DNA of 64,000 nt from NCBI RefSeq assembly GCF_016863655.1, contig NZ_BOPH01000072.1, positions 1 through 64,000 on the forward strand, written 5' to 3'. The position numbers and the translations under genes are program-made. Shown piece by piece: positions 1-64,000 of this stretch (positions are counted from its first letter, which is position 1; each line of letters opens with the position of its first letter). Under the pieces are notes generated by a model. It was not told where the DNA came from. It worked only from the letters and a program-made list of their open reading frames with translations, and did no database searches. This stretch comes from Virgisporangium ochraceum (GTDB lineage: Bacteria > Actinomycetota > Actinomycetes > Mycobacteriales > Micromonosporaceae).

Positions 1-653
1 TCGCCGCGCTCGCCGCGCTGGTTGTCGCGGTCGCCGCGCTGGCCGTCGCGGTCGTTACGGTCGCGGCGGTCGCCGCGCTCGCTCTGGCCCCGCTCGTTCT
101 GGGCACGGTCGTCGCGGTTCTGACGGTCGGACCGCTCGCGTGAGCGCTCCTCCGCGGCCGGCTCGCCCTGCTGGGCGGCGCGCACGTCGGACGACGGACG
201 CGGCTCGGGCGGCCCGGCCGGCCGGCTGGCACGGCGGGTGCGGCCCTCGGACGGCTGGTCGGCGGTGGCAGCGCCGGTGGCCGGGGCGGCGGCGGACGCG
301 GCCTGCGCCACCGGCTGCGACGCCGACTCGACGGCGATGGGCAGCGGCTCGGCGGCCACCTTCGGGCGCTCGTCCTTTGGCGACTCGGTACGGGGCGCCG
401 CGGCAACCTCGCTGCGGGCGGCCGTAGCGGCCTGGCGCTCCTGGATGGCGGTGACGAGCTCGCCCTTGCGCATGCGGGCCGTACCGGAGATGCCGAGCGA
501 AGCGGCCAGGCTCTGCAGCTCGGGCAGCAGCATCGACGCCAGCCCGCCACCGGCGCGCCGCCGGCGCGTGGTGCCTGCCCGCTCGGCGACCGCCGCCTCG
601 GCGGTGGCGCCGCCGCTGGTCACGTCGGCCGTGACCTCGGTGGTCTCGCTCAA
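1..653 (-). CDS. rho: Transcription termination factor Rho, N-terminal part (runs off left edge)
   Basis: About 217 N-terminal residues of an actinobacterial Rho are present; the RNA-binding and ATPase domains lie beyond the edge. The start is a TTG at 653 preceded by a good GGAAGGAA ribosome site, giving a protein that begins LSETTEVTADVTS. A Rho N-terminal SAP-like helical segment follows (LASMLLPELQSLAASLGI, then RMRKGELVTAIQERQ). After it comes a long low-complexity insert rich in Ala, Pro, Arg, Asp, Glu and Gln with repeated RGDRRDRND-type blocks, typical of high-GC Gram-positive Rho and thought to give extra RNA binding. It lies downstream of thrB in the same direction, with a 274-nt leader between. 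Identification rests on the N-terminal domain, the insert and the thrB context, because the catalytic part is not visible. Confidence 0.85.
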   Translation of the reverse strand, partial: MSETTEVTADVTSGGATAEAAVAERAGTTRRRRAGGGLASMLLPELQSLAASLGISGTARMRKGELVTAIQERQAATAARSEVAAAPRTESPKDERPKVAAEPLPIAVESASQPVAQAASAAAPATGAATADQPSEGRTRRASRPAGPPEPRPSSDVRAAQQGEPAAEERSRERSDRQNRDDRAQNERGQSERGDRRDRNDRDGQRGDRDNQRGERG

Positions 654-920
654 TGGATTCCTTCCCTCGTAAGGCCGGGGCTGCCCGGAATCTCTGAATG
701 GCCGGGCGGCCTCGGAACCTGCCGAGCCCTCGGCGCGGCAGGGTTTGTTGCAGCGAACGGCCGGCCCGGTTGCCTCCAACCGGAAAACCGAACCCCGCTC
801 TGCGCCAACGAGTTGCGTGGAGATTGCGGGTAAGGCGGCCGGCGCAGCTGGGGGTGCCAGAGGATTCGGGGTACGCCGCCCCGCTCGCGATCGCCGCGCG
901 TAGCGGATGCTGCGGTCTAG

Positions 921-950
921 AGCGTAATCAACTCTCTCGACCTGCGGCAA
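921..950 (-). promoter_or_regulatory. Predicted promoter for rho
   Basis: On the minus strand TTGCCG (945-950) is followed after 18 nt by TACGCT (921-926), which fits the actinobacterial TTGnnn/TAnnnT pattern. It overlaps the thrB stop codon and would give a leader of about 260 nt for rho. Long leaders are usual where rho is autoregulated. Only the consensus match supports it. Confidence 0.35.
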
Positions 951-1881
951 CAGGGTCCCGCTCGGCGTGTCCAATAGTACCCTGCGCAGTCGACGCACCC
1001 GTCACATCGACACGCAGCCGCCACGTGCGCCACGCCGGCCCCGCGTCGGGCGCCGCCTCCGCGCCCGAATCGCCCGTACGCAGCAGGGCCAGCACCGTCG
1101 GACCGGCACCGCTGACCACCGCCGGCACCCCGGCCGACCGCAGGTCAGCGACCAGATCGGCGGACTGTCGCATTTCGGCGGCCCGATATGGCTGGTGCAG
1201 ACGATCTTCAGTCGCGGAAAGTAACAAATCGGGATCGACTGTCAGAGCATGGACAAGTAGCGCCGCCCGACCGGCGTTGAACGCCGCGTCGGCGTGGGGC
1301 ACGTCACGCGGCAACGCGGCCCGCGCGTGCGCCGTGAGCCCCCGCTCGGCCGGCACGTACACCACCGGCACGACCTCCGGCGACGGCGTGAGCCGCACGG
1401 CCCGGCCGACCCCGCCGTCCATGTACGCGATGGTGAACCCGCCCAGCAGGCAGGGCGCCACGTTGTCGGGGTGCCCTTCGAGTTCGGTCGCCAGGGCCAG
1501 CACCTGCGCGTCGTCCAATCGCCGCTCGCCCTCGACGGTGAGCGCGCGCGCCGCCAGAATGCCCCCGACGATCGCCGCCGACGACGAACCGAGCCCGCGC
1601 GCCTGCGGAATGTCGTTGCGACACCGCACCAGCACGCCCGCCGGACGCTCGCCGAGCCGCTCGAACGCCGCCGCCATCGCGCGGGCGACCAGGTGCGACC
1701 CGTCGCCGGGCAGCTCGCCGAAACCCTCGCCGGCCACCTCCACCACCACGCCGGACGCGGCGATCCGCGCCTCGACGAGGTCGTAACGCGCGAGCGCCAG
1801 CCCGAAGGAGTCGAACCCGGGGCCGAGGTTCGCGCTGGTTGCCGGAGTGCGAACCACGACCGGCGTGGAGATGAGCGCCAT
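928..1881 (-). CDS. thrB: Homoserine kinase
   Basis: A 317-aa GHMP kinase that phosphorylates L-homoserine with ATP, the step before threonine synthase. The N-terminus carries the substrate motif PATSANLGPGFDSFGLAL (about residues 13-30). The glycine/serine-rich nucleotide loop RGLGSSSAAIVGG lies near residues 94-106, and a C-terminal GAGPTVLAL motif closes the family pattern. Length is normal. It is separated from hom and thrC by an MFS gene and by one gene on the other strand, so it is probably transcribed apart from them and possibly on into rho. Confidence 0.95.
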   Translation of the reverse strand: MALISTPVVVRTPATSANLGPGFDSFGLALARYDLVEARIAASGVVVEVAGEGFGELPGDGSHLVARAMAAAFERLGERPAGVLVRCRNDIPQARGLGSSSAAIVGGILAARALTVEGERRLDDAQVLALATELEGHPDNVAPCLLGGFTIAYMDGGVGRAVRLTPSPEVVPVVYVPAERGLTAHARAALPRDVPHADAAFNAGRAALLVHALTVDPDLLLSATEDRLHQPYRAAEMRQSADLVADLRSAGVPAVVSGAGPTVLALLRTGDSGAEAAPDAGPAWRTWRLRVDVTGASTAQGTIGHAERDPVAAGRES

Positions 1882-1970
1882 GAACGGGCATGTTATTCGG
1901 GTGCCGGGACGGGATACGGTGGGCCGGCCGAAATGAGCACGGTCATGGATCGGCTACAGATCGACGCTAG

Positions 1971-2567
1971 GTGGCGATGATGGGAAACCTGGGCCTTGTC
2001 CTCAGCGACATCGTGCTGATCATCGTTGCCCTCGGCGGCGGGATCCTCACCCTGGTGCGGGCGCGGCGGGTCGGTGGCCTCGCCGTGGGGCTGGCCGGCA
2101 CGGCCTGCGCGCTCCTGGTGCTCTCCGCGATCCTCGACATGGTCTGGTGGCTCGCCATCTTCCCGGGCATCCTCGACTCCGACGGCTACTCCGGTGTCAC
2201 CGGCGCCCACTTCGCGGTGTCGTTCATCGGCTGGCTACTGATCGTCGTCTCGATCGGGTTGCTGTTCGCGTCCACGAACGTCGGGCGGTCGGCCGGTGCC
2301 GACCTGATCGACGGGCGGGTCGCCGGTCCCGCCGGTGGGCCGGGGCCCATGCCGGCGGCGCCGGGCGCACCGGGCGGCTTCACGGTGCCGCCGCCAGCGC
2401 CGGCACCCGGACCGGCGGGCGCGACGCCCGCACCGGCGGCGCAGCCCACGCAGGGCTGGACGCCACCCCAGCAGGCCCAGCCGAACTGGAACATCCACTC
2501 CGGCGTCTGGTCGATCCCCCACGGCACGTTCGACGGTCCGCCCCCGGACCAGCAGAACCACCGCTGA
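1971..2567 (+). CDS. Membrane protein with proline-rich tail, unknown function
   Basis: I do not recognise a family. The 198-aa product has three hydrophobic segments (about residues 10-30, 40-62 and 80-102) followed by a 95-residue cytoplasmic or extracellular tail rich in Pro, Ala, Gly and Gln that ends with a more ordered NWNIHSGVWSIPHGTFDG patch. That resembles small actinobacterial envelope proteins with disordered tails. The first start is a GTG at 1971; ATG codons at 1977 and 1980 are equally possible. It lies alone on the plus strand inside the minus-strand amino-acid gene series and converges on the MFS gene with only 6 bp between stops. Confidence 0.7.
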   Translation: MAMMGNLGLVLSDIVLIIVALGGGILTLVRARRVGGLAVGLAGTACALLVLSAILDMVWWLAIFPGILDSDGYSGVTGAHFAVSFIGWLLIVVSIGLLFASTNVGRSAGADLIDGRVAGPAGGPGPMPAAPGAPGGFTVPPPAPAPGPAGATPAPAAQPTQGWTPPQQAQPNWNIHSGVWSIPHGTFDGPPPDQQNHR

Positions 2568-2573
2568 CGGGCG

Positions 2574-3956
2574 TCAGCCTCGCATGACCCGGAGGGTCAG
2601 AAGGCGCCACACCAGGGCGTAGCCGACGGTCGTGAGCGCGCACACCGCGACCACCACGCGGGGCGAGACGTGGTCGACGAACACCCCAGCGACGAGCTGG
2701 CTCGCCGCGATGGCCAGGGTCGCGATCATCATGTCGGTGGCGAACACCCGGCCGCGCAGCGCGTCGGGGACCTCCTCCTGCAGGGCGAAGTTCGACATGA
2801 CCCAGTTGCCGCCGCCCGCCAGGTGGGCCACCGTCACGAGGATCAGGGCCAGCCAGAACCACGGCGTCACGGCCACCGCCAGATAGGCCAGGCCGTACAG
2901 CGACATCGACACCGCCAGCGCCGGCAGCAGCAGCTCGCGGCGCTTGAGCACCCAGCGGAACAGCAGCGGGCCGATCAGCGCGCCCGCGCCGCGGGCGGCG
3001 AACAGGAGACCGGTGCCGAGCTCGCCGATCCGGAAGACGACGCTGGCGAGCAGCGGGAAAGCCACGAGGACGCCGTTGCCCAGGCCCACCGCGCTCTTCA
3101 CGGTGACCAGGGCCGCGACCCGCGGACTGCGGCGGATGTACCGGGTCGCCTCGACAAGGGCGTCCCACGCGTGCGGCGCCGGTGCGGTGCGTACGCCGGA
3201 CGCGGCGCTGTGTGGCACGGTGCCGCCGGACGCGGCGCTGTGTGGCACGGTGCCGCCGGACGCGGCGCCGTCAGGCGTCGCGACGCCGCTGGGATGCGGC
3301 GGGGTGTCGAGGACGTCGTGCGGCTCGGTGCCGCTCACGCCGTCTCCACTCATCGGGACGACGGCCTGGAGCGGACGGCGGACCCGCCACACGGCGAAGG
3401 CCGAGGCCAGCAGGCAGAGCACGGTGACGGCGAAGCACCAGTACGGCCCGACCACCGCCGAGACCACGCCGCCCAGCGACGCGCCGACGACGAGCATCGT
3501 GCCCCACGCGGACCCGGCGAGCGCGTTCGCGGTGGCGAGGTCCTCGGGCGGCACGGTGTTGGGGAGCGCGGCCGACGCCGCCGGCGAGTAGAACGCCTTC
3601 GCGATCGCGAACGAGCCCACGGCGACGACCGCGACCCAGGCCGTGCCGGCCGAGCGGACCAGCAGCAGCGCGGCGACCGCGATGATGCCCACGAGGTTCG
3701 CCGTGACCATGACCCGGCGGCGGTCGACGCGGTCGGCGACCGTGCCGGTGTACGGCAGCAGCAGCGCGAGCAGTGCCATGTCGGCGGTCAGCACCAGGCC
3801 GCCCCACAGGCCGCTGCCGGTGAGCTCCGGCAGCAGCGTGAGGAGCGGGATCATGACGAACCAGTCGCCGCCGAAGAGGACCAGTTCGGAGAAGAACAGC
3901 AGGCGGAAGTCGCGGTTCCGGATCAGGACGGTAAGGACCGGGGGCACCCCCCGCAC
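2574..3956 (-). CDS. MFS transporter (exporter type)
   Basis: A 460-aa major facilitator protein with about 12 hydrophobic segments. It starts LIRNRDFRLLFFSELVLF, typical of drug and metabolite exporters of the MFS_3 type. The conserved loop-2/3 signature is seen as DRVDRRRVMVTANL. The central cytoplasmic loop is enlarged by about 50 residues, including a tandem GGTVPHSAAS repeat. The gene begins 1 nt after the thrC stop, so it is very likely co-transcribed with argS-lysA-hom-thrC. This context would suit export of an amino acid or related metabolite, but the substrate cannot be read from sequence. The start is GTG 3956, or GTG 3947 slightly downstream. Confidence 0.85.
   Translation of the reverse strand: MRGVPPVLTVLIRNRDFRLLFFSELVLFGGDWFVMIPLLTLLPELTGSGLWGGLVLTADMALLALLLPYTGTVADRVDRRRVMVTANLVGIIAVAALLLVRSAGTAWVAVVAVGSFAIAKAFYSPAASAALPNTVPPEDLATANALAGSAWGTMLVVGASLGGVVSAVVGPYWCFAVTVLCLLASAFAVWRVRRPLQAVVPMSGDGVSGTEPHDVLDTPPHPSGVATPDGAASGGTVPHSAASGGTVPHSAASGVRTAPAPHAWDALVEATRYIRRSPRVAALVTVKSAVGLGNGVLVAFPLLASVVFRIGELGTGLLFAARGAGALIGPLLFRWVLKRRELLLPALAVSMSLYGLAYLAVAVTPWFWLALILVTVAHLAGGGNWVMSNFALQEEVPDALRGRVFATDMMIATLAIAASQLVAGVFVDHVSPRVVVAVCALTTVGYALVWRLLTLRVMRG
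3195..3267. repeat. 30-bp tandem repeat inside the MFS gene
   Basis: Two perfect 30-bp units (3195-3224, 3225-3254) and a 13-bp third fragment. The unit length is a multiple of three, so the frame is kept and the protein gains ten residues per copy in the central loop. Confidence 0.9.
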
Positions 3957-3957
3957 G

Positions 3958-4989
3958 CTACGCGAGGTCGAGCGCCTTCGCCGCTGCCAGGGCCTCCGCC
4001 TGGATCGTGACCGGCGAGGGGGCGGTGGCGATCGCCCACTCGGGATCCTTCAGGCCGTGGCCGGTGACCGTGCAGACGACCGTCGAGCCGGCGGGGAGGT
4101 CGCCAGCGGCCGCCGTCTGCAGCAGGCCGGCCACGCTCGCCGCGCTGCCCAGTTCGACGAACACGCCCACCGAGCGGGCGAGCAGCCGGTAGGCGGCGAG
4201 GATCTCGCGGTCGGTGACGGCGCGGATGAGGCCGCCGGACTGGTCGCGGGCGTCTTCGGCGCGGGTCCAGGACGCCGGGTTGCCGATGCGGATCGCGGTG
4301 GCGATCGTCGACGGCTCGGGCACCACCGTGCCATTGACGATCGGCGCGGCGCCGGAGGCCTGGAAGCCGAACATGCGCGGGCTCGTGCCGGCCTCCTGGT
4401 AGCCCATCCAGTACGCGGTGATGTTGCCGGCGTTTCCGACCGGCAGGCAGTGGATGTCGGGCGCGCCGCCGAGCGCGTCGATGATCTCGAAGGCGGCGGT
4501 CTTCTGGCCGTGCAGCCGGAACTCGTTCACCGAGTTCACCAGCGCCACCGGGTAGTCGAGAGCCAGTTTGGACGCGAGCGCGAGGCAGTCGTCGAAGTTG
4601 CCCGCCACCTGGAGCAGCTTCGCGCCGTGCACCAGCGCCTGCGACAGCTTGCCCAGCGCGATCTTGCCGGTGGGCACGAGCACGGCGCACGTGATGCCGG
4701 CGCGCGCCGCGTACGCCGCCGCCGACGCCGACGTGTTGCCGGTGGACGCGCAGATGATCGCCTTGTGCCCGGCCTCGACGGCCTTGGACACCGCGAGCGT
4801 CATGCCGCGGTCCTTGAACGAGCCGGTCGGATTGGCGCCCTCGACCTTCAGGTACACGTCGCAGCCGGTGCGTGAGCTCAGCTCGGGTGCCGGCACGAGC
4901 GGCGTGTTGCCCTCGTGCAGCGTGATGACAGGCGTGGCGTCCGTGACCGGCAGCCGGTCACGGAACGCTTCGATAAGGCCTTTCCACAT
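3958..4989 (-). CDS. thrC: Threonine synthase
   Basis: A 343-aa fold-type II PLP enzyme that converts O-phosphohomoserine to threonine. It opens with the typical [19 protein letters not shown]. The PLP lysine is in [15 protein letters not shown] (about residue 59), and the glycine loop is seen in [15 protein letters not shown]. Length fits the short actinobacterial class. Its start codon abuts the hom stop (4989/4990), and the MFS gene starts 1 nt after its end, so hom-thrC-MFS are likely translated from one message. Confidence 0.95.
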
Positions 4990-6276
4990 TTACAGGTCCC
5001 CCTCCACCCGGAGAACGCTCGCCACGGCCTTCACCGCGTCGATGGTGCGCAGTTCGGCGACCGTCGCCGCGAGCGCCGCGTCGGGCGCCCGGTGGGTGAC
5101 GATCACGAGGACGGCGTCGTGGCCGCGCCCGGCCTGGTTGACCGTGGCGATGCTGACGCCGTGCCGGGCGAAGACCCCGGCGACCGTGGCCAGCACACCG
5201 GCCCGGTCGGACACGTCGAGGCAGACGTGGTAGCGGGTGACGACCTCGCCGATCGGGCGGGCCGCCAGCTGCGCGTAGGCGCTCTCGCTGGGGGCGCGGG
5301 CACCGGTGCGCCGGTTGCGGGCCACCGCGACCAGGTCGCCGAGCACCGCGCTCGCCGTCGGCGCGCCGCCGGCGCCGCGGCCGTAGAACATCAGCTGACC
5401 GGCGGCCTCGGCCTCGACGAACACCGCGTTGAACGCGTCGCCGACGCTGGCCAGCGGGTGCGTCCGCGGGATCATGGCCGGGTGCACGCGGACGGTGACG
5501 GCGTCGTGGTTCCGTTCCGCGATGCACAGGAGCTTGATCGTGCAGCCCATCGCCTTCGCGCTGGCGACGTCGGTGGCGGTGACCTCGGTGATGCCCTCGC
5601 GGTAGACGTCGGCGGCGGTGACCCTGCTGTGGAACCCGAGGCTCGCGAGGATCGCGGCCTTGGCCGCGGCGTCGAAGCCCTCGACGTCGGCGGTCGGGTC
5701 GGCCTCGGCGTAGCCCAGGGCGGTGGCCTCCTCGAGCGCCTCGGTGAAGCTGGCGCCGGTGGCGTCCATCGCGCTGAGGATGAAGTTCGTGGTGCCGTTC
5801 ACGATGCCGGTGATGCGGGTGACCCTGTCTCCGTGCAGGCTCTCGCGCAGCGGGCGCAGCAGCGGGATCGCGCCCGCGACGCTGGCCTCGTAGAACAGGT
5901 CGGCGCCCGCCTCGGCAGCGGCGTCGTGCAGCACGGCGCCGTCCTCTGCCAGCAGCGCCTTGTTCGCGGTGACGACGCTCTTGCCGCGCTTGAGCGCCTC
6001 GAGCAGCCAGGTGCGGGCCGGCTCGATGCCGCCGACGACCTCGATCACCACGTCGACGTCGTCGCGCTGCACGAGACCCATCGCGTCGGAGGTGAACAGG
6101 CCCGGGTCGATCCCCGTGTCACGCGTTCGGCCGGGACGCCGGACGGCGACGCCGACCAGCTCCAGCGGAGCACCGACGCGGGCGGTGAGGTCGGTGGCCT
6201 GCTCGTGGAGCAGCCGCACCACCTCGGAGCCCACCGTGCCGCAACCGAGCAGCGCGATCTTCACGGGTGTGGACAT
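4990..6276 (-). CDS. hom: Homoserine dehydrogenase
   Basis: A 428-aa NAD(P)-dependent enzyme that reduces aspartate semialdehyde to homoserine, the branch point to threonine and methionine. The N-terminus has the Rossmann motif ALLGCGTVGSEVVRLL. The central catalytic domain contains GIVNGTTNFILSAM and YAEADPTADVEGFDAAAK. The C-terminal 80 residues form an ACT domain (CLDVSDRAGVLATVAGVFA), which in relatives mediates threonine feedback. It sits 8 nt after lysA and directly before thrC. Confidence 0.96.
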   Translation of the reverse strand: MSTPVKIALLGCGTVGSEVVRLLHEQATDLTARVGAPLELVGVAVRRPGRTRDTGIDPGLFTSDAMGLVQRDDVDVVIEVVGGIEPARTWLLEALKRGKSVVTANKALLAEDGAVLHDAAAEAGADLFYEASVAGAIPLLRPLRESLHGDRVTRITGIVNGTTNFILSAMDATGASFTEALEEATALGYAEADPTADVEGFDAAAKAAILASLGFHSRVTAADVYREGITEVTATDVASAKAMGCTIKLLCIAERNHDAVTVRVHPAMIPRTHPLASVGDAFNAVFVEAEAAGQLMFYGRGAGGAPTASAVLGDLVAVARNRRTGARAPSESAYAQLAARPIGEVVTRYHVCLDVSDRAGVLATVAGVFARHGVSIATVNQAGRGHDAVLVIVTHRAPDAALAATVAELRTIDAVKAVASVLRVEGDL

Positions 6277-6284
6277 GGTTCCCC

Positions 6285-7670
6285 TTATCCGACGTCGAGC
6301 GCCAGGATGTCGTCTTCTGTTTCCCGGCGCACGATGACCCTGGCCTCCCCGTTCGCGACGGCGATCACCGGCGGACGGGGCACGTGGTTGTAGTTGCTCG
6401 CCATGCTGCGGCAGTAGGCACCGGTGCCGGGCACGGCGAGAAGATCTCCGGGCCGCACGTCGGCCGGCAGGAACTCATCCTTCACGACGATGTCGCCGGC
6501 CTCGCAATGTTTTCCCACGACGCGGGCGAGCACGGGCCCGCTGTCGCTGGCGCGGTTCGCGATGGTGGCGCTGTACGACGAGTCGTACAGCGCGGTGCGG
6601 ATGTTGTCGCTCATGCCGCCGTCGACGCTCACGTAGGTGCGGATGCCGTCGACGTCCTTGACCGTGCCGATCTCGTACAGCGTGAACACCGACGGGCCGA
6701 CGATCGCCCGTCCCGGCTCGACGCTCAACCGCGGTGACTGGATTCCGAGGGCGTCGCATTCCCGCTTGACCAGGCCGAACATCTGGGCGCCGAGGTCGGC
6801 GGGGTCGGCCGGGTCGTCCTGGGTGGTGTAGGCGATGCCGAAGCCGCCGCCGAGGTCCATTTCGGGGAGCTCGACGTTGTGTTGATCTTTTATTTGTTTG
6901 TGCAGCTGGAGCAGCCGGCGGGCGCTGAGCTCGAAGCCGGACGTGTCGAAGATCTGCGAGCCGATGTGGGAGTGGAGGCCGACGAGTTCGAGGGTGTCCT
7001 CCTCGATGATCTTCGCCACGGCCCGTTTCGCGGCGCCTCCGAACAGGGAGAAGCCGAACTTCTGGTCTTCGTGGGCGGTGGCGATGTACTCGTGGGTGTG
7101 CGCCTCGACGCCCACGGTGACGCGGACCATGACCTTCGGCCTTGCACCCTTTTGCCGCGCGATTTCGCTGAGCCTGTCGATCTCGTCGAACGAGTCGACG
7201 ACGATCCTCCCCACGCCGGCCTCGACGGCTCTTTCGAGCTCGCGTGGCGACTTGTTGTTGCCGTGCAGGCCGATCCGCTCCGGCGGCATGCCGGCCGCCA
7301 GCGCCACGGCCAGCTCGCCGCCGGTGCACACGTCGAGGCTGAGGCCCTCCTCGGCGACGATGCGCACCATCGCCTTGCAGAGGAACGCCTTGCCGGCGTA
7401 GTACACGTCGGCGCCCTCGAAGCCGGCCCGGAAGCGGCGGCACCGCTCGCGCACGTCGGCCTCGTCGAGGACGTATGCCGGCGTTCCGTGCTCGCGCGCG
7501 AGGTCGCGCACGTCCAGGCCGCCGACGGTCAGGCTGCCGTCAGGGGACCGCGTGACGGTGGCCGGCCACAGCTCGGCCGTCAGGGCGTTGACGTCGTGGG
7601 GGGTGCGCAGCCACGCCGGCCCCCGGGAGCCGAGGTCGCCGTGGAGGGCGCCCGCTTCATGTGCGCGCAT
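6285..7670 (-). CDS. lysA: Diaminopimelate decarboxylase
   Basis: A 461-aa fold-type III PLP enzyme that makes lysine from meso-diaminopimelate. The PLP lysine lies in VYYAGKAFLCKAMVR (about residue 90). Other family marks are LHGNNKSPRELERA, HSHIGSQIFD, the Gly-rich DLGGGFGIAY and the near-C-terminal GTGAYCRSMASNYN. It begins 6 nt after argS; the argS-lysA-hom-thrC order is a familiar actinobacterial arrangement. Confidence 0.96.
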   Translation of the reverse strand: MRAHEAGALHGDLGSRGPAWLRTPHDVNALTAELWPATVTRSPDGSLTVGGLDVRDLAREHGTPAYVLDEADVRERCRRFRAGFEGADVYYAGKAFLCKAMVRIVAEEGLSLDVCTGGELAVALAAGMPPERIGLHGNNKSPRELERAVEAGVGRIVVDSFDEIDRLSEIARQKGARPKVMVRVTVGVEAHTHEYIATAHEDQKFGFSLFGGAAKRAVAKIIEEDTLELVGLHSHIGSQIFDTSGFELSARRLLQLHKQIKDQHNVELPEMDLGGGFGIAYTTQDDPADPADLGAQMFGLVKRECDALGIQSPRLSVEPGRAIVGPSVFTLYEIGTVKDVDGIRTYVSVDGGMSDNIRTALYDSSYSATIANRASDSGPVLARVVGKHCEAGDIVVKDEFLPADVRPGDLLAVPGTGAYCRSMASNYNHVPRPPVIAVANGEARVIVRRETEDDILALDVG

Positions 7671-7676
7671 TGTGTG

Positions 7677-9299
7677 TTACATCCGTTCGGGTGCTGAGAC
7701 GCCGAGCAGGGCGAGGCCGTTGGCAAGCACGATCTTGGCCGCCTCGACCAGCCAGAGCCGGGCGCGGTTGACGTCGGTGACCGGGTCGTCGCCACGGGGC
7801 ACCACGAGGCAGTTGTCATAGAACCGGTGGTACGTGGTGGCCAGTTCCTCGAGGTACCGCGCGACGCGGTGCGGTTCACACAGTTCGGCCGCGGTGGCGA
7901 CCACCCGGGGAAATTCGCCGAGGGCCTTGAGGAGGTCGAGCTCCTTCTCGTGCTGAAGCTCCGCCGGCTTCAGCTCGCCCTTGTCGATGTCGAGATCGGC
8001 CGCCTTCTTGAGGAGGCTGCAGATCCGGGCGTGGGCGTACTGCACGTAGAAGACCGGGTTCTCCGGTGCGTTCCGGGTGATCTCGTCGATGTCGAGGGTC
8101 AGCGGCGAGTCGGTGCTCGACCGGGCCAGCGAGTACCGGGCGGCGTCGACGCCGACCGCGTCGACCAGCTCGTCGAGCGTGATGATCGTGCCGGCGCGCT
8201 TGCTGAGCCGCACCGGCTCGCCGCCGCGCATCAGGTTCACCAGCTGGCCGATGAGGATCTGGATGTTCTTCTCGGGGTCGTCACCGGCGCAGGCCGCGAT
8301 CGCCTTGAGCCGGCCGATGTACCCGTGGTGGTCGGCGCCGAGCAGGTAGAGACAGCGGTCGAAGCCGCGCTCACGCTTGTTGATGTAGTACGCGCAGTCG
8401 GCGGCGAAGTAGGTCTTCTCGCCGTTGCCGCGGACGATCACCCGGTCCTTGTCGTCGGTGAAGTCGGTGGTGCGCAGCCAGGTGGCGCCGTCCTTCTCGA
8501 AGATGTGCCCGTTCTTGCGGAGCACGTCGATGGCGTGCTCCACGGCACCGCCTTCGTGCAGCGATCTTTCCGAGAACCAGACGTCGAAGTGGACGTTGAA
8601 CCGCTCCAGGCTCCGCTTCATCTCGGCCAGCATCAGCCGGTAGCCCTGCTCGCGGAAGTCCTCTTCGGATTCTGCTTCTATCTGTTGCGCGATTTCCTTG
8701 ATGTAATCGCCGCCGTAGCCGTCCTCCGGCGTGGGCTGGTTGTGCGCCGCCGCGTAGAGGGAGCGGCCGAAGCGCTCGAGCTGGGCGCCGGCGTCGTTGG
8801 TGTAGTGCTCGCGGGTGACCCGCGCGCCGGCGGCCTCGAAGATGCGGCCGAGCGAGTCGCCGACCGCGGCCCACCGGGTGTGGCCCAGGTGCACGGGCCC
8901 GGTCGGGTTCGCGCTCACGAACTCGAGGTTGATGTTCTGGCCGCTGAGCGCGTCACCGCGTCCGTAGTCTCTGCCCTGCGTGACCACGACGCGCGCGAGC
9001 TCTCCGGCGGCGCCCGCGCTGAGGCGGATGTTGAGGAAGCCCGGGCCGGCTATCTCCACGCTCTTGATCTCTTGGTGCGTCTGCAGCGCCTCGGCTATGT
9101 CTTTTGCCAGCTCCCGGGGCGGGGTTTTTGTCGGTTTTGCCAGCTGGAGGGCCAGATTGGACGCATAGTCGCCGTGCTCGGGGTTGCGCGGACGCTCAAC
9201 GCTCGTTGAAGCTGGCAGAACTGCCAGGTCGAGCCCGCGAGCAGCCAGCACGGTGCTCGCTGCCGCCCGTACCAGAGCAGCCAGTTCAGCGGGAGTCAC
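7677..9299 (-). CDS. argS: Arginyl-tRNA synthetase
   Basis: A 540-aa class I aminoacyl-tRNA synthetase that charges tRNA-Arg. The N-terminal tRNA-binding domain is followed by the HIGH-type motif NPTGPVHLGHTRWAAVGDS (about residue 130). The KMSKS counterpart is VRLSKRAGTIITLDEL, and the DALR anticodon-binding domain is at the C-terminus. It is first in the minus-strand amino-acid series and divergent from the DUF3105 gene, with 105 bp between the two starts. A tRNA-Arg gene lies 1.8 kb away. Confidence 0.96.
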   Translation of the reverse strand: MTPAELAALVRAAASTVLAARGLDLAVLPASTSVERPRNPEHGDYASNLALQLAKPTKTPPRELAKDIAEALQTHQEIKSVEIAGPGFLNIRLSAGAAGELARVVVTQGRDYGRGDALSGQNINLEFVSANPTGPVHLGHTRWAAVGDSLGRIFEAAGARVTREHYTNDAGAQLERFGRSLYAAAHNQPTPEDGYGGDYIKEIAQQIEAESEEDFREQGYRLMLAEMKRSLERFNVHFDVWFSERSLHEGGAVEHAIDVLRKNGHIFEKDGATWLRTTDFTDDKDRVIVRGNGEKTYFAADCAYYINKRERGFDRCLYLLGADHHGYIGRLKAIAACAGDDPEKNIQILIGQLVNLMRGGEPVRLSKRAGTIITLDELVDAVGVDAARYSLARSSTDSPLTLDIDEITRNAPENPVFYVQYAHARICSLLKKAADLDIDKGELKPAELQHEKELDLLKALGEFPRVVATAAELCEPHRVARYLEELATTYHRFYDNCLVVPRGDDPVTDVNRARLWLVEAAKIVLANGLALLGVSAPERM

Positions 9300-9404
9300 T
9301 GACCAATGCTATCGGGGGTAGACTCCCATACTTGGCGGCGCCCCTTCGGGTGGCCCGCCGCCTCCTGAGACCGATTGACCGGACCCCCACCACGGACGAG
9401 GCCC

Positions 9405-10328
9405 ATGAGCATCAGTACACCGCAGAGCGGCGGATCGCGCCGGCCTTCGGCCACCAAAGCCACCGCTGGCGGCAAGCCGAACCTGGAGAAGAAGGAAGAG
9501 TCGGCCGGCTCTACCCCGTCGAAGGCCGCTTCGAAGGCCGCTTCGAAGTCGGCCTCCAAGGCAGCTTCAAAGGCCGCCGGACGGACGGCGAGTGCCACGA
9601 AGGCCGGGGCCAAGGCCGCCTCTTCCCGTCCCGCCGCCAAGGCCGGCGCCGGTGCCCGTCCCGCCGCCAAGGGTGGCGGCCGTCGGCCGCTCGCGCCGGT
9701 CAAGGTGAGCCAGGGTCGCAACTGGGGTCCGATCGCCATGTTCGCCGCGGTGATCCTCGTCGCCGTCGGCATCATCGGCTACGCCGGGTGGCGCGTGTAC
9801 GAGAGCGCGCTCACGGTGTCCGACCGGGTGGGCGCGATCGACGGCGCGGTGAACTTCCGCAAGTCGCAGCCCGACCTGGTGAAGGCCGCTCAGCACCAGT
9901 CCGGGCCGATCAAGTACGAGCAGAACCCGCCCGTCGCCGGCAAGCACAACGCCGACTGGCAGAACTGCATGGGCGAGGTCTACGACGCGCCGATCGCGAG
10001 CGAGCACGCCGTGCACAGCATGGAGCACGGTGCCGTCTGGCTGGTCTACAACCCGGCCAAGGTCGACGCCGCGCAGAAGGAAGCCCTTGCCGGCAAGGTC
10101 CGCGGCAAGGAGTACGCGCTGATGAGCCCGATGGAGAACCTCGACACCACCGTGTCGGTGCAGGCGTGGGGCTTCCAGTTGAAGACCGACAACCCGTCCG
10201 ACAAGCGCATCGACGAGTTCATCAAGGCCACGCGCAAGAACGCGGGTGTCGAGCAGGCGCAGTGCTCCGGTGGCATCACCGAGACCGGCACCACCCCGCG
10301 CGACCTCCAGCAGCAGACGGGCGGCTGA
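9405..10328 (+). CDS. DUF3105 membrane protein with Lys/Ala-rich cytoplasmic tail
   Basis: A 307-aa protein of unknown role. The first 100 residues are a low-complexity tail of SKAA-type repeats. A single membrane helix follows (about residues 105-127, IAMFAAVILVAVGIIGYAGW), and the DUF3105 domain lies outside the membrane with conserved HNADWQNCMGEVYDAPI and EHAVHSMEHGAVWLVYNP stretches. The His and Cys residues there suggest metal or copper handling, but that is inference. I start it at ATG 9405; a TTG at 9375 is upstream in frame. It overlaps the DUF305 gene by one base (TGATG), so the two are coupled. Confidence 0.85.
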   Translation: MSISTPQSGGSRRPSATKATAGGKPNLEKKEESAGSTPSKAASKAASKSASKAASKAAGRTASATKAGAKAASSRPAAKAGAGARPAAKGGGRRPLAPVKVSQGRNWGPIAMFAAVILVAVGIIGYAGWRVYESALTVSDRVGAIDGAVNFRKSQPDLVKAAQHQSGPIKYEQNPPVAGKHNADWQNCMGEVYDAPIASEHAVHSMEHGAVWLVYNPAKVDAAQKEALAGKVRGKEYALMSPMENLDTTVSVQAWGFQLKTDNPSDKRIDEFIKATRKNAGVEQAQCSGGITETGTTPRDLQQQTGG

Positions 10329-10993
10329 TGGTCGTCGACGACGACCTCGACGTCGACGAGCGTGTGACGCGGCCGTTGGGTTGGTCGCGTCGCGCGCTCG
10401 TCGCGTTTGGCGTACTCGGCGCGGTGGCCCTGCTCGCGGCGGGCTTCCTCGCCGGCCAGTGGGCGCCGATCCTGACCGCTCCGGGCGACGACTCCGCCGA
10501 GGCCGGCTTCGCGCGGGACATGTCGACCCATCACCGCCAGGCCGTCCACATGGGGATGGTCGAGTACGACCGTGGCCAGGACTCCACGGTGCGCCGGATC
10601 GGGTACGACATCGCCACCACCCAGCAGTACCAGGTGGGCGTGATGGAGGGCTGGCTCGAAGACTGGCGCCTCCCGTCGACCACCGACCGCGCGCCGATGG
10701 CCTGGGTCCCCGGCGGCAGGCAGATGCTCCAGCCCGACGGCCGCATGCCCGGTCTGGCCAGCCGAGACGACCTGGCGCGGCTCGAGGCCGCTTCCGGCAA
10801 GGACGCCGACATCCTGTTCTGCCAGCTGATGCTGCGCCACCACCTGGGCGGCATCCACATGATCGACGCCGTCCTCGACGCCTCGGACGATGACCGGGTA
10901 CGGCCGCTGGCCGAACAGATGCGGCAGGCGCAGCAGGGGGAGATCGAGGCGCTGCGGGAGCTGTTGAAGGTTCTTGGGGCTGAGCCGCTGTAG
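10328..10993 (+). CDS. DUF305 domain protein, membrane-anchored
   Basis: A 221-aa protein with an N-terminal membrane anchor (about residues 22-46) and an extracytoplasmic DUF305 four-helix domain of the ferritin-like type. Two histidine motifs, MSTHHRQAVHMGM and LMLRHHLGGIHMI, are the family's presumed metal-binding sites. DUF305 and DUF3105 genes are often paired in actinobacteria. Start ATG 10328 overlaps the previous stop. Confidence 0.88.
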   Translation: MVVDDDLDVDERVTRPLGWSRRALVAFGVLGAVALLAAGFLAGQWAPILTAPGDDSAEAGFARDMSTHHRQAVHMGMVEYDRGQDSTVRRIGYDIATTQQYQVGVMEGWLEDWRLPSTTDRAPMAWVPGGRQMLQPDGRMPGLASRDDLARLEAASGKDADILFCQLMLRHHLGGIHMIDAVLDASDDDRVRPLAEQMRQAQQGEIEALRELLKVLGAEPL

Positions 10994-10997
10994 GTCC

Positions 10998-11046
10998 GCG
11001 CGGCCTTCCCCGCGCGGCCTCCCCTTGCGCGGCCTTCCCCGCGCGG
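10998..11046. repeat. Short GC-rich tandem repeat
   Basis: Three consecutive 14-15-bp copies of GCGCGGCCTTCCCC (10998-11011, 11012-11026 with small changes, 11027-11040) plus a GCGCGG remnant, just after the DUF305 stop. The copies can pair with the GCGCGG flanks and may serve as a terminator. Confidence 0.7.
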
Positions 11047-11128
11047 AGCGCGGTGGGTAACCCGGAGGCGGGTGCTGTTGGGGCTCTGCTATGGTTCTGT
11101 GGTCGCACGGACTGGATCTGGCGATTTG

Positions 11129-11200
11129 GCCCCCGTAGCTCAGGGGATAGAGCACCGCCCTCCGGAGGCGGGAGCGCAGGTTCGAATCCTGCCGGGGGCA
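11129..11200 (+). tRNA. tRNA-Arg (anticodon CCG)
   Basis: A full cloverleaf: acceptor GCCCCCG pairs with CGGGGGC, the D arm contains AGCTCAGGGGATAGAGC, and the anticodon stem CCGCC/GGCGG holds the loop CTCCGGA with anticodon CCG (reads CGG). The T arm contains GGTTCGAATCC, and the discriminator is A. CCA is not encoded. Its 3' half is the attachment site of the element that follows. Confidence 0.97.
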
Positions 11201-11201
11201 C
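11160..11201 (+). repeat. attL: 42-bp direct repeat in the tRNA-Arg 3' half
   Basis: Identical over 42 bp to 26591-26632. It starts in the anticodon loop, runs through the T arm and acceptor and ends one base beyond the discriminator, so integration left the tRNA intact. Confidence 0.95.
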
Positions 11202-11209
11202 CCAAGCGA

Positions 11210-11246
11210 AAGGCCCACTACCAGGGGAAACTCTGTGGTGGGCCTT
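11210..11246 (+). terminator. Intrinsic terminator after tRNA-Arg
   Basis: AAGGCCCAC (11210-11218) pairs perfectly with GTGGGCCTT (11238-11246), followed by CTTC. It lies 10 nt after the tRNA and just inside the element. Confidence 0.75.
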
Positions 11247-11342
11247 CTTCGTATGTCCGGCTGTGCTCGCCCAGATCTGGCTGTTTACGGGTGTCCACGC
11301 CAAATACGCGCGCAAGTTTTGGCGCGGCTAGCCTTGGCGACC

Positions 11343-11999
11343 ATGGTCGAGACGCCGAGGTCGCAGTACGCGCAGATCGCTTCCGAACTGCGGGCGCGCA
11401 TCGACGACGGCAGGTACCCGCCGGGTTCGTCGCTGCCGAGCGAGACCCGGCTGGCTGAGGAGTTCGGGGTCACCCGGGTCACGATCAACAAGGCACTGAC
11501 CCTGTTGCGGACGTCCGGCGATGTGAAGGTGCGACGTGGCGCCGACACGCGGGTTCGGAGCCTGCCTCGGATCACGCGGGAGGCCGGGCAACCCGACGGT
11601 CTCGAATCGAGGTATCGCGAGATCGGCCAGGTGTCCGCTCCCCCGGCTGTAGCTTCGACGTTGCGGCTCGGCGAGGGTTCGCCGGTGCTGGTGCGACGGA
11701 TGCTCATGCTCGCCGGCGGCGAGCCGGTACAGATCTCGGATTCGTACTACCGGTGGTCGACCGACGAGGCGCTCTTGCGGGAAGACGTCGACCCGCGCTC
11801 GCGGCTGGCACCAGTGCGCTTCGCCGAAGACGTGACGGTCCGCGTGCCCGACGAGGCCGAGCAGCGAACGTTGGAGCTGGAAGCGTTTCAGACCGTGGTC
11901 GAGATCTGGGGCGTCGCCTACGCGGCCGAGGACGTGCCGGTCGAGGTGCGCGTCCAGGTGATGCCGAGCCACCTATGGAAGCTCAAGTACCGGTGGTGA
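11343..11999 (+). CDS. GntR/HutC-family transcriptional regulator (UTRA domain)
   Basis: 218 aa. The winged helix lies at about residues 5-70 (YAQIASELRARIDDGRYPPG, then LPSETRLAEEFGVTRVTINKAL), followed by a UTRA ligand domain (SPVLVRRMLMLAGGEPVQIS). In AICEs such KorSA-like regulators repress transfer and excision genes. ATG 11343 is chosen because the helix starts a few residues in; the open frame extends upstream to 11235 without a better signal. It is the first gene inside attL. Its 3' end overlaps the next, opposite gene by 17 bp. A candidate operator is CGTCTAGACG, found three times in the element. Confidence 0.88.
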   Translation: MVETPRSQYAQIASELRARIDDGRYPPGSSLPSETRLAEEFGVTRVTINKALTLLRTSGDVKVRRGADTRVRSLPRITREAGQPDGLESRYREIGQVSAPPAVASTLRLGEGSPVLVRRMLMLAGGEPVQISDSYYRWSTDEALLREDVDPRSRLAPVRFAEDVTVRVPDEAEQRTLELEAFQTVVEIWGVAYAAEDVPVEVRVQVMPSHLWKLKYRW

Positions 12000-12330
12000 C
12001 TTGGCCTTGAGCGTCGCACTCGGCCAACTTGGGGCACGGGAAGACGCGTGGCGGCAGGCCCGGAAGCACATCGTGGCCGCGCCGTTGGCAGACGCGGCAC
12101 CTCGTGGCCGAGCCGAGGGTCCAGGCCACAAAGCGGCGGTACAGAAGTGCAGGGCTCGGCGTTCCGAGGTCGACGGCGGCCACCATCGACAGGGTGGCGA
12201 GCAGTCTGGAGAGCACGTCCGGGTCTTCCTTGTGAATATCCCGTAGTTGCCGTCGGGCTGGCGGGCACGGCCAGTTCTCGCCATCGATCCGGCATGTCCA
12301 CTCGGGACGTTGAACGCGGTGTTGGCTCAT
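11983..12330 (-). CDS. Small Cys-containing AICE protein, unknown function
   Basis: 115 aa starting MSQHRVQRPEWTCRIDGENW at ATG 12330. The pattern RPEWxCxxDGxxWPCPPARxxL recurs in small proteins of streptomycete and micromonosporal elements, often filed as flavin reductase without evidence. A second cysteine pair (CRVCQRRGH) and CPKLAEC near the end suggest a zinc-binding protein. It is convergent with the GntR gene and divergent from the XRE gene at 12527. No function can be assigned. Confidence 0.6.
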   Translation of the reverse strand: MSQHRVQRPEWTCRIDGENWPCPPARRQLRDIHKEDPDVLSRLLATLSMVAAVDLGTPSPALLYRRFVAWTLGSATRCRVCQRRGHDVLPGLPPRVFPCPKLAECDAQGQVTTGT

Positions 12331-12466
12331 GACGGACGGCGATCGCAGGTCCAGCCGCCGCATTCCGGACACCATCGCGACTTCACTTTGAAGGCGAACA
12401 GACCGACGAGGAATCCGACCACGGCCACCACTACGTAGATCACTTCGCACTCCCTTGATCACTATG

Positions 12467-12484
12467 TGCATCATTCACGATGCA
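12467..12484. promoter_or_regulatory. Inverted GATGCA half-sites upstream of XRE gene 1
   Basis: TGCATC (12467-12472) and GATGCA (12479-12484) are inverted with a 6-bp spacer. The same half-site occurs upstream of the second XRE gene (14099-14115), so it may be an XRE operator. Confidence 0.35.
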
Positions 12485-12488
12485 TACT

Positions 12489-12498
12489 CGTCTAGACG
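12489..12498. promoter_or_regulatory. CGTCTAGACG palindrome, copy A (candidate GntR operator)
   Basis: A perfect 10-bp palindrome 29 bp before the XRE start at 12527. Two more identical copies precede other regulator genes of the element. Confidence 0.5.
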
Positions 12499-12526
12499 TC
12501 CAGACAGCGCAAGTGAGGTGAGCGAC

Positions 12527-13423
12527 TTGAACTCGGCAGACGCGTCACGGAAACTGCGTCGCGTGCCGCCCAAGCCGCAACGCCGAACGCCCACCGTCCG
12601 TGGGCGTCAACTCGGGATCGAGTTGAAGCGGCTTCGCGTCGCGGCGGGGATGACGGCCGATCAGGTCGCCGACGAGATTGGTTGCTCGCAGGGCAAGGTC
12701 TCCCGGATCGAACTGGCGCAGACCGGCGTCAGCAAAGGCGATCTGTTCCTGATGCTGGCGCTGTATGGCGTCACGAAGCAGGAACAACAAGACCAGTTCT
12801 GGCGGCTCGCGCGGGAGGCCCGTGGCCGAGGATGGTGGGAGGACTACCGCGACATCATTGCGAGCAGCCTCAGCACCTACATCGCGTTCGAAGCCGAGGC
12901 ATCCGAGCTGCATACGTGGTCGTGGGGAACGATAAACGGCCTCTTGCAGACCGAGGCGTACGCGCGGGCGACCTTCACGGGTGAGCCGGCCGGCCGCAAC
13001 CGCACCAGCAACGAGGTCTCCAAGCTTGTGGAAGCCCGGCTGTCGCGGCAACAGCGGCTCGCGGACGGAGCCTTGAAGCTCTGGGCGGTGTTGGACGAGT
13101 CCCTACTGCGCCGACCCATCGGCGGCCACGCCGTTCTCAGGGATCAGCTCGACTACCTGCTCGCACCACCGGCGAACGTGACAATCCAGGTTCTCGAACA
13201 GCAGACGATCTGGCACGCCGGGCTCAATGGCGCGTTCACGGTCATGGATTTTCCCGGCCATCCCAGCGTGGTGTTCGTGGAGACGTTGACGGGTGACCTC
13301 GACGTCGAGGGCGAGGACGACGTGGCGCGCTTTACGCTTGCGTTCGACTACCTTCGCGCGGAAGCGGTGGGGGTACAGGCGTCGCGCGACATCATCGCCC
13401 GCGCCCGGGATGAATGCGAGTAG
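12527..13423 (+). CDS. XRE-family regulator with DUF5753 domain (1)
   Basis: About 298 aa. The helix-turn-helix lies at about residues 25-80 (LGIELKRLRVAAGMTADQVA, then DEIGCSQGKVSRIELAQ). The C-terminal DUF5753 sensor-like domain contains the family marks WWEDYRD, LLQTEAYARA, DESLLRRP and IQVLEQQTIWHAG. Such genes work with a small DUF397 partner, which follows 13 bp downstream. TTG 12527 has a GAGGTGAG ribosome site; GTG 12518 is the in-frame alternative. A CGTCTAGACG palindrome and GATGCA half-sites lie directly upstream. Confidence 0.88.
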   Translation: MNSADASRKLRRVPPKPQRRTPTVRGRQLGIELKRLRVAAGMTADQVADEIGCSQGKVSRIELAQTGVSKGDLFLMLALYGVTKQEQQDQFWRLAREARGRGWWEDYRDIIASSLSTYIAFEAEASELHTWSWGTINGLLQTEAYARATFTGEPAGRNRTSNEVSKLVEARLSRQQRLADGALKLWAVLDESLLRRPIGGHAVLRDQLDYLLAPPANVTIQVLEQQTIWHAGLNGAFTVMDFPGHPSVVFVETLTGDLDVEGEDDVARFTLAFDYLRAEAVGVQASRDIIARARDECE

Positions 13424-13436
13424 AGGACGGTCCACG

Positions 13437-13646
13437 GTGAACCTGAGCGATGCCACGTGGCGCAAGAGCAGCCGGAGCAGCGGAGGCGGCAACGGCGATT
13501 GCGTGGAGGTCGCCATCGGTTCGGATTCAGTCATGGTCCGGGACTCAAAGCAGCCGAGCGGACCAGTTCTGGCGTTCACCCCGGCGCAGTGGCAGGCTTT
13601 CATCACTGCGGTCTGCCACGAACAATTACCGCCCACCGGGCGCTGA
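13437..13646 (+). CDS. DUF397 small protein
   Basis: 69 aa starting GTG 13437 behind AGAGGACGG. It carries the family pattern at the N-terminus (NLSDATWRKSSRSSGG), then GDCVEVA, VMVRDSKQPSGPVLAFTPAQW and an FITAV end. DUF397 proteins are partners of XRE/DUF5753 regulators in actinomycete differentiation pairs of the WhiJ type. Here it immediately follows such a regulator and probably modulates it. A longer in-frame start at ATG 13410 overlaps the upstream gene. Confidence 0.9.
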   Translation: MNLSDATWRKSSRSSGGGNGDCVEVAIGSDSVMVRDSKQPSGPVLAFTPAQWQAFITAVCHEQLPPTGR

Positions 13647-13845
13647 TACCGAGCGATACCACCGTGATCATCCGCAATAGGCTGGACCAATCGTTATCAA
13701 TACGGTACCGGCCACGCCTACCCGGGCCTATTGCACTTCGAAGGTCTTGACACTCTTGTCCGATCCGCGGATCCTGCGGAGCAGGGCGGAGTCACCTGAT
13801 CCATCTCTCTCAAATGGAGAGGTGTAGGTCAGGAAGGGACCCTCG

Positions 13846-14037
13846 TTGAACGCGTCGATCCGCATGCTGTGGTTGACCATTTTCGCCCTTGCGAGCCTCG
13901 TGCTCGCCATCGTGTGCGGCGTCTTGGCTTGGGCCAAGAACAAGGATCTGCAATCGGCCGCTGTCGCCGGCGGCGCCACCTTCGCCGGCGCACTGACGTT
14001 GCTGTTCGCGGCTGCCACCTTCGTCGAACAGCCGTAA
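13846..14037 (+). CDS. Small two-helix membrane protein
   Basis: 63 aa with two hydrophobic segments (LWLTIFALASLVLAIVCGVL and AAVAGGATFAGALTLLFAAA) separated by AKNKDLQ. The start is TTG 13846, supported by an AGGAAGGGA site 6 nt upstream. Small membrane proteins (Spd type) of AICEs help spread of DNA in the mycelium, but this one lies outside the transfer operon, so the role is unknown. Confidence 0.55.
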   Translation: MNASIRMLWLTIFALASLVLAIVCGVLAWAKNKDLQSAAVAGGATFAGALTLLFAAATFVEQP

Positions 14038-14073
14038 TCGTGGGCGGCGCGTCAACCCCTTGCGCCGACTACA

Positions 14074-14083
14074 CGTCTAGACG
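14074..14083. promoter_or_regulatory. CGTCTAGACG palindrome, copy B
   Basis: The same perfect 10-bp palindrome as at 12489 and 21937, 55 bp before XRE gene 2. Confidence 0.5.
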
Positions 14084-14098
14084 ACTATGCATTGCGAG

Positions 14099-14115
14099 TG
14101 ATGCAGCTTGCATCA
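14099..14115. promoter_or_regulatory. 17-bp perfect palindrome upstream of XRE gene 2
   Basis: TGATGCA-GCT-TGCATCA, 22 bp before the start. It has the same GATGCA/TGCATC half-sites as 12467-12484, suggesting binding by one of the XRE proteins. Confidence 0.45.
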
Positions 14116-14137
14116 TGAACATGCCTGGGGAGAGTCG

Positions 14138-14989
14138 ATGTCAGTTAGAGGGACGACGGTTGCACGGCGGCAGCTTGGACGGTGGCTACGGCAGTTGCGC
14201 ACCACGGTCGGCAAGACCGAGGCCGACGTCGAGGCGGCGAACCTCGCGTCTCGCGTGAAGCTGTGGCGGATCGAAACCGGCAAGGGTGAAGTCAAGTTCG
14301 CCGACGTTCGGGCGCTGTGCTGGCTTTACGGTGCCGACAGCCTGACGACAGACGCTCTCGCCAACCTCGCCCAGGCGACCAGGGGTCACGGATGGTGGGA
14401 AGACTTCCGGTCCACGCCACCCCGCTACGCTTTGCGCTCTGGGTTGGAGCCCATAGCGGACAGCATCGACGCCTACGAGCCGGAACGGGTGCACCCGCTT
14501 CTTCAGACTCCTGACTACATGCGGGCTCTGTACCTGGTGTCCCGTCCTGAGGCCGATCAGATGGCGGTGCGGGAGTACGTCCACCTCGAACGGGAACGTC
14601 AGCGGGCGCTGCTGACCCGAACTCCGCCACCACGGCTGACGGTGGTACTCGGAGAGGCCGCTCTGGCGCGCTCGGTCGGCGGAGCCGACGTCATGGACGA
14701 ACAGATCGCCCACCTTCAGGACCTTGCCCTGGAACTCCCGCTCGTCGACATCCGAATCTTGCCCTTGCAAGCCGGTGCTCACCCGGCCATCCACGGAGGG
14801 GCGTTTGGCATCCTCGGGTTTCCGGCGGCGGAGGATCCTGCGGTGGTTCATATCGAAGCCCAAACCGGGGCTCGCTACCTCGAACGGCTGGCCGAGGTCA
14901 CCGAGTACCGCCGCGTCTTCACTCACATCTACGCGCAAGCGGTCTCCATCAACGAGTTCCGAGGCAGGCACACCGACGGGCCTGGCTGA
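14138..14989 (+). CDS. XRE-family regulator with DUF5753 domain (2)
   Basis: 283 aa. The N-terminal helix-turn-helix (RQLGRWLRQLRTTVGKTEAD, then VKLWRIETGKGEVKFADVRA) is followed by DUF5753 marks WWEDFRS, LLQTPDYMRALYL, LGEAALARSVGG and IRILPLQAGAHPAI. ATG 14138 has GGGGAGAG upstream; a TTG at 14108 is possible. It is a divergent paralogue of the regulator at 12527, without its own DUF397 gene, and it converges on the integrase gene. Confidence 0.88.
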   Translation: MSVRGTTVARRQLGRWLRQLRTTVGKTEADVEAANLASRVKLWRIETGKGEVKFADVRALCWLYGADSLTTDALANLAQATRGHGWWEDFRSTPPRYALRSGLEPIADSIDAYEPERVHPLLQTPDYMRALYLVSRPEADQMAVREYVHLERERQRALLTRTPPPRLTVVLGEAALARSVGGADVMDEQIAHLQDLALELPLVDIRILPLQAGAHPAIHGGAFGILGFPAAEDPAVVHIEAQTGARYLERLAEVTEYRRVFTHIYAQAVSINEFRGRHTDGPG

Positions 14990-15011
14990 ACGACTCGCGT
15001 CAGCCAGGCCC
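14978..15011. terminator. Bidirectional terminator between XRE gene 2 and integrase
   Basis: GGGCCTGGCTGA (14978-14989, includes the XRE stop) and TCAGCCAGGCCC (15000-15011) form a perfect 12-bp stem with a 10-nt loop between convergent genes. Confidence 0.8.
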
Positions 15012-15025
15012 GTACGGTGGTCGGC

Positions 15026-16390
15026 TCAGTGGCCGAGGGCTCGGTCGATCCGCTGTCGTAGCGCCTCGCCGCTCCCGTCGAGGCACTTGGCGTAGATCTT
15101 GTGAAGGATCTCGACGGAGTGACCGGCCCACTCCGCGACGTCGGCTGAGGGAATGCCGCCGTTCAGCCAGGTGGAGACAGCAGCATGCCGGAGGTCGTAC
15201 GGCGTACGGGCCAGAGGCGATGCAGCCACCCGATCGATGAACGTGTCGGCCCGTGCGCGCTTCCACGCTCGGGTGATCGTAAGCTTCGGAAGCTCCGAGT
15301 CGTTGCGCTCGCCCACGAAGATCCGACCGTCCGGGGCGGTGCCGAACTCCGCGATGTGGGCATGCAAGAGGGCCGTCAACTCCGGTGGGCACGGCACGGT
15401 CCGGCTCTCGCCCCGCTCGCGCTGCTTGAGTTGACGCCGGTCGCGGTTCTCGCCGCTGTCCGTCCACTCCTTGCCCGCATGCGGCTCGGCGGTCTCCAAG
15501 TGCAGCTCGCCCCATCCACGTTCAGGTAACGAGAGGTTGTGCTTCTTCAGCGCCACTGCCTCTTCCGGACGCAGCGCGGCGAAGTAGAGGCAGCCGAAGA
15601 ACGCCACCAACCGCGGTCCGCTCCGTTGCTGATCCCGGACGGCATTGAGCACCGAACGGACCTGTAGCGGATTCGCCACCGACCGGCGGTCGACGGCCAG
15701 CACCGGCTTGGGCGGCTTCCACTTCAGCGCTGGTACCGGATTCTTCGACAGCAGCTCGCGTTCTACCGCGTACTCGATTGCCGTGTTGAAGATCTTCCGC
15801 TTGCGGCTGAGCACGCTCGGCGCGGCCTGAGCGCCGTCGAGCCGGCGGGTGAGGCCAGCGAGAACGGCTCGCAGGATGTCCGGCTTGCTCAAGGCCGAGA
15901 CGGGCCTGGTGTGCTTCTCCACCCACCGCAGCGCGGCGGCGACGTCGTCAGGCATGTTCGGGTCGTTGCGACGGTTGGTGTTGAAGCCCCACCGACACAG
16001 TGCCGAGCGGATCAGCTTGTCGTCGGGCTTGCCTCGGACGTTGGAGAACATGGCGGTGGTGACCGTCATCAGAGCCTCGGCGTGCGTGCGCCTGGTCGTG
16101 GCGGCCACGTCGGGCCACTTCATGTCCACGAACTCGCACGCGAACGTGTACCAGGGAACGTCCCTGGTAGTGCGCCGCTTCGAGACGGGCAGCCCCGACG
16201 CGATGTCGAACGCCTCGCCCTTCCTCGCGGCCGACACCAGCTCGGACCGGAAGCTCTCCGCAAGAGCCGACTGCTTGAAGGCTTCCCGCCACTGCTTCCC
16301 TGCGACTACCCATCGGACGTAGTAGCTGGTGCTTCGCGTGCCCTGGTAGACCTCGGTCTTCCAGATCCGGACGTCGAAAGTCGTCTCCAC
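15026..16390 (-). CDS. int: Tyrosine recombinase / integrase
   Basis: 454 aa; expected to recombine the element with the tRNA-Arg site. The N-terminal arm/SAM-like domain (FKQSALAESFRSELVSAAR) precedes the catalytic domain. The first catalytic Arg is in YFAALRPEEAVALKK (about residue 270). Box II reads RTPYDLRHAAVSTWL (about 395), with Tyr in place of the first His as in many AICE integrases. AEWAGHSVEILHKIYAKCLDG (about 415-435) holds the late His and the nucleophilic Tyr. It overlaps xis by 3 bp. It lies 3.9 kb from attL and faces it, with regulator genes in between, which is unusual. Confidence 0.94.
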   Translation of the reverse strand: METTFDVRIWKTEVYQGTRSTSYYVRWVVAGKQWREAFKQSALAESFRSELVSAARKGEAFDIASGLPVSKRRTTRDVPWYTFACEFVDMKWPDVAATTRRTHAEALMTVTTAMFSNVRGKPDDKLIRSALCRWGFNTNRRNDPNMPDDVAAALRWVEKHTRPVSALSKPDILRAVLAGLTRRLDGAQAAPSVLSRKRKIFNTAIEYAVERELLSKNPVPALKWKPPKPVLAVDRRSVANPLQVRSVLNAVRDQQRSGPRLVAFFGCLYFAALRPEEAVALKKHNLSLPERGWGELHLETAEPHAGKEWTDSGENRDRRQLKQRERGESRTVPCPPELTALLHAHIAEFGTAPDGRIFVGERNDSELPKLTITRAWKRARADTFIDRVAASPLARTPYDLRHAAVSTWLNGGIPSADVAEWAGHSVEILHKIYAKCLDGSGEALRQRIDRALGH

Positions 16391-16599
16391 TAGGCCGCGT
16401 CCTCCAAGCCCTCAAGCCACGACTCGTAGTCGTCGCGGCGGATGCGGAGGCCACCGTTCGGCAGCTTGATGCAGCGGGGTGCGCGGCGCTTGGCGCGCCA
16501 GTCGTAGAAGGTGGATCGGGCGATTTCGAGGTCGTCGCAGACCTCGGCGATCGTCAGGTGGTACCGGTCACGCTTGCGCTTCGCGTCATCTCGCTTCAT
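16390..16599 (-). CDS. xis: Excisionase-type helix-turn-helix protein
   Basis: 69 aa with a MerR/excisionase-like winged helix: YHLTIAEVCDDLEIARSTFY, then the wing KLPNGGLRIRRDDYESWLEGL. In tyrosine-integrase elements this protein bends the att DNA and directs excision. Its stop overlaps the integrase start, the standard xis-int coupling of AICEs. Confidence 0.88.
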   Translation of the reverse strand: MKRDDAKRKRDRYHLTIAEVCDDLEIARSTFYDWRAKRRAPRCIKLPNGGLRIRRDDYESWLEGLEDAA

Positions 16600-16867
16600 G
16601 TCGACCTCCCAGACGATCGACGACGGCCCGCAGCTCGGCGAGCGCGGCCGTCAGGTGGACCAGGGCGGCCTCGTCGCCGGGCGGGAGCGCGACGCGGAGC
16701 CGGATCTCGGCCAGCTCGCGGCCAGCGGGGTCGGCGACCCGGGTCAGTTCGCCGGTGGCGATTGGTACGCCGGCCGAACCAAGAGCCATCACGGCGACCG
16801 GCGCGGCTCGGTGCTCGCCGAGGGCGCATCCGGCGCCCAGGGCGCACCACTCGGGGTGGCGGCTCAT
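16586..16867 (-). CDS. Small AICE protein, DUF6907-like
   Basis: 93 aa starting MSRHPEWCALGAGCALGEHR at ATG 16867. It has a Cys/His-containing N-terminus, a beta-rich middle and an acidic helix ending LTAALAELRAVVDRLG. It resembles the small DUF6907-like proteins common beside AICE xis genes and is a possible distant relative of the 89-aa protein at 21544. It overlaps xis by 14 bp and the upstream gene by 4 bp, so it is part of the same message. Function unknown. Confidence 0.65.
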   Translation of the reverse strand: MSRHPEWCALGAGCALGEHRAAPVAVMALGSAGVPIATGELTRVADPAGRELAEIRLRVALPPGDEAALVHLTAALAELRAVVDRLGGRHEAR

Positions 16868-17112
16868 CGGGTGCCGTCCCGGTGAATGCGAGCCGCTTGG
16901 TTCCAGAGGTGGCGGCCGAGCCGGATGCGGATGCCGGTCGCGTTGCAGTGTCGGCAGAGCCGGCCGCGTGGGGTGCCGGGCCGGACACGGCCGAGGCCGT
17001 TGCAGCGACGGCACGGGCCGAACGGTGAGGCGGCGCAGAGCGCGGCGTAGCAGAGGGTGAAGAGAACGAAGGTCGGGCAGAGCAGGCTAGCGATCAAGGA
17101 CAGGGAGTCCAC
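16864..17112 (-). CDS. Membrane protein with two CxxC zinc motifs
   Basis: 82 aa. A hydrophobic N-terminal segment (SLIASLLCPTFVLFTLCYAA) is followed by CRRCNGLGRV and CRHCNATGIRIR, a DnaJ-like cysteine-rich pair that probably binds one zinc. Proteins of this form recur in actinomycete elements next to the translocase gene. GTG 17112 follows a GAGGAG site; the open frame continues upstream to 17151. Role in transfer is suggested only by position. Confidence 0.7.
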   Translation of the reverse strand: MDSLSLIASLLCPTFVLFTLCYAALCAASPFGPCRRCNGLGRVRPGTPRGRLCRHCNATGIRIRLGRHLWNQAARIHRDGTR

Positions 17113-17162
17113 GGAGTGCTCCTCAGCGAGGTTCGAGGTCGAAGGGCGCACCGGCGATAGAG

Positions 17163-17242
17163 CGCTAGTGCGCAGGTGAGAGGCGGTCTCGGCCGCTAGC
17201 GGGGCCGCTAGGTCTAGCGGGTCGGGCCGATAGACCTAGCGG
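17163..17242. repeat. CTAG-rich repeat cluster, candidate clt/TraB recognition region
   Basis: In the gap just past the translocase stop, CCGCTAG or its complement CTAGCGG occurs five times within 50 bp (17193-17199, 17196-17202, 17205-17211, 17214-17220, 17236-17242), including the palindrome CCGCTAGCGG, plus a CGCTAG at 17163. Streptomyces TraB proteins bind short direct repeats (TRS) in a clt locus close to the traB 3' end. Position and repetition fit; the repeat sequence is not one I know. Confidence 0.5.
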
Positions 17243-17251
17243 CTCGCGCGG

Positions 17252-19405
17252 CTATGCGGCCTTGCCTCGGTGGTCACGGTCGGCGACGGCCGCAGCGACG
17301 TCGGCGCGATGGATGCCCTTGCGGTTGGCGCCCTTGCCGGTGGCGGGGTCGGTTGCCCAGACCTGCCGGCCGACCGTGACGCCGTACGGCTTGAGCACGG
17401 CGGCGAGTTGGGCCGGCTCCCAACCGTCGTAGACATCCGGGCGTAGCTCGATAAGGCGCGCCACAACGGTCTCCGACCAGACCTTGGCCTCGGCGACCGG
17501 GACGACGGCGAGGATGTCGTCGAGCAACGTGTCCCGGGCAGCGACGGCCAGGGCGTGAAGTTCGCCGGCCGCGTGGCCGCTCAACGTTCCGGCAGCCTCG
17601 CGGAGCGCTCGGGCGCGCGTCACCACGGCTTCGACGTCGGCAGCGGCGGCGAGGTAGGTCCGTACGGTCACGGCCTCGTCGACGGCTCCGGAGTCGTCAG
17701 CGCCCAACAGGATGCCGACTCCCTTGTGCGCCCGCTGGAAGCGCGAGGAGTCGTGGCCGGCTCCGTACGATCCGGCGCCCAGCACGGCCTCGGAGGACTG
17801 CCACGTCATCGTCTTGAGGGCGAACCGCGTCCCGATGTTGTCGCGCAGGTCCGTGGGGACGGCCTTGCCGTCGGGCTTCTGGGTGAGCAGCACGACCATG
17901 ATGCCGACGGCCGGACCGACCTTGCACAGCTCGGTCAGCAGCGACACGATCTCGTCGCCGTGCGCTGGGTGGCCGCTGTAGCGCTGGAACTCGTCGATGG
18001 CGATGAGCACCGGCCACAGTCGCAGCGCGCGCTTCGTGGCGATGGCGCGGGTCACCTTGCCCTCTGGGCAGAAGTCCGCCGGCAACGCGCCGATCGTGTC
18101 GTACCGGCGGTTCATGTCGGCGACGAGGGTGCGCAGATCGTCCACAAGAGACTGCACGACGTCGTCCCTGACGCCGAAGCCGATCCGGTGCGCGATCCGC
18201 TCGAACGGCAGCCAGTCGACCGGACCCTTGCCGTTGTAGACGTGCAGCTCGACGATCGGGTCGAGCGCGCAGGCGAGCACCGGCAGCCGGCCGGCGAACG
18301 TCTTGCCCATGCGCGGAATCGCGCCGACGAGCAGCGACGTGAACATGAGCAGCAGCGGCACCGGTCCGCCGCGCTGATCCTCGCCGAACGGGAACGGCGC
18401 GAAGATGTCGACCTCACCACGGGCGATGAGCGGCCACGGGCCGGACGGCTTGGCGTACGGGTCCTCGTCGGCGACCCAAAGCGCGAGCCGCCGCGCCGAT
18501 CCGGCAGTCCCCCGCACCCGTGACGGCCACACCTGTACCTCGTCGAGGTCGAGCCCGGCGGCGAGGTCGGTGCGCTTCTTGATGGCCCTATCCGCGGTGA
18601 TGCCGAACGGCAGGTCGATGACGGCCCGCCACCCCGGACCGTCGCGCACGATGGGCGCGGGGAACGTGATGGGATCGTCCACTTTGCACAGTCCACATGC
18701 GAGGAATGCGCGCACGACCACGTCGGCCGTCAGCCGTCGCACGCGCGGCTTCACCGCAGCCACGTCCAACAGGGGCTTGTCGGGCGTGGAGCCGATCCAA
18801 CCGAGTAGCCCGACCACGACGGCGGTCGCGACCCAGCAAGCCGACCGTGAGTCGGCGATCAGCAGTGCGATCACGGTGACCGACACAGCGGTCGATGCGG
18901 CGATCAGGACGAGCGTGCGGAGCCGCACGCGGGCATCGCGTTGGCGGGAGAGCTTCAGGTAGTCCTCGGCGTCCTCCCGCCGGACGGCGGCGAGGCGCAC
19001 CGGGAGCCCTTCGGCGTCGCTGGCCCATCGCGAGGTAGCCGCGACCGACCGGACGAGGCCGCGCGGTGAGCGGACGAATAGCCGCCCGACGTAGAGCGGG
19101 ATGCGGGTCAAGTGGTACGCGATGACGTGGCTGTAATGGCCGACCACCCACCGCGCCACCGCGGCGGCCTCGGCGCGCGACCGCAGCCACGCCGGGACGA
19201 TCGGCCGCCGCTCGGTCCTGCGGGCCGCGACCGGCGGATCGACCGGGATCGGCTCGTCGCCGATCTCGTCGCGCTCGTCGTCGATGTCGAATGCTTCCGC
19301 GGGACGGCGTTGCGCCCGCGCCTTGCCGAGGTCGACCACATCGGCACCGGCGAGGTCGGCTTCGAGGGCCGCCCAGTCGATGCCGTCGGGTTCGGGGCTT
19401 GCCAT
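17252..19405 (-). CDS. FtsK/SpoIIIE (TraB-type) DNA translocase
   Basis: 717 aa. It is expected to pump double-stranded element DNA between hyphae, the single-protein conjugation mode of actinomycetes. There are two adjacent membrane helices (about residues 165-200). An FtsK motor follows with Walker A GAIPRMGKTFAGRLPVL (about 362), Walker B VLIAIDEFQRYSG (about 467) and LTQKPDGKAVP. A C-terminal winged-helix region (LIELRPDVYDGWEPAQLAAV) could read DNA repeats. ATG 19405 follows GGAGGACT; an in-frame extension to 19723 has no comparable site. It is the last gene of the DUF6284-SMP-DUF2637 transfer operon. Confidence 0.9.
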   Translation of the reverse strand: MASPEPDGIDWAALEADLAGADVVDLGKARAQRRPAEAFDIDDERDEIGDEPIPVDPPVAARRTERRPIVPAWLRSRAEAAAVARWVVGHYSHVIAYHLTRIPLYVGRLFVRSPRGLVRSVAATSRWASDAEGLPVRLAAVRREDAEDYLKLSRQRDARVRLRTLVLIAASTAVSVTVIALLIADSRSACWVATAVVVGLLGWIGSTPDKPLLDVAAVKPRVRRLTADVVVRAFLACGLCKVDDPITFPAPIVRDGPGWRAVIDLPFGITADRAIKKRTDLAAGLDLDEVQVWPSRVRGTAGSARRLALWVADEDPYAKPSGPWPLIARGEVDIFAPFPFGEDQRGGPVPLLLMFTSLLVGAIPRMGKTFAGRLPVLACALDPIVELHVYNGKGPVDWLPFERIAHRIGFGVRDDVVQSLVDDLRTLVADMNRRYDTIGALPADFCPEGKVTRAIATKRALRLWPVLIAIDEFQRYSGHPAHGDEIVSLLTELCKVGPAVGIMVVLLTQKPDGKAVPTDLRDNIGTRFALKTMTWQSSEAVLGAGSYGAGHDSSRFQRAHKGVGILLGADDSGAVDEAVTVRTYLAAAADVEAVVTRARALREAAGTLSGHAAGELHALAVAARDTLLDDILAVVPVAEAKVWSETVVARLIELRPDVYDGWEPAQLAAVLKPYGVTVGRQVWATDPATGKGANRKGIHRADVAAAVADRDHRGKAA

Positions 19406-19447
19406 GATGGAGTCCTCCGAGAGGTCTGATGGCTGATCGGGAGGGCC

Positions 19448-19489
19448 GGGGCGCGGCCGGAGGTTTGCGAGGCCGGATGGCCGCGCCCC
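19448..19489 (-). terminator. Inverted repeat between two transfer genes
   Basis: GGGGCGCGGCC (19448-19458) and GGCCGCGCCCC (19479-19489) form an 11-bp GC stem with a 20-nt loop ahead of the translocase gene. It could be a partial terminator or an attenuator limiting translocase expression. Confidence 0.5.
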
Positions 19490-19497
19490 GGGCGTAG

Positions 19498-19812
19498 CTA
19501 CTCGGGTTCGGAGTGGTCGACGAGGTACGGGAACTCTCCGTCGTCGAAGCGGGTGATGAACGCGGCCGGGCCGATCGGCATCACGGTCTCGGTGGCGCGG
19601 CCGTCGTGGTGGAACACCGTGGCGCCGCTGGCGCTGACGGCGGCGCCCCTCGTGTCCGGCACGGCTTCGGTGAGGTAGTTGGCGATCGGGCACGCACCGG
19701 CGTCGCCGGGAATACCACGCCACCCGCCGTTGTCGAGGGTCTCGGCGACGTCCTCGGCGGTCGGGCCGAGCGCGTGCAGGGCAATGATCATGCGTAGGTG
19801 TCGGCTGAACAT
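19498..19812 (-). CDS. Conserved AICE protein, unknown function
   Basis: 104 aa beginning MFSRHLRMIIALHALGPTAE. The sequence GGWRGIPGDAGACPIANYLTE is characteristic of small proteins encoded between DUF2637 and translocase genes in actinomycete elements. No motif reveals activity. It is 10 bp downstream of the DUF2637 gene and probably belongs to the transfer operon. Confidence 0.65.
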   Translation of the reverse strand: MFSRHLRMIIALHALGPTAEDVAETLDNGGWRGIPGDAGACPIANYLTEAVPDTRGAAVSASGATVFHHDGRATETVMPIGPAAFITRFDDGEFPYLVDHSEPE

Positions 19813-19822
19813 TGGTGTCCTC

Positions 19823-20437
19823 TCAGACGGTTGCGGGTCGGTTGAGGTGGCGACGGACGGTGCGGTCGGTCACGCCGAGGCGGCGCGCGATGTCCGTCGT
19901 CGGCATGTCCGGGTGGCGGGCGCGAAGCTTCGCGACGGCCGCCGCCGTGGTCGGTCGGGTCTTGCGGCGCGGCGTCCGCTCGATGTCCGGGAGGGACGGA
20001 GCGACGCTGTCCGGCGCGATGTCCGCTGCGGTGTCCGGTTGCTCGACGGCGCGAAGCCGGCCGGCGAGCTCGACGAGGCAGACGGACGCGACGATGACGA
20101 GACCGTCCACCGACAGTGGGATGAGGTAGGGAGCCGCGCCCTGCTCGCCGTACCGGGCGGCAACGCCCACCATGTGCACGTAGCTCACGTAGGCGGCGAT
20201 CGCCGCGATCGACGCGGTTGCGGCGAACCGCACCACGGCGAGCGTCCGCTGGTGGACCGGTACCCGTGAGATCAGCTCGACGGTCAGCAGCAGCGCCAGC
20301 GGCGGCCACGCCGCGATCGCCTGACTGATCGGGTTCGGGTTGGCGTGCAGGACGTTGGCGGCTACCGACGTGGCGACGCCGAGAACGAGCGCCGCGCGGA
20401 CACCCCACCGGACGCGGCGGAGCTGCTCGGCCGTCAT
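19823..20437 (-). CDS. DUF2637 membrane protein with C-terminal helix-turn-helix
   Basis: 204 aa. Four hydrophobic segments fill residues 10-120 (AALVLGVATSVAANVLHANP, WPPLALLLTVELI, IAAIAAYVSYVHMV and LIPLSVDGLVIVASVCLVEL), the DUF2637 pattern. The C-terminus ends with a resolvase-like helix-turn-helix, LRARHPDMPTTDIARRLGVT. In relatives it is encoded with transfer genes and is assumed to act in mycelial spread. ATG 20437 overlaps the upstream stop by 4 bp, which rules out the longer frame to 20893. Confidence 0.85.
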   Translation of the reverse strand: MTAEQLRRVRWGVRAALVLGVATSVAANVLHANPNPISQAIAAWPPLALLLTVELISRVPVHQRTLAVVRFAATASIAAIAAYVSYVHMVGVAARYGEQGAAPYLIPLSVDGLVIVASVCLVELAGRLRAVEQPDTAADIAPDSVAPSLPDIERTPRRKTRPTTAAAVAKLRARHPDMPTTDIARRLGVTDRTVRRHLNRPATV

Positions 20438-20658
20438 TGGCCGCCGCCGAGCTGCTCGCCGATGACGGTCAGGCCGGCGCGGACACCGTCGACGAGGGCG
20501 CGGGAGGGCGTGGCGAGCATGCCGTCCGAGCCGGCGACGACCAGGCCGAGCATGAGGCCGCAGACGGCGGTGAGGACGACGCGGCCCCTGGTCTTCCGGT
20601 CGATGGCGAGCATGGTCAGCAGGGTGAGCAGGATCAGCGAGAAGATTCCGAGGCTCAC
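20434..20658 (-). CDS. Small membrane protein of the transfer operon
   Basis: 74 aa with an N-terminal helix (LGIFSLILLTLLTMLAI), a basic turn RKTRGR and a second hydrophobic stretch (VVLTAVCGLMLGLVVAG). It overlaps the DUF2637 start by 4 bp. Size and position match AICE spread-type small membrane proteins, but sequence identity to Spd proteins cannot be shown here. Confidence 0.7.
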   Translation of the reverse strand: MSLGIFSLILLTLLTMLAIDRKTRGRVVLTAVCGLMLGLVVAGSDGMLATPSRALVDGVRAGLTVIGEQLGGGQ

Positions 20659-20670
20659 GGTCGTCTCCTT

Positions 20671-20979
20671 TCAGGCCGCGTCGCGGTGGTCGATGGCTTC
20701 GGGTGTTGCCGGCTCGCCGGTCGGCGGCTCGGCGTTGCCGGCTTCGCGGGTCGCCAGTGCGGCGGCTTCGCGGAGGACGCGGCGGATGGCGCGGCGGAGG
20801 CGGCGCCAGTCCGCTTCGGACGGCCCGCCGGTGGCGGTAAGGAGCCGGATCTCGGCGTCGATCAGCTCGATCTCGGCCTGGATCAGCGACCACTCGCGCT
20901 CGATCGCGGCGAGTGCCTCGGCGGTCGGTTCCTCGTAGGGGTCGAAGCGGTCTTTGCCGTGTGAGGGAACGGGAATCAC
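20671..20979 (-). CDS. DUF6284-like protein, first gene of the transfer operon
   Basis: 102 aa starting GTG 20979: IPVPSHGKDRFDPYEEPTAE, then helical AAIEREWSLIQAEIELIDAE and WRRLRRAIRRVLREAAAL. This charged helical pattern recurs as the promoter-proximal gene of AICE transfer operons. It is followed 12 bp later by the small membrane protein gene. Two 17-bp palindromes and a promoter lie directly upstream. Confidence 0.72.
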   Translation of the reverse strand: MIPVPSHGKDRFDPYEEPTAEALAAIEREWSLIQAEIELIDAEIRLLTATGGPSEADWRRLRRAIRRVLREAAALATREAGNAEPPTGEPATPEAIDHRDAA

Positions 20980-21008
20980 GGTGTTCGGTCCTCTCTGGAT
21001 GCGATCAC

Positions 21009-21025
21009 TACAACGTGAAGTTGTA
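21009..21025. promoter_or_regulatory. 17-bp operator-like palindrome, copy 1
   Basis: TACAAC-GTGAA-GTTGTA, a perfect inverted repeat, 30 bp before the DUF6284 start. A second copy differs at two positions and is centred 35 bp away, about three and a third helical turns. Confidence 0.6.
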
Positions 21026-21039
21026 TTGACTTCATCGGC

Positions 21040-21069
21040 AACGTACAGCGTGACGTTGTATTCGAGCAA
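21040..21069 (-). promoter_or_regulatory. Predicted promoter of the transfer operon
   Basis: On the minus strand TTGCTC (21064-21069), an 18-nt spacer, then TACGTT (21040-21045). The spacer is almost entirely filled by operator copy 2, so a bound repressor would block polymerase. Confidence 0.4.
21044..21060. promoter_or_regulatory. 17-bp operator-like palindrome, copy 2
   Basis: TACAGC-GTGAC-GTTGTA, matching copy 1 at 15 of 17 bases and sitting between the predicted -35 and -10 boxes. Confidence 0.6.
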
Positions 21070-21120
21070 GATGGATGCCTTGAGCACTCTGGTACCTGAG
21101 TGCGGGTACGCTCCCCGGTG

Positions 21121-21357
21121 ATGTCCGAGCAGACCGGCGATCTACCAACCGACTGGTGGACGACCGAGGATGTGTTGGCGTTCCTGAAGTCGGCGGGAGC
21201 GCCGATCAGTCGCGCAACGTGGGCGGCCTACGTGTCCCGCGGCCAGGCCCCGGCGCCGGACCGGATGTTCGGCCGCTCCCCTGCCTGGAAACCCGCCGCC
21301 GTCCGCGACTGGCAGGCGAGCCGCCCCCGGCGCGGCTCTGTCGAAGCTGACACCTGA
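21121..21357 (+). CDS. Small MerR/excisionase-like DNA-binding protein
   Basis: 78 aa starting MSEQTGDLPTDWWTTEDVLA. The pattern WTTEDVLAFLKSAGAPISRA, TWAAYVSRGQAP and a wing FGRSPAWKPAAVRDWQASRP is a winged-helix plan as in Xis or MerR-like proteins. Such proteins are found divergent from AICE transfer operons and could bind the palindromes in the shared upstream region. No proof of target. Confidence 0.72.
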   Translation: MSEQTGDLPTDWWTTEDVLAFLKSAGAPISRATWAAYVSRGQAPAPDRMFGRSPAWKPAAVRDWQASRPRRGSVEADT

Positions 21358-21449
21358 ATTCACCTCCCGTCGTTGACTCGTCTCGCTTTCGGTGAGACCA
21401 AGTCAACCGGGAAACGGCCGCACGGCCGATGAACCAAGCGACGATCGCC

Positions 21450-21466
21450 GATGCATCAGCGATGCA
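21450..21466. promoter_or_regulatory. GATGCA half-site cluster
   Basis: GATGCATC (21450-21457) and GATGCA (21461-21466) share the half-site seen before both XRE genes, here between two convergent genes. Confidence 0.25.
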
Positions 21467-21498
21467 GAACCGGTGCACCGATCATCTTTGAGACGGCG

Positions 21499-21528
21499 AA
21501 CCCCGGGCCGCGACAGTGGCCCGGGGTT
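21499..21528. terminator. Bidirectional terminator
   Basis: AACCCCGGGCC (21499-21509) and GGCCCGGGGTT (21518-21528), a perfect 11-bp stem with an 8-nt loop, between the convergent genes at 21121 and 21544. Confidence 0.8.
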
Positions 21529-21543
21529 CGTGGCGTTGAACGG

Positions 21544-21813
21544 CTACGCGGCTCGCTTGCTTGCGAGGGCCGAGTCGAGCGCGTCGCGAAGATCTTGAGC
21601 CTCATCGAGAGTCAGATTGGCACCTACAGGCTCCGCATTGTCGCTGAATGCGGACAGGACGACGAAGTCATCTTCGCCGTACCGCGCGATCTCGACGGCC
21701 GCACTGTCGTTGTGCCACAACACTTCCCCGCTGCACGTCATGTCGACCGCACTCCCCCGCTCGTGGTTGACGTGGCACCACGGCGAACAGTCGACACCTT
21801 TCCGATCGGTCAT
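21544..21813 (-). CDS. DUF6907-like small protein
   Basis: 89 aa: MTDRKGVDCSPWCHVNHERG, then a beta-rich middle (EVLWHNDSAAVEIARYGEDD) and a closing helix LTLDEAQDLRDALDSALASK. The Cys/His N-terminus plus LTLDEAxxLxxAL helix is the DUF6907-like pattern common in actinomycete elements. Function unknown. Transcribed toward the terminator at 21499. Confidence 0.7.
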   Translation of the reverse strand: MTDRKGVDCSPWCHVNHERGSAVDMTCSGEVLWHNDSAAVEIARYGEDDFVVLSAFSDNAEPVGANLTLDEAQDLRDALDSALASKRAA

Positions 21814-21936
21814 CGCACTCCCTTGTGATGACGGCCGACGTGACCGATGGCCCGATCGCCGGCCGGATGACTGGACAGGGCACGGCGGGCTGGCATCGCG
21901 GCACCTCCCGCCGCACCCCGACTCTCAAGGTACAGA

Positions 21937-21946
21937 CGTCTAGACG
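21937..21946. promoter_or_regulatory. CGTCTAGACG palindrome, copy C
   Basis: Third perfect copy, 45-54 bp upstream of the GntR gene start at 21991. Confidence 0.5.
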
Positions 21947-21978
21947 AATACACCACCAAGCATCCGGACGCATATACG

Positions 21979-21984
21979 TACAGT
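21979..21984 (+). promoter_or_regulatory. -10 element giving a leaderless GntR mRNA
   Basis: TACAGT ends 6 nt before the ATG at 21991, the spacing expected when transcription starts on the A of the start codon. No ribosome site precedes the ATG. Confidence 0.45.
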
Positions 21985-21990
21985 AAGTCC

Positions 21991-22344
21991 ATGATCGTCC
22001 CGGATCGCGAAGGTGCTGCTTATCGGCAGCTCGCCAGTGTTCTTCGCGATCGCATCCGTAACGGAGAGCTACCACCGGGACGTCGGATGCCTTCTGAGAA
22101 AGATCTACACGACGAGTTCGGCCTTGCCCGCGAGACGATCCGCCGCGCACTCGCCGTCCTCCGACAAGAGGGCCTGATCGAGGTCCGCCAGGGCCACGGA
22201 ACCTTCGTCGTCGACGCTCCACCAACAGTCGAGCTACGCCCTGGCGATCAGGTCACCTCAAGCGCGGCCATCACCGTCACCCGAGCCACCGGCGACGTCG
22301 AGACCTACCCCACCGGAACCACGCTGACGGTGCGAGGCAAGTAA
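21991..22344 (+). CDS. GntR-family regulator (short)
   Basis: 117 aa, mostly winged helix: YRQLASVLRDRIRNGELPPG, then MPSEKDLHDEFGLARETIRRAL and GLIEVRQGHGTFV. The remaining 40 residues are too short for a UTRA domain, so this is a DNA-binding module with a minimal tail, unlike the full GntR at 11343. It precedes two Nudix genes in the same direction and probably controls them or itself. Confidence 0.85.
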   Translation: MIVPDREGAAYRQLASVLRDRIRNGELPPGRRMPSEKDLHDEFGLARETIRRALAVLRQEGLIEVRQGHGTFVVDAPPTVELRPGDQVTSSAAITVTRATGDVETYPTGTTLTVRGK

Positions 22345-22372
22345 TGCGCAGCGCCGGCCGGAGCGGAACCCC

Positions 22373-23050
22373 GTGAGCCAGCCGGACGCACCTGCCCTCG
22401 TCGACCGCTGGACCGGCCGACACGCGATAGCGCTCCAAGCAGCACTCCGCTACTCGCAGGACGAGATGGCAGGGAAGCTCGGCATCGCGAAGCGGACGAT
22501 CGCGAGCTGGGCAAGCAAGCCGACGGTCGTTATCCGGCCGGAGCTGCAACGCGCCCTCGACACGGAGTACCAGCGAGCGCCGGAGGACGCCAAGCTTCGC
22601 TTCGCCCGGCAACTCAAGGTCGACGACGAGGCCGAGATCGCCGCGAGCGGCATCCCCACCATCACGCTGACCGTCGCCATCGCCGTCGTCCTGCACCAGG
22701 CCGACGTCCTTGTGGTGTGCCGCCGCGAGCCAGAGCGGGGCCTCGACTGGCAGTTCCCCGCAGGCATCGTCAAGCCCGCCGCGACCGCGAGCACCGTCGC
22801 GGTACGCGAAACCCTTGCAGAGACTGGCATTCACTGCGCCGTCCGCTCACCGCTGGGCGCCCGCATCCACCCGATCACGCGGGTCAACTGCCACTACTTC
22901 CGCTGCGACTACGTCGCCGGCACGGTCGAGAACCGCGACACCGTCGAGAACGTCGACGCGCTCTGGGCTCCCCGCCAGGACATCGGCCGCTTCATCCCGA
23001 CTCAGCGGATCTACGAACCCGTCCTTCGCGCCATTGAGGAGCCGATATGA
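22373..23050 (+). CDS. Helix-turn-helix protein with degenerate Nudix domain
   Basis: 225 aa from GTG 22373. Residues 15-75 contain a helix-turn-helix (ALRYSQDEMAGKLGIAKRTIASW). Residues 100-225 have a Nudix fold, but the box reads GIVKPAATASTVAVRETLAETGI: the first glutamate and one glutamate of the REuxEE core are alanine. Catalysis is therefore doubtful and a ligand-sensing regulator is plausible. It overlaps the intact Nudix gene by 4 bp. Nudix proteins are recurrent AICE cargo. Confidence 0.8.
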   Translation: MSQPDAPALVDRWTGRHAIALQAALRYSQDEMAGKLGIAKRTIASWASKPTVVIRPELQRALDTEYQRAPEDAKLRFARQLKVDDEAEIAASGIPTITLTVAIAVVLHQADVLVVCRREPERGLDWQFPAGIVKPAATASTVAVRETLAETGIHCAVRSPLGARIHPITRVNCHYFRCDYVAGTVENRDTVENVDALWAPRQDIGRFIPTQRIYEPVLRAIEEPI

Positions 23051-23454
23051 CCGACTCTGCCCAAAAACGCCCTGCGATTGCCGCCGCCATCGTGGTTAAG
23101 GATGGTCGTATTCTCATGGTTCGGCGGAGCATCCGCGAAGGCGAACTTTCATGGCAGTTTCCGGCAGGCGAGATTGAACCGGGCGAAAGCGAATACGACG
23201 CAGCAGTCCGCGAAACCGCCGAAGAGACCGGCGTTAGGGTACGTGCAATCGGCAAGATCGGTGCACGCATCCACCCGTCGACCGGACGCGACATGATTTA
23301 CGTTGCCTGTGAGGCGATCTCAGGCGACGCACATGTCGCAGACCCGGAGGAACTCGATGCAGTTGAATGGTGCGACCGCGCGAAGCTCGCCGAACATGTG
23401 CCATACCCTCTCTTTGATCCAGTTCAGGCACACGTGGACAACTTCGTGAAATGA
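23047..23454 (+). CDS. Nudix hydrolase
   Basis: 135 aa with a perfect Nudix box (GEIEPGESEYDAAVRETAEE-TGV, about residues 40-62) and the usual beta-strand WQFPAGE before it. It should hydrolyse a nucleoside diphosphate linked to another moiety; substrate unknown. Coupled to the HTH-Nudix gene by ATGA overlap, so a catalytic and a sensing Nudix protein are made together. GC content begins to drop here. Confidence 0.9.
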   Translation: MTDSAQKRPAIAAAIVVKDGRILMVRRSIREGELSWQFPAGEIEPGESEYDAAVRETAEETGVRVRAIGKIGARIHPSTGRDMIYVACEAISGDAHVADPEELDAVEWCDRAKLAEHVPYPLFDPVQAHVDNFVK

Positions 23455-23495
23455 CCCAGCCAGCGTAGACAAACGATCAAGACCGCGAGGAAGCA

Positions 23496-24605
23496 GTGGC
23501 GAAAGATCAGGTTGAGAAACCGCCATGGGCGACGCTTGAGGCCGGTGTAACTGAGGAAGACCTACGAACCGCAATCACACAGTCCGGATTCCCGCTTCAA
23601 GCGGCCGTTGCCGACGTCATTGAATCCGCCATTAAGGCGGTCAGCGAACCAGATGCGGCGCCTGTAATTCAGGAAGAATGGGCATATCTAGATCGCGAGT
23701 CTGGCCAAATCCGAGCAATCGATATCTTCGCCGAAGTTCCTTTTTCCAGTCGGCCCTCCATTCCCGACGGTGAGCGACCACTCTTCCCGTGCCTCAATTT
23801 GCTCGTTGAATGCAAGCAAAGCTACTTGCCGTTCGTCTTCTTCCTTCGGGGGCGAGCACCCGGATTGTCCGGCACATTTCCCGAAATAGTCGGGCCGGAA
23901 TCAAACGATATCGATCTGTATAGAATCGGATCCGATAGGAAATCGGTCATTGGACCGTTTACCATAAGTGTCCAGGACGCACTACGCGTGTGGTCAGAGG
24001 ACTTCTTCGATCTACCCGCCCCTTATGCGGTATCGATTTCCAAGACTGCCCGCAGAGGCAGCAAGTTAGAACTGACAGGCGAGGAGGCGTATAAATCGAT
24101 TACTCTCCCGCTCCTGAAGGCCGCGGACTATCTTCACACGGCATGCGCATACTCGGAAGATTCTCCCGCGGTGCGGTTCGGAATGATTGTTAGCCTAGCA
24201 GTAATCCGCGCCCCGATGATCGGTGTCCATAACGAGAACGGCGAAGAAACGATCGGCCAGCTTCCTTGGGTGCGAGCGTACCGATTGGAACCAGGCAAGG
24301 CTGGAAGCGGTCACGTGGCATCCAACGCCACAATTAGATTCTTTGATGTCGTGCACGAATCGTTCCTACCCGAATACTTAGAAAAGCTGCTCGCCGCTGC
24401 GTCCACCATCTCTCGTCGCGCCGAAACTATGCGTAACGTAATCATAGACGGACGATGCGTAAGCGCCGGAGACCAGACCTTTGAATTATTCGAGCCAATC
24501 CCACGGGACGCCAAGCTGCCGCCCGGTCGACAGGGAAGTGGTCCGAGACTGTTCCGTAGCGTCACCTCTGCCCAAATTATGTTCGCGCCGTCCGAGTGGG
24601 ATTAG
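23496..24605 (+). CDS. PD-(D/E)XK-like protein, possible defence cargo
   Basis: 369 aa of no named family that I recognise. Residues 60-115 carry a restriction-nuclease-like layout: EEWAYLDRESGQIRAIDIFA followed about 30 residues later by LNLLVECKQS, i.e. an acidic residue in a beta strand and then E-C-K. The rest is alpha/beta with no membrane segment. Base composition is lower in GC than the flanks and codon use is less biased, which points to recent transfer. It is 41 bp after the Nudix gene and converges on the AlbA_2/HATPase gene. The nuclease reading is inference from one motif. Confidence 0.6.
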   Translation: MAKDQVEKPPWATLEAGVTEEDLRTAITQSGFPLQAAVADVIESAIKAVSEPDAAPVIQEEWAYLDRESGQIRAIDIFAEVPFSSRPSIPDGERPLFPCLNLLVECKQSYLPFVFFLRGRAPGLSGTFPEIVGPESNDIDLYRIGSDRKSVIGPFTISVQDALRVWSEDFFDLPAPYAVSISKTARRGSKLELTGEEAYKSITLPLLKAADYLHTACAYSEDSPAVRFGMIVSLAVIRAPMIGVHNENGEETIGQLPWVRAYRLEPGKAGSGHVASNATIRFFDVVHESFLPEYLEKLLAAASTISRRAETMRNVIIDGRCVSAGDQTFELFEPIPRDAKLPPGRQGSGPRLFRSVTSAQIMFAPSEWD

Positions 24606-24708
24606 GAGACACCAAAGCAAGCGGATTCCGTTCCCTCGCCGCAGGACGCTGGGCGGTGCGCTCGCGATCGAAGCGTGTCGGAGGTCCATCTCAGATCGGT
24701 GAATACCG

Positions 24709-26103
24709 CTAGTCAGAGCCTGTCCGCCGATGCTTTGGCCCCAACCTATATGCATACCCCCTGCCTGCCGTCCCAGGGATGTGCTCGATTTCCCCAGCCC
24801 TGCCGAGTCGCTCAAAGATCTTCTGCATCTTGCTCTCGCTGTTTACGCCTGTAAGCTTACGCGCTAGCTCATTACGAATCGATTCATTACTTTTTAAGAA
24901 TTCCACGACTTGCTGCGCTGGCGAAGCCAAACTCTCATGACGAATTGTGACCAACACGGAGTTTTCGCGCTCTTGGATGATCGGCTCACGAAGATTCAGT
25001 TTCCGCATGAACTCGAATGCGGTGTTAAGCCCTTCACCTACATCTCGATTTGGCGGATTGGGAAATCGATTTAGGTGGCGAACAACAAACGGATTCCTGC
25101 TAAGTCGCTCATCTAGAATGTTGTTCGGAGTGATATGACCGGGGAGTCGTCCAGGGCTTTCAACTTCAACACGATTTTCAAAGATCCGCACGTGAACGTC
25201 GTCCGTCACACTGTAATCGCGATGCAGCACAGCGTTCGTGATAATCTCGTGCAATGTTTCGCCAGGATACTCAACTCGTCGCAACCCCTCCGCATCTAGG
25301 AAGGCTGCGTCAGCAATGATTTCGACAGTCCTAGCAACAGCTTCGAAGATTTGTGAATACAGGTTGCCTTCAATGGTGATGGGCAACCCGACCAATCGGT
25401 CGCGTGACTGCTCCTCACTGCCGTAGCGGTATATCTTAATCCCACATCTCTTAGGAAGCACCGCCTGTGGTTCATCAGCAAAGAGGAGGGCCGATGCTAC
25501 CGTGGGACGGCCGCCGATTAGAAGCTGCTGTTTCCGCAAATAGACTTCGGGTTCGGCCGTTGGAACCACTTCAAGGAGGTAACCGATAATGGCTTCGGAG
25601 TTCGTTACCAGAATCTCGTCAACCGACAGGGTTTCCGACTCGAACGATTCCAAGCCCTTCTGCCGGCGTAAGGCCAGAAGTGCCGCTTCGCTGTCGACGC
25701 GCTGATTGGACGCATTGAGACGCTTGTAGACCTTTCCATCCGTCGCCTTACGAACGTATCGAGATTTTCTGGCGTTAATGTGAAGCACTAAGCCGGACTC
25801 TGTCTGACATTCAAGAAACTCGACATCGAGGTCTTCGCCAAATGGAGAAACCTGCTCGAAGGATTGAATATGACTGTTTGCTTCTTCCGGATCATTGAAT
25901 CCGCTCCAGACCGCCTGACCTCCAGCAGACGACTGCGAAATTCCAACGTATAGATCACCACCATCGGAATTACAAAAGGCTGCCAACGCACGAGACAGCT
26001 TCGACGGGTCGATACGCTTGTCTTTGTAATCCAGGAAGAAGCTCTCTTGCCGTGAAGTCAATTTGGCGGCTTGCTCGGCCGTTATCTGGACGATCTCGAA
26101 CAC
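24709..26103 (-). CDS. Schlafen-type AlbA_2 / HATPase_c protein
   Basis: 464 aa. N-terminal AlbA_2 putative nucleic-acid-binding domain: SRQESFFLDYKDKRIDPSKL, ALAAFCNSDGGDLYVGIS and KVYKRLNASNQRV. A GHKL-type ATPase-like region follows with LHEIITNAVLHRDYSVTDDV and RIFENRVEVESPG, PNNILDERLSRNPFV and VGEGLNTAFEFM. A C-terminal winged helix (MQKIFERLGRAGEIEHIPG) closes it. Such proteins occur as regulators and in phage-defence islands. GTG 26103 has TTGGAG upstream; TTG 26115 is the alternative. Local GC is about 50%, far below the genome. It is the last gene before attR, the usual cargo position. Confidence 0.82.
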   Translation of the reverse strand: MFEIVQITAEQAAKLTSRQESFFLDYKDKRIDPSKLSRALAAFCNSDGGDLYVGISQSSAGGQAVWSGFNDPEEANSHIQSFEQVSPFGEDLDVEFLECQTESGLVLHINARKSRYVRKATDGKVYKRLNASNQRVDSEAALLALRRQKGLESFESETLSVDEILVTNSEAIIGYLLEVVPTAEPEVYLRKQQLLIGGRPTVASALLFADEPQAVLPKRCGIKIYRYGSEEQSRDRLVGLPITIEGNLYSQIFEAVARTVEIIADAAFLDAEGLRRVEYPGETLHEIITNAVLHRDYSVTDDVHVRIFENRVEVESPGRLPGHITPNNILDERLSRNPFVVRHLNRFPNPPNRDVGEGLNTAFEFMRKLNLREPIIQERENSVLVTIRHESLASPAQQVVEFLKSNESIRNELARKLTGVNSESKMQKIFERLGRAGEIEHIPGTAGRGYAYRLGPKHRRTGSD

Positions 26104-26590
26104 TCCATACTCCAAGCAGTAACAGCACGACAGTGCGTCCGCGACAGACCCCTTGTGTCTAGCTCAGTGTAGTGGAGCGGTCACGACCGCACCTGCCTCC
26201 GGTCGACGGGCTTCCCACCGAGCCGAGCTGCTGAGGTTGCGCCGCCCGTCCAGATGTCAACGAACTGTCCGACGCTCAAGAAGCAAGCCCCTCCTCCAAT
26301 TACGACAAATTGCTAGAAATTGCATATACCATACGTTGCTATAAGAAGTGTGTCGGGCTGTTACGTCTGCGCGCCGCAACCTCTCGGTGTGAACTTGCTC
26401 AGCGATTTCATACCGCCCTGGGAGATCGATTTGACACCCGCGATCGCTCGTTTTGTGTCCGGGCGCTCGGTTTCACTGATTAACCGTTCCATCTTGCGTG
26501 CCAAACCCTTGCCAAACTCGGTGGGAACGATCAAGCCACACGAGCATTCAACCGGGTCATCGGCTTGCTGGTCTCGACATGAGCCGCGCT
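26104..26590. other. AT-richer intergenic end of the element
   Basis: 487 bp between the AlbA_2 gene and attR. It must hold the promoter of the minus-strand gene and the right arm of the element. Open frames here are short, have no ribosome sites and run through attR, so I call no gene. No repeats beyond attR were seen. Confidence 0.6.
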
Positions 26591-26632
26591 CTCCGGAGGC
26601 GGGAGCGCAGGTTCGAATCCTGCCGGGGGCAC
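26591..26632 (+). repeat. attR: 42-bp copy of the tRNA-Arg 3' half
   Basis: Exact match to 11160-11201. The upstream flank (gccgcgct) does not restore an anticodon stem, so this is the displaced attachment copy and not a second tRNA. Confidence 0.95.
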
Positions 26633-26769
26633 ACAGAACATCTCACCCGTCCAGCGACGGCTCTGCAAGCGCCACCTCAGCTTACGATTTGGTGGCACAT
26701 GGTTGCTGCAATCGCATGATGACGCCGCGAGGCGTCGCCCGCGATAGACGAGAGGTCCGGCAAGCCGCG

Positions 26770-26880
26770 AGCAGTCAGTCCGTCTCGCTGGCCTTCACCG
26801 ACGCACTCCGCGAGGCCGATATCACCGGCTCGACCGGATCGATCGGTGACGCCCTGGACAACGCCGCCGACTACCTGGTT
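26770..26880 (+). pseudogene. IS3-family transposase relic
   Basis: The reading frame gives SLAFTDALREADITGSTGSI followed by GDALDNAADYL, the conserved stretch before the last catalytic Glu of IS3 OrfB integrases (usual form SLAFTDRLREAGI...GSVGDxxDNA). Both ends are lost; no inverted repeats were found. About 35 residues remain. Confidence 0.6.
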
Positions 26881-27144
26881 TTGAGGTACTCGAAGAGTAC
26901 AAGCGCTCCGGCCGGTGACCCCGGTACCTGGTCGATACCTTCGCCGTCTGGCGGCTCCTCCGGGGGACAGATCGGCCGACCACGGCCGCGACTGGTCTCC
27001 CAGGGTGCCGTCGCCCTCTGTCCACCAGTCGCGGCCGAACTCATGATCGGGGTCCGGGCGGCCCGCTAAATCGAGTTCACGGCGGTGCTGCGCCGAACGT
27101 TCGCTTGTTACCGGCGCTGGACGACCCGTAGCGCCACGTGGCCG

Positions 27145-27332
27145 CGGTCGACGGCGCGGGACGTGCTCAAGATCGGCCAACGTCGCGGGCCGTCACCGAT
27201 GGATCTCATCATCGCTTAGCCGCCGAGGCCCACGGGATGACGCTCGCCCATGTCAAGGCCGACTTCGACGCTGTCGCGAGAGTCCGCCCCGGCATCAACA
27301 TGGTCCGTATTGATCAGACTTCCGCCCCTTGA
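27145..27332 (+). pseudogene. VapC-like PIN-domain toxin relic, frameshifted
   Basis: One frame reads GQRRGPSPMDLIIA then stops (27217). The next frame continues AAEAHGMTLAHVKADFDAVA and RPGINMVRID to a stop at 27332. Together they match the C-terminal half of PIN toxins (the DxxIAA helix and the TLxxxDxDFxxVA strand). No antitoxin gene is nearby. The frameshift at about 27214 and the missing N-terminal half show it is dead. Confidence 0.5.
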
Positions 27333-27430
27333 TCCGACGGCCACCTTGTGGGTGAACGGTATGGCGACCGCCGAGGGCGTTCCGGCGCGGTTTAGGGTGC
27401 CCCGATATCGCCAGCGGAGGGAGACGCGCG

Positions 27431-28240
27431 TTGGGGTCTCAACCGGGCGTCCTTCAGGCGACCTTCTGGCCCGGCGGACGGGTTCCGTCTGACGGGCATT
27501 TGGCACTGTGGGGTGTCGACGACGTGGCCGAGGCAGCAGCGACGGTGATGCTCCCGGCTGGCGAGCCCGCGCAGTTGCCGACCGTTCTCCCTGCCAGCAT
27601 GCGGGCCAGGCGCAAGGTCGTACCGGCCGATGTACCCGCGCGGGTCGTGCCGATGGGTACGGCGGTGCGCGCACTCGCGGCGCTTCCGCTGGACTGGCCA
27701 GCGTGGCTACGACCAGGTGACTCGGTGCTGGCCTGGAGCGTAGCGGCCAAGCTGGCATTGGAGTTCGTGGCGGGCGGGCGTCTCGTACCGACGCTGCGCC
27801 CCGGCGGTCCAGGCAGCGCCATCGCTCAATGGCGGATCGCCAGTCTCGAAGACAGTCGGTTCACCGCGCTTACAGCGGCTCTTCCGCCTGCCGCCCACGC
27901 TCTCCGCCGGGACGAAGACGACTCGACCGTCTGGTCCGCCCACGATCTGATGGTGGCCTTCTTCGACGCGGTCGCCGACACCTGCGCCCGGAATCCAACA
28001 TCCGGACGGGGCAGCGCGAAGCCCCGCCGCTCCGACTGGCGGCAGGAGTGGGTGGCCGCGTTGACCGGCGCCGATCCGGTCGTCAGCGCCCCGGCCGACG
28101 CACGCATCGACGAACTCGGGCGGTGGGCGGCGCCGCTCGTCGATGCCGGTGGTGGGGGCGAGGCGCGGCTGTGCGTGCGGCTGGCGGTCCCGCTACCACA
28201 AACGACGTGCAGCCCATGTGGCCGATGGAATACCACCTGA
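27431..28240 (+). CDS. SNF2-type helicase, N-terminal part (frameshifted gene)
   Basis: 269 codons in one frame, from TTG 27431 behind GGAGGGA. They encode the N-terminal accessory region of the actinobacterial SNF2 helicase family (FWPGGRVPSDGHLALWGVDD, later SDWRQEWVAALTGADPVV and EARLCVRLAVPLP), after which the frame runs into nonsense and stops. The family sequence continues in another frame from about 28201 (NDVQPMWPMEYHLTAADDPS). This is the 5' half of one gene broken by a -1/+2 shift near 28190-28205, or a base-calling error. Confidence 0.7.
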   Translation: MGSQPGVLQATFWPGGRVPSDGHLALWGVDDVAEAAATVMLPAGEPAQLPTVLPASMRARRKVVPADVPARVVPMGTAVRALAALPLDWPAWLRPGDSVLAWSVAAKLALEFVAGGRLVPTLRPGGPGSAIAQWRIASLEDSRFTALTAALPPAAHALRRDEDDSTVWSAHDLMVAFFDAVADTCARNPTSGRGSAKPRRSDWRQEWVAALTGADPVVSAPADARIDELGRWAAPLVDAGGGGEARLCVRLAVPLPQTTCSPCGRWNTT

Positions 28241-30360
28241 CGGCCGCCGACGATCCCAGCCTCATGGTGCCGGCCCAGCAGGTGTGGGACGGCCAGACCG
28301 TGCTCCGGCGCTCCTCGGAGGATCCACAGGAGGCCCTGGTCCGCGGGCTCGCCGAGGCCGCGCGACTGTTCCCTCCCCTGGATGCGAGCTTGTCGGAGCG
28401 GCAGCCCGTCGGCTTGGAGCTGACTTCTGAACAGGCCGCCGAGTTCCTCACGCACGGCGCGTCCGCACTCAGCGCTGCCGGTCTGGGCGTGGTGCTGCCG
28501 GCCGAACTGACCGCGGCCGGAGCGCGGCGACTGCGGGCCCGGCTGAGGGTGGGACAGCCGATCTCCGATCCGGGTAGCGGGATCGTCGAGGGTGGCCTGT
28601 CGGGTGATGGGCTGCGGCAGTTCCGGTGGGAGGCGGCGATCGGTGACGACGCGCTGTCGGCCGAGGAGTTCGCCGAGATCGTCGCTGTGAAGCAGCCGTT
28701 GGTGCTGTGGAAAGGGCAGTGGATCCGGCTCGACGCCGAAGATCTGCCGAAGCTGGTCGACCTGGTCGGCCGGTCGGGCGAGTTCACCGGCGTCGAGGCC
28801 CTGTCGGTCGCCCTCGCCGGCCGGTACGACACCGCGGATATCGGGTCTGTCGACGTGGTGGCCGACGGGCCGTTGCGGGATCTCGTCGACCGGCTGCGCG
28901 GTGCGGGTCAGGTCACCGAGCCCTATCTGAAGGACATCGACGCTACCCTGCGCGATTACCAGCACCGCGGCGTGGCCTGGTTGCAGTCGATGGCCGCGCT
29001 CGGATTCGGGTCTGTCCTCGCCGACGACATGGGACTGGGCAAGACCCTGCAGACCATCGCGCTGTTGGCTGGCCGCGACGGCGATCGGCCGCACCTGGTC
29101 GTGTGTCCGACCTCGGTCGTCGGCAACTGGGAACGCGAGCTGGCCCGGTTCGCGCCGTACCTGCCGGTCATCCGTCACCATGGCCCGGACCGGCCGACGA
29201 CCGTCGAGGAGTTCAAGCCCGGCGCTGTCACGGTCACCAGCTATGGGTTGCTCCGACGTGACGCCGCGCTGCTCACCACGGTCGACTGGGACGTCGTCGC
29301 GCTCGACGAGGCGCAACAGATCAAGAACCAGGCCGCCCAGGCGGCCCGGGTCGCCCGGCAACTCCCGGCCCGCGCCCGGGTCGCGTTGACCGGTACACCG
29401 GTGGAGAACAGGCTCTCCGAACTCTGGTCCATCATGGACTTCGCCAACTCCGGCCTGCTCGGACCGTTCGCCCGCTTCCGCGAGCGGTACGCCGTCCCCG
29501 TCGAGCGGTGGCGCGACCCCGATGCCACCGCCCGGCTGCGTCGCACGGTGGCGCCGTTCATGCTGCGACGCATCAAGAGCGACCCGGCCGTCGCGGCCGA
29601 CCTGCCGCCGAAGATCGAGTCTGTCGTGGCCTGCAGCCTGACCAAGGAGCAGGCGACGCTGTACCAGGCCGCCGTCACGGCGCTGCTCGACGAGCAGAAC
29701 CTCGGCCAGGGCATCACCCGGCAGGGACGGGTCCTCAAGCTGCTCACCGCGCTCAAGCAGATCTGCAACCACCCCGCCCAGTACCTCGGCCAGACCGGAC
29801 CGGTACCCGGCCGCTCGGGCAAGCTGGCCCGGGCCACCGAGATGCTGGCCGAGATCGTCGACTCAGGTGACCGGGCGGTCGTGTTCACCCAGTACCGCGA
29901 GATGGGCGACCTGCTGGCCAAACACCTGAGCACGACGCTGCGGCTGCCGAAGGTCCCGTTCCTGCACGGCGGCGTCACCCGCGCCGCCCGCGACGCGATG
30001 GTCGCGGCGTTCCAGACCGACGACACCGCACCGCCGCTGCTCCTGATCAGCCTGAAGGCCGGCGGAACCGGGCTCAACCTGACCCGCGCCACGCACGTTC
30101 TGCACTACGACCGCTGGTGGAATCCCGCCGTCGAGGACCAAGCGACCGACCGGGCCCACCGGATCGGGCAGACCCGCACCGTCAACGTCCACAAACTCGT
30201 CACCGCCGGCACCCTCGAAGAACGCATCTCCGCTCTGCTGGAACAGAAACGCTCACTCGCCGACGCCGTCGTCGGTGCCGGTGAGACGTGGCTCGCCAAC
30301 CTCGACGACGCCGACCTGCGGGCACTCGTCACCCTCTCGACCGACAACGTGGACGACTGA
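28216..30360 (+). CDS. SNF2-type DNA helicase, motor part
   Basis: 714 codons from ATG 28216, containing a complete superfamily 2 SNF2 motor: motif I LADDMGLGKTLQTIALL, motif II VVALDEAQQIKN, motif III LTGTPVENRLSELWSIMDF, and in the second lobe LLISLKAGGTGLNLTRATHV and VI EDQATDRAHRIGQTRTVNVH. There is no ribosome site at 28216, so normal expression probably needs the upstream half in frame. The one-base overlap with the SWIM gene (TGATG) is the usual SNF2-SWIM operon. The pair is thought to act on DNA or chromatin-like complexes; its exact role is not established. Confidence 0.85.
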   Translation: MWPMEYHLTAADDPSLMVPAQQVWDGQTVLRRSSEDPQEALVRGLAEAARLFPPLDASLSERQPVGLELTSEQAAEFLTHGASALSAAGLGVVLPAELTAAGARRLRARLRVGQPISDPGSGIVEGGLSGDGLRQFRWEAAIGDDALSAEEFAEIVAVKQPLVLWKGQWIRLDAEDLPKLVDLVGRSGEFTGVEALSVALAGRYDTADIGSVDVVADGPLRDLVDRLRGAGQVTEPYLKDIDATLRDYQHRGVAWLQSMAALGFGSVLADDMGLGKTLQTIALLAGRDGDRPHLVVCPTSVVGNWERELARFAPYLPVIRHHGPDRPTTVEEFKPGAVTVTSYGLLRRDAALLTTVDWDVVALDEAQQIKNQAAQAARVARQLPARARVALTGTPVENRLSELWSIMDFANSGLLGPFARFRERYAVPVERWRDPDATARLRRTVAPFMLRRIKSDPAVAADLPPKIESVVACSLTKEQATLYQAAVTALLDEQNLGQGITRQGRVLKLLTALKQICNHPAQYLGQTGPVPGRSGKLARATEMLAEIVDSGDRAVVFTQYREMGDLLAKHLSTTLRLPKVPFLHGGVTRAARDAMVAAFQTDDTAPPLLLISLKAGGTGLNLTRATHVLHYDRWWNPAVEDQATDRAHRIGQTRTVNVHKLVTAGTLEERISALLEQKRSLADAVVGAGETWLANLDDADLRALVTLSTDNVDD

Positions 30361-31307
30361 TGGCAACCACGCGGTTCGGGCTGACCTGGTGGGGGCAGCG
30401 GTGGATCGCGGCCCTGGAGACCCTCGGCCGCGCCTACGCCAACCGGCTTCCGCGCGGACGCACGTACGCCCGCAACGGGTCGGTCACGGACCTGACCGTG
30501 GCGCCCGGCGTCGTGACCGCACGGGTGCACGGCAGCAGACGCACGCCCTATCGGGTCAGCCTGCGTATCCCGGTCTTCACCGATCCGCAGTGGACCGCCG
30601 CCACCCACGCTCTCGCCCGCCAACTACGGCACGCGGCCGCGCTGCTCGACGGCCGCATGCCCGAAGACATCGACGAGACCCTTGACGCCGTGGGACTGTC
30701 GCTGTTCCCCGCCGCGAGGGAACTGATCACCACCTGCTCGTGTCCCGACGAGGCGAACCCATGCAAACACGTCGCCGCCGTGCATTACACGCTCGCCCAC
30801 ACTTTCGACGCCGACCCGTTCCTGCTCCCGGCCCTGCGTGGACGCGACCGCACCGCGTTGCTCGCCGCGTTACGCGCCGCACGGACCGGCACCACCACGT
30901 CCGGCGAGCCCAACGACAACGACCACGGTGTTCCGATTTCGGCGCTGTCAGCGGCCGCGCTGTTCAACGCCGCCGGTGACCTGACCGCGATCAGCCTGCG
31001 ACCGGACGACACCACCGACCCGCAGACCACACTTCGCCGGCTCGGACCACCACCGGGGTTCGACTCACCCGATCTGCTCGCTGAAGCGGTCGAGACTGCC
31101 GCCCACCGCGCCCGGGCGCTGATGCACGACGATGCCGACGACCCGGTCCTCAACGCGTTGCGTCACCTCGGCCCCGCAACGACGGCCGAGCTCGCCGCGG
31201 CCCTCGGTCAGCCGGCCGATGATGTCCGGACGGCGTTGCGCACTCTTGGCGCCGCCGGTCTGGTGTCGCGAACCGGCCATGCCAGAACCACGAAGTACCA
31301 CGCCTGA
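30360..31307 (+). CDS. SWIM zinc-finger protein
   Basis: 315 aa. The N-terminus RFGLTWWGQRWIAALETLG and YARNGSVTDL is the typical opening. The SWIM finger reads CSCPDEANPCKHVAAVHYTL (about residues 128-147, CxCx(n)CxH), a zinc-binding nucleic-acid or protein module. The C-terminal 60 residues look like a winged helix (ALRHLGPATTAELAAALGQP). It is the expected partner of the preceding SNF2 helicase. Confidence 0.9.
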   Translation: MATTRFGLTWWGQRWIAALETLGRAYANRLPRGRTYARNGSVTDLTVAPGVVTARVHGSRRTPYRVSLRIPVFTDPQWTAATHALARQLRHAAALLDGRMPEDIDETLDAVGLSLFPAARELITTCSCPDEANPCKHVAAVHYTLAHTFDADPFLLPALRGRDRTALLAALRAARTGTTTSGEPNDNDHGVPISALSAAALFNAAGDLTAISLRPDDTTDPQTTLRRLGPPPGFDSPDLLAEAVETAAHRARALMHDDADDPVLNALRHLGPATTAELAAALGQPADDVRTALRTLGAAGLVSRTGHARTTKYHA

Positions 31308-31624
31308 TCGGTTGAAGCCCTGAGCCCGAAGAGTCGAGGACGGCCTACCGGCCGAGGCCGTCAGAATGCACGCGGCAGGGGCTGGTCCGCCCGATCCGCC
31401 TGTCAGACCGGGTGATCAGGCACAGCCCGGAGATCGCCGATACCACCGACCTGATCGACGCCGAGCACATTCTCTGCATGGAGGTCGTCGTCACGTGTCC
31501 GGTTCATGTGAGCGGGGCACAACTCGAGTGCCACGTCGATTGCGACGCATTTTTCAGGACCGGTCCATATTGACCTGGAGCGATACGCTGCAGGACTCTC
31601 GGTTCCTGTGCGGAAGGATTCGCC
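31308..31624. other. Gap, possible coding remnant
   Basis: 317 bp without an accepted gene. One plus-strand frame (about 31400-31560) reads like protein (RLSDRVIRHSPEIADTTDLI, then DAEHILCMEVVV) but lacks a start signal and a family match. Confidence 0.4.
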
Positions 31625-32134
31625 ATGACGTGGGTCGGAGCAAACAAAGATTTCCTCAGCCTCTTGATCGCCATGCTTGCGATTGTAATATCGTTCTCAA
31701 CCGTCCTGATCGGCCTGCTGAATCTGCGAACAAACAGTTTTATCGCGATTCAGAACGTGATGCTCAGCAATGAAATGCAGCGCGGAAGGCTCCTGGTATA
31801 CAAAGCGATCGCGACTGGTGAAGCGCCGCTGCCTGACTCCGATGAAGAGTACCTGATGGTGAGGTCTCTTGCGGTCTTCGACCAACTTGGAATGCTTTCC
31901 CGCCGATGGATCGTGCCACTGAGGTGGGTGCTCCTCTTCTGGCATGCCCGCCTCCAGCTGCTCAAGCATGGCTTCGGAGTGGCAGCGGATCCGACCCGTC
32001 CCTACATCCTGGGCGGCCGGCCAAATCTTCAATACCTGGTCGAACACGCAGAACGTTTTCGATGCGATCAATCCTGCTGCACAAACGGGCAGAAGGAGCG
32101 CCGGCTGATGGAACCGCCGAGCAGCGCAGCATGA
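31625..32134 (+). CDS. Membrane protein, DUF4760-like
   Basis: 169 aa with one strong N-terminal membrane helix (about residues 10-32, LSLLIAMLAIVISFSTVLIG). A cytoplasmic helical part follows: MLSNEMQRGRLLVYKAIATG, a VRSLAVFDQLGMLSRRWIVP stretch and aromatic PLRWVLLFWHARL. The layout, with a helix followed by a domain that pairs VFDQLG with an aromatic helix, recalls DUF4760 proteins, which are uncharacterised. GC is lower than in neighbours. Monocistronic, as far as visible. Confidence 0.6.
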   Translation: MTWVGANKDFLSLLIAMLAIVISFSTVLIGLLNLRTNSFIAIQNVMLSNEMQRGRLLVYKAIATGEAPLPDSDEEYLMVRSLAVFDQLGMLSRRWIVPLRWVLLFWHARLQLLKHGFGVAADPTRPYILGGRPNLQYLVEHAERFRCDQSCCTNGQKERRLMEPPSSAA

Positions 32135-32509
32135 GACAGGCGTAATCCGATAGACCCAGGTCTACGTGCGCGTGTCAGATCCGAGCGGAACGCGCATTTT
32201 TGAAAAGATACCGACCGGATCCCCCGTGCCAGGCGCGTCAACTGCAGCAGTCCATGCAGGATCAGGTGCCCCGTGATCGGCTGCAGATGTGCACACCGAT
32301 CATGGCTCTCTGGCTGGAGCACAGCGAGATCGCCCGCTCCAAAAATGAACAATCGCGTGCCGGCCACCAGATCAGGCGTAGAAGCGGAGGGCGGCAGCAA
32401 CTCGGGAGATTCTCCGCGGCCCCTGCTCGTGCGTTCCGCAATGACGGCTGTACCGCCCGCCGACAGTCGCCCCGCGGGCTGGGACGAAGATCGTTGTAGT
32501 CTCGCACCC
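32135..32509. other. Gap ahead of DUF2199 gene
   Basis: 375 bp. The only signal I see is a TAGTCT -10-like element at 32497-32502, spaced for leaderless transcription of the gene at 32510. Fragments of open frame in the rest have no support. Confidence 0.4.
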
Positions 32510-33022
32510 GTGGCGGACGAACCTGGTTTCCTCTGTGGGCACTGTGGACAGCGCCACCCCGGTCTGCCCTACTCCTACGGCAGTGACGCTCCCGTCCACT
32601 GGAGCCCTGACCTCGCCTCCGACCCGACCAGCCAGCTCACCGACGAACAGTGCGTGGTCAAGCGGCAGCACTTCTTCGTCCGTGGGCGCATTGTCATTCC
32701 GGTGGTGGACTCGGATCGGGAGTTCGACTGGGGTGTATGGGTTTCGGTGAGCCGGCCCACCATCAAGAGGATGAACGAGGTCTGGATGACGCCCGGGCGC
32801 GAGAGCGAGCCTCCGTACTTCGGATGGCTCTCGACCGCCCTTCCGGTGTACGAGCCTTCCACGGTGAACCTCAAGACCCACGTGCATACGCAGCCGGTCG
32901 GGCAGCGGCCGCTCGTCGAGCTTGAACCTACCGGGCATCCGCTCGCGGTGGAGCAGCGGAACGGCATCACGGTGGCTCGGGTGCAGGAGATCGCCGAGCG
33001 GTTGCTGCACGTCCAGCGGTAG
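32510..33022 (+). CDS. DUF2199 protein
   Basis: 170 aa from GTG 32510 with the full family pattern: N-terminal zinc-ribbon-like FLCGHCGQRHPGLPYSYG, then QCVVKRQHFFVRGRIVIPVV, FDWGVWVSVSRP, PYFGWLSTALPVY and the C-terminal RPLVELEPTGHPLAVEQRNG and RVQEIAERLLH. The family is widespread and uncharacterised. The longer frame to 32273 lacks the pattern and is excluded. Its stop abuts the stop of the convergent beta-helix frame. Confidence 0.9.
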   Translation: MADEPGFLCGHCGQRHPGLPYSYGSDAPVHWSPDLASDPTSQLTDEQCVVKRQHFFVRGRIVIPVVDSDREFDWGVWVSVSRPTIKRMNEVWMTPGRESEPPYFGWLSTALPVYEPSTVNLKTHVHTQPVGQRPLVELEPTGHPLAVEQRNGITVARVQEIAERLLHVQR

Positions 33023-33928
33023 TCACGGCACCATCGATGCTCCCGGTCCGTTTCCAGGCGACAGGAACTCGGTGACCGGGAGGCGGCCGTCCGGTTGGCG
33101 GGGGCCCACCGCCGTCGTGGGGTCGGTGGAACGGAACGTCGACGGCGCCACGCCAGGGGCCGCCGTCAGCGAGCTGTCTTCCGCGGAGGCGTTCGCCTCC
33201 AGGAGGGCCGGGCCCGCCGGAACAGCGAAGCCCGTGCCGCCGTTGCGGAACGACGTGTTGTTGCGGAGCACCAGCGCTCCGCGGTTCGTGCCGTCGGCGG
33301 AGCCGTCGAACGCGTCGAAGCCGTTGCCGGCGTTGTCCCACGCGGCGTTGTTCCGCAGGACGTGCGCGGCCGCCGGAGCCGGATCGCCGCCGCCCAGGAG
33401 GAAGCCGTCGGCGTTGGGGCGCCATTCCCTCGCGTTCCAGCGGTTGGCGCCGTTGCCGTAGGACCAGTTGTGTTCGAGGGTGACCGCGTCGGCGAAGTGG
33501 CCCACATCGAAGCCTGAGTCGGCGTTGTGGAACGCGCGACAGCCTCGGATCACGTTTCCCGTGCCGTCTCCGAACTTGATACCCAGGCCTATGCCGGCCG
33601 TTCCCGGCTCGTCGGGGTCGTAGTTGTCGTAGAAGTCGGAGTCGAGGACCTGGTTGTCGGTCGTGCCGGGGTCGCGCAAAGTCAGGCCGGAGCGGTCGTT
33701 GCCGTGCATGGACAGGCGTTGGAACACGTTGCCGCGGCAGGATATGCACACGTAGGCGTGGCTCTTCGAGTTCATCACCTCCAGGCCCCGCACGGTCCAG
33801 TAGCTGCCCCGATGGGTCACCGCCCACTTGTCGGCCGGGATGCCGGCCGCGTCGATGACCGGGCGTTCGTCGCGGTAATTGGTGAGCGTGATGCGGCTTC
33901 CGGGTTCGCCGCTGACGGTGATGACCAC
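33023..33928 (-). CDS. PL9-like beta-helix domain, in-frame continuation of the sigma-factor gene
   Basis: About 300 residues of right-handed beta-helix that continue the sigma-factor frame after one TGA (33953-33955). Read through, the junction is IAMR-stop-GVYRPTRAVVIT, aligning with IALRGGTYPFTTNVRI of the pectate lyase at 36605, so TGA replaces a conserved Gly codon. The domain parallels that lyase through GLGIKFGDGTGNVIRG, NADSGFD and NADGFLLGGGDPAP. Where the enzyme has NSDDGFD and FKMGGGDP, this copy has DSGFD and FLLGGG, so the catalytic Lys and one acidic Ca ligand are lost. GTG 33928 could start it alone, but it would have no signal peptide. Confidence 0.75.
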   Translation of the reverse strand: MVITVSGEPGSRITLTNYRDERPVIDAAGIPADKWAVTHRGSYWTVRGLEVMNSKSHAYVCISCRGNVFQRLSMHGNDRSGLTLRDPGTTDNQVLDSDFYDNYDPDEPGTAGIGLGIKFGDGTGNVIRGCRAFHNADSGFDVGHFADAVTLEHNWSYGNGANRWNAREWRPNADGFLLGGGDPAPAAAHVLRNNAAWDNAGNGFDAFDGSADGTNRGALVLRNNTSFRNGGTGFAVPAGPALLEANASAEDSSLTAAPGVAPSTFRSTDPTTAVGPRQPDGRLPVTEFLSPGNGPGASMVP

Positions 33929-33945
33929 CGCCCTCGTCGGGCGGT
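33927..33945 (-). other. Hairpin immediately after the in-frame TGA
   Basis: ACCGCCC and GGGCGGT pair as a perfect 7-bp stem with a 5-nt loop, beginning 7 nt after the TGA on the coding strand. The position would suit a readthrough- or pausing-promoting structure; chance in GC-rich DNA is possible. Confidence 0.4.
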
Positions 33946-33952
33946 AGACGCC

Positions 33953-35056
33953 TCAGCGCATCGCGATGGTCTGGCCCGCACGCACCACCGAAGCCGCCTT
34001 CCCCAGTGTCGCGAATGGACGGTCGAGGGTGCCTTCGTTGTCGTCGGAGCCGTCCGGGGCAACGTACAGGTCGGCGGCGGTCGCCCCGCCGGGCACGGGC
34101 GAACCCGGTAGGGGCAGCGCCGCCGAGGACGCCCATGCCCCCGCCGGTGGAGCCGCGTCGGCCGTCCACGGCGTGACGTGGACCGCGTACGTGAACCCGC
34201 CTCCGGCGGCGACGAGAACAGCCGTCGCCAGGACGGCCGCCTTGAAGTTCAGCGCAGAGACCGGCGTCGTGACGACGATGCCCGGGTCGAGGTTGGCCAG
34301 CGAGTCCGGCACCGGCATGGAACCCAGGCCCGGTAGCAGTTTCTCCGGCGACACGAGACCGCGGCCCAACCGCCCACAGTCCGGACAGCTACGCGTGTGG
34401 CGGATGAACCGCTTGCGCCACAACGGGTCCACCGTCCCGGTCCAACCGACGCTCAGCGCGTCACATCGCGGTTGCGCACGGAGCGCGCGCACGACGACGC
34501 GCGCCGCCTCCAGCCGCGTGCGCATCCGCTGGATGCGCACGGCGGCGTGCGGCGCGGTGAGACCGAGGGCGGCGGCGAGTTCGGACCGCGTGAGCTCGCC
34601 GGCCGCCTCCTGCCACCACAGGGCGAGCAGGTGGCGGTCGGCGTCGTCGAGCCAGCGCGCCGCTTCGGCCAGTTCGCGGCGCTGTCCGGTGAGGACGAGC
34701 TCGGTGACGGTGCGTTCGGAGAAGTCGGCGCCGGGGTCGGGGGGATCGACCGGCGTCTGTTGGACGCGCAGCCGCGTCGTCGTGCGATGCCGTGCGTAGC
34801 GCTGGATCTGGCGGTACGCGATCGCGACCGCCCACGAGCGGAACCGGGTCGGGTCGCGGAGGGCGGGCAGGCCGCGCACGATCCGGACCATCGTCTCCTG
34901 CACCAGGTCGTCGACGTCGGCGTGGCCGCCCAACGCGCGGCCGACGACGTCGTAGAGCAGGGGCAGATGGCCGCCGAGGAGATCGTCGAGCGCGCCCCGG
35001 TCGCCGGCCTGGGCGGCCCGCACGAGGGTGGCGGTGTCGGTCTGGCCGCGGGTCAC
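33953..35056 (-). CDS. ECF-like sigma factor with membrane helix and start of extracellular domain
   Basis: 367 aa to the TGA. Sigma-2 region at residues 8-90 (LLGGHLPLLYDVVGRALGGH, VDDLVQETMVRIVRGLPAL, RFRSWAVAIAYRQIQRYARH). Sigma-4 helix-turn-helix at about 130-190 (ELTRSELAAALGLTAPHAAV). Then a short Cys segment (HTRSCPDCGRLG), a single membrane helix (about 268-290, AAVLATAVLVAAGGGFTYAV), a Pro/Ala linker and the first part of a secreted-type lyase domain (DLYVAPDGSDDNEGTLDRPF). GTG 35056 has GGAAAG upstream and puts the sigma domain at the N-terminus; ATG 35176 is less likely. It is divergent from two pectate lyase genes, the likely targets. Confidence 0.82.
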   Translation of the reverse strand: MTRGQTDTATLVRAAQAGDRGALDDLLGGHLPLLYDVVGRALGGHADVDDLVQETMVRIVRGLPALRDPTRFRSWAVAIAYRQIQRYARHRTTTRLRVQQTPVDPPDPGADFSERTVTELVLTGQRRELAEAARWLDDADRHLLALWWQEAAGELTRSELAAALGLTAPHAAVRIQRMRTRLEAARVVVRALRAQPRCDALSVGWTGTVDPLWRKRFIRHTRSCPDCGRLGRGLVSPEKLLPGLGSMPVPDSLANLDPGIVVTTPVSALNFKAAVLATAVLVAAGGGFTYAVHVTPWTADAAPPAGAWASSAALPLPGSPVPGGATAADLYVAPDGSDDNEGTLDRPFATLGKAASVVRAGQTIAMR

Positions 35057-35208
35057 AAAAGATCTTTCCGGGTTTGTGTTATGCGGGGACGGGGTGCGGG
35101 GTCTACCGGGTGCGCGGCGTCGATTCGGGTGGAGCGGAGAATCGGCGGGTTCGTGCTGCTCAAAAGCGGTTTGCAATTCCTGTGAATCGTTTCATGGAAA
35201 CAAATCGA

Positions 35209-35216
35209 AGCGCTTG
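35209..35216. promoter_or_regulatory. AAGCGCTT palindrome overlapping the lyase promoter
   Basis: A perfect 8-bp palindrome resembling the centre of LacI-family operators, sharing bases with the TTGACA box that follows. Short and therefore uncertain. Confidence 0.3.
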
Positions 35217-35243
35217 ACATTCATTTATGGGCGTCACTACTTT
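35214..35243 (+). promoter_or_regulatory. Promoter of the RICIN-pectate lyase gene
   Basis: TTGACA (35214-35219), 18-nt spacer, TACTTT (35238-35243), 38 bp before the start codon. This is a near-consensus housekeeping promoter, in a locally AT-rich stretch. Control by the adjacent sigma factor would need a second promoter that I cannot define. Confidence 0.6.
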
Positions 35244-35281
35244 AGCCGCAATCACCGTCCTTCTTCCGAGAGGTACCCACC

Positions 35282-36541
35282 GTGACCGTCAGCACCATCC
35301 ACCCCGCCGGGCGGGGCGGCCGCCGCCGGAGGGTGACCGCGCTCGCGGGCGCGGCCCTCGTCGCGACGACCGCCCTGGCGGTGGCCGACGCACCCGCCGC
35401 GTCGGCCGCGACCCCCGACACCAACGCCACGTACGTGTTCGTCAACCGCCACAGCGGAAAGGCGATGGACCTGTGGGAGTGGTCGACCGCCGACAACGCA
35501 CCCGTGAACCAGTTCGCCCGTAACGACCTCGCCGTGCAGCAGTGGCGGTTCGTGTCGGTCGGCAGCGGCTACTACCAGGTCCGCTCCGTCCACAGTGGAA
35601 AGGTCCTTCAGGTTCCCGACGCCAACAACGGGAGCTTCCTGGTCCAGGCCACGTCGTCGAGCTCGAACACCCGCCAGCACTTCCGCCTCGCGGACTCCGA
35701 CAGCGGCTACGTCCGCTTCATCAACCGCCACTCCAACAAGGCACTGGACGTGTGGGAGTGGTCGACCGCCGACGGCGGCCGCATCGCCCAGTACGACGAC
35801 CTCGACGGCTGGAACCAGCAGTGGCAGCTCGCCACCGTCGGCGGCACCACGCCGCCGCCCACCGGCGCCTGGCCGACCCCGACCGGACAGACCGCGGTGA
35901 ACGGCACCGTCGCCGTCTCCGGCACCTACGACGGCGGCATGCGCCGCTTCTGCTGCATCGGCGACGGCGGCCAGGAGGAGGACCAGGACCCGATGTTCCG
36001 GCTCGTCAACGGCGCGACGCTGCAGAACGTCATCATCGGCGCCCCCGCCGGCGACGGCGTGCACTGCGAAGGCTCGTGCACGTTGCGGAACGTCTGGTGG
36101 GAGGACGTGGGCGAGGACGCCGCCACCTTCCGCGGCAGCGGCTCGCCGACCTTCCTGGTCGACGGCGGCGGGGCCCGCAGCGCCAGCGACAAGGTGTTCC
36201 AGCACAACGGCGCTGGGACGCTGACCATCCAGAACTTCCAGGCGAGCAACTTCGGCACCTTCTACCGCTCGTGCGGGAACTGCTCCACCCAGTACCGCCG
36301 CAACGTGGTGATCCGCAACGTGACGCTGACCCGACCGGGCAACACCGTCGCCGGCATCAACACCAACTACGGCGACACGGCCCGCTTCACCGGGGTCACG
36401 ATCGTCAACGACTCCAGCCGGGCGATGGTGATCTGCCGCAAGTACACCGGCAACAGCAGCGGCAACGAACCGACCCAGGTCGGCACCGGAGCCGACGGCA
36501 CCAACTGTTTCTACTCCGCGTCCGACCTGACCTACCGCTGA
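35282..36541 (+). CDS. Secreted pectate lyase (PL3) with RICIN lectin domain
   Basis: 419 aa. A long Arg-rich signal peptide with hydrophobic core (LAGAALVATTALAVADAPAA) ends near residue 42. Residues 48-195 are a ricin-type beta-trefoil with its QxW marks (VQQWRF, NQQWQL) and repeated SGKAMDLWEWSTAD / NKALDVWEWSTAD, expected to bind galactan or pectin. After a Pro-Thr linker, residues 200-419 are a PL3 beta-helix (CCIGDGGQEEDQDPMFRLVN, GDGVHCEGSCTLRNVWWEDV, GEDAATFRG). It should cleave polygalacturonate by beta-elimination with calcium. Divergent from the sigma factor; a strong terminator follows. Confidence 0.92.
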   Translation: MTVSTIHPAGRGGRRRRVTALAGAALVATTALAVADAPAASAATPDTNATYVFVNRHSGKAMDLWEWSTADNAPVNQFARNDLAVQQWRFVSVGSGYYQVRSVHSGKVLQVPDANNGSFLVQATSSSSNTRQHFRLADSDSGYVRFINRHSNKALDVWEWSTADGGRIAQYDDLDGWNQQWQLATVGGTTPPPTGAWPTPTGQTAVNGTVAVSGTYDGGMRRFCCIGDGGQEEDQDPMFRLVNGATLQNVIIGAPAGDGVHCEGSCTLRNVWWEDVGEDAATFRGSGSPTFLVDGGGARSASDKVFQHNGAGTLTIQNFQASNFGTFYRSCGNCSTQYRRNVVIRNVTLTRPGNTVAGINTNYGDTARFTGVTIVNDSSRAMVICRKYTGNSSGNEPTQVGTGADGTNCFYSASDLTYR

Positions 36542-36545
36542 GACG

Positions 36546-36582
36546 CCGGCGGCCGTCGTGGTGGGCACACGACGGCCGCCGG
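36546..36582 (+). terminator. Terminator between the two pectate lyase genes
   Basis: A perfect 15-bp stem: CCGGCGGCCGTCGTG (36546-36560) with CACGACGGCCGCCGG (36568-36582), loop of 7, starting 4 nt after the stop codon. Without a U-tract, as is common in actinomycetes. Confidence 0.85.
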
Positions 36583-36604
36583 TCCGCTATCGAGGAGCAC
36601 TGTC

Positions 36605-37783
36605 ATGTACCGAGTACTGCTGGTGGCCGCGCTGGTCGGCGGCTCGCTCGCCGTGGCGTCACCCGCCAGCGCCACGACGACGCTGGTCGTGGCGACCAAC
36701 GGCAACGACGCGAACGCAGGAACCGTCGCCTCGCCGCTGGCCAGCCTGGCCCGCGCCGTCGAGCTGGCCACCCCGGGCACCACGATCGCCCTGCGCGGCG
36801 GCACGTACCCCTTCACCACCAACGTGCGGATCATGAAGGACGGCACGTCGTCGTCGCCGTACACGATCACCAACTACAACGGCGAGAAGGTCGTGCTGGA
36901 CGGGGAGAACCTGCCGCACACCCCGGCCCCGGTCGGCGGCAGCATCCCCAACCTGGAGCGCGGCGTCCTGCACATCGAGGCCGACTACTGGCGGGTGCGC
37001 GACGTCGAGATCGCCAACGGTCCCTACGCGATCTTCTGCCGCGACTGCAACAACAACATCTTCGAACGGCTGATCACCCGCGACAACTACGAGTCCGGCC
37101 CGCAGATCCAGAGCGCCTCGTCGAACAACCAGGTGATCAACCTGGACAGCTACGGCAACCGCGACCCCCGCAAGAACGGCGAGAGCGCCGACGGCCTGGC
37201 CATCAAGGAGGGCTCGGGATCCGGGAACGTGGTACGCGGCGCCCGCCTGTGGAACAACTCCGACGACGGCTTCGACGCGTGGCTGTTCACGTCGCCGATC
37301 CTGATCGAGAACTCCGCGGCCTGGGGCAACGGGGTGAACCGGTGGAACCTGCCGTCCTATGTGGGCGACGGCAACGGGTTCAAGATGGGCGGAGGGGACC
37401 CGGACCCGCCGGCCAACCACACGATCCGGAACAGCTTCTCGTTCCAGAACGCGGTGGGCGGGATCATCGACAACGGCAACCCGGGGACGATCACGGTCGA
37501 CAGGTGCTCGGCCTGGCGCAACGGGGACAGCGGGTACAAGTTCGGGAGCTCGACGTCGCGGCTTACGGGGAACCTTGCCCTGACCAACGGCGCCGGGGTG
37601 TCCCTCGGTAGTGGGGTCTCCGCGAGTGGGAACTCGTGGAACATCAAGTCGTCGTGGACGGCTTCGGATGTGGCGAGTACGGATCCTTCGGCGTTGACGG
37701 GGGCCCGGAACCCGGACGGGAGTATCCGGTCGTCCAGCTTCCTGCGTCCCAACAGCTATCCGAACCTTGGCGCGCGAATCTGA
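36605..37783 (+). CDS. Secreted pectate lyase (PL9-type beta-helix)
   Basis: 392 aa. Signal peptide YRVLLVAALVGGSLAVASPA with cleavage after ASA. The rest is a ten-coil beta-helix beginning TLVVATNGNDANAGTVASPL. The calcium-site cluster is seen as NNSDDGFDAW (about residue 220), and the presumed catalytic Lys as GNGFKMGGGDPDPPANH (about 260), as in family 9 lyases. It should depolymerise pectate outside the cell, together with the PL3 enzyme upstream. The sigma factor at 33953 carries an inactive relative of this same domain. Confidence 0.9.
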   Translation: MYRVLLVAALVGGSLAVASPASATTTLVVATNGNDANAGTVASPLASLARAVELATPGTTIALRGGTYPFTTNVRIMKDGTSSSPYTITNYNGEKVVLDGENLPHTPAPVGGSIPNLERGVLHIEADYWRVRDVEIANGPYAIFCRDCNNNIFERLITRDNYESGPQIQSASSNNQVINLDSYGNRDPRKNGESADGLAIKEGSGSGNVVRGARLWNNSDDGFDAWLFTSPILIENSAAWGNGVNRWNLPSYVGDGNGFKMGGGDPDPPANHTIRNSFSFQNAVGGIIDNGNPGTITVDRCSAWRNGDSGYKFGSSTSRLTGNLALTNGAGVSLGSGVSASGNSWNIKSSWTASDVASTDPSALTGARNPDGSIRSSSFLRPNSYPNLGARI

Positions 37784-38027
37784 AGGCCGTACCGGGAGGC
37801 GCACCGGCGGGCTCTCGATCTCTAGCGGGTGAATCAACCGGCTTAGCGGAATCGTTATGTTCCGGCTCCGCGCCGCCAGCGGCCGAATCTTCGCAGCCTA
37901 CGGCGCTTCAAGATTCGCGAAACGGGGCGGGACACCTCACGCAGGAGGCAGGATGATGGAATATTGTGCCGCGTGCACGTGAATCCACACGCGGCGCATT
38001 CACGTGCAGAGGGAGCGTGAGCCACGC
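37784..38027. other. Intergenic region before the peptide gene
   Basis: 244 bp. It holds an 8-bp inverted repeat CGAATCTT (37884-37891) / AAGATTCG (37910-37917), a weak terminator for the lyase gene. The promoter of the peptide gene must be here, but no clear -35/-10 pair is visible. Confidence 0.4.
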
Positions 38028-38198
38028 ATGGACGGCCCCGAGGTCGAGACGACCCTGGTTGACCTGAGCAGCGCCTCCCTGGACGAGGTACACCGCGACT
38101 TCGCCTCTCTGCAGGGAGCGGTCGACCTGCTTCTCAGCCAGATCGAACGTCCGCGCTACAACATCGGAAACACCGGCCCTCCCGGCCGTGCCGACTGA
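38028..38198 (+). CDS. Candidate RiPP precursor peptide (FxSxx-like leader)
   Basis: 56 aa. MDGPEVETTLVDLSSASLDE opens a leader that resembles FxSxx-COOH precursors (an LVDLSxxSLxEV pattern and an amphipathic helix FASLQGAVDLLLSQIE). The C-terminus is RPRYNIGNTGPPGRAD instead of the usual Phe-x-Ser end, so the core would be different, rich in Asn, Gly and Pro with one Tyr. ATG 38028 is the only sensible start; an AGGGAG sits rather far upstream. The HExxH modification gene starts 71 bp downstream. No radical SAM maturase is present in the window. Confidence 0.6.
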   Translation: MDGPEVETTLVDLSSASLDEVHRDFASLQGAVDLLLSQIERPRYNIGNTGPPGRAD

Positions 38199-38269
38199 GC
38201 CCCCCGACCGGGTGAAACCAGCGGCGTGCCGCCGATCGTCATGCCCACGCAGGTCCGCTACCCTCAGGC

Positions 38270-40069
38270 GTGGATTCTGCCCGCCCAGGGGAACTCACCC
38301 ACCATCAGCTGCCTGTCGCGTTCCTGGAAACGCTCGCGTGCGGGTCGGGTTCGCCGGAGATCACCCGATTTCTCTTCTCTGAGACGGAACGCAGCCGCCG
38401 GCTGCTCCTGATCGTCACTCTGTTCAAACACTGTGAGGCGCCCGGCGCGCTCGGCCCCCTGCCTTCCGCCCGCACCGCCTGGTCGGTCTTCAGCCGAGCC
38501 AGGGAGACCGACCAAGCGGCGGTCGACGATCTCCTGATGCACCCACAGGTCGGCAACGCGGCTGCGTACGCCCTTCGCCGGCAACGCGGCGGCGTCGACA
38601 GTGACTTCCCGATCTGGACCGACCTCGGCCTGATCCATGTCCTCGCCCTGATCGCGGCGGCGCGGGTCGGGCTGAACTGGTCGACCAACCTGCCCACGCG
38701 CTACGGCACCGTCATGCTGCCGACGCTCGGGCTGGCCAAGTTCTCCCCCGCTGTCGCGGCATCCACCGTGAACGCCCGTACCGACGCCGGCTCCATCTAT
38801 TTGTCCGCCGACGACACGCAGGTGGTGGTTGGCCCCGATCCCGACGACGACACCGACCACTGGTGGCATCTGCGGCACATCGTCGCCGGTTCGAAGTTGC
38901 CGTTGACCGTCTGGCTCGACGACCTGGACCCGTTCCGCGACCTGGCCGACCCGGTGCCGCCGTCGCGGCTGGACGACCGCTCCGTCGAGCGTTGGCAGGA
39001 TCTGCTCGACGACGCCTGGACGCTGCTGTGTACGCATCACGCCGAGTCCGCCGCCGCTCTGGCCGAGGGTGTCATCTCTCTGGTGCCCCTGCCCGGCCGG
39101 CCCGGTCAAGAGACTCGTAGCGCGTCCAACGGAGAAGCGTTCGGCAGCGTGATGGTGTCGCAACCGCCGGATGCGGTCACGCTCGCGGTCGCGTTGGTAC
39201 ACGAGTTCCAGCACATCAAGCTGGGCGCGTTGATGCATCTGGTGCCACTGGCGGAGGACGACGGGTGCTACTACTACGCGCCGTGGCGCGACGACCCGCG
39301 TCCCCTGGGCGGTTTCCTCCAGGGCATCTACGCGTTCTTCGGAATCGCGGAGTTCTGGCGCCGGCACCGACTGGTCGTCCACGGCTCCGACGCCGTCCTG
39401 GCGAGCTACGAGTACCTGTACGCGCGAGGTCAGACGATCGAGGCGCTGCGGTCCGTCAGAGACGCACTGGCGCTCACCGACGAGGGCCGCGAGCTCGTGG
39501 TCCGGCTCGCCTCGGTCGTCGAGACTTGGCGGTCGGATCGGGTCGAACCGGAAGTCGAACGGCTGGCCCGGCTGACGGCCGGCTGTCACCGCACGGCCTG
39601 GCGGCTACGGCACCGGCAGGTGCCGGCCGTCGACGCCACCGCGTTGGCGGAGGCCTTTTCCGAACGTCGGTTGCCCGGGTTCCCGCCGCTACCGGCGGTC
39701 GGGCCCCACCCGACGCAGCGGTGGCCACAACGCATACCCGATCTGGCCCGCCGACGCATCCTCGGCGTCGGCACGCCCGCATCCCCGGAACCGCTCGCGA
39801 CCGCCGACCTCGCCCTCGTGCACGGCGATGTCGATACCGCGCTGAGCATCTACCTGAACCGGCTGGCCCGTTCGCAACACGGCTCGGACGAGGAGATCCA
39901 GGCCTGGGTGGGTCTCGCGCTCGCGCTGTCCGAGAGCGGCGGCGGCGAGGCGGCGAAGGCACTGACGTCCCGACCCGATCTCGTCCGCGCCGTCCATGCC
40001 GCGTCGGGGAAGTCGGCCGACCCCGTCGAGGTGGCTGCCTGGCTGGCGCAGGTCATCAAGGACGACTGA
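38270..40069 (+). CDS. HExxH-type peptide-modification protein
   Basis: 599 aa from GTG 38270 (a TACCCT box ends 5 nt upstream, so the message may be leaderless). The family, found beside FxSxx-COOH peptides, is annotated as alpha-ketoglutarate-type HExxH peptide beta-hydroxylases. Marks are the N-terminal GELTHHQLPVAFLETLACGS, central VALVHEFQHIKLGALMHLVP (HEFQH at about residue 310) and the following YYYAPWRDDPRPLGGFLQGI. A helical C-terminus with TPR-like end (GDVDTALSIYLNRLARSQHG) may bind the peptide or the TPR protein. Likely substrate is the 56-aa peptide upstream. The stop is 4 bp from the convergent TPR gene. Confidence 0.85.
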   Translation: MDSARPGELTHHQLPVAFLETLACGSGSPEITRFLFSETERSRRLLLIVTLFKHCEAPGALGPLPSARTAWSVFSRARETDQAAVDDLLMHPQVGNAAAYALRRQRGGVDSDFPIWTDLGLIHVLALIAAARVGLNWSTNLPTRYGTVMLPTLGLAKFSPAVAASTVNARTDAGSIYLSADDTQVVVGPDPDDDTDHWWHLRHIVAGSKLPLTVWLDDLDPFRDLADPVPPSRLDDRSVERWQDLLDDAWTLLCTHHAESAAALAEGVISLVPLPGRPGQETRSASNGEAFGSVMVSQPPDAVTLAVALVHEFQHIKLGALMHLVPLAEDDGCYYYAPWRDDPRPLGGFLQGIYAFFGIAEFWRRHRLVVHGSDAVLASYEYLYARGQTIEALRSVRDALALTDEGRELVVRLASVVETWRSDRVEPEVERLARLTAGCHRTAWRLRHRQVPAVDATALAEAFSERRLPGFPPLPAVGPHPTQRWPQRIPDLARRRILGVGTPASPEPLATADLALVHGDVDTALSIYLNRLARSQHGSDEEIQAWVGLALALSESGGGEAAKALTSRPDLVRAVHAASGKSADPVEVAAWLAQVIKDD

Positions 40070-40072
40070 CGG

Positions 40073-43000
40073 TCAGAAGGGCATCGGGTCGACATCACAG
40101 TTGGCCCGGACCCGAGCGTTGGCGGCAACGATCGCCGGATGGCCAGAACCGAGCACACGGACGTATCCGGCCACCGCCTCGTCGAACAGGCGCTCGCCCT
40201 CCTCGCCCCGGCCGAGAGCCATGAGGTCGAAGGCGACGTTGATCGCGCACGCGAGGGTGGACGGATGGTCGGGACCGGTGACCTGACGCCACCGGCGCAC
40301 CGTGTTCACGTCGAGCTCGTACGCTCGACTGTGTTCACCGAGGGCCGCCAGATCACTGCCGAGGTTGATCTCGCACGTCAACGTCATGACATGGTTCCGG
40401 CCCAGTGTCCGCTCAAGCCCGGTTAGGGCTTCTATGTTGTGCAGATACGCGTCCTCCGGGTTGCCGAGCAGACGGAGAACGATGCTGAGATTGGTTCGCG
40501 CGTACCAGGTGTAGGGGTGGTCGGGCCCGAGGCGCATCCGGTAGCGCTCCGCGGTCTGCATCGCGAGTGTCCGCGCCCTAGGCAGGTCGTCGCTTTCGCG
40601 GACGTCCACCGCGAAGTCGAGTTGTGCGGCGATCGTGTCCGGATGGTCGGCCCCGAACCGGTCCTGAAGCCGGTTCATGGTGTCCTCCGCCAGCTTGTAC
40701 GCGCCTTCATGGTCTCCGGCGCGGCGCCGGGCCACCGCAAGGTTGCGCGCCACCCGCACCGTGTCGGGGTGGGCCACGCCGAACAGGGTCACGTGCTGCG
40801 TGTAGCTCCGCTCCGCCAACCGGTGCGACTTGAGGTACTCGCCGCACTCACGTTCGTCGATCGTCAATCCGTTGAGGGTACGGAGGGTCTCGGGATGGTC
40901 GTCGCCGAGTACCGGAACCCGCCGTCGGTAGGTGTCCCCGTCCAACTGCCGCGCGGTGCGGAACTCACCGGTCAACCGGAGGCTCACCCCCAGGAGGTGA
41001 GCGGCTCTGAGCGTGTCGGGGTCGTCCTGACCGTAGAGCCGACGGGACCGCTCGAAGGTCTCCAGGTCGAGATCGCGAGCGTCGTTGAAACGTCCGGCCA
41101 CCCGCAGCGTCGAGGCGACCATGCCCATGGCGTCGATGGTCTCCCCGTCGTCGGGGCCCACCGCGCGCCGGTAGCGGTCGAGTGTGTCGCGGTGGATCGC
41201 GGACGCGGCATCGTTGTCGCCCTCGAGGAACCAGAAATAGCCCAGCCACTTCGCCGCCCGGAGCGTCTGCGGATGGTCGGCGGTGAGCCGTTCCCGCCAG
41301 TCGTCGACCACCAGTTGCGCGAGGTCGCGGCCGCTGGCGTAGTCGCCCCAGGAGAAGTAGAACGCGACGAGGTTGAGTACGAGCTCCCGGGCCCAGTCGT
41401 CCTCGCACGTGTAAGCATTCGACGCCGTCAGGTGGGACGCCAACGCCTGGTAACGCAGCCAGTGCGTCGGATCGCTGGGTTCGCCGGGCTTTCCACCGCT
41501 CGCGAGCAACACATGCGCGCCATGCTCCATCCCGGTGCGTTGGCTCTCCGGCATCCGGGCCTTGAGCTCCGCCTGCACCAACCGGTGCAGTTGCAGGGAG
41601 TTGGTCCGGTGGTCGATCCGGGCAAGCACGTACTTCTGGATGTCGCGGATCGCCTGCGCGAGCTGGCTCGAGCTCTGCAGCGCCCGGTCGAGTTCCGGTG
41701 CGATGGGGGTGGACCGCGGCCCGGCGAAGAGCTCCCGGCTGATCGGTTCCGGTGCGAAGAACGAGCAGACCTGCAGCAACTGCAACGCGGCGGGATTCTC
41801 GACCGCCAGCCGATCCAGCGCCACGTGTGCCGCCGCCGCTACCGGCATTTCGTACCGTGGAGCCGGGTGCATGTGGGCGAGTTCAACCTGCTTCTGTTCG
41901 AGGAGCGCGAGATACTCCCGGGCCGACATGCCCGTCGTCGCCAGCCATGCCGAGGCGTGCTCGATGGCCAGCGGAAGGTCCTCCAGCTCGGACGCGAGCT
42001 GATCGGCGTCCTCGTCGTCCAACCCTGGGTTACGACGCTGGAGAAGCCGGACGCTCTCGGGCCGGCTGAACACGTCGACCTCCAGCGTCTCCGCGATCCG
42101 GCTCCACTCCTGATTCCGTGAGGTCACCAACACCCGACCGGTGCCCGCCTCCGGAAGGTACTCCCGCACGGTGTCAAGGGTCTCCGCGTTGTCGAACACC
42201 AGCAGCCAGTTCGAGTAGGGTGTGCCGGCCCGCAGTGCCGCCCGCACCCGGGGAACCGCGGTGATCACCTCGTTTCCGACGTCCAGCCCGAGTCGGTTGC
42301 CCAGTTCGATGATCGACGCGAGGATCTGCGCCGGGCGTTCGGACGGGATCCACCAGATCACCTCGTAGTCGGCACGATGCCGGTAGGCGTACTCGATGGC
42401 GATCTGCGACTTCCCCACCCCGCCCTCGCCGTGGAGCGCCTGTGGCAGAACCGCGGCCACACTCTCGGTCTGCAGCCGGCGCTCCAGCTGTTCGAGCAGT
42501 TCCCGTCGACCCGTGAACACCGGGTTGCGGGTCGGAATGCTGCCCCATACGGCCGGACCGGTCTCGTCGCTCTGACCGTCGAGGAGAGCCTGGACGGACA
42601 GGATCGGGTCGTCTCCCCCCAACAGCGGCTCGGTCGGACCGCCGGCGCCGACCGGGAACAACGGTTCGCCAACGGCATAGGCATCGTCATTCGGTCGGTC
42701 GGGCATGACCTCACCACTCTCGGTCGCGTCGGCGGGGGGTACGCCGGATTCAGGTTCGTCGGTCGGCCCGCTTGTGGCGGTGCCGACGGGTCGGGAAGGG
42801 GCGCCTGGCTCGTCGCGTTCGAGGGCGGCTATCGCTTCGCCCAGGCGGTGGGCGCGGCGGGCGTACGGCCCGCTCAAGGCGTTCAGGACCGCCAGTTCGA
42901 TGCGGGCCAGCGGTAAGGTCTCGCGGGTCACCAGCGGGTCGCTGTCTGGTACCTCGACCGCTGTGGTCAGTGCCAGCGTCGCGGGGCGGCGGAGGTTATG

Positions 43001-44299
43001 GTGGGCGGCGACGGCCCGCAGCACGCGTGCAGAGTCGTGGCGGGTGCTCCCGGCGAGGAGGGCCTCGCGCACGCCGGCGGCGAAGTCGAGGGCGCCGTCG
43101 ACCCGTACCACCAGGTCGCTGGTGACCACCTCGGCCAGGTGCAGCGGCGCCGACTCGGGCAGCAGCGACCGCTGGATCCGGCGCAGCAACGGCAGGTCCA
43201 GCGGCGCCGCGGCCAGGTAGGTGGCCAGCCGGAACGCCGTCGACGAGGCGCTGGAACGGAAGCGCAGCACCAGCTCGGTCGCGTCGGTGGGTGGGTCGTC
43301 GGGCGTCGCGGCGCCGGAGCCGACCACGTGGACCAGCCCGTCGACCCATCCGGTCGGCTCGGTCACCAGGCGGGCCCACCACGAGATCCAACGCGGGTTC
43401 AGTTCGAGCACCGGCACCGCCAGGCCGTCGGACCGCAGCGGCTCGTCGAGGGTCGAGCTCGCCAACTGGACCTCGAGAGCGCTGGTCGGCGCGACCGCGC
43501 GCGGCGGGCGCAGCCTGGCCCGCCGCGGCGCCAGGGCCGTGCGGTGCCAGTGCTTCTGCGGGAACGGGTTGACGAACGCGAGCGGACCGCTGCGACCCCA
43601 CAGCCGCAGCATCGCCTGCGTCCGCTCATCCCTCCACAGTGGATTGAGACCGTCGGTCAGCACGAGGAACACCTGCCGGCCCGTGGAGTCCAGGGGTTCG
43701 GCCGGGCTGCGCGCGGACGAGCCGCCGGGTCCGTGCGGCCGGAGGCCGGGCGTCAGGACGAACGTGCGCACGCCGCGGAACGAGCCGTGCCGTTCCAGCT
43801 GTGACCGCAGCGCGGCGACCGTCGGCCGCCAGACGGCCATCGACGGGCTGCCGTCGACCACGAGCACGAGTGAGAGCCAGCGCGCCTCCACGAACCGGTA
43901 CTGCGGCAACCATCGACCCGTGTCGGCGGCGTACTCGGCGGTGCGTTCCTCGTCGGGCTCGGTCTCGGTGACCGAGACGACCCGGCGCTTGAACGGGCGC
44001 AGCGCCTGGCCCAGCCGGTACGTTCCGGGCAGGGCGGCGACCGGACCCGACACCGGGTCGAGGTCGACCAGCGCCTCGATGCGCTCGGCGGTCTCCCGCC
44101 ACTCCACCGGTGGAGGGGGCCGGGCCGCGCCTGCGGCCGACGAGGGGGTGGCGGCCGGAGGGCGGGCGTCGACCGCCGGCGCCGGGTCCGCCGCAACGTC
44201 CACAGTGGATGGATCGTCCACCGGAGACCGCGTAACCGCGGCCAGCCACAGCGCGTCGGCCACCTCCCGCCAGTGCGGCATCCCGGGACCCGACGCCAC
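40073..44299 (-). CDS. vWA - NB-ARC - TPR STAND protein (FxSxx-associated, vWA/MoxR/VMAP type)
   Basis: 1408 aa. Residues 1-135 are a Pro/Ala-rich SAV_2336-like N-terminus. Residues 140-300 form a von Willebrand A domain with LSLVLVVDGSPSMAVWRPTV (MIDAS D-G-S-P-S). At about 590-900 is an NB-ARC ATPase: FTGRRELLEQLERRLQ, P-loop LHGEGGVGKSQIAIEYAYRH, WWIPSERPAQI and LPLAIEHASAWL. From about 990 there are roughly eight TPR repeats of the DHPETLR type. The NB-ARC/TPR part matches the STAND protein of FxSxx-COOH peptide systems; the vWA part is the usual partner of MoxR and VMAP. It starts GTG 44299, 3 nt after the MoxR stop. Confidence 0.87.
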   Translation of the reverse strand: MASGPGMPHWREVADALWLAAVTRSPVDDPSTVDVAADPAPAVDARPPAATPSSAAGAARPPPPVEWRETAERIEALVDLDPVSGPVAALPGTYRLGQALRPFKRRVVSVTETEPDEERTAEYAADTGRWLPQYRFVEARWLSLVLVVDGSPSMAVWRPTVAALRSQLERHGSFRGVRTFVLTPGLRPHGPGGSSARSPAEPLDSTGRQVFLVLTDGLNPLWRDERTQAMLRLWGRSGPLAFVNPFPQKHWHRTALAPRRARLRPPRAVAPTSALEVQLASSTLDEPLRSDGLAVPVLELNPRWISWWARLVTEPTGWVDGLVHVVGSGAATPDDPPTDATELVLRFRSSASSTAFRLATYLAAAPLDLPLLRRIQRSLLPESAPLHLAEVVTSDLVVRVDGALDFAAGVREALLAGSTRHDSARVLRAVAAHHNLRRPATLALTTAVEVPDSDPLVTRETLPLARIELAVLNALSGPYARRAHRLGEAIAALERDEPGAPSRPVGTATSGPTDEPESGVPPADATESGEVMPDRPNDDAYAVGEPLFPVGAGGPTEPLLGGDDPILSVQALLDGQSDETGPAVWGSIPTRNPVFTGRRELLEQLERRLQTESVAAVLPQALHGEGGVGKSQIAIEYAYRHRADYEVIWWIPSERPAQILASIIELGNRLGLDVGNEVITAVPRVRAALRAGTPYSNWLLVFDNAETLDTVREYLPEAGTGRVLVTSRNQEWSRIAETLEVDVFSRPESVRLLQRRNPGLDDEDADQLASELEDLPLAIEHASAWLATTGMSAREYLALLEQKQVELAHMHPAPRYEMPVAAAAHVALDRLAVENPAALQLLQVCSFFAPEPISRELFAGPRSTPIAPELDRALQSSSQLAQAIRDIQKYVLARIDHRTNSLQLHRLVQAELKARMPESQRTGMEHGAHVLLASGGKPGEPSDPTHWLRYQALASHLTASNAYTCEDDWARELVLNLVAFYFSWGDYASGRDLAQLVVDDWRERLTADHPQTLRAAKWLGYFWFLEGDNDAASAIHRDTLDRYRRAVGPDDGETIDAMGMVASTLRVAGRFNDARDLDLETFERSRRLYGQDDPDTLRAAHLLGVSLRLTGEFRTARQLDGDTYRRRVPVLGDDHPETLRTLNGLTIDERECGEYLKSHRLAERSYTQHVTLFGVAHPDTVRVARNLAVARRRAGDHEGAYKLAEDTMNRLQDRFGADHPDTIAAQLDFAVDVRESDDLPRARTLAMQTAERYRMRLGPDHPYTWYARTNLSIVLRLLGNPEDAYLHNIEALTGLERTLGRNHVMTLTCEINLGSDLAALGEHSRAYELDVNTVRRWRQVTGPDHPSTLACAINVAFDLMALGRGEEGERLFDEAVAGYVRVLGSGHPAIVAANARVRANCDVDPMPF

Positions 44300-44302
44300 C
44301 GC

Positions 44303-45304
44303 TCACCGCTCCAGCGACAGCGAGTGCCAGATGGCGGTGACAAGGTTCTGCCACGCCTGCCGGTCCTCCGCGTACGCACCCGACGCGGTGAGGAACGTCG
44401 CGTTGAGCAGCTGGTCGCGGGCCAGCGAGTCGCCGGCCGGCCGGTTCAGGAAGTCGCCGATGAGCTCGCGCTGGGCGTCGGCCAGCATCGGCAGCTGAGC
44501 GTGGATCATCGCGGCGAGGTCGTCGGCGGTCGGCGGGGCCAGCTCGAGTCGCAGGCACCGGCGCAGGAACGCCGGCGGGAACTCGCGCTCGCCGTTGCTG
44601 GTGATCACCACGATCGGGAACGCGCGGCAGAGGACGCGGCCGTCGCGGATCTCGGCCTGGCGGTCGGGATCGTCGGTGAACACCGACACCCGCGGCTCGA
44701 ACCGCCGGATCCGCACCAGCTCCGGAACCGTGAACTCGCCGTTCTCGAAGATGTGCAACAGGTCGTTGGGCAGGTCGACGTCGCTCTTGTCGAGCTCGTC
44801 GACCAGGAGGACGCGCGGCCGCTCGTAGCTCAGCAGCGCCGTTCCCAGCGGGCCCAGCCGGATGAAGTCACCGACGCTGGGTTCGGCATCGCCGGCGCCG
44901 CGCCCGATCGCGTACTGCGCCCGGCCGACCGCGTCGTACTCGTACAGACCCGACCGCAGCGTCGTGCGGCTGGTGACCGGCCACTGCAGCACCCGGCCGA
45001 GGCGAAGCTCCCGGGCCACCCGGTAGGCGATGGCCGACTTGCCCACACCCGGGTTCCCGGTGACGAGCAGCGGCCGCCGCAACAGGATCGAGGCGTTGAC
45101 GAGGTCGCACTCGCGGACGTCGGCCCGGCGCCGGACCCGCGCGTCGACCCGGCCCAGCTTCCGGCCCACCTCGCCGACGTCGTCGGGTGGCGCCGGTTGC
45201 ACCGGACCACCGTCGAAGTCGCGCCACGGCGGCGATGGCGGCAGGTCGACCGGATCGGTCGGTACGCCGTCTCCCTTGTAGAGCCACCATGAGGGAATCG
45301 TCAC
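44303..45304 (-). CDS. MoxR-type AAA ATPase
   Basis: 333 aa from GTG 45304, overlapping the upstream stop by 4 bp. Walker A LLVTGNPGVGKSAIAYRVAR (about residue 84), Walker B RVLLVDELDKSDVDLPNDLL (about 170), sensor 1 FPIVVITSNGEREFPPAFLR and an arginine-finger RRCLRLEL. MoxR ATPases work with vWA proteins as chaperone-like remodelers. Here it sits between VMAP and vWA genes, forming the ternary set described for NTP-dependent conflict systems. Confidence 0.92.
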   Translation of the reverse strand: MTIPSWWLYKGDGVPTDPVDLPPSPPWRDFDGGPVQPAPPDDVGEVGRKLGRVDARVRRRADVRECDLVNASILLRRPLLVTGNPGVGKSAIAYRVARELRLGRVLQWPVTSRTTLRSGLYEYDAVGRAQYAIGRGAGDAEPSVGDFIRLGPLGTALLSYERPRVLLVDELDKSDVDLPNDLLHIFENGEFTVPELVRIRRFEPRVSVFTDDPDRQAEIRDGRVLCRAFPIVVITSNGEREFPPAFLRRCLRLELAPPTADDLAAMIHAQLPMLADAQRELIGDFLNRPAGDSLARDQLLNATFLTASGAYAEDRQAWQNLVTAIWHSLSLER

Positions 45305-47388
45305 GCGCGCGGCCCTCCATCGTGGACGGTTCTGGTCGGGTCGTCCCACAGCAGTGCGAGATGACGCCCGGTGTGGGCGGCCTCCGACGCGACCGCAGCC
45401 TCCCTGCGCAGCGCCCGCACCCGGTTCGGCAGGTCGGCCGGGTCGCCCTGCAGCAGGCCGGCGATCACGTCGGCCGGCACGGGCTCGGCCGGTGCCCGGC
45501 GGTCCCACAGGATCACCGGGATGCCGGCGTTCAGCGCGGCCCGCAGCTCGGCCCGGCCGGCGTCGTCGCGCGGGGACCCGCTGAGCACCACCGTGGTCAG
45601 CTCGGGGTCGTCACGCAGGCGCGTGTTCCAGTCGTGCAGGTCGTGGTCGCCGGCGACGCGTCCCCAGTACGGGCGGTGCCGGGGCGGATGGCGCCACAGC
45701 GCCTTCCACCGGTTCGCCCACACCCGGTGCCGGTAGCCCGCGCGCATCCGGTCGAGGCTGCGGACCACCACCGGGTAGTCCACACACAACGGTGTCGGCG
45801 CCGGCTCCTCCAGCTCGGTGTGCCACCACTCGACCGCCTCGTCGATCAGATCAGTCGGCAGCAGCATCTCCACGAGCACCGGTTCGCTGCTGTGCCGCCA
45901 CGCCGTCTCCGCGTGCCGGATCGCCGCCTGCAGCGCCTGTTCGACCCGCCGGAACGGGGTCTCCCGCGGTTCACCGGGCTCCGGCTGCCAGCTGGTGGCG
46001 GCCCGCTGGATCCAGTACCGCACCTCGCAGCGCTCCGGGTCGATGCCGTCGCGCTCGACCTGGATCACCACGCACGGCTGCACCGCCGGACCGTCGCCCC
46101 GCTCGCGACGCTGCCGCACGGCGACCCGGTGCCCGGCCATCACCTCGGTGAGGTGGTGCCGCTCGGCGACGCCGTCGACCCACTCCCGCAGCTTCGCCCC
46201 GGCACGGGGTCCGACCCGTTCGGCGATCTCCTCGGCCAGCGCCAGCGCGGGCGGCACCCGGTCGGCGCCGGCGTTGACGCCGGCGAGATGGGTGAAGAGC
46301 TCCAGCGCCGTCGTGGGCGGCCGGTCCGGGACCGGCGTGAGCCGGCCGATCGCGGCCCGCCAGACCGCCGTGAGGTCGAGGTCACCGACGTCGGCGAGCA
46401 GCGTCCGCAGCACGTCGAGCTCCGGCTCGGGCAGCAGCGCGAGCACCCCGGTGCCACCGCTGCGCAGCACCGGGAACGGCCGGCACTCGGCCAGCACGGC
46501 GCGCAGGAACCCGGCCGCGGCCAGCGACGAGTACGGGTACCAGCGCTCGTCGCGGGGCTCGGCGCAGTAGTCGACGATGCCCCGCACCATGAACCAGCCG
46601 ATGCCCCGGCTCGCGGCGCTGGCGATCACGCCGGCCGCCTCCATCTCGAAGGCCAGCACCCGGTGCCGCTCGGCGAGCTCGTCGCGCCGGTGCTCGTCGA
46701 GCAGCAGCGCGTCGCCGGTACCGATCCGGCCGTAGTGCACCCGGGGAACGCCGGCGACGTGACCCGACTCGTCGGCCGGCGGGTGGTCCACCGGCACGCC
46801 ACCGCGCAGCAGGCGGTCGGCCGACGCGGGCGGCCGGGCGAACACCGCCATCGGCTGGTCGTGTGCCGCGGTCAGCAGCCGCTGCCACTCCAGCGGCGCC
46901 CGGAACGCCTTCTCCTGGATGCGCCGCACGGCCCGCACCAGGTCGGCCGACGGCTCGGCGGCCGGCCGCCGCGGCTCGGGCGTCCCCGGCACCTGCCGCA
47001 CGTGCCCGTAGTCGACGATGCCGTCGACCGCGACCACGACGTCACCCAGCCGCACGTGCCGGGACGGCCGGTCGGGCGCCGGCACGCCGCCGGCGACCCC
47101 GGTCAGTGCCACGCACCGGATGCGCGGGAACGTGCGCAGCATGTCGGTGCACACCGTGGCCGCGTTGCGGGTGTTGTCGTTCGGCATCACCGTGAGAACC
47201 ACGCGGTGCGGGCGGCCCGGAACGGCGCTGTCGAGCCTGCCGACGCGGTAGTCGTTGGGATCCCCGTCGTAGCTAATCTCCGCGGTATCGGCGATCAGAT
47301 TCGCCATTGCGGCGCTTTCCACCGGCAGGGCAGCGACAATTCCAATGGTCACGTCGTCACGAAAATCATTCGGAAAAGGCGTCGTCAT
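45301..47388 (-). CDS. Nucleoside phosphorylase - EAD - VMAP-C fusion protein
   Basis: 695 aa from ATG 47388. Residues 8-305 are a PNP/UDP-phosphorylase-like domain: VTIGIVAALPVESAAMANLI, CVALTGVAGGVPAP, LAFEMEAAGVIASAASRGIG (EMEAAG, about 248) and FMVRGIVDYCAE. Residues 320-400 look like an effector-associated domain (LPEPELDVLRTLLADVGDLD). Residues 420-695 match the VMAP C-terminal domain: PVLVEMLLPTDLIDEAVEWW, YPVVVRSLDRMR, AALNAGIPVILWDRRAPAEP and GRHLALLWDDPTR. The phosphorylase would be the sensor or effector acting on nucleosides. First gene of the VMAP-MoxR-vWA operon. Confidence 0.87.
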   Translation of the reverse strand: MTTPFPNDFRDDVTIGIVAALPVESAAMANLIADTAEISYDGDPNDYRVGRLDSAVPGRPHRVVLTVMPNDNTRNAATVCTDMLRTFPRIRCVALTGVAGGVPAPDRPSRHVRLGDVVVAVDGIVDYGHVRQVPGTPEPRRPAAEPSADLVRAVRRIQEKAFRAPLEWQRLLTAAHDQPMAVFARPPASADRLLRGGVPVDHPPADESGHVAGVPRVHYGRIGTGDALLLDEHRRDELAERHRVLAFEMEAAGVIASAASRGIGWFMVRGIVDYCAEPRDERWYPYSSLAAAGFLRAVLAECRPFPVLRSGGTGVLALLPEPELDVLRTLLADVGDLDLTAVWRAAIGRLTPVPDRPPTTALELFTHLAGVNAGADRVPPALALAEEIAERVGPRAGAKLREWVDGVAERHHLTEVMAGHRVAVRQRRERGDGPAVQPCVVIQVERDGIDPERCEVRYWIQRAATSWQPEPGEPRETPFRRVEQALQAAIRHAETAWRHSSEPVLVEMLLPTDLIDEAVEWWHTELEEPAPTPLCVDYPVVVRSLDRMRAGYRHRVWANRWKALWRHPPRHRPYWGRVAGDHDLHDWNTRLRDDPELTTVVLSGSPRDDAGRAELRAALNAGIPVILWDRRAPAEPVPADVIAGLLQGDPADLPNRVRALRREAAVASEAAHTGRHLALLWDDPTRTVHDGGPRA

Positions 47389-47642
47389 GCCGGGCGCCAA
47401 GTCGCCATTCCCCCAACAGAACCCATTGAAGTATTCCCCCACACGGAAATGACAGTATGGCAAATGACACCGCCTCCGTACAGGGCCGTCCAAACGGGCC
47501 ACATTGACGCATGGCACTGAATTTCGCCGATCAGCGGATTCAAATGTCCGGTGCCGCAAATGGCGCAGACGTCATCGCGAATGCCCCGGGGCCGACCCGT
47601 ACGGGATCGCCCCTATTGCCCCGATCGGGCACCATCGACAGT

Positions 47643-48023
47643 ATGATCCGGCTGGTTCTGAACGTGCTGTGGCTCATCTTCGGCGGCGGACTCGTGCTCG
47701 CGATCGGGTACGGCATCGCCGCCCTCATCTGTTTCGTCCTCGTGGTCACGATCCCGTTCGGCGTCGCGTCGCTGCGACTCGCCGTCTACTCGTTGTGGCC
47801 GTTCGGGCGCACGCTCGTCACCAAGCCGTCGGCCGGCGTCGCGTCGGGTGCGGCGAACATCATCTGGGTCGTCGTCGCGGGCTGGTGGCTGGCGCTCGGG
47901 CACATCATCGCGGGCGTCGGGCTGTGCCTGAGCATCATCGGCATCCCGTTCGGAATCGCCAACTTCAAACTGGTTCCGGCCGCTTTCTGGCCTCTCGGGC
48001 GGGAAGTCGTCGACCAGCCCTGA
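47643..48023 (+). CDS. YccF-domain membrane protein
   Basis: 126 aa with two YccF repeats: MIRLVLNVLWLIFGGGLVLA ... VVTIPFGVASLRLAVYSLWPFG and IIWVVVAGWWLALGHIIAGV ... IGIPFGIANFKLVPAAFWPLG. The repeated IPFGxAxxKLxxxxxWPFG signature is diagnostic. Inner-membrane family of unknown function. ATG 47643 begins the first repeat, so the longer frame from 47511 is not used. Divergent from the VMAP operon. Confidence 0.9.
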   Translation: MIRLVLNVLWLIFGGGLVLAIGYGIAALICFVLVVTIPFGVASLRLAVYSLWPFGRTLVTKPSAGVASGAANIIWVVVAGWWLALGHIIAGVGLCLSIIGIPFGIANFKLVPAAFWPLGREVVDQP

Positions 48024-48074
48024 CGGGCCACCGCCATTCACGTGTCGTTCATCCGCGGGCCTTAGCGTCGGCCC

Positions 48075-49136
48075 ATGACGCAGGCCACCGCCAGGACCCG
48101 TGGCGGGCCCGGGGACAGCACGCGTAGCGGGCCCGACGACGACTACGACGACCCGTTGATGATGCCGGTCAGCCGCACCATCGACTGGGACGCCGTGCAC
48201 CGGCTGAGCCAGGCCGCCGAGCAGCGGGGTCCCATCGCCGTGATCCGCCGCAGCGCGACGGTCCGGCGCGGCACACGGCTCATCAAGTTCCTCACCGCCG
48301 ACCAGCTGGCCGGGCTGCTGCACGGCTGGCTGATCGGCGGCTTCTGCTACCGCGTGCGCGACGTCGCGCACCTGCGCACCCCGGCCGACCTCGCGGTGCT
48401 GACCGGCCAGCACGACGCCGACGTCACCTACGCGGTGCGGTGGCGGGCCGTCGACGCGTCGGACTACGAGGTGCCGCTGACCACCACCTACGGCGGGCTG
48501 GTGTCGATGCCGTCGCACGACCGGGTGGGCCCGCCGGTGATCGGCTCCGGGTTCGCGCCCGCGGAGCGCCACATCATCCCCGAGTTCGTCACCGCCGACC
48601 TGGCCGACCTGCCGGTGCCGGCCGGCGCGTCGCTCGTCGCCTTCACACCCGACGGCACCGAGGTGGTGCTCTACCGCTACCTGCCCGAGCAGCGCTCGTG
48701 GGTGCGGATGCACGGTCCACAGTGGAGGTTCCTGACCGGCAACCTCCACTTCCCCGGTGGCGGCGGACCGGTTCCGGTGTACCAGGAGTACTTCCCGGTA
48801 CCGGCCGGCTCCACCGCGTACGTCGGCACGCATCAGGGCCGCACGTTCGAGGCGATCGTCGACCCGCCAACCGACTTCCGGGTGGCGGCGAAGTTCCCCG
48901 CCGCCCGCTTCCCGCTCGACACGCTGGCCCGCCACCTGTCGTACGCGACGTGGCGCGGGTCACGGTGGACGGTGGTACGCGCCGAGCCGAACTGGCTACG
49001 GCTGCGCCTGTGCCGCCCCGACGCCGTCCAGGTGAGCACGGCCGGTGCGCACTGCGTCGAGCGCGGCCTCTACGAGGCGTGGGCACCGGCCGCCGAGGTC
49101 CACGTCGACGAGGTCACGGTCCCCTACGACCTCTGA
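48075..49136 (+). CDS. Conserved hypothetical protein
   Basis: 353 aa, no family recognised. A charged N-terminal 30 residues is followed by a soluble, beta-rich protein with Trp and Tyr clusters (VIRRSATVRRGTRLIKFLTA, LVSMPSHDRVGPPVIGSGFA, RFLTGNLHFPGGGGPVPVYQ, HLSYATWRGSRWTVVRAEPN). No signal peptide or membrane helix. TAGCGT at 48063-48068 lies exactly 12-7 nt before the ATG, so the mRNA is probably leaderless. Convergent with the oxidoreductase gene, whose stop is adjacent. Confidence 0.75.
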   Translation: MTQATARTRGGPGDSTRSGPDDDYDDPLMMPVSRTIDWDAVHRLSQAAEQRGPIAVIRRSATVRRGTRLIKFLTADQLAGLLHGWLIGGFCYRVRDVAHLRTPADLAVLTGQHDADVTYAVRWRAVDASDYEVPLTTTYGGLVSMPSHDRVGPPVIGSGFAPAERHIIPEFVTADLADLPVPAGASLVAFTPDGTEVVLYRYLPEQRSWVRMHGPQWRFLTGNLHFPGGGGPVPVYQEYFPVPAGSTAYVGTHQGRTFEAIVDPPTDFRVAAKFPAARFPLDTLARHLSYATWRGSRWTVVRAEPNWLRLRLCRPDAVQVSTAGAHCVERGLYEAWAPAAEVHVDEVTVPYDL

Positions 49137-50303
49137 CTACACGTGGTGGATCTCCAGCCGGGGCCGGGTGGACCCGCCGAACCGGTCGGCCGACAGCGGT
49201 GTCACGTCGACCACCGGCTCGCGGCCGAGGTAGAGGTCGCGGATCACCTCGCCCACCGCCGGCCCCTGGAGGAAGCCGTGACCGGAGAAGCCGGTGGCGT
49301 ACAGGAACCGGCCCGGCCCGGCGGCCTCGCCGATCAGCGCGTTGTGGTCGGGCGTCACCTCGTACAGTCCGGCCCAGCCGCCGGTGACGCCGGCGTCGAG
49401 CACGGCCGGCGCGCGCGCCGCGATCGCCTCGGTGAGCCGCGGCAGCCAGGCGTCGGACCGGTCGAGCCGGAACCCCGGCTCCTCGTCGGGATCGGACATT
49501 CCGAGCAGCAGCCCGCGGCCCTCGCGGTGGAAGTAGAACGTCGTGGTGAAGTCGATCGTCATCGGGATCTCGTGGTCGTCGGGCACGCCCGGCGCGCGGT
49601 CGGTCACCAGGATCTGCCGCCGGTACGGCACCACGGGCAGGTCGACACCCACCATCGCGCCCACCGCGGCCGACCACGCACCGGCCGCACACACGACCGT
49701 CGGCGCTGACACCGGTCCCAGATTCGTGACCACCGACCGGATCTCGCCACCGACGACCTCGACCCCGACGACCTCGCACCCGGTGACCACCCGGGCGCCG
49801 TGCCGGCGCGCACCGGCCGCGTAGCCCAGCACGACCGACTCCGGCGTGCAGTGCCCGTCGTCGGGCGAGTAGACGGCGGCGAGCAGCCCGTCGGGCACGA
49901 TGAGCGGTGACAGCCGGCGCGCCTCCGCGACGCTGATCATCCGGCTCGGGACGCCGAGCGCGTTCTGCACCGCGACGCTCCGCTCGAACGCCGCCACCTC
50001 GTCCTCCCGCGAGAGCAGGAAGAGATAGCCGACGCGGCGCAGGTCGATCTCCTGGCCGGGACGCGTGCCGAACACGGCGAACGCTTCCAGGCTGCGCGCG
50101 CCGAGGCCGATGTTCACCTCGTCGGAGAACTGCGCCCGCACCCCGCCCGCCGCCTTGCTGGTGGACCCGGACGCGAGCGCGTCGCGTTCGAGCAGCAGCA
50201 CGTCGGGCACCCCCGCCTCGGCGAGATGAAACGCGACGCTCGCGCCGACGACACCGCCACCGATGACCACGACGCCGGCCCGCTCCGGCAGAACACCACT
50301 CAC
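49137..50303 (-). CDS. FAD-dependent oxidoreductase (DAO / sarcosine oxidase beta type)
   Basis: 388 aa. N-terminal Rossmann motif VVVIGGGVVGASVAFHLAEA with the acidic end of strand 2 (LLLERDALASGSTSKAAGGV). The middle has RRLSPLIVPDGLLAAVYSPD, and the FAD-binding end has GWAGLYEVTPDHNALIGEAA and RFLYATGFSGHGFLQGPAVG. Members oxidise secondary amines such as sarcosine, glycine-derived or opine-type substrates; the specific substrate is unknown. GTG 50303 places the FAD motif a few residues from the start; an in-frame GTG 50333 is upstream. Confidence 0.88.
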   Translation of the reverse strand: MSGVLPERAGVVVIGGGVVGASVAFHLAEAGVPDVLLLERDALASGSTSKAAGGVRAQFSDEVNIGLGARSLEAFAVFGTRPGQEIDLRRVGYLFLLSREDEVAAFERSVAVQNALGVPSRMISVAEARRLSPLIVPDGLLAAVYSPDDGHCTPESVVLGYAAGARRHGARVVTGCEVVGVEVVGGEIRSVVTNLGPVSAPTVVCAAGAWSAAVGAMVGVDLPVVPYRRQILVTDRAPGVPDDHEIPMTIDFTTTFYFHREGRGLLLGMSDPDEEPGFRLDRSDAWLPRLTEAIAARAPAVLDAGVTGGWAGLYEVTPDHNALIGEAAGPGRFLYATGFSGHGFLQGPAVGEVIRDLYLGREPVVDVTPLSADRFGGSTRPRLEIHHV

Positions 50304-50452
50304 GATCACCACGGTACGCACACCGCGGGCCACCAGGACGGATCCACGGCGAGGCCGTTCTGATACACATCCCGGCCTAAATCACAGACGGGTATCTGCG
50401 CCCCGCGACGCGGCTCCGAACTGGGCGGTAGGACACATTGGCGGAGGCGCAC

Positions 50453-51934
50453 ATGGACTACTACTCGGTGATCTCACGATTCGACCCACAACGGCACGAG
50501 TTCTACCGGTACGAGTTCCGGTGGCCGGCACGGCTGTACCACACGGTGCGGCTGCTGATCGTGGCGCACGGCCGGCCCGAACTCGGCCGGGTGCTCGAAG
50601 CCGTCACCACGGAGCTTCCGTACCACATCTCGATCGACATCACGACCGCCCGGCACGCGTCGTCGCGGGGCCCGGCCGGCACCGACCTGACCGGGTTCCG
50701 TTTCACCACACCGGATCTGGTCGACTACGACCAGGTCTGGCTGGTGACCACGGGCGGCGCACCCGACCTCGCGCCCGGTGAGCTCACCGCGCTATGGGCG
50801 TTCATGCAGGGCGGCGGAGGGGTGTTCGCCACCGGCGACGGCGCAGGCCTGTACCGCCGGATCCCGCGGGTACGCGGCATGCGGAACTGGTCGCGGTCCA
50901 GCGGCGCGGGCGCGGTGCCGAACAGCCCGGTGGTCGTCAAGCCGGTGCACCAGCCGGTCGGGTGGCCCACGCTGGGCCGGCCGGACTCGGCGCCGCACCC
51001 GGTGATGTGCGGCCGCGACGGTCCCATCACGGTGCTGCCGCAGCCGTCGACGCGCGGCCGGGTCGAGCCCGCCGCCGCGATCGACCTCACCGCCGGTGTC
51101 GACGTCGAGGGCACGGTGGTCGAGGAGTTCCCCGACGACACCGCACCGACCGTCATCGCGGTGGGCGCCGGTGCCGACGACGACGACGAATTCAACCTGG
51201 TCAGCGCCTATGACGGGCACCGCGCCGGCGTCGGCCGCATCGTCGTCGACGCCACCGGCCACCACGTGTTCGCCGCGACCGTCGAGCAGTTGGCGGGCCC
51301 GCACGACGCCGTGCGGGCCGTCATCTCGGCCAACGGCACGCCGAGCGTCGAGCAGGTCTCGCTGGCCGACCACTGGCGGCAGATCAAGGACTACTTCCAG
51401 AACGTCGCCATCTGGCTCGGCCGCGCCGGTTCACACGACCGCGTGCGCCGGCTCGGCCTGCTGCTGGCCGCCAACCACGTCGACGCGCTCATGACGTGGC
51501 AGCCGCAGCCGATCGACGACCCGGCCAGGCGGCTGCCGTACCTGCGGGAGCTGGGCACCCGCGCGCAGGACGCGTTGCACCGCTTCGCTCCGCAGCGCCA
51601 GCGCATCGACGTCACCGCCGACCTGCTCCACCAGCTGCGCATGGACGACCTCGCCACCCGGTGGCGGCTGCGGCTGGTCGACTACCGGCTGGTGGAGCAG
51701 GTCGCCCTCGGCGGCGCCGTCGACGCCCTGCACCGCGCTGTCTCCGAACGCGACTACGCCGACCTGCCCGGCGTGCGGCTCGACGCGATCGTGCGCGGCG
51801 GTGCCGCGGCCGCCCTGGGCGAGCTCACCGCGGAGCTGCGGGCGGCCGTCGACATGCTCGGCACGTTGCTGGTGAAGGGCGACGAACCGCCCGACCCCCG
51901 GCACGTCGTCCACAGTGGACACTGCGTGGGCTGA
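50453..51934 (+). CDS. Hypothetical protein with amidotransferase-like fold segment
   Basis: 493 aa from ATG 50453 behind GGCGGAGGC. I do not recognise the family. The first 200 residues have an alternating strand/helix plan with VRLLIVAHGRPELGRVLEAV, VDYDQVWLVTTGGAPDLAPG and ALWAFMQGGGGVFATGDGAG, similar to class I glutamine-amidotransferase-like (ThuA/DUF4350) proteins. The nucleophile Cys expected there is not obvious. The C-terminal part is helical (DYFQNVAIWLGRAGSHDRVR). No signal peptide. Stands alone between the oxidoreductase and the STAS gene. Confidence 0.75.
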   Translation: MDYYSVISRFDPQRHEFYRYEFRWPARLYHTVRLLIVAHGRPELGRVLEAVTTELPYHISIDITTARHASSRGPAGTDLTGFRFTTPDLVDYDQVWLVTTGGAPDLAPGELTALWAFMQGGGGVFATGDGAGLYRRIPRVRGMRNWSRSSGAGAVPNSPVVVKPVHQPVGWPTLGRPDSAPHPVMCGRDGPITVLPQPSTRGRVEPAAAIDLTAGVDVEGTVVEEFPDDTAPTVIAVGAGADDDDEFNLVSAYDGHRAGVGRIVVDATGHHVFAATVEQLAGPHDAVRAVISANGTPSVEQVSLADHWRQIKDYFQNVAIWLGRAGSHDRVRRLGLLLAANHVDALMTWQPQPIDDPARRLPYLRELGTRAQDALHRFAPQRQRIDVTADLLHQLRMDDLATRWRLRLVDYRLVEQVALGGAVDALHRAVSERDYADLPGVRLDAIVRGGAAAALGELTAELRAAVDMLGTLLVKGDEPPDPRHVVHSGHCVG

Positions 51935-52188
51935 GCCTCACTTCCACGCGGCCAGCACCAGGTTGTGCCCGGTGTCGGCCACGAGGCGCGCGCCGGGCGG
52001 CGGGTCCGCCTGGGTGGAACCTGGTCCGACCGGTACGAGGAGTGGGGCGTGTTCATGTCCGACGACCGCCCGGTCCCCTGGCCGAGGTCCACCTGCGGCT
52101 GCGCGTGACCGGCCCCGAATCGATGCGCACTCGTAACAACGTTTGCCGCGCGGCAAATATGGCGTGAGGGCGGTCGCCGGGGGAGGAT

Positions 52189-52539
52189 ATGTCCGTGACT
52201 CTGAGTGTTTCGACCCGATCGGTCGACGGCTCCACGGTGGTGGCTGTCACCGGAGACGTCGACATCAGCACGTCGCCCGAGCTGCGCTCCGCGCTGGCCG
52301 ACGCCACCGGAAGCGGCGCCGCCGCCGTCGTGGTCGACCTGAGCGAGGTGTCGTTCGTCGACTCCACCGCGCTCGGCGTGCTCGTCGGCGCCTTCACCAC
52401 GCTGCGCAACAACGGCGGCCGGTTCGCGCTGGCCGCCGACCACGAGGCGGTGCTGAAGGTGCTGCGCATCACCGCCCTGCACGACGTCCTCGGCGTCCAC
52501 CCGACGGTCGACGAGGCCGTCGCGGCCGTCACCCGGTAG
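52189..52539 (+). CDS. STAS-domain anti-anti-sigma factor
   Basis: 116 aa, single STAS domain: TVVAVTGDVDISTSPELRSA and VVVDLSEVSFVDSTALGVLV, in which the Ser of DST is the usual phosphorylation site. Such SpoIIAA-like proteins bind anti-sigma kinases to free sigma factors. No kinase gene is nearby, so the partner is elsewhere. Its 3' end overlaps the convergent EEP gene by 11 bp. Confidence 0.92.
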   Translation: MSVTLSVSTRSVDGSTVVAVTGDVDISTSPELRSALADATGSGAAAVVVDLSEVSFVDSTALGVLVGAFTTLRNNGGRFALAADHEAVLKVLRITALHDVLGVHPTVDEAVAAVTR

Positions 52540-53332
52540 ACGACGCGGGCTCGCCCCGCTCGAACGCGAGATCGGCGACCACCGCGTAGTGGTCGGACGG
52601 GTACACGCCGTCGACGGGTGCGCCGGCCAGCTCCGCCCGCTCGACCCGCAGCGGTGCGTCCGGGCGGCCCGGTCGGGCGATCACGTAGTCGATGCGCTGG
52701 TCGAACTGCCACGGTCCGGCCGACGCGAACGGGTTCGTGGTGCTCATCGTCCGGCCGTCGCCGGTGCCGGCCGCGGCCCACGCGTCGACGGCGGTGCGGG
52801 TCAGCTCGACCAGCTCGGGCCGGTCGGGCCCGACGTTGAAGTCGCCGAGCAGCAGCACCGGCAGATCCCCGTCGCGGGACGGGTCGTGCAGCAGACGGCC
52901 CAGCTCCCGGAGCTGCGCCCTCCGGGGTCCGTCCGAACCGGGCTCCCAGTCCAGGCACGACACCAGCACCGGCAGCGGGCCGGCCGGGTGCTCGACGACC
53001 GCGGCGATCGTCACGATCTCCTCGGCCCGGTGCCCGGAAGGCATCCGGTGCAGGTCGACCGCGGCGACCGGCCACCGGCTCAGCAGCCCGACCCCGACCT
53101 CGCCGTCGGCGCCGTCGGGCGGGGCCGGCAGCGACGGAGCGGCGAACACGGCGTGCATCCCGAGCGCGTCGGCGAGCCTCCGGGCGTCGTTGGCGTCCGG
53201 CCCCGTACCCCAGACCTCCTGGAGTCCGACGACGTCGGGTCCGGCCGCGGCGATCGTCGCCAGGACGGCGTCGTACCGCTCCCGCCACCGGTCGCCGAAG
53301 CGCCACCAGATGTTCCAGGTCATGACCCGCAT
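52529..53332 (-). CDS. Endonuclease/exonuclease/phosphatase-family protein
   Basis: 267 aa with the EEP motifs in order: MRVMTWNIWW, GLQEVWG, VSCLDWEPGSD, LLGDFNVGPDRPELVEL, RIDYVIARPG and the terminal GVYPSDHYAVVADL (catalytic His). The metal-dependent fold cleaves phosphodiesters or phosphomonoesters; whether the substrate is DNA, lipid or sugar phosphate is open. No signal peptide, so cytosolic. Confidence 0.9.
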   Translation of the reverse strand: MRVMTWNIWWRFGDRWRERYDAVLATIAAAGPDVVGLQEVWGTGPDANDARRLADALGMHAVFAAPSLPAPPDGADGEVGVGLLSRWPVAAVDLHRMPSGHRAEEIVTIAAVVEHPAGPLPVLVSCLDWEPGSDGPRRAQLRELGRLLHDPSRDGDLPVLLLGDFNVGPDRPELVELTRTAVDAWAAAGTGDGRTMSTTNPFASAGPWQFDQRIDYVIARPGRPDAPLRVERAELAGAPVDGVYPSDHYAVVADLAFERGEPASSTG

Positions 53333-53375
53333 AGAACCCTCCTACCCGCTTGCCGGCGGATGGCACCATCACCCC

Positions 53376-53882
53376 GTGCGAGTGGGGGCCTTACGACGCG
53401 CCGTGGTCATCGCCGCGGCGGTGGGTGCGGCGTTGACCGGCGTCGGCTGCGTGGGTGGCAACATCTTCGGCGCCAACCCGGGCGACGGCGGGTGCGGGTT
53501 CGCGCCCGACGGGCTGGTCGCCGACGACCTCACCGGTACGTGGGAAGGCCGGTGGGCCACGTTCACGTTGGCGGCCGGCGGGGTGGCGACCGGAATCGAG
53601 GAGTTCCTGCCGACGTCGCAGTCGCCGTCCGCGTCCACCCGGCCCGGCCGGACGCAGGCGAGCCCGACTCCTGGCCGGACGCAGGCGAGCCCGTCCCCCG
53701 CGACGGTCACCGCCCGGTGGACCCTCGAGATCGTGAACGACCGCGCCGACCTGACCCTCACCGGGGCCGTTCAGGCCACGTTCATGGTGAGCGGCACCCG
53801 CGAAGAGCCGTGGCTGTACGTGTTCGGCGAGGGCGACCCCGACAGCTGCAACATCGTGAGGTACGACCGCACCGCCCGGTAA
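53376..53882 (+). CDS. Putative lipoprotein
   Basis: 168 aa from GTG 53376: basic start and hydrophobic core LRRAVVIAAAVGAALTGVGC with a lipobox LTGVGC (Cys about residue 25). The mature part has a small lipocalin-like strand pattern (GLVADDLTGTWEGRWATFTL, later TARWTLEIVNDRADLTL) split by a PGRTQASPTPGRTQASPSP tandem linker. Function unknown. Ends 10 bp before the GH13 gene. Confidence 0.75.
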   Translation: MRVGALRRAVVIAAAVGAALTGVGCVGGNIFGANPGDGGCGFAPDGLVADDLTGTWEGRWATFTLAAGGVATGIEEFLPTSQSPSASTRPGRTQASPTPGRTQASPSPATVTARWTLEIVNDRADLTLTGAVQATFMVSGTREEPWLYVFGEGDPDSCNIVRYDRTAR

Positions 53883-53892
53883 CGTGAGGCCG

Positions 53893-55557
53893 ATGACAGC
53901 CGAGCCGTGGTGGAAGTCCGCCGTCGTCTACCAGATCTACCCGCGCAGCTTCGCCGACTCCAACGGCGACGGCATCGGCGACCTCCCCGGCATCATCGGC
54001 CGGCTCGACTACCTGGCCGACCTCGGCGTCGACGTGCTGTGGCTGTCGCCGGTCTACCCCTCGCCGCAGGACGACAACGGCTACGACATCAGCGACTACC
54101 AGAACATCGACCCGGTGTTCGGCACCCTCGACGACTTCGACCGGCTGGTCGCGGAGGCCCACCGGCGCGGACTCAAGATCGTCATGGACCTCGTGGTCAA
54201 CCACACGTCCGACGAGCACCCGTGGTTCGTCGAGTCGCGCAGCGGAAAGGACAACCCGAAGCGGGACTGGTACTGGTGGCGCCCGCCGCGCGACGGCATG
54301 AAGGGCGGCGACCCCGGCGCGGAGCCGACCAACTGGCGGTCGTTCTTCTCCGGTTCCACGTGGGAGTACGACGGGAAGACCGACGAGTACTACCTGCACC
54401 TGTTCTCCCGCAGGCAGCCCGACCTCAACTGGGAGAACCCCGAGGTGCGGCAGGCGGTGTACGCGATGATGCGGTGGTGGGTCGACCGCGGCGTCGACGG
54501 CTTCCGCATGGACGTCATCAACATGATCTCGAAGGACACGTCGCTGCCCGACGGCATCACGCTCGCCGGCCAGGCCCTCGGCGACGGCTTCCCGTACTTC
54601 ATCAACGGCCCGCGCATCCACGAGTTCCTCAACGAGATGAACAGGGTCGTGTTTGACAGTCCACTGTTGACGGTCGGCGAGATGCCCGGTGTGACGCTCG
54701 AGCAGGCCGTCGAGTTCACCGCGCCCGACCGGCGCGAGGTCGACATGGTGTTCCAGTTCGAGCACGTCGGCCTCGACCAGGGCGCCAGCAAGTGGGACAT
54801 CCGGCCGTTCCGGCTGCGTGACCTCAAGGCGTCGTTCGGACGCTGGCAGGCCGGCCTCGCCGACGTGGGCTGGAACAGCCTCTACTGGAACAACCACGAC
54901 CAGCCGCGCGTGGTGTCGCGGTTCGGCGACGACTCCCCCGAGCACCGGGTGCACGCGGCCACGATGCTCGGCACCGTGCTGCACCTGCACCGCGGAACGC
55001 CCTACGTGTACCAGGGCGAGGAGCTCGGCATGACCAACGTGCCGTTCGACGGCATCGAGGACTTCAGGGACATCGAGTCGCTCAACTACTACGCCGAGGC
55101 GACGGCCGCCGGCGAGGATCCGGCCGCTGTGCTGGTCTCGTTGCGGAAGATGGGCCGGGACAACGCGCGTACGCCGATGCAGTGGGACGATTCGCCGAAC
55201 GCCGGTTTCACCACGGGAACGCCGTGGCTGGCGGTGAACCCCAACTACCGGGAGGTCAACGCAGCGCCGGGAAACCCGGTCTTCGACTACTACAAGCGGC
55301 TGATCGCGCTGCGGCACACCGAACCCGTGGTGGCGCACGGCGACTTCACGATGCTGCTGCCCGACGACGAGAAGGTGTACGCGTTCACCCGCCGCCTCGG
55401 CGACGTGGAACTGCTCGTGCTGGGCAACTTCTCCGGCGACACCGTACCGACCGGCCTCGAGGGCGGCGACCTCGTTCTCGCCAACTACCCGGCCGACGAC
55501 GTCGACCCGATCGTGTTGCGCCCCTGGGAGGCGCGCGTCTACCGTTCGCCCAAATAG
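53893..55557 (+). CDS. Alpha-glucosidase / oligo-glucosidase (GH13)
   Basis: 554 aa, cytosolic, no signal peptide. Opening WWKSAVVYQIYPRSFADSNG and region I MDLVVNHTSDEHPWF are typical of GH13 oligo-1,6-glucosidases/alpha-glucosidases. The nucleophile Asp is in GFRMDVINM (about residue 209), the acid Glu in LTVGEMPGV (about 262) and the third Asp in WNNHDQPR (about 335). It would release glucose from short alpha-glucans or sucrose-like substrates. ATG 53893 is preferred to GTG 53884. Followed 11 bp later by the alpha-galactosidase gene, likely one operon for oligosaccharide use. Confidence 0.9.
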   Translation: MTAEPWWKSAVVYQIYPRSFADSNGDGIGDLPGIIGRLDYLADLGVDVLWLSPVYPSPQDDNGYDISDYQNIDPVFGTLDDFDRLVAEAHRRGLKIVMDLVVNHTSDEHPWFVESRSGKDNPKRDWYWWRPPRDGMKGGDPGAEPTNWRSFFSGSTWEYDGKTDEYYLHLFSRRQPDLNWENPEVRQAVYAMMRWWVDRGVDGFRMDVINMISKDTSLPDGITLAGQALGDGFPYFINGPRIHEFLNEMNRVVFDSPLLTVGEMPGVTLEQAVEFTAPDRREVDMVFQFEHVGLDQGASKWDIRPFRLRDLKASFGRWQAGLADVGWNSLYWNNHDQPRVVSRFGDDSPEHRVHAATMLGTVLHLHRGTPYVYQGEELGMTNVPFDGIEDFRDIESLNYYAEATAAGEDPAAVLVSLRKMGRDNARTPMQWDDSPNAGFTTGTPWLAVNPNYREVNAAPGNPVFDYYKRLIALRHTEPVVAHGDFTMLLPDDEKVYAFTRRLGDVELLVLGNFSGDTVPTGLEGGDLVLANYPADDVDPIVLRPWEARVYRSPK

Positions 55558-55568
55558 AGAGGCAGAGC

Positions 55569-57686
55569 ATGACCGAGGTCGTACACCTGCGCACTCCCGG
55601 AGTGTGCAGCCTCCTGCTGGACTGCTCGGGCCCGGCTCTGCCGCGCGTCCTCCACTGGGGTGCCGACCTCGGCGAGCTCCCGACGGCCGCGCTCGACGCG
55701 ATCTCCGTGGCGTCGACGCCCGACATCGTGCACGCCGCGCTCGACGCGCCGGTGGTGCTCAGCGTGCTGCCGGAGCAGTCCGGTGGCTGGCTCGGCACGC
55801 CCGGCCTCACCGGGCACCGCGACGGCCGGCACTTCTCGACCAGGTTCGAGGTGTCCACTGTGGACGTCAGCGGCGGCGCCGTCGTGGTCGAGGCCCGCGA
55901 CGCGGCCGCCGGCCTCGACGTCACGTACCGGGTCGAGCTGACGGGCGCGGGCCTGGTCCGGCACCGGGCGTCCGTCGTCAACCGGGGTGACGGCGTGTGG
56001 ACCCTCGACGGTCTGCTCCTGGCCCTGCCCGTGCCCTCGCGGGCGACCGAGCTGCTCGACTTCACCGGCCGGCACCTGCGCGAGCGCAGCCCGCAGCGGT
56101 CGCAGCTGACGTTCGGCACGCACCTGCGTGAGAACCGGCGCGGCAGAACGGGTTTCGACGCCGCCACCGTGCTCGTCGCCGGCACGCCGGGCTTCTCGTT
56201 CGGCGCCGGCGAGGTGTGGGGCGTCCACGTGGCGTGGAGCGGCAACCACCGCACGCTCGCCGAGCGCCACACGACCGGACAGTCCATTGTGGGCGGTGGC
56301 GAGCTGCTGCTGCCGGGCGAGGTACGGCTGGCGCCCGGGGAGTCCTACGGATCGCCGTGGGTGTACGGGGCCTACGGCACCGGGCTCGACGCGCTCGCCG
56401 CGCGGTTCCACCGTTACCTGCGCGGCCGGCCGCAGCACCCGCGGTCGCCGCGGCCGGTGACGCTGAACACGTGGGAGGCTGTCTACTTCGACCACGACCT
56501 CGCGACGCTGACCGGGCTCGCCGACGTGGCCGCCGAGGTGGGCGTGGAGCGGTTCGTGCTCGACGACGGCTGGTTCCACGGCCGCCGCGACGACACGTCG
56601 AGCCTCGGCGACTGGCACGTCGACGCGACCGTGTGGCCCGACGGGCTGGGCCCGCTCGTCGACCACGTGCGCGGCCTCGGCATGCAGTTCGGGCTGTGGT
56701 TCGAGCCCGAGATGATCAATCCGGACTCCGACCTGGCCCGCGCCCACCCCGACTGGATCCTCGCCGTCGACGGGCGGATGCCGCCGGTCAAGCGCTCGCA
56801 GCAGGTGCTGAACCTCGGCCACCCGCCCGCGTTCGACCACGTGCTGGAGCGGATCGACAGCATCCTGAACGACTACGACATCGGCTACATCAAGTGGGAC
56901 CACAACCGCGACCTCATCGACGCCGGCGGCGTCCACGGTGCGGCCGGCGTGCACGAGCAGACGCTCGCCGTCTACCGGATGTTCGCCACGTTGAAGGAGC
57001 GCCACCCCGGGCTGGAGATCGAGTCGTGCTCGTCCGGCGGCGCCCGGATCGACCTCGCCGTGCTCGAACACACCGACCGCGTGTGGACCAGCGACTGCAT
57101 CGACGCCCTGGAACGGCAGCAGATCCAGCGCTGGACCGGGCAGCTGCTGCCACCGGAGCTGCTGGGCGCCCACGTCGGCAGCCCGGTGTCCCACTCGACC
57201 GGCCGCTCCCACTCACTCGACTTCCAGGCCGGTACCGCGCTGTTCGGTCACTTCGGCATCGAGTGGGACGTGGCGACCACCTCCCCGGAGCAGCGCACCC
57301 GGCTGGCCGGGTGGGTCGCCCTCTACAAGCGGCTGCGGCCGTTGCTGCACTCCGGTTCCGTGGTGCGCGGCGACCATCCGGACCCGGCGGTGTGGGTCCA
57401 CGGCGTGGTGGCAGAGGACCGCGGCCACGCGGTGTACGCGGTGGTCCAGCTGGCGACCAGCGTGCACGCGTCGAGCGGCCTGGTACACCTTCCCGGCCTC
57501 GACCCGGACGCCACGTACGAGGTGAAGCCGCTGCCACCGGGCGACGTCCTCGGCCGCCGCAACCCCGGCCCGCCGTGGTGGCGGACGGGCACCACCCTGC
57601 CCGGCCGGGTCCTGGCGGCGGTGGGCCTCCAGGCACCGACGCTCAACCCTGAGACGCTGGTCCTCCTGGAGGCCCGCCGCACGTAA
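55569..57686 (+). CDS. Alpha-galactosidase (GH36)
   Basis: 705 aa. An N-terminal beta-supersandwich (residues 1-290) precedes the (beta/alpha)8 barrel. The barrel has NTWEAVYFDHDLATL, RFVLDDGWFHGRRDDTSSLG and the nucleophile Asp in DIGYIKWDHNRD (about residue 445), with the acid/base Asp in RVWTSDCIDALERQ (about 512). Also LEIESCSSGGARIDLAVLEH and HVGSPVSHSTGRSHSLDFQA. It removes alpha-galactosyl groups from raffinose-type sugars or galactomannan pieces. Cytosolic, so a sugar transporter elsewhere must feed it. Confidence 0.93.
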   Translation: MTEVVHLRTPGVCSLLLDCSGPALPRVLHWGADLGELPTAALDAISVASTPDIVHAALDAPVVLSVLPEQSGGWLGTPGLTGHRDGRHFSTRFEVSTVDVSGGAVVVEARDAAAGLDVTYRVELTGAGLVRHRASVVNRGDGVWTLDGLLLALPVPSRATELLDFTGRHLRERSPQRSQLTFGTHLRENRRGRTGFDAATVLVAGTPGFSFGAGEVWGVHVAWSGNHRTLAERHTTGQSIVGGGELLLPGEVRLAPGESYGSPWVYGAYGTGLDALAARFHRYLRGRPQHPRSPRPVTLNTWEAVYFDHDLATLTGLADVAAEVGVERFVLDDGWFHGRRDDTSSLGDWHVDATVWPDGLGPLVDHVRGLGMQFGLWFEPEMINPDSDLARAHPDWILAVDGRMPPVKRSQQVLNLGHPPAFDHVLERIDSILNDYDIGYIKWDHNRDLIDAGGVHGAAGVHEQTLAVYRMFATLKERHPGLEIESCSSGGARIDLAVLEHTDRVWTSDCIDALERQQIQRWTGQLLPPELLGAHVGSPVSHSTGRSHSLDFQAGTALFGHFGIEWDVATTSPEQRTRLAGWVALYKRLRPLLHSGSVVRGDHPDPAVWVHGVVAEDRGHAVYAVVQLATSVHASSGLVHLPGLDPDATYEVKPLPPGDVLGRRNPGPPWWRTGTTLPGRVLAAVGLQAPTLNPETLVLLEARRT

Positions 57687-57692
57687 CTCAGC

Positions 57693-59204
57693 TCACCAGT
57701 TCTTGTTGGCAAGCTCCTGGTGCACCGCGTTGATCTTCTGGAACGACTTCGGCTCGGTCCTGGTGGCCGTGGGGCCGGCCGACCGGGCCGCCGCCGCGCC
57801 TGCCAGGCCCAGGGCCGGCTTGGTCGGCGTGTACAGCCACGTGGTGAACACCGCGTCCAGGTCCCGGCCCGAGATCGCCTCGGCCAGGGCCTGCAGCTGC
57901 GCGATGTTGCCGTTGCCGTCCTTGCGGGCCGACGTCCACGCCTTCAGCAGCGCGAAGAACGCGTTGTCGCCCATCGCCAGGCGGATCTGGTGCACCGCCA
58001 TCGCACCGCGGTCGTAGACGGCCGGGTGGAAGATGTTCGGCGGACCGGGGTCGCCGGGCTTGACCGTCCAGAACGAGGACGTGACCGGGTAGAGGTTGTA
58101 GTAGAACTCGAACAGCTCGTCGGCCGTGCCCTCGCCGGTGTACTCCGACCACAGCCACTCGGCGTAGCTGGCGAAGCCCTCGTTCAACCAGATGTCCTGC
58201 CAGGTGTCGACGGCCACCGAGTCACCGAACCACTGGTGGGCGTTCTCGTGCACCACCACGTACGGGTCGGACCCGCGGCGGAAGAACTCGGCCGCGTACG
58301 TCGACCGGGTCTGGTTCTCCAGCGCGAACCCGATCGTCGACGGCGCCACCGCGACGCCGCCCATGGCCTCGAACGGGTACGGCCCGAAGATGCCCTCGGC
58401 CCACTCGACCACCTCGGAGGTGCGCTCGATGCTCGCCCGCGCCGAGGTGGCGTACTCGGCCAGGTTCTCCGAGTAGGCGTTGATCACCGGCAGCCCGTTG
58501 GGCGCGGTGTCCGTGACGATCTCGTACTGGCCGATCGCCATGAACGCCAGATAGGAGGCCATCGGCCGGGTCGAGCGCCAGCTCCACCGGGTCCAGCCGG
58601 GGATCTCGGCGCGCGGCGCACGCGGCATGACGCCGTTGCTCAGCACCTCGACGCCGTCGGGGACGAGCACGGAGATGTCGTGGGTGGCCTTGTCGCGCGG
58701 GTGGTCGTTGCTCGGGTACCACCACCAGGCGATCTCGGGCTGACCGATGGCGAGCGCGCCGTCGGACGTCTTGGTCCACGCCGTGTAGCCGGCGGCCACG
58801 ACCTCGCTCGGCACGCCCTCGTACTGCACGACGATCGTCAGGAACTGGTTGCGCGAGATCGGCCGCGGCGCGGTGACGACCACCTCGTGGTCACCCTGCC
58901 GCGCGTACGTGGCGGTCCAGCCGTTGACCTTGATCGACGTCACGTTGAGCGCGAAGTCGAGGTTGAACGACGACAGGTCCTGAGACGCTCGGGCCAGGAT
59001 CGTCGTCGTGCCGGTGAGCACGTCGGCGCCCGGGTGGTAGCGGACCCGGATGTCGTAGTGCGAGACGTCGTACCCGCCGTTGCCGTAGTCCGGGAAGTAC
59101 GGGTCGCCGATGCCCGGCGCCCCCGGAGCCGCGGCCGCCTGTGCCGGCGCACCCGTGAGTGCCACCGCCAGGGCCACGGTCACCGCCAGAAATGCACGTC
59201 GCAA
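57693..59204 (-). CDS. Secreted M1-family metallopeptidase
   Basis: 503 aa from TTG 59204, which follows a strong GGAGGGG. Signal peptide LRRAFLAVTVALAVALTGAP ending AQA. N-terminal beta domain, then the catalytic zinc site VVHENAHQWFGDSV (about residue 315) with the third ligand 18 residues on in WLNEGFASYAEWL. The usual GxMEN exopeptidase motif reads FALENQTRS here. It should act as an extracellular aminopeptidase. It is convergent with the alpha-galactosidase gene with 6 bp between stops. Confidence 0.92.
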   Translation of the reverse strand: MRRAFLAVTVALAVALTGAPAQAAAAPGAPGIGDPYFPDYGNGGYDVSHYDIRVRYHPGADVLTGTTTILARASQDLSSFNLDFALNVTSIKVNGWTATYARQGDHEVVVTAPRPISRNQFLTIVVQYEGVPSEVVAAGYTAWTKTSDGALAIGQPEIAWWWYPSNDHPRDKATHDISVLVPDGVEVLSNGVMPRAPRAEIPGWTRWSWRSTRPMASYLAFMAIGQYEIVTDTAPNGLPVINAYSENLAEYATSARASIERTSEVVEWAEGIFGPYPFEAMGGVAVAPSTIGFALENQTRSTYAAEFFRRGSDPYVVVHENAHQWFGDSVAVDTWQDIWLNEGFASYAEWLWSEYTGEGTADELFEFYYNLYPVTSSFWTVKPGDPGPPNIFHPAVYDRGAMAVHQIRLAMGDNAFFALLKAWTSARKDGNGNIAQLQALAEAISGRDLDAVFTTWLYTPTKPALGLAGAAAARSAGPTATRTEPKSFQKINAVHQELANKNW

Positions 59205-59344
59205 AGAAACCCCTCCATCGACGTATGGCGCACTATCGATAACGGCGTAACGGTATCGACCGGGCAGGAACAGGGCACGCCGGAACCGAGGGGGCGCGGG
59301 TCGGATCGAGGGTGGGATTTCGGGGAAGGGTGAATGATGGCTCC

Positions 59345-60658
59345 ATGGAGGATCTCGCTCCCCGCCCGGAGACCCTGGAGCCGATCGAACGCGCGCCCGT
59401 CGACCAGCTCCGCGAGCTGCAGCTGGAGCGGCTGCGCCGGTCACTGCGGCACGCCTACGACAACGTGCCCCATTACCGCCGGGCGTTCGATGCCGCTCAC
59501 GTGCGTCCCGAAGATCTTGAAAGCCTCGACGACCTGAGGAACTTCCCGTTCACCGGCAAGGACGACCTGCGCCGGAACTACCCGTTCGGCATGTTCGCCG
59601 TCCCCCGGGAGCAGATCGCCCGGGTGCACGCGTCGTCGGGCACCACCGGCCGGCCGACCGTCGTCGGCTACACCCGCGACGACCTCCGCACGTGGTCGCG
59701 GTTGATGGCGCGCTCGATCCGCGCGTCGGGCGGAAAGCCGGGTGACGTGGTGCACGTCGCCTACGGGTACGGCCTGTTCACCGGCGGGCTCGGCGCCCAC
59801 TACGGCGCCGAGGAGCTGGGCTGCACGGTGGTGCCCGTGTCGGGCGGCATGACCGAGCGGCAGGTCCTGCTGATCAACGACTTCCGGCCCGACGTGATCA
59901 TGGTGACCCCCAGCTACATGCTCGCGATCGTCGACGAGATGGAGCGCCAGGGCGTCGACCCGCGGGCGTCCTCGCTCAAGGTCGGCATCTTCGGCGCCGA
60001 ACCGTGGACCGAGGACATGCGGCGCGAGCTCGAACAGCGCCTCGACATGCACGCGATCGACATCTACGGCCTGTCGGAGGTGATGGGACCCGGCGTCGCG
60101 AACGAATGCGTGGAGACCAAGGACGGCCTGCACATCTGGGAGGACCACTTCTACCCGGAGGTCATCGACCCGGTCACCGGCGACCCCGTGCCCGACGGTG
60201 AGCTGGGCGAACTGGTGTTCACGTCGCTGACCAAGCAGGCCATGCCCGTCGTCCGCTACCGCACCCGCGACCTCACCCGGCTGCTGCCCGGCACCGCGCG
60301 GCCGATGCGGCGCATGGAGAAGATCACGGGACGCGCCGACGACATGCTCATCGTGCGCGGTGTGAACCTGTTCCCCACCCAGATCGAGGAGCTGATCCTG
60401 CGCACGCCCGAGTTGTCACCGCACTTCCAGTGCGTGCTGACCCGCGAGGGCCGCCTCGACGACCTGACCGTGAAGGTGGAGCGCCGCCCCGACGCCTCCC
60501 CGGAAGCCGCCCGGGAGGCCGGAGACAGGCTCGCCCAGCGGGTGAAGAACACGATCGGGGTCACGATCGCCGTCGACGTGATCGAGCCCGAGCAGGTGGA
60601 GCGCTCGATGGGCAAGATGCGCCGGATCATCGACCAACGACGCGGGACCGCCCCCTGA
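59345..60658 (+). CDS. paaK: Phenylacetate-CoA ligase
   Basis: 437 aa AMP-forming ligase that activates phenylacetate for the aerobic Paa pathway. Marks are LRRSLRHAYDNVPHYRRAFD, ATP loop HASSGTTGRPTVVGYTRDDL (about residue 95), HVAYGYGLFTGGLGAHYGAE, IYGLSEVMGPGVANEC and RADDMLIVRGVNLFPTQIEE. ATG 59345 fits the family length. Its end overlaps the opposite paaI-like gene by 32 bp. No other paa genes are in the window. Confidence 0.93.
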   Translation: MEDLAPRPETLEPIERAPVDQLRELQLERLRRSLRHAYDNVPHYRRAFDAAHVRPEDLESLDDLRNFPFTGKDDLRRNYPFGMFAVPREQIARVHASSGTTGRPTVVGYTRDDLRTWSRLMARSIRASGGKPGDVVHVAYGYGLFTGGLGAHYGAEELGCTVVPVSGGMTERQVLLINDFRPDVIMVTPSYMLAIVDEMERQGVDPRASSLKVGIFGAEPWTEDMRRELEQRLDMHAIDIYGLSEVMGPGVANECVETKDGLHIWEDHFYPEVIDPVTGDPVPDGELGELVFTSLTKQAMPVVRYRTRDLTRLLPGTARPMRRMEKITGRADDMLIVRGVNLFPTQIEELILRTPELSPHFQCVLTREGRLDDLTVKVERRPDASPEAAREAGDRLAQRVKNTIGVTIAVDVIEPEQVERSMGKMRRIIDQRRGTAP

Positions 60659-61025
60659 ACTCGGCCACGACCTCGTCGCCGCGCTTCACGGTGACGTCGT
60701 AGATGCCGCTGCGGCCGAACCGCGTGCGCTCCTGCGCGTACGCGGTGAGCACGTCGCCCTCGTGTGCCGGCCGCACGAACGTGATGTCCGCGCCGGCGGC
60801 CACGACTATTGCTGTCTTGTCGCCGAGAGAGGCGACGGCAGGCCCGTGGCTGTTGCAGGCGCAGGCGAACGCCGTATCGGCCAGCAGGAACACGAACCCG
60901 CCGTGGGCGATCGCGTGCCCGTTCACCATGCTCGCGGTCACCGGCATCCGGACCACCGCCCGGCCGTCACCCACCGACAGCAGCTCCATGCCGAGCCGCC
61001 TGGACGCCTCGTCTTCGTCGAACAT
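60627..61025 (-). CDS. paaI: PaaI-type hotdog thioesterase
   Basis: 132 aa (ATG 61025; GTG 61031 is possible). The hotdog motif NGHAIAHGGFVFLLADTAFA contains the HGG and the catalytic acidic residue, followed by ADITFVRPAHEGDVLTAYAQ. PaaI removes ring-hydroxylated phenylacetyl groups from CoA to rescue stalled intermediates. Convergent overlap with paaK supports a common pathway, but the two are transcribed apart. Confidence 0.9.
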   Translation of the reverse strand: MFDEDEASRRLGMELLSVGDGRAVVRMPVTASMVNGHAIAHGGFVFLLADTAFACACNSHGPAVASLGDKTAIVVAAGADITFVRPAHEGDVLTAYAQERTRFGRSGIYDVTVKRGDEVVAEFRGRSRVVGR

Positions 61026-61081
61026 GCGCACAAGCGCACTGTAAGGAACCCGCCGGCCGATGGTTGCGTACCACCCCGGTG

Positions 61082-61933
61082 ATGGCTCGCCTGTGTGCCG
61101 CGCTCGCCGCGCCCGTCCTGGTCGCCGTCCTCACCGGCGCCCCGGCGCTGGCGCACGGCGCACCGACCACGCCGCTCAGCCGGTCGGCCGGCTGCCAGCC
61201 CGACGGCAAGTGGGCGAAGACCGCCGCCTGCAAGGCCGTGGTCGAGACCAGCGGCAAGGTCGACTGGGACAACCTGCGCCTGGCCAACGTCAACGGCAGG
61301 GACCGGCAGAAGGTGCCCGACGGCAAGCTGTGCAGCGCCGGCCTCAGCGGTTTCCGCGGCCTCGACCTGCCGCGCGCCGACTGGCCGACCACGTCGTTCG
61401 CGAGCGGCAGCCAGGTGACGTTCACGTACAAGGGCACGATCCCGCACCAGGGCACGTTCCGCTGGTACCTGACGAAGAACGGCTACGACCCCACGAAGCC
61501 GCTGCGCTGGGCCGACCTCGACGACGCGCCCTTCCTGACCGCGAAGGACCCGGCGCTCAAGGGCGGCAACTACACGATGACCGGCCGGCTGCCGGCCGGC
61601 CGCACCGGGCGGCACCTCATGTACACGGTGTGGCAGAACTCGAGCACGCCGGACACCTACTACTCCTGCGCCGACGTGGTGCTCACCGGCGGAGCACCGG
61701 CCCCGGCCAGCACCAGCGCGTCGGCGAAGGCGTCACCCACCGCGACCGCGACCGCGGCCGCCGCGCCGGTCACCGAGCCGAGCGCCTCCGAACCGGCGGT
61801 GGCCGACCTGCCGCGGGTCGAGCGGGTCAGCAACTCCAAGCACGTGCCGCTGCCGCTGGTCTTCTCGGCGGCCGCCGCGCTCGCGTTCGCCGCCGCCGCG
61901 CTGCTGTTCGTGCTCAGGCGCCGGCGCGTGTAG
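61082..61933 (+). CDS. AA10 lytic polysaccharide monooxygenase, membrane-anchored
   Basis: 283 aa. Signal peptide LCAALAAPVLVAVLTGAPAL cleaved before HGAPTTPLSR, exposing the N-terminal histidine of the copper brace. The catalytic domain (residues 25-195) has SGFRGLDLPRADWPTTSFAS, VTFTYKGTIPHQGTFRWYLT and HLMYTVWQNSSTPDTYYSCA. A Ser/Ala/Thr linker then leads to a C-terminal membrane helix and RRRRV, so the enzyme stays on the cell surface instead of being released. It oxidatively cleaves chitin or cellulose. Confidence 0.92.
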   Translation: MARLCAALAAPVLVAVLTGAPALAHGAPTTPLSRSAGCQPDGKWAKTAACKAVVETSGKVDWDNLRLANVNGRDRQKVPDGKLCSAGLSGFRGLDLPRADWPTTSFASGSQVTFTYKGTIPHQGTFRWYLTKNGYDPTKPLRWADLDDAPFLTAKDPALKGGNYTMTGRLPAGRTGRHLMYTVWQNSSTPDTYYSCADVVLTGGAPAPASTSASAKASPTATATAAAAPVTEPSASEPAVADLPRVERVSNSKHVPLPLVFSAAAALAFAAAALLFVLRRRRV

Positions 61934-61989
61934 GAACCCGCAACCGCGTCCTGCCGTGGCGTTCGTCGTCGCGGGTGGGACCGGTCGGC

Positions 61990-62056
61990 GCCGAACTCCC
62001 CCACTGGCCGAACTCCCCCGGTGGCCGAACTCGCCCATTGGCCGAACTCCCCCATG
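61990..62056. repeat. 17-bp tandem repeat, four copies
   Basis: GCCGAACTCCCCCACTG-type units at 61990-62006, 62007-62023, 62024-62040 and 62041-62056 (last one 16 bp), each with the core GCCGAACTC. They are in a 229-bp non-coding gap, and the unit is not a multiple of three. Confidence 0.85.
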
Positions 62057-62162
62057 GCCGCGACGAACGAAGTGTGAACCGTGGTGGTAGGAGTGATCAG
62101 AGCGGGCACGGTACGTCACGCTGGCGGGAACACAACGAAACATCAGGGGGTTAAGAAGGACC

Positions 62163-62543
62163 GTGGATCTTCACGCCGAGTACGAACGGGCCGAGCGCCT
62201 TCTCGACGCCGGCCAGCCGATCGAGGCCGCCGACGCCCTGGTGCCGGTGATCGCCGCCGAGCCCGAGAACGCCTCGGTGCGTCAGCTGCTGGCGCGGGCC
62301 TACTTCCACTCCGCCCAGCTGGGCCGGGCCGAGCAGCAGTTGCGCTGGCTCATCGAGCACGACCCGAGCGACCACTACGCCCAGTTCGTGCTGGGTCGCA
62401 CGTTGGAGCGCCAGGGGCGTCCCGACCAGGCGCTGGCGCACCTGCGGCTGGCCGCTGTCATGCGTCCGATCGACGACTACACCGCGGCGCTGCGGCGCGT
62501 GGAGGCCGCCCGCGACGGCGGCCCGCGGGAACCGAACGGGTGA
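62163..62543 (+). CDS. TPR protein
   Basis: 126 aa from GTG 62163 with GAAGGACC upstream. Three TPR-like helix pairs: AERLLDAGQPIEAADALVPV, VRQLLARAYFHSAQLGRAEQ and AQFVLGRTLERQGRPDQALA. All-helical, cytosolic, presumably a protein-binding adaptor. Similar small TPR proteins are common single genes in Micromonosporaceae and Streptomyces. Partner unknown. Confidence 0.88.
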   Translation: MDLHAEYERAERLLDAGQPIEAADALVPVIAAEPENASVRQLLARAYFHSAQLGRAEQQLRWLIEHDPSDHYAQFVLGRTLERQGRPDQALAHLRLAAVMRPIDDYTAALRRVEAARDGGPREPNG

Positions 62544-62615
62544 CCTTGGGCCGCCACGGAGCTATGTGACCTTGCGTTACTACCCGGAGTAGCGCGCTGT
62601 CGACATAATGTGCCC

Positions 62616-64000
62616 GTGAACCGCCTCGCGCTCTCCGGCGCCCTGGCCATCGTCGTCGCCGGAACCGCCTCGGTGGTCCTGTGGCGCCGTAGCCACGAAG
62701 GGACGCCGCCCCAGTTCCAGACCGCGAGCGAGGCTCCGGTCGCGGCGTCCTCGGCGCCGCCGTCGTTCACCGGCTGGAGTGACCCGGCGAAGGTCGGCAA
62801 GCCGTACGGCGAGAAGGTGCCCGGGCTGCTCACGTTCCGGGGCAACCCGACGCGCACCTACTACGGCACGGGGCCCCTTCCGCGTTCGCAGCCTTCCGAG
62901 AAGTGGAAGTTCCCGCGCACCGGCTCGATGTGCTCGACCTCGGTCGACGAGAAGGGTCCGAGCCAGTGGTGCGGGTCGGGGTGGACCGGTCAGCCGGCGG
63001 TGTTCGAGCGCGAGGGGCGCACCTGGGTGGTGTTCGGCGCCTACGACCGCAAGGTCCACTTCCTCGACGCCGGGACCGGCGAGCAGATCCTCCCCGACTT
63101 CCCCACCGGCGACATCATCAAGGGCTCGGTGACCGTCGACCCCGACGGCTACCCGATCGTCTACACCGGCTCGCGCGACAACTACTACCGGGCGATCGCG
63201 ATCGACCGGAACCCGCCGGTGGAGCTGTGGAAGCTGTCCGCCGACGCGGTCAAGCCCACCAAGTGGAACAACGACTGGGACGGCTCCGGTCTGGTCATCG
63301 ACGACTACCTCTTCGAGGGCGGCGAGAACAGCCAGTTCCACATCGTGAAGCTCAACCGCGGCTACGACGCCAACGGCAAGGTGACGCTCGCGCCGCGGCT
63401 CGTGTTCAACACGCCCGGCTGGGACGACCAGTTGTTGAAGGACATCGGCCACGGCAACGTGTCCATCGAGAACTCCGTGGCGATCGTTCGCGACGTGGTC
63501 TACTTCGCCAACAGCGGCGGCCTCGTACAGGGCTGGGATCTGAGCGGGCTCAAGCAGGGCCGCGCGCCCACGCGCGTCTTCCGGTTCTGGACCGGCGACG
63601 ACACCGACGCCACGATCGTCGCCGACGAGCAGGGCATGCTGTACGTCGGCTCCGAGTACGAGAAGCAGAGCGCCCGGTCCAAGGAGGTCGGGCAGATGAT
63701 GAAGCTCGACCCGTCGAAGCCCGACAACCCGCTGGTCTGGAAGCTCGACGACCGTCCTCGCGTTCCCGCCGGGATCTGGGGAACGCCGGCGCTCTACAAG
63801 GACCTGGTCATCTTCGACACCACCGGCGGCGACGTGCACGGGATCGACCGGGCCACCGGCACCGTCCGCTGGACCCTCCGCCTGCCCAGCGGCCAGGTGT
63901 GGCAGTCACCCGTAGTGATCGACGGCGTCCTCGTCATCGGCGACTGCCTCGGCGACCTGCGCGCGTACGACGTCTCCGACACCGCGAAGCCGCCGGGTCC
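62616..64000 (+). CDS. Secreted/anchored PQQ-like beta-propeller protein (partial at right edge)
   Basis: 461 residues visible. An N-terminal anchor or signal (RLALSGALAIVVAGTASVVL) precedes an external beta-propeller with repeated blades: VVFGAYDRKVHFLDAGTGEQ, IVYTGSRDNYYRAIAIDRNP, VYFANSGGLVQGWDLSGL, GTPALYKDLVIFDTTGGDVH and SPVVIDGVLVIGDCLGDLRA. That fits PQQ-dehydrogenase-like or BamB-like propellers, usually without cofactor in this group. CATAAT at 62604-62609 is spaced for a leaderless message. The C-terminus lies beyond the window. Confidence 0.88.
   Translation, partial: MNRLALSGALAIVVAGTASVVLWRRSHEGTPPQFQTASEAPVAASSAPPSFTGWSDPAKVGKPYGEKVPGLLTFRGNPTRTYYGTGPLPRSQPSEKWKFPRTGSMCSTSVDEKGPSQWCGSGWTGQPAVFEREGRTWVVFGAYDRKVHFLDAGTGEQILPDFPTGDIIKGSVTVDPDGYPIVYTGSRDNYYRAIAIDRNPPVELWKLSADAVKPTKWNNDWDGSGLVIDDYLFEGGENSQFHIVKLNRGYDANGKVTLAPRLVFNTPGWDDQLLKDIGHGNVSIENSVAIVRDVVYFANSGGLVQGWDLSGLKQGRAPTRVFRFWTGDDTDATIVADEQGMLYVGSEYEKQSARSKEVGQMMKLDPSKPDNPLVWKLDDRPRVPAGIWGTPALYKDLVIFDTTGGDVHGIDRATGTVRWTLRLPSGQVWQSPVVIDGVLVIGDCLGDLRAYDVSDTAKPPG

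Follow-up and report, generated by a model that had tools for sequence, protein, structure and literature searches.

A palindromic half-site array behind a TraB-type translocase gene as putative clt of an actinomycete element family

Directly behind the gene of a TraB-type DNA translocase, the genome of Virgisporangium ochraceum carries a dense group of CTAG-containing words, which raises the question of what these words are for and which protein reads them. The window considered here is the whole 64,000-nt stretch of DNA that was analysed. A first-pass annotation of this stretch had noted five CCGCTAG/CTAGCGG words within 50 bp directly past the stop codon of a TraB-type gene, had pointed to the rarity of CTAG and had proposed a candidate clt. 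In this report we describe the repeat array and its host element, trace both through homologous loci, link the letters of the repeats to a residue of the translocase and weigh the clt reading against its rivals.

The array and its host element

The five CCGCTAG/CTAGCGG words are located within positions 17193-17242, at 17193 (+), 17196 (-), 17205 (+), 17214 (-) and 17236 (-). The stop codon of the translocase gene (TAG, minus strand) occupies 17252-17254, and the cluster therefore covers the stretch from 10 to 59 nt beyond the stop. The remaining CCGCTAG copies at 24706 and 37822 bring the total in the window to 7, which is not above chance (mean of 6.4 in dinucleotide shuffles). The maximum per 50 bp was 1 in 272 and 2 in 28 of 300 shuffles, compared with 5 observed. 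CTAG itself is three-fold depleted across the window (24 observed vs 71.8 expected). The word count, the position directly past the stop and, within the window, the rarity of CTAG all held as first annotated.

The view of a simple direct, CTAG-based repeat required correction: the array is built from 8-bp half-sites in head-to-head pairs, and CTAG is dispensable. On the coding (minus) strand, the stop is followed in order by CCGCTAGGTCTATCGG, CCGCTAGACCTAGCGG and CCGCTAGCGG, i.e., two 16-bp palindromes and a third box. Box A (17227..17242) reads CCGCTAGG and TCTATCGG on the coding strand, box B (17205..17220; centre 22 bp from that of box A) reads CCGCTAGA and CCTAGCGG, and box C (17193..17202) is CCGCTAGCGG. 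After CTCACCTGCG, the degenerate boxes D/E (ACTAGCGC and CTATCGC; 17155..17169) represent the positional counterpart of a second CTAG pair that is present in most homologues. The originally annotated span, which began at 17163, includes a weaker copy, CACTAGCG, with its CTAG at 17165. Another CTAG copy lies within the opening codons of the small gene that follows (17087..17090), and similar copies are found in homologues. The array and its place are shown. As a side observation, the word CTGACCTGCG / CTGATCAGCG at 17171-17180, which separates boxes A-C from boxes D/E, is conserved at the same place in homologues, also occurs in the Streptomyces plasmid pSVH1 (locus L284, after 4035) and appears to be invariant with respect to the half-site code.

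The host is an integrated actinomycete integrative conjugative element (AICE) of 15.4 kb, the ends of which are marked by 55-nt direct repeats. The first repeat (11150..11204) lies within tRNA-Arg(CCG) (11129-11202), and the second (26581..26635), 93% identical to the first, is 15,431 bp away. The element encodes a tyrosine integrase (15026..16390, minus strand; Pfam PF00589, E 1.2e-6) and the translocase P0001 (17252..19405, minus strand; likely ATG at 19405). A Pfam search of P0001 at E 0.1 returned no match whatever. The criterion for an FtsK/SpoIIIE-type translocase (TraB), homology in the motor domain, was met by tblastn to pSVH1 TraB (31.5% over residues 228-612, the motor; E 6e-35), and the TraB-type label given at first pass thus held despite the missing Pfam match. 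The adjoining small gene (16864..17112, minus strand; GTG start at 17112 inferred) codes for a product with a hydrophobic N-terminus and two CxxC motifs (CRRCNGLG, CRHCNATG), a homologue of which was found in 43 of 53 wide loci. Pfam and NCBIfam searches of the neighbouring genes gave little besides the integrase, DUF6284 and regulators.

The exact 16-bp palindrome CCGCTAGNNCTAGCGG, for which the genome-wide count was done, occurs in two places in the whole 11.43-Mb genome (200 contigs), both directly past the stops of translocase genes. This genome harbours two further long translocase paralogues and one fragmentary match. The paralogue on contig C7 (45% identical) carries the same array just past its own stop, and the paralogue on contig C69 (33%) has GGTAGCGG repeats in place of the array, overlapping its own TAG stop. 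Among the direct-repeat variants (L015 at about 8190-8300 on contig C69, as well as L071, L077, L274 and L275), the TAG stop of the translocase was seen to fall within a GGTAGCGG-type half-site, and thus the end of the gene and the site overlap.

Recurrence of the array and covariation with a wing residue

Homologous loci were drawn from two sources: one scan of named genomes, which yielded 60 loci, and a second search with matches in 18/41 genomes of relatives, 158/354 of the family, 82/397 of the order and 60/394 of the class. In one of the wider searches many matches end near residue 620. Beyond the loci retrieved automatically, 100 further places were picked by hand for fetching, mostly for matches running into the C-terminal domain, and more matches existed than were fetched. 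Of the loci matched by the translocase, 271 had a stop codon (L070 lacks one), and 235 of them were retained once loci with less than 120 nt of downstream DNA and duplicates, defined by identity of the first 70 nt after the stop, had been dropped. Five more were excluded by hand prior to alignment, leaving 230: the matches of L091, L094 and L099 fall short of the C-terminus, and L063 and L069 (Crossiella) encode homologous translocases followed by DNA without a CTAG-type array. The latter two are counter-examples to recurrence.

A caller working on the DNA alone, blind to the protein, identified a palindromic array of 8-bp half-sites past the stop in 200 of the 230 aligned loci, with a TAG core in 187 of these 200 and at least two palindromes in 147; 29 loci were without a call and one was ambiguous. 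Applied to 4,515 control stretches from these loci, the same caller made 161 calls of any kind, three with at least two palindromes and none with a TAG core. The fraction of 200/230 cannot be read as the prevalence among all distant homologues, because the 100 further places were picked mostly for a match into the C-terminal domain. By eye, many of the uncalled loci show direct repeats or single palindromes (e.g., L011, L054, L076, L077, L254 and L264), and in L166, L177 and L272 no array is clearly visible past the stop. The centres of boxes A and B are 22 bp apart in 129 of 147 loci, 21 bp in 7 and 23 bp in 11. Across 47 loci, an element's own half-site reaches 6.38 copies per 250 bp in the 250 bp past the stop; none of the remaining 39 bins within +/-5 kb exceeds 0.09. 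The absence of the cluster in close homologous elements, which the first-pass annotation had named as a refutation, was looked for; the proposal was not refuted, and the cluster recurs behind most homologues examined.

The letters around TAG vary between elements, e.g., TAGCGG or TAGCAC, TAGAGC or TAGACC, and TAGGAC, and rarer types comprise GGTCGCGG, GCAAGCGG and GTAACC. CTAG is not obligatory, as the GGTAGCGG, GGTCGCGG and GCAAGCGG variants show. Within one element the copies change in concert: box C agrees with boxes A and B at the half-site letter x6 in 140 of the 142 loci with a CTAG there. Recurrence and concerted variation are shown. L048 and L052 (Actinomadura) contain palindromes that appeared mixed by eye but were not called, one half being TAGCGG-like and the other TAGACC-like, with arginine at the wing position.

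The C-terminal 110 amino acids of P0001 (17255..17584, minus strand) are predicted by AlphaFold2 to form a winged helix (mean pLDDT 85.7), with helices at model residues 37-47 and 57-67, a hairpin at 73-78/85-92 and a helix at 93-109; the predicted model thus meets the winged-helix criterion of helices followed by a beta-hairpin wing. Its best structural neighbours are mostly generic winged helices (Z at most 6.8). A Foldseek search with the model gave no match at E under 0.001, and querying the PDB by sequence, with either the C-terminal profile or P0001, produced no significant hit. FtsK gamma is absent among the listed neighbours, which excludes nothing. The wing hairpin comprises residues 687-701 (W687 to G701; 17315..17359, minus strand; K700 codon at 17318-17320). 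W687 (model residue 76) is located on its first strand and K700 (model residue 89) on its second.

In the aligned translocase C-termini, the residue preceding the glycine of a conserved NRxG stretch, K700 in P0001, tracks x6. Over both locus sets, x6 = C goes with R (115), K (30) or Y (5), x6 = A with I (12), M (9), N (3), F (2) or K (1), and x6 = G with G (7), Q (2) or A (1). Among 614 columns the K700 column ranks first (U of x6 given the column, 0.92; runner-up, 0.41). When only the 47 wide loci are used, a different column of the translocase scores 0.88 for x6 by relatedness. Arg or Lys facing the G opposite C, and hydrophobic residues facing the T opposite A, would be chemically sensible. 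For x1 and x2 the top-scoring column is W687 (U 0.57 and 0.68, respectively); for x7 and x8 no translocase column gives a clear signal (best U 0.31-0.32). A link between x4 and N698 (U = 1.00) is not claimed, since it rests on only nine loci of one variant type. K700 and W687 both lie in hairpin strands, and therefore the wing, not the third helix, carries the covarying residues; for pSVH1 TraB, helix alpha-3 and not the wing is quoted as the specificity element (PMC3583192).

The residue-letter rule was fixed in writing ahead of fetching the second locus set. In 123 newly called loci, 113 follow the prior rule, 4 contradict it and 6 are silent, their residues not being covered. The rule-breakers are L121 (K with A) and L149, L270 and L273 (N with A; the rule had grouped N with G). 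Only 17 of the new loci are of a non-C type, and 10 of these follow the rule. As exceptions to the x6 code itself there remain K with x6 = A in L121, Y with C in five loci and, as read by eye, mixed half-sites (one TAGC, one TAGA) beside R in L048 and L052.

Relatedness was addressed on a tree built from the motor domain, with the last part of the protein omitted. On this tree x6 changed at least 16 times, and 13 of 14 tree-independent pairs agree while none opposes (p = 0.00024); with Y counted apart from R/K, the figure is 12/14 or 11/14. In identity-screened pairs differing in x6, the K700 column differs in 13 of 13, vs a fraction of 0.18 of matched pairs sharing x6. The covariation with the wing residue is shown.

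Further evidence comes from pairs of similar elements. The DNA of L074 and L043 is 76-95% identical per 150-nt block up to 278 nt before the stop. Identity falls to 74% and then 61% over the final two gene blocks and amounts to 78% in the first block past the stop and 70-93% thereafter. L074 has TAGCGG and R, L043 has TAGAGA and I, and wing residue and boxes thus differ together. L074 and L075 show the same dip, whereas L043 and L075, which have their letters in common, are 85-97% identical throughout. As judged from the sequences, the DNA-binding wing domain and the boxes have been exchanged together between otherwise similar elements. The covariation argument rests chiefly on the tree and the swap; the comparison with other proteins is weak on its own.

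Proposed function and rival explanations

We consider it highly probable that the cluster is the clt of this AICE family and is read by the cognate translocase. This reading rests on the recurrence, the matched variants, the covariation of K700 with x6, the joint exchange and the pSVH1 repeats at the same place; there are no binding or transfer data. The cluster in the window meets the testable features of a clt, and its recognition by the translocase is strongly supported by the covariation, in the absence of a binding assay. The candidate clt reading of the first-pass annotation is accordingly supported and right in substance, with binding and transfer inferred.

In the proposed mechanism, the C-terminal winged helix of the element's own TraB-type translocase would read each half-site, and the wing hairpin would set the letters, W687 for x1/x2 and K700 for x6. 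Binding would load the translocase onto the element's own circular double-stranded DNA, and the loaded translocase would pump this DNA into the recipient. The boxes would act as an address label that lets an element pick out its own DNA for cell-to-cell transfer. Physical binding, loading, transfer and the mutual exclusivity of different letter sets are inferred. A bolder reading combines a readable code (K700 with x6, W687 with x1/x2), a wing domain and site that would move as a cassette of about 400 bp, and letter sets that would block cross-transfer of co-resident elements; we favour this version by a narrow margin.

A first rival explanation holds that the translocase binds the boxes mainly as an operator or assembly site controlling the downstream genes, and not as clt. 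In its favour, the boxes occupy the gap that separates the translocase stop from the next gene, and one copy falls within the opening codons of that gene. However, no sigma-70-like promoter was found in 16800-17600 (actinomycete promoters often being of another type), and known clt loci occupy the same place. We regard this alternative as unlikely.

A second rival takes boxes A and B as the 17-bp stem of an RNA hairpin or terminator at the end of the tra transcript. It is backed by the RNA fold (z -3.6, MFE -52.5 kcal/mol), by the pairing of A with B (14.86 of 16 vs 13.53 +/- 0.12 with B taken from another locus of the same core) and by the outer arms, whose letters coincide at x7x8 in 0.72 of weighted loci and at x1x2 in 0.85. 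Yet box C, outside the stem, still changes with the code (140/142), some elements have direct repeats (L011, L076, L077), and the hairpin leaves the link to K700 unexplained. Moreover, the criterion for a rho-independent terminator, a G+C-rich stem and a T-run, is not met, as the stem is present and the T-run absent. This explanation is very improbable.

The geometry of boxes A and B nevertheless exceeds what half-sites need. Their centres pair GGTC with GACC in 83 loci, are reversed in 19 and have the same orientation in 8, and the two halves of one box share letters in only 0.21-0.29 of weighted loci, less than the outer arms. As A and B are mirror images with outer arms sharing letters, the region is also a long, fold-back inverted repeat. 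Such a repeat could be of use to a hairpin or cruciform, or to a pair of pumps loaded facing opposite ways; the clt reading leaves it unexplained.

Less probable still than the hairpin is a replication origin, with the boxes as iterons bound by what we take to be primase-polymerase or DUF3631-like replication proteins (these labels, like those of the upstream HTH and small-ORF families, come from reading the sequences). The boxes are repeated like iterons, and homologues of replication genes come next in many relatives. Against this, the wing residue reaches U = 1.00 on the same loci, vs 0.76 for the best primase-polymerase column (28-29 loci) and 0.93, by relatedness, for the best DUF3631-like column (21 loci); furthermore, only small ORFs, by reading, lie between the boxes and int in the window, and the site stays beside the translocase gene. 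Taken over small ORF, GntR, upstream HTH, primase-polymerase, DUF3631-like protein and integrase, the best columns score 0.70-0.93 vs 1.00 for the wing, in samples of 21 to 40 loci with values inflated by relatedness.

A site of the adjoining small CxxC protein, suggested by SpdA2 of pIJ101, which binds palindromes in its own gene (PMC4170104), and by the copy in the first codons of the small gene, is all but ruled out: the small proteins of L031 and L043 are nearly alike while their boxes differ (TAGCG and TAGAG, respectively), which makes this protein an unlikely reader, its best column has a U of 0.77 vs 1.00 for the wing, and it lacks, by reading, an SRDD/E motif.

Under the preferred clt reading, a clt candidate has been located in about 200 elements at once. 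The residue-to-base rule predicts which translocase should accept which site, and thus cross-mobilisation, chromosome mobilisation and pump specificity become testable by single-residue or single-base changes.

Comparison with known systems

TraB binds 8-bp repeats at clt via its C-terminal winged helix (PMC3583192), and a review likewise describes TraB as acting on 8-bp clt repeats (PMC12857230). In pSVH1, copies of GACCCGGA are located at 3944, 3966, 3998 and 4019 of L284, behind the traB stop at 3926-3928, and the starts at 3944 and 3966 place the first pair again 22 bp apart. The window array resembles this clt/TRS in that 8-bp repeats follow the translocase gene directly, that two of these repeats have a 22-bp spacing and that the CTGACCTGCG word comes after them, and in a homologous motor. 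In contrast, the pSVH1 repeats are mostly direct and of other sequence (GACCCGGA), while the window array consists of head-to-head palindromes. Between the C-terminal profile and the pSVH1 TraB C-terminus, hhalign detected no likeness (probability 0.4%, not significant). A literature search on GACCCGGA gave only unrelated papers among the matches inspected, a small part of all.

The clt of pWTY27 spans the final 16 bp of traA plus 159 bp of adjoining DNA, contains direct and inverted repeats and is bound by TraA (PMC3583192). The similarity lies in a repeat-bearing site at the end of the transfer gene and, by inference for the window, in its binding by the element's own protein; unlike in the window, the repeat words are TGACACC and CCCGCCC, and pWTY27 is not an AICE. 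The sps palindromes of pIJ101 are also short and close to a small gene of the transfer region, but they lie inside spdA2 and are bound by SpdA2, and their deletion left transfer unaffected (PMC4170104). An identity of the boxes with sps, a 12-bp palindrome inside the spdA sequence coding for SRDD/E, was considered and not met: the main boxes are intergenic and the neighbouring protein is without SRDD/E.

The KOPS of FtsK are 8-bp words read by the C-terminal winged helix (gamma domain) of a hexameric DNA pump. KOPS are single-direction words spread over the chromosome, whereas the window boxes are clustered at one place.

According to a 2022 survey, no clt had been described for the model AICE pSAM2; the survey also raises the question of whether co-resident elements each rely on their own TraB pore or borrow that of another (PMC9513070). 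Neither an AICE clt nor a residue-letter code was found in the open-access literature searched. What the present array adds to these known systems is a letter code linked to a wing residue.

Follow-up and report, generated by a model that had tools for sequence, protein, structure and literature searches.

In the stretch of DNA analysed here (64,000 nucleotides of Virgisporangium ochraceum, hereafter the window), a gene on the reverse strand at positions 33023–35056 joins a sigma factor, a zinc-binding motif, a membrane helix and a PL9-like right-handed beta-helix, and this fusion quite probably acts as a membrane-tethered, one-protein pectin-response switch. In such a switch, the zinc-finger and membrane segment fused to the ECF sigma factor would keep it inactive at the membrane, in the manner of an attached anti-sigma factor, and the PL9-derived domain, predicted to lie outside the cell, would bind pectin or its fragments. 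Binding would then set the sigma part free, regulated proteolysis being the most likely route, and the freed sigma factor would transcribe pectinase genes from promoters of the form TGTTRTC-N17/18-TCTAC, which it is presumed to recognise. The predicted targets are the divergent PL3–PL9 operon in the window and, in other species, distant pectinesterase, PL1 and PL11 genes too. This reading draws on observed features, namely the layout of the protein, its conservation, the loss of catalytic residues, the pectin neighbourhood and the promoter-like element with its genomic targets.

Organisation of the fusion protein

The fusion gene comprises 678 codons, interrupted at codon 368; it starts with a GTG at 35056, with GGAAAGA upstream, and its stop codon lies at 33023–33025. 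The sequence-only reading of this DNA had described one frame, broken by a TGA, that encodes a sigma factor, a membrane helix and a PL9-type beta-helix, and coordinates, Pfam matches and hydropathy agree with that description. All the parts lie on the reverse strand. Sigma-70 region 2 (34781–34969) is matched by Pfam PF04542 (1.8e-13) and by fold to sigma-E, SigW and AlgU. The region at the sigma-4 position (34520–34651) was recognised only through a weak helix-turn-helix match just under the cut-off (PF13404, 1.3e-5) and through fold matches to ECF sigma factors. According to these Pfam and fold matches, regions 2 and 4 stand alone, as in ECF sigma factors. Next comes, unnoticed in the sequence-only reading, the zinc-binding motif C-x21-H-x3-C-x2-C (34376–34465, amino acids 198–227), which is ZAS-like, as in anti-sigma factors, an assignment made at the level of the motif, with no Pfam zinc-finger match in the window protein. 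The H-x3-C-x2-C signature with its upstream Cys is nevertheless shared by 68 of 69 fused proteins and by all 37 of the sibling proteins tested, which share the sigma, zinc and membrane parts. A single membrane helix is predicted at 34205–34261 (amino acids 266–284, VSALNFKAAVLATAVLVAA), where 19-residue hydropathy reaches its maximum of 1.83; in the fusion layout it is followed by a linker rich in Pro, Ser and Thr and then by the carbohydrate-related domain. In the window this domain is the beta-helix (33026–34069), supported by a Beta_helix Pfam match (1.5e-14) and by Pel9A-like matches on both sides of the TGA, at 4.9e-5 before it (below the cut-off) and 4e-10 after it (PF22842). The window protein has no Pfam match to RsgI_N, and its sigma and restraint parts belong to one polypeptide. 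A full-length model was too uncertain around the zinc motif, the membrane helix and the linker to give the arrangement of the parts.

PL9 fold and degenerate active site

Modelling of the beta-helix and comparison of its active site had been proposed from the sequence. Predicted alone with AlphaFold2 (pLDDT 89), the domain matches the PL9 rhamnogalacturonan lyase 5olr with Z 42.6 and the pectate lyase Pel9A (1ru4) with Z 41.9 (2.5 Å over 343 residues), and other beta-helices reach Z 31 and below. The window domain thus shares its fold with the PL9 lyases (Z about 42 over some 340 residues) but differs from them in its active site and in being fused to a sigma factor. The functional residues of Pel9A are taken here to be the calcium ligands Asp209, 233, 234 and 237 and the base Lys273. 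On alignment to Pel9A, the free PL9 enzymes from the fusion loci keep this DDDDK set in eight of eight cases, whereas the window domain reads I-D-S-D-L. The loss of the catalytic Lys, replaced by Leu (33398–33400), and the change of DDGFD to DSGFD had both been noticed from the sequence and are borne out by the alignment; the Ile at the equivalent of Asp209 is a third loss, so that the catalytic Lys and two of the four calcium-ligand Asp are missing.

Across the family, the Lys is lost in 71 of 83 fused domains and kept in 12, and all five residues remain in four. The earlier description of the domain as dead is thereby qualified. In the maximum-likelihood tree, one apparent loss of the Lys precedes a group of 59 and another falls in a group of three. 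Because four fused domains keep all five residues, the domain appears to have begun as a complete lyase; the active site of the fused ancestor was probably complete, the pseudo-enzyme state being derived from it, and the distribution of residues indicates that the domain has persisted long after that site was lost. The same intact members would also fit a working, cell-tethered lyase whose signal is its own cleavage product. This alternative is very unlikely, as the Lys, and often the calcium ligands too, have gone from most members, including the one in the window, yet the domain and its pectin neighbourhood persist. The origin of the sensor as a recent duplicate of the neighbouring PL9 gene was also considered and rejected. 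The fused domains form one old clade apart from the PL9 enzymes (SH-aLRT 97), and their identity to the neighbouring enzyme is about 36–38%. For the same reasons, the earlier proposal that the sensor is an inactive copy of the very enzyme that it controls is not supported.

Distribution and age of the fusion

A search for further fusions of this kind beside pectate lyase genes, as had been suggested, was productive. About 70 single-frame, full-length fusions were found in about 64 of 355 Micromonosporaceae genomes, spread over many genera. Homologues throughout the family are 44–77% identical across the sigma factor and the beta-helix in one frame, and because they recur in this way the fusion is not a product of chance; it is real and old. 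The closest case is another genome of the same genus (G002), where an orthologue without interruption (77% identity) likewise adjoins the PL3 and PL9 genes; the genome also holds an uninterrupted paralogue that is 56% identical. Named records with the fusion belong to Actinoplanes/Paractinoplanes, Rugosimonospora, Symbioplanes, Micromonospora sp. and Kineosporia. Outside Micromonosporaceae the fusion is rare: protein searches found it in one non-family genome among 299 sampled in the order and in one among 395 sampled at class level, the latter matched as two pieces that meet at the linker. A pattern-based, non-exhaustive scan of all prokaryotes returned actinomycetes only.

The in-frame stop codon

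The TGA that interrupts the window gene (33953–33955, reverse strand, codon 368) lies inside the beta-helix, at a position where relatives have no stop. Among the fusions seen, an internal stop is confined to the window copy: the roughly 70 single-frame homologues are uninterrupted inside, and the stops flagged in other matches precede the start codon where checked. Downstream of the TGA, dN/dS between the window gene and its G002 orthologue is 0.196, amino-acid changes specific to the window number five against 17 specific to the orthologue, and no frameshift or second stop occurs across 930 bp. Because the sequence past the stop is still constrained and free of frameshifts, the TGA is best read as a recent mutation or a draft-assembly error. 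Selenocysteine or programmed read-through was rejected, as the position holds no stop in the relatives examined and aligns with a residue other than Cys.

If the stop is real, the product has 367 residues and keeps the sigma factor, the zinc motif and the membrane helix but loses nearly all of the sensor. The switch may therefore be recently broken in this strain, unless the TGA is a sequence error; since the stop precedes most of the sensor, this strain may not use the fusion. Another possibility, given somewhat less than an even chance, is that the window gene is a pseudogene on its way out and that other factors run the lyase operon. Besides the TGA itself, the state of a second fusion in the same genome points in this direction, as that copy is wrecked. 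On the other hand, the lack of further lesions, the constraint after the stop with fewer changes than in the intact orthologue, and a promoter-like element that is itself intact speak against this, and the TGA may be an error of the draft assembly. The pseudogene reading concerns the window allele only and is compatible with a pectin switch at the level of the family. The damaged second copy (G000:C90:45174-45989, seen in loci L016 and L165) lies near a short PL1 match.

Pectin genes in the neighbourhood

Divergent from the fusion gene, the forward strand of the window carries a secreted protein with a ricin lectin and a PL3 pectate lyase (35282–36541; PF03211, 1.6e-76, and PF14200), the presumed target, and 63 nt after it a PL9 pectate lyase that keeps all catalytic residues (36605–37783, Pfam PL9), presumably the second gene of the operon. 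This pair had been recognised from the sequence, and the Pfam matches to the PL3 and ricin domains, with PL9 next, confirm it. Next to the operon lie a protein with an HExxH-like motif (VHEFQHIK; 38270–40069, forward strand) and a large ATPase/TPR-like protein (40073–44299, reverse strand), and similar genes also follow the lyase operon at the orthologous G002 locus (L091).

Association with pectin genes is general in the family. In 67 fused loci, the immediate 5' gene is a pectinesterase in 23, a PL3 gene in five and a PL1 gene in four, and the second gene is PL1 in 15 of 52 loci. A PME, PL1, PL3 or PL9 gene lies within 6.5 kb of 50 of 70 fusions but of only one of 48 control loci, which have the same sigma chassis with other sensors or none (Fisher p 1e-15, indicative only because the loci are related and their counts are not independent). 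Fusion genomes hold roughly 2–15 pectinesterase matches each in about 9–12 Mb, and chance adjacency is negligible for that reason. The central proposal of the sequence-only reading, a membrane-tethered sigma factor with a degenerate extracytoplasmic PL9 domain linked to pectin genes, is upheld by this contrast and by the shared element described below.

About 20 of the 70 fusions have no pectin gene nearby, and many of these adjoin dinB. A subclade of the Actinoplanes type without pectin neighbours (L128, L131, L134, L135, L137, L139, L144, L145 and L276) is linked to dinB, the gene for DNA polymerase IV; in several of its members the element reads into dinB, 64 nt upstream of it in L276. Such loci, together with a fold equally close to rhamnogalacturonan lyase (5olr) and to Pel9A, leave room for another function of the PL9-like domain, as a wall anchor or positioner or as a sensor of another polymer (rhamnogalacturonan or a self-made exopolysaccharide), with the pectin neighbourhood as inherited synteny. 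This is unlikely. The pectin genes vary in position (divergent from the fusion, following it on its own strand, or preceding it in line), and the enzyme families differ from locus to locus, yet pectin stays the common theme; moreover, distant unlinked pectin genes carry the same element, in fusion genomes only. Varied gene order and unlinked element-bearing genes likewise weaken synteny alone as the origin of the association. The rhamnogalacturonan variant is rather a refinement of the pectin switch, because rhamnogalacturonan is itself a pectin component.

A promoter-like element shared with distant pectin genes

The element TGTTRTC-N17/18-TCTAC was found by an unsupervised paired-word search near the fusion, which recovered it in up to 15–16 loci against at most 7–8 in shuffles. 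In the window, the ECF-like promoter element TGTTATG-N18-TCTAC (35077–35106, forward strand) is directed into the lyase operon and lies 175 nt upstream of the PL3 start; the sequence-only reading had not noted it. Scored with a weight matrix from which the window and its orthologue were left out, this site reaches 24.1 bits, against 10.6 for the next best in the 64 kb and 13.7 for the best in 400 kb of random sequence. In 34 of 71 loci the strict element lies immediately 5' of the fusion, and its direction is always away from the fusion gene. Where the pectin genes follow the fusion on its own strand (L126, L136 and L159), the best element is found in the intervening gap and on the pectin-gene strand, although in L126 it reaches 16.7 bits only.

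Genome-wide scans gave 35 sites in 14 fusion genomes against six for a reversed control pattern, and four against four in 10 genomes that lack it. Sixteen fusion genomes have 29 sites away from the fusion; by hand count, 14 of these lie before genes for pectinesterase, PL1, PL11 or pectate lyase, and 19 before plant-cell-wall-type genes; none of the four sites in genomes without the fusion precedes either kind. The distant pectin genes are pectinesterases (L242, L257, L259, L261 and L264), PL11 lyases (L229, L245, L270 and L272), PL1 enzymes (L223 and L246) and pectate lyases (L230, L234, matched to 9buj, and L271), with the element 14–121 nt before them in the same sense. The element also precedes a GH54 arabinofuranosidase (L274), GDSL-CBM2 esterases (L224 and L275), a beta-helix protein (L273) and a GH43 gene (L237), the last being the weakest of the plant-cell-wall-type cases because its site directly adjoins the called frame. 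In the window genome, the other PL1 and pectate lyase genes examined have no strong element, and the predicted regulon there is therefore the PL3–PL9 operon only.

The element 5' of the fusion might instead belong to the opposite strand and be the promoter of the sigma gene itself, not that of the pectinases. Its occurrence near the fusion gene in loci without pectin neighbours is in keeping with this, which is nonetheless highly improbable: the element moves to the pectin-gene strand when those genes lie downstream, it precedes distant pectin genes in their own sense at short range, and it faces the sigma gene in the PL3/PL9 subclade and in the siblings read.

Relation to known sigma systems

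The closest relatives in design are the sigma factors of the ECF52/ECF53 type, such as SCO4117 of Streptomyces coelicolor, in which a single protein likewise combines an ECF sigma factor, a zinc finger, a membrane helix and an extracytoplasmic carbohydrate-related domain (PMC5826349, PMC8999054, PMC10766802); the window fusion is likened to them by domain layout and not by group sequence profiles. For these groups, proteolytic release has been proposed and some members have predicted glycosyl hydrolase domains (PMC5826349, PMC8999054, PMC10766802), and a review notes that their predicted glycosyl hydrolase and carbohydrate-binding domains lack experimental validation (PMC10766802). SCO4117, the studied member (PMC5826349), has a proline-rich region and a carbohydrate-binding module and controls development, whereas the window fusion has a degenerate PL9 sensor, a pectin neighbourhood and a predicted pectin promoter. 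Neither a PL9 sensor nor a pectin regulon nor a lyase-to-sensor series was found in the literature on ECF52/53 covered here, which excludes the defining surveys (Huang 2015, Casas-Pastor 2021). The fusion is best read as a variant of the known actinobacterial sensors that join sigma factor, zinc finger, membrane helix and carbohydrate-related domain, and its apparently new part is the PL9 sensor with the predicted pectin regulon.

Another example is the SigI/RsgI system of Clostridium thermocellum, which resembles the fusion in having an extracellular polysaccharide sensor and a membrane helix and in placing the matching enzyme genes under a sigma factor (PMC4711584, PMC12203970). In this bacterium, RsgI3 senses pectin through PA14 and RsgI6 carries a GH10 sensor (PMC4711584, PMC12203970), and SigI3 drives PL11 and a pectin esterase (PMC4711584, PMC12203970). 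The GH10 module of RsgI6 has very low activity and serves as a binding sensor, a precedent for an enzyme turned sensor (PMC4711584). The sequence-only reading knew of no lyase pseudo-enzyme used as a sensor; for the PL9 sensor no parallel was found in the literature covered here, but at the level of principle RsgI6 offers one, with a low-activity hydrolase. The two systems differ in that SigI/RsgI consists of two proteins, SigI belongs to another sigma group, and RsgI has its own cytoplasmic and autocleaving domains and no PL9 sensor; the resemblance is one of function, not of descent. IutY of Pseudomonas putida (ECF243) also combines a sigma factor and a membrane anti-sigma factor in one protein, as in the fusion layout, and in that case proteolytic release, by Prc and RseP, has been demonstrated (PMC8999054). 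Unlike the fusion, IutY senses a siderophore in a cell-surface signalling system and has no polysaccharide domain.

The present case offers a named substrate (pectin), a predicted promoter, predicted targets in many species and a sequence series from lyase to sensor, and for these reasons its mechanism is directly testable. If the mechanism holds, a single gene would explain in a simple way how such soil bacteria detect plant cell walls without import.

Sibling sigma factors with other sensors

The same sigma–zinc–membrane chassis also carries Glyco_hydro_cc (GH128-like), CAP, Lcl_C and AbfB domains and one unnamed domain. The element is present in 21 of 48 sibling loci and, in the cases read, lies on the strand of the sigma gene, at its 5' end. 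ECF factors are expected to autoregulate, which fits this position. Because siblings carry the element at their own 5' ends, it is tied independently to this sigma subfamily, and because their elements are very similar cross-talk is possible. The chances are evenly balanced that the subfamily represents one chassis with one promoter code, its sensor swapped among retired and living carbohydrate-active domains (PL9, GH128-like Glyco_hydro_cc, AbfB and the unnamed one), with the PL9 branch preserving the transition from enzyme to sensor, from a complete active site to none, all members still wired to pectin genes.

The commonest sibling (most of the loci L177–L214) has the GH128-like Glyco_hydro_cc domain, whose NEPD and TE motifs look intact, and many of its loci adjoin luciferase-like monooxygenase genes. 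Chassis fused to CAP or Lcl_C occur in Streptomyces and Kitasatospora (L063, L067, L070–L072, L086 and L088) and in Actinoplanes (L069, L075, L079 and L083). At L164 (6762–8957 and 8776–10578), a chassis with an AbfB arabinose-binding domain adjoins a GH62 arabinofuranosidase, a match of sensor and enzyme, and one sensorless sibling sigma adjoins a GH10 xylanase. Finally, some siblings have an extracytoplasmic domain with no Pfam match (L175:6046-7770, L176:5891-7840, L180, L194, L068 and L170); that of L175 adjoins an alginate-lyase-like gene and that of L176 a pectinesterase.

What the first reader, a model, noticed from the sequence alone, without database searches (positions are those of the whole stretch)
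38028..38198. Unusual precursor peptide with an Asn/Gly/Pro core
The leader resembles FxSxx-COOH precursors but the C-terminus is RYNIGNTGPPGRAD, without Phe-x-Ser, and no radical SAM maturase gene is present. The HExxH enzyme alone may modify it, for example by hydroxylation, giving a RiPP class without the cyclophane crosslink.
Basis: partly seen in the sequence, partly recalled or inferred. Interest (0 to 1): 0.72.

Follow-up and report, generated by a model that had tools for sequence, protein, structure and literature searches.

The report
Conserved peptide made without radical SAM
A short bacterial gene encodes a peptide whose last dozen residues are almost invariant in related bacteria; it sits beside an iron-oxygenase-type enzyme and an immune-like gene set, and belongs to a peptide type that was sketched in 2020 but whose chemistry has not been tested.

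Summary
A 56-aa gene (38028-38198) lies 71 bp before an HExxH gene, with no radical SAM gene in the window. The Asn/Gly/Pro C-terminus is a real conserved core, but not 'YNxGNxG'. In 46 homologues (Micromonosporaceae) it is N-[LI]-G-x(1-3)-G-P-P-G-R-[AV]-D-COOH. Tyr is found in 4 of 46, the last Pro and Asp in 46 of 46. None of the 46 peptide loci has a radical SAM gene. The HExxH enzymes of this peptide class form one clade, homologous to the alphaKG-dependent peptide hydroxylase ChlH. The leader is homologous to FxSxx-COOH leaders.

It is not a new class. Kaur et al. 2020 (eLife) described an 'RxD' peptide type in VMAP conflict systems: zincin-like enzyme, no radical SAM, NB-ARC ATPase fused to vWA. 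That is this gene layout.

New here: a defined core; enzyme and peptide types that track each other; a near-constant PNP-superfamily partner (37 of 41 clade loci, 1 of 27 others); and a testable mechanism. Two characterised HExxH enzyme types act on the residue just before a C-terminal R-x-D. By analogy this enzyme should oxidise the GPPG/RAD junction, perhaps removing GRAD to leave an amide. That chemistry is inference.

The parts
38028..38198 (+). Precursor peptide gene, 56 aa plus stop; leader about residues 1-40, homologous to FxSxx-COOH leaders
   Evidence: dN/dS well below 1; 46 aligned homologues (window included)
38148..38195 (+). Conserved C-terminal core RPRYNIGNTGPPGRAD (residues 41-56); invariant elements N45, P51-P52, G53, R54, D56
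   Evidence: N 44/46, first P 44/46, second P 46/46, G 43/46, R 45/46, D 46/46; Tyr position Y in 4/46
38184..38195 (+). GRAD, the RxD-COOH tetrapeptide; proposed docking and oxidation site by analogy with ARMD of PosA/PflA and R(V/T)DN of PesA
   Evidence: GRAD 26, GRVD 14 of 47 tails; analogy from PMC12636437 and PMC13060819
38270..40069 (+). alphaKG-HExxH-type peptide hydroxylase homologue, 599 aa
   Evidence: TIGR04267 E 1.3e-48; ChlH 8s5f E 2.5e-15, 22nu E 1.3e-54
39200..39214 (+). HEFQH metal-binding motif (residues 311-315)
   Evidence: H311, E312, H315 in 49 of 49 ungapped rows
39281..39304 (+). PWRDDPRP motif (residues 338-345), shared with ChlH
   Evidence: R340, D342, R344 in 49 of 49 ungapped rows
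40073..44299 (-). vWA-type (SAV_2336 N-terminal) + NB-ARC + TPR protein, 1408 aa; putative STAND sensor
   Evidence: NF040586 878 bits, NF041121 350 bits; NB-ARC, TPR_10, TPR_12
44303..45508 (-). MoxR-like AAA ATPase (start codon uncertain)
   Evidence: AAA_5 E 1.7e-7
45301..47559 (-). PNP-superfamily domain fused to VMAP-M0 and VMAP-C (start codon uncertain)
   Evidence: VMAP-C E 7.7e-51, VMAP-M0 4.6e-22, PNP_UDP_1 1.2e-14; PADLOC 'Effector PN-superfamily' 2.3e-11
37974..38008 (.). Perfect 11-nt inverted repeat (13-nt spacer) just upstream of the peptide gene; possible operator, unproven
   Evidence: sequence not conserved in L003 or L004

Best explanation
This is the 'RxD-type' RiPP-like arm of a VMAP/MoxR/vWA conflict system. 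Shown: the peptide has an FxSxx-like leader and an invariant C-terminal core ending GPPGR[AV]D-COOH, it is coded next to an alphaKG-HExxH-type oxygenase homologue of a matching clade, and no radical SAM enzyme is nearby. Inferred: the leader docks on the HExxH enzyme, and the C-terminal R-x-D places the residue just before it (Gly53, or the Pro-Pro next to it) at the Fe(II)/alphaKG centre, where the enzyme oxidises it. Most specifically, it attacks the Gly alpha-carbon and removes GRAD, leaving ...NTGPP-amide; alternatively it beta-hydroxylates Pro or Asn without cleavage (see rivals). The mature peptide is then inferred to act as a signal to the NB-ARC-TPR protein that controls a PNP-superfamily effector (possibly an ATP or nucleotide nucleosidase).
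For: (1) Core conservation in 46 homologues, stronger than the leader; dN/dS 0.10/1.05 in the core. (2) No radical SAM in 46 of 46 peptide loci. (3) HExxH protein homologous to the hydroxylase ChlH, with the same HExxH...PWRxDxRP residues. (4) HExxH tree: the PPGRxD enzymes form one clade of 41 leaves (support 0.88) among 120; the neighbouring leaves go with NPQR[LI]D, GERID and NPGRAE peptides; radical SAM loci lie elsewhere in the tree. (5) In a census of 60 HExxH loci drawn without regard to peptide, R-x-D tails occur in 6 of 15 radical-SAM-less loci with a candidate peptide and 0 of 29 radical SAM loci with one (p 0.0007). (6) Precedents: PosC/PflC oxidatively remove a C-terminal ARMD, and partly GRMD in an Ala-to-Gly variant, leaving an amide (PMC12636437); PesO beta-hydroxylates the Pro just before R(V/T)DN (PMC13060819). 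(7) PNP domain at 37 of 41 clade loci, in three arrangements.
Against: No chemistry was measured. In PosC's substrate R, M and D could each be replaced by Ala without losing cleavage, so R-x-D need not be the docking element there. Not all radical-SAM-less HExxH loci carry R-x-D; some carry FxS-like tails (GFNSA[ILF]: L150, L170, L191, L195). In 13 of 47 peptides the HExxH gene is 2.4-4.6 kb away, not adjacent. One peptide gene survives next to a decayed HExxH gene (L063) and one has no HExxH gene nearby (L068). No leader peptidase or exporter was identified. The AlphaFold model was too poor to use (mean pLDDT 50.6).
Confidence: 0.6

Rival explanations
1. The HExxH protein is a zinc metallopeptidase that cuts the precursor and frees a C-terminal peptide toxin or signal, as Kaur et al. 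2020 proposed; there is no oxidation.
For: Published reading for this type; zincin-like HExxH; PflC hydrolyses its peptide at the same site when the leader is missing.
Against: The protein matches the alphaKG-HExxH family well above its cut-off (165.4 vs 40 bits) and ChlH, which is an Fe/alphaKG hydroxylase; the PWRxDxRP residues shared with ChlH are kept in 49 of 49 rows.
Confidence: 0.15
2. Simple beta-hydroxylation (Asn45, or Pro51/Pro52) without backbone cleavage; R-x-D is only a recognition tag and stays on. (A branch of the best explanation; the two overlap.)
For: Known targets of the family are Asp, His, Gln, Phe and Pro; Asn45 (44/46) and both Pro (44/46, 46/46) are invariant; PesO modifies Pro next to R(V/T)DN.
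Against: Gly, not Pro, directly precedes R-x-D in 41 of 46, and the residue at that place is the one attacked in both characterised R-x-D substrate types.
Confidence: 0.35
3. A radical SAM enzyme coded elsewhere in the genome (FxsB at C101) acts in trans and makes a cyclophane on Tyr44.
For: The genome does code one FxsB above cut-off; the leaders are homologous.
Against: That FxsB has its own adjacent peptide (GFNSFVDYDS) and HExxH gene; the Tyr44 position is aromatic in only 6 homologues (Y 4, F 2), so a crosslink there cannot be the conserved feature.
Confidence: 0.04
4. Not a RiPP: the small protein is an unmodified regulator whose C-terminal R-x-D tail binds a partner (for example the TPR domain).
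For: TPR domains can bind C-terminal acidic tails (general knowledge, recalled); the R-x-D carboxylate end is the most conserved part; a peptide persists where the HExxH gene is decayed (L063).
Against: HExxH clade and peptide core track each other, as expected if the core is the enzyme's substrate.
Confidence: 0.12

Closest known systems
RxD-motif peptide type of VMAP-ternary conflict systems (Kaur et al., eLife 2020, PMC7159879)
   Same: Small precursor with R-x-D C-terminus, zincin-like HExxH gene, no radical SAM, NB-ARC ATPase with TPRs fused directly to the vWA protein, MoxR and VMAP genes.
   Different: The paper treats the enzyme as a peptidase and, in the text seen, gives no core beyond R-x-D. 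Here the core is N[LI]G..GPPGR[AV]D. 16 of 46 peptide loci show NB-ARC-TPR plus PNP without vWA or VMAP-C in the fetched stretch, whereas the paper calls the type strictly VMAP-associated.
FxSxx-COOH cyclophane RiPP (FxsA/FxsB)
   Same: Homologous leader; TPR protein of the same NCBIfam equivalog (NF040586); HExxH of the same family.
   Different: No Phe-x-Ser, no FxsB at the locus; no TIGR04268 hit for this peptide.
PosA/PosC and PflA/PflC (Pseudomonas; PMC12636437)
   Same: alphaKG-HExxH enzyme, leader-dependent oxidation, C-terminal A-R-M-D tail (G in a tested variant).
   Different: Those clusters also hold an MNIO-nitroreductase, a GNAT and transporters; the substrate core is poly-Gln; the leader is like nitrile-hydratase leader peptides.
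Nitrilobacillin PesA/PesO (PMC13060819)
   Same: Pro immediately before a C-terminal R(V/T)D(N) is beta-hydroxylated by an alphaKG-HExxH enzyme.
   Different: An MNIO and an asparagine-synthetase-like enzyme also act; found in Peribacillus.
ChlH (PDB 8s5f)
   Same: Sequence homology over the HExxH domain, E 2.5e-15.
   Different: ChlH acts on a peptide that already carries a radical SAM cyclophane (text of PMC12636437).

Membership tests
RxD-type peptide-processing system (Kaur et al. 2020) | Precursor ends in R-x-D | tested here: met
   GRAD at the C-terminus; 45 of 46 aligned homologues end R-x-D, one ends GHSD
RxD-type peptide-processing system (Kaur et al. 2020) | Zincin-like HExxH gene at the locus, no radical SAM | tested here: met
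RxD-type peptide-processing system (Kaur et al. 2020) | NB-ARC ATPase with TPRs fused to the vWA protein; VMAP and MoxR present | tested here: met
   window; but 16 of 46 homologous peptide loci show neither vWA nor VMAP-C in the fetched stretch
RxD-type peptide-processing system (Kaur et al. 2020) | Sequence identity to the paper's own listed RxD peptides | not testable with these tools
   the source-data list is a supplement and was not read
FxSxx-COOH RiPP (TIGR04268) | Phe-x-Ser at C-terminus; TIGR04268 score | tested here: not met
   no hit up to E 10; window peptide absent from the 53 places
FxSxx-COOH RiPP (TIGR04268) | FxsB radical SAM maturase at the locus | tested here: not met
alphaKG-HExxH peptide hydroxylase (TIGR04267) | Family score above curated cut-off | tested here: met
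   165.4 bits vs cut-off 40
alphaKG-HExxH peptide hydroxylase (TIGR04267) | Metal-binding HExxH and residues shared with ChlH kept | tested here: met
   49 of 49 ungapped rows, alignment
alphaKG-HExxH peptide hydroxylase (TIGR04267) | Fe(II)/alphaKG-dependent hydroxylation of its peptide | not testable with these tools
   needs an enzyme assay
RiPP | Post-translational modification and leader removal shown | not testable with these tools
   no mass data; no leader peptidase identified in the locus

The most novel reading that the evidence does not exclude
R-x-D-COOH is a portable tag for alphaKG-HExxH enzymes. In this actinobacterial clade, GR[AV]D is oxidatively removed to give a C-terminal Pro-amide peptide, without radical SAM or copper PHM/PAL chemistry. 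This amidated peptide is an immune-type messenger that switches an NB-ARC-TPR protein and its PNP-superfamily effector.
Probability: 0.25. Interest if true: 0.82.

Novelty: new variant of a known kind. Interest (0 to 1): 0.52.

Why it matters
It turns a vague 2020 label (RxD peptide, presumed protease) into a defined peptide core with a matching enzyme clade and a specific predicted reaction that one co-expression and a mass spectrum can test. If right, bacterial conflict systems use an oxidised, perhaps amidated, peptide signal tied to a nucleosidase-type effector, and the residue before R-x-D would predict the products of many untested HExxH enzymes.

Tried and rejected
Structure: an AlphaFold model of the HExxH protein from 4 sequences was poor (mean pLDDT 50.6, pTM 0.44), so no fold search was run. 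Sequence matches to PDB chains were used instead.

YNxGNxG as core: rejected, since Tyr is in 4 of 46 and the residue after Gly varies.

Copies on plasmids: the peptide has no match in PLSDB. The HExxH protein has 5 relatives there at about 30-33% identity.

Promoter and terminator scans of 37700-40200 gave nothing.

Literature: searches for 'FxSxx-COOH', 'VMAP MoxR vWA', HExxH terms and cyclophane/FxsB terms listed no paper that, by title and abstract start, characterises an RxD-type actinobacterial peptide. Subscription papers (for example Morishita et al. 2024 on ChlH) were not read. Searching ATP nucleosidase and PNP/NB-ARC terms gave only general immunity papers; that PNP domains can be ATP nucleosidases in defence is mostly recalled, and one review passage mentions ATP nucleosidases.

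Caveats on counts. Of 58 places, 47 peptide sequences were read (45 fetched regions, one holding two, plus the window); 11 weak places (E 1.8e-4 to 0.0094) were not fetched. One truncated peptide (L083) was dropped from the 46-row alignment. The census used 60 of the more than 100 HExxH places, in order of score, skipping those already held and one at a contig edge. Among the 18 radical-SAM-less census loci, 15 had a candidate peptide, two of them (L146, L176) doubtful because they lie on the opposite strand; L149 was read later, also ends R-V-D, and is not in the 6 of 15. Two of the six (L180, L185) have one or two residues after R-x-D. Fisher tests treat related loci as independent, so p values are too small. 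The 27 comparison loci for PNP were seen over about 11-30 kb; the remaining census loci were seen only over about 8-10 kb and are not counted. PNP was not found at L051, L055, L062 and L081, the first three also after extension.

Full report
The gene. The ORF at 38028-38198 encodes a 56-aa peptide ending RYNIGNTGPPGRAD. The next gene, 38270-40069, codes for a 599-aa HExxH protein. Converging on it from the other strand are a 1408-aa vWA-type/NB-ARC/TPR protein (40073-44299), a MoxR-like AAA ATPase (44303-45508) and a PNP/VMAP-M0/VMAP-C protein (45301-47559). None of the 30 Radical_SAM matches in the genome lies in the window. Selection on the peptide is clear: dN/dS is 0.10/1.05 in the core and 0.33/1.19 in the leader against Virgisporangium aurantiacum.

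Homologues. A search of 354 genomes of the same family with the first three peptides gave 58 places in 39 genomes at E <= 0.01. I read 47 of these peptides and aligned 46. The core is N (44/46), [LI], G (38/46), one to three residues, then G (43/46), P (44/46), P (46/46), G (43/46), R (45/46), A or V (41/46), D (46/46). The residue before N is Tyr in only 4 of 46.

Radical SAM. A profile of three FxsB-type or related enzymes and a CxxxCxxC scan found radical SAM genes in none of the 46 peptide loci (L040-L084 and the window segment), and only in L005, L087 and L088 among all 53 sources scanned. The window's own genome has one true FxsB (C101), which sits with its own FxS-like peptide and its own HExxH gene.

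The leader. A profile of the 46 peptides searched in 394 genomes of the class found mostly leader-only matches, several of them true FxSxx peptides (GFDSSI, GFQSSI, GFQSNI) at E 3.9e-6 to 1.8e-5. TIGR04268 itself does not recognise this peptide.

The enzyme. It scores 165.4 bits against TIGR04267, cut-off 40. The best PDB matches are 22nu (E 1.3e-54) and ChlH 8s5f (E 2.5e-15). The family's rSAM-fused hydroxylase is described in PMC12636437 as an Fe/alphaKG enzyme. H311, E312, H315, R340, D342 and R344 are kept in 49 of 49 ungapped rows. A tree of 120 HExxH domains puts the enzymes of all PPGRxD loci in one clade of 41 leaves, support 0.88. Two of these (L048, L057) had no peptide label in the script because the peptide gene lies farther off in the same locus. 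The neighbouring leaves belong to NPQR[LI]D, GERID and NPGRAE peptides, all without radical SAM.

Census. To avoid choosing loci by their peptide, I took 60 HExxH loci from relatives. 42 have a radical SAM gene and 18 do not. R-x-D at or next to the C-terminus occurs in 6 of 15 radical-SAM-less loci with a candidate peptide and 0 of 29 radical SAM loci with one (p 0.0007, loci not independent). L149, read later, also ends R-V-D. Four radical-SAM-less loci have FxS-like tails instead, so absence of radical SAM does not imply R-x-D.

PNP link. A PNP-superfamily domain is found at 37 of 41 loci of the clade: fused to VMAP as in the window, as PNP-EAD2 beside an EAD2-NB-ARC-TPR protein (L042), or fused straight to NB-ARC-TPR (L048). 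Among 27 other HExxH loci seen over comparable distances it occurs once, at L138/L211, beside a second NB-ARC-TPR gene about 4 kb away. PADLOC labels the domain 'Effector, PN-superfamily'. Because the clade is one lineage, this is one association, strengthened by the three different fusions.

What is known. Kaur et al. 2020 (PMC7159879; I read section 24 and passages found by term) divide such peptides into FxSxx, RxD, acidic and FtsH-associated types. They say radical SAM goes with FxSxx, and that for RxD the NB-ARC ATPase is fused to vWA. The window matches. They treat the HExxH protein as a peptidase. Later work (PMC12636437, passages and Discussion; PMC13060819, passages) shows that relatives are alphaKG oxygenases. 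PosC and PflC remove a C-terminal ARMD oxidatively, leaving an amide, and PosC removes GRMD partly in a variant. PesO hydroxylates the Pro before R(V/T)DN. In each the residue just before Arg is attacked. Here that residue is Gly, behind Pro-Pro.

Mechanism. Shown: conserved peptide, matching enzyme clade, no radical SAM, immune-like partners. Inferred: leader docking, oxidation at the GPPG/RAD junction, signal to NB-ARC-TPR, PNP effector. Against the docking idea, R, M and D of ARMD are singly dispensable in PosA. I put oxidation of the core at 0.6 and GRAD removal with amide formation at about 0.25.

Verdict. Real and well conserved, a member of an already named type, with a sharper definition and a testable chemical prediction. 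New variant of a known kind.

Noticed in passing
window 37965-38008: Two overlapping 11-nt inverted repeats (one perfect, TGCACGTGAAT...ATTCACGTGCA) directly upstream of the peptide gene, possibly an operator; not conserved in sequence in L003 or L004.
   Followed up: partly
L088 (G000:C104:20000-38000), about 8400-13400: A cluster that looks like YcaO and TfuA genes (by eye, not scored) next to a radical SAM gene and a short HExxH gene (74 bits to TIGR04267): a possible hybrid RiPP cluster in the same genome.
   Followed up: no
L086 (G000:C143:38000-57000), 8500-10603: A second radical-SAM-less HExxH/NB-ARC/VMAP locus in the same genome with a different peptide core (SISGYQGSFSGQMRPSEEAPADSAG); a relative in L149 ends ADRVD.
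   Followed up: partly
L063 (G350:C23:144800-162800), 8868-9700: In V. aliadipatigenens (G350; contig length equal to that of the L004 record) a second PPGRAD peptide gene is intact but its HExxH gene is decayed.
   Followed up: partly
L069 (G059:C1:250000-269000): Two RxD peptide/HExxH pairs lie within 18 kb of each other, one with a divergent core (NMSESGPPTRAD).
   Followed up: no
L122 (G453) and L123 (G683): Probable relatives outside the family with R-x-E tails (RPRANALGGSNPGRAE; RPRSNAMGGGNPTGGTGARAE), no radical SAM found at the locus.
   Followed up: partly
window 35282-37783: Two secreted-looking genes upstream (one with repeated QW-type carbohydrate-binding pattern by eye, one matching pectate lyase PelN at E 4e-31), apparently not part of the system although the second is also next to it in L003.
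   Followed up: no
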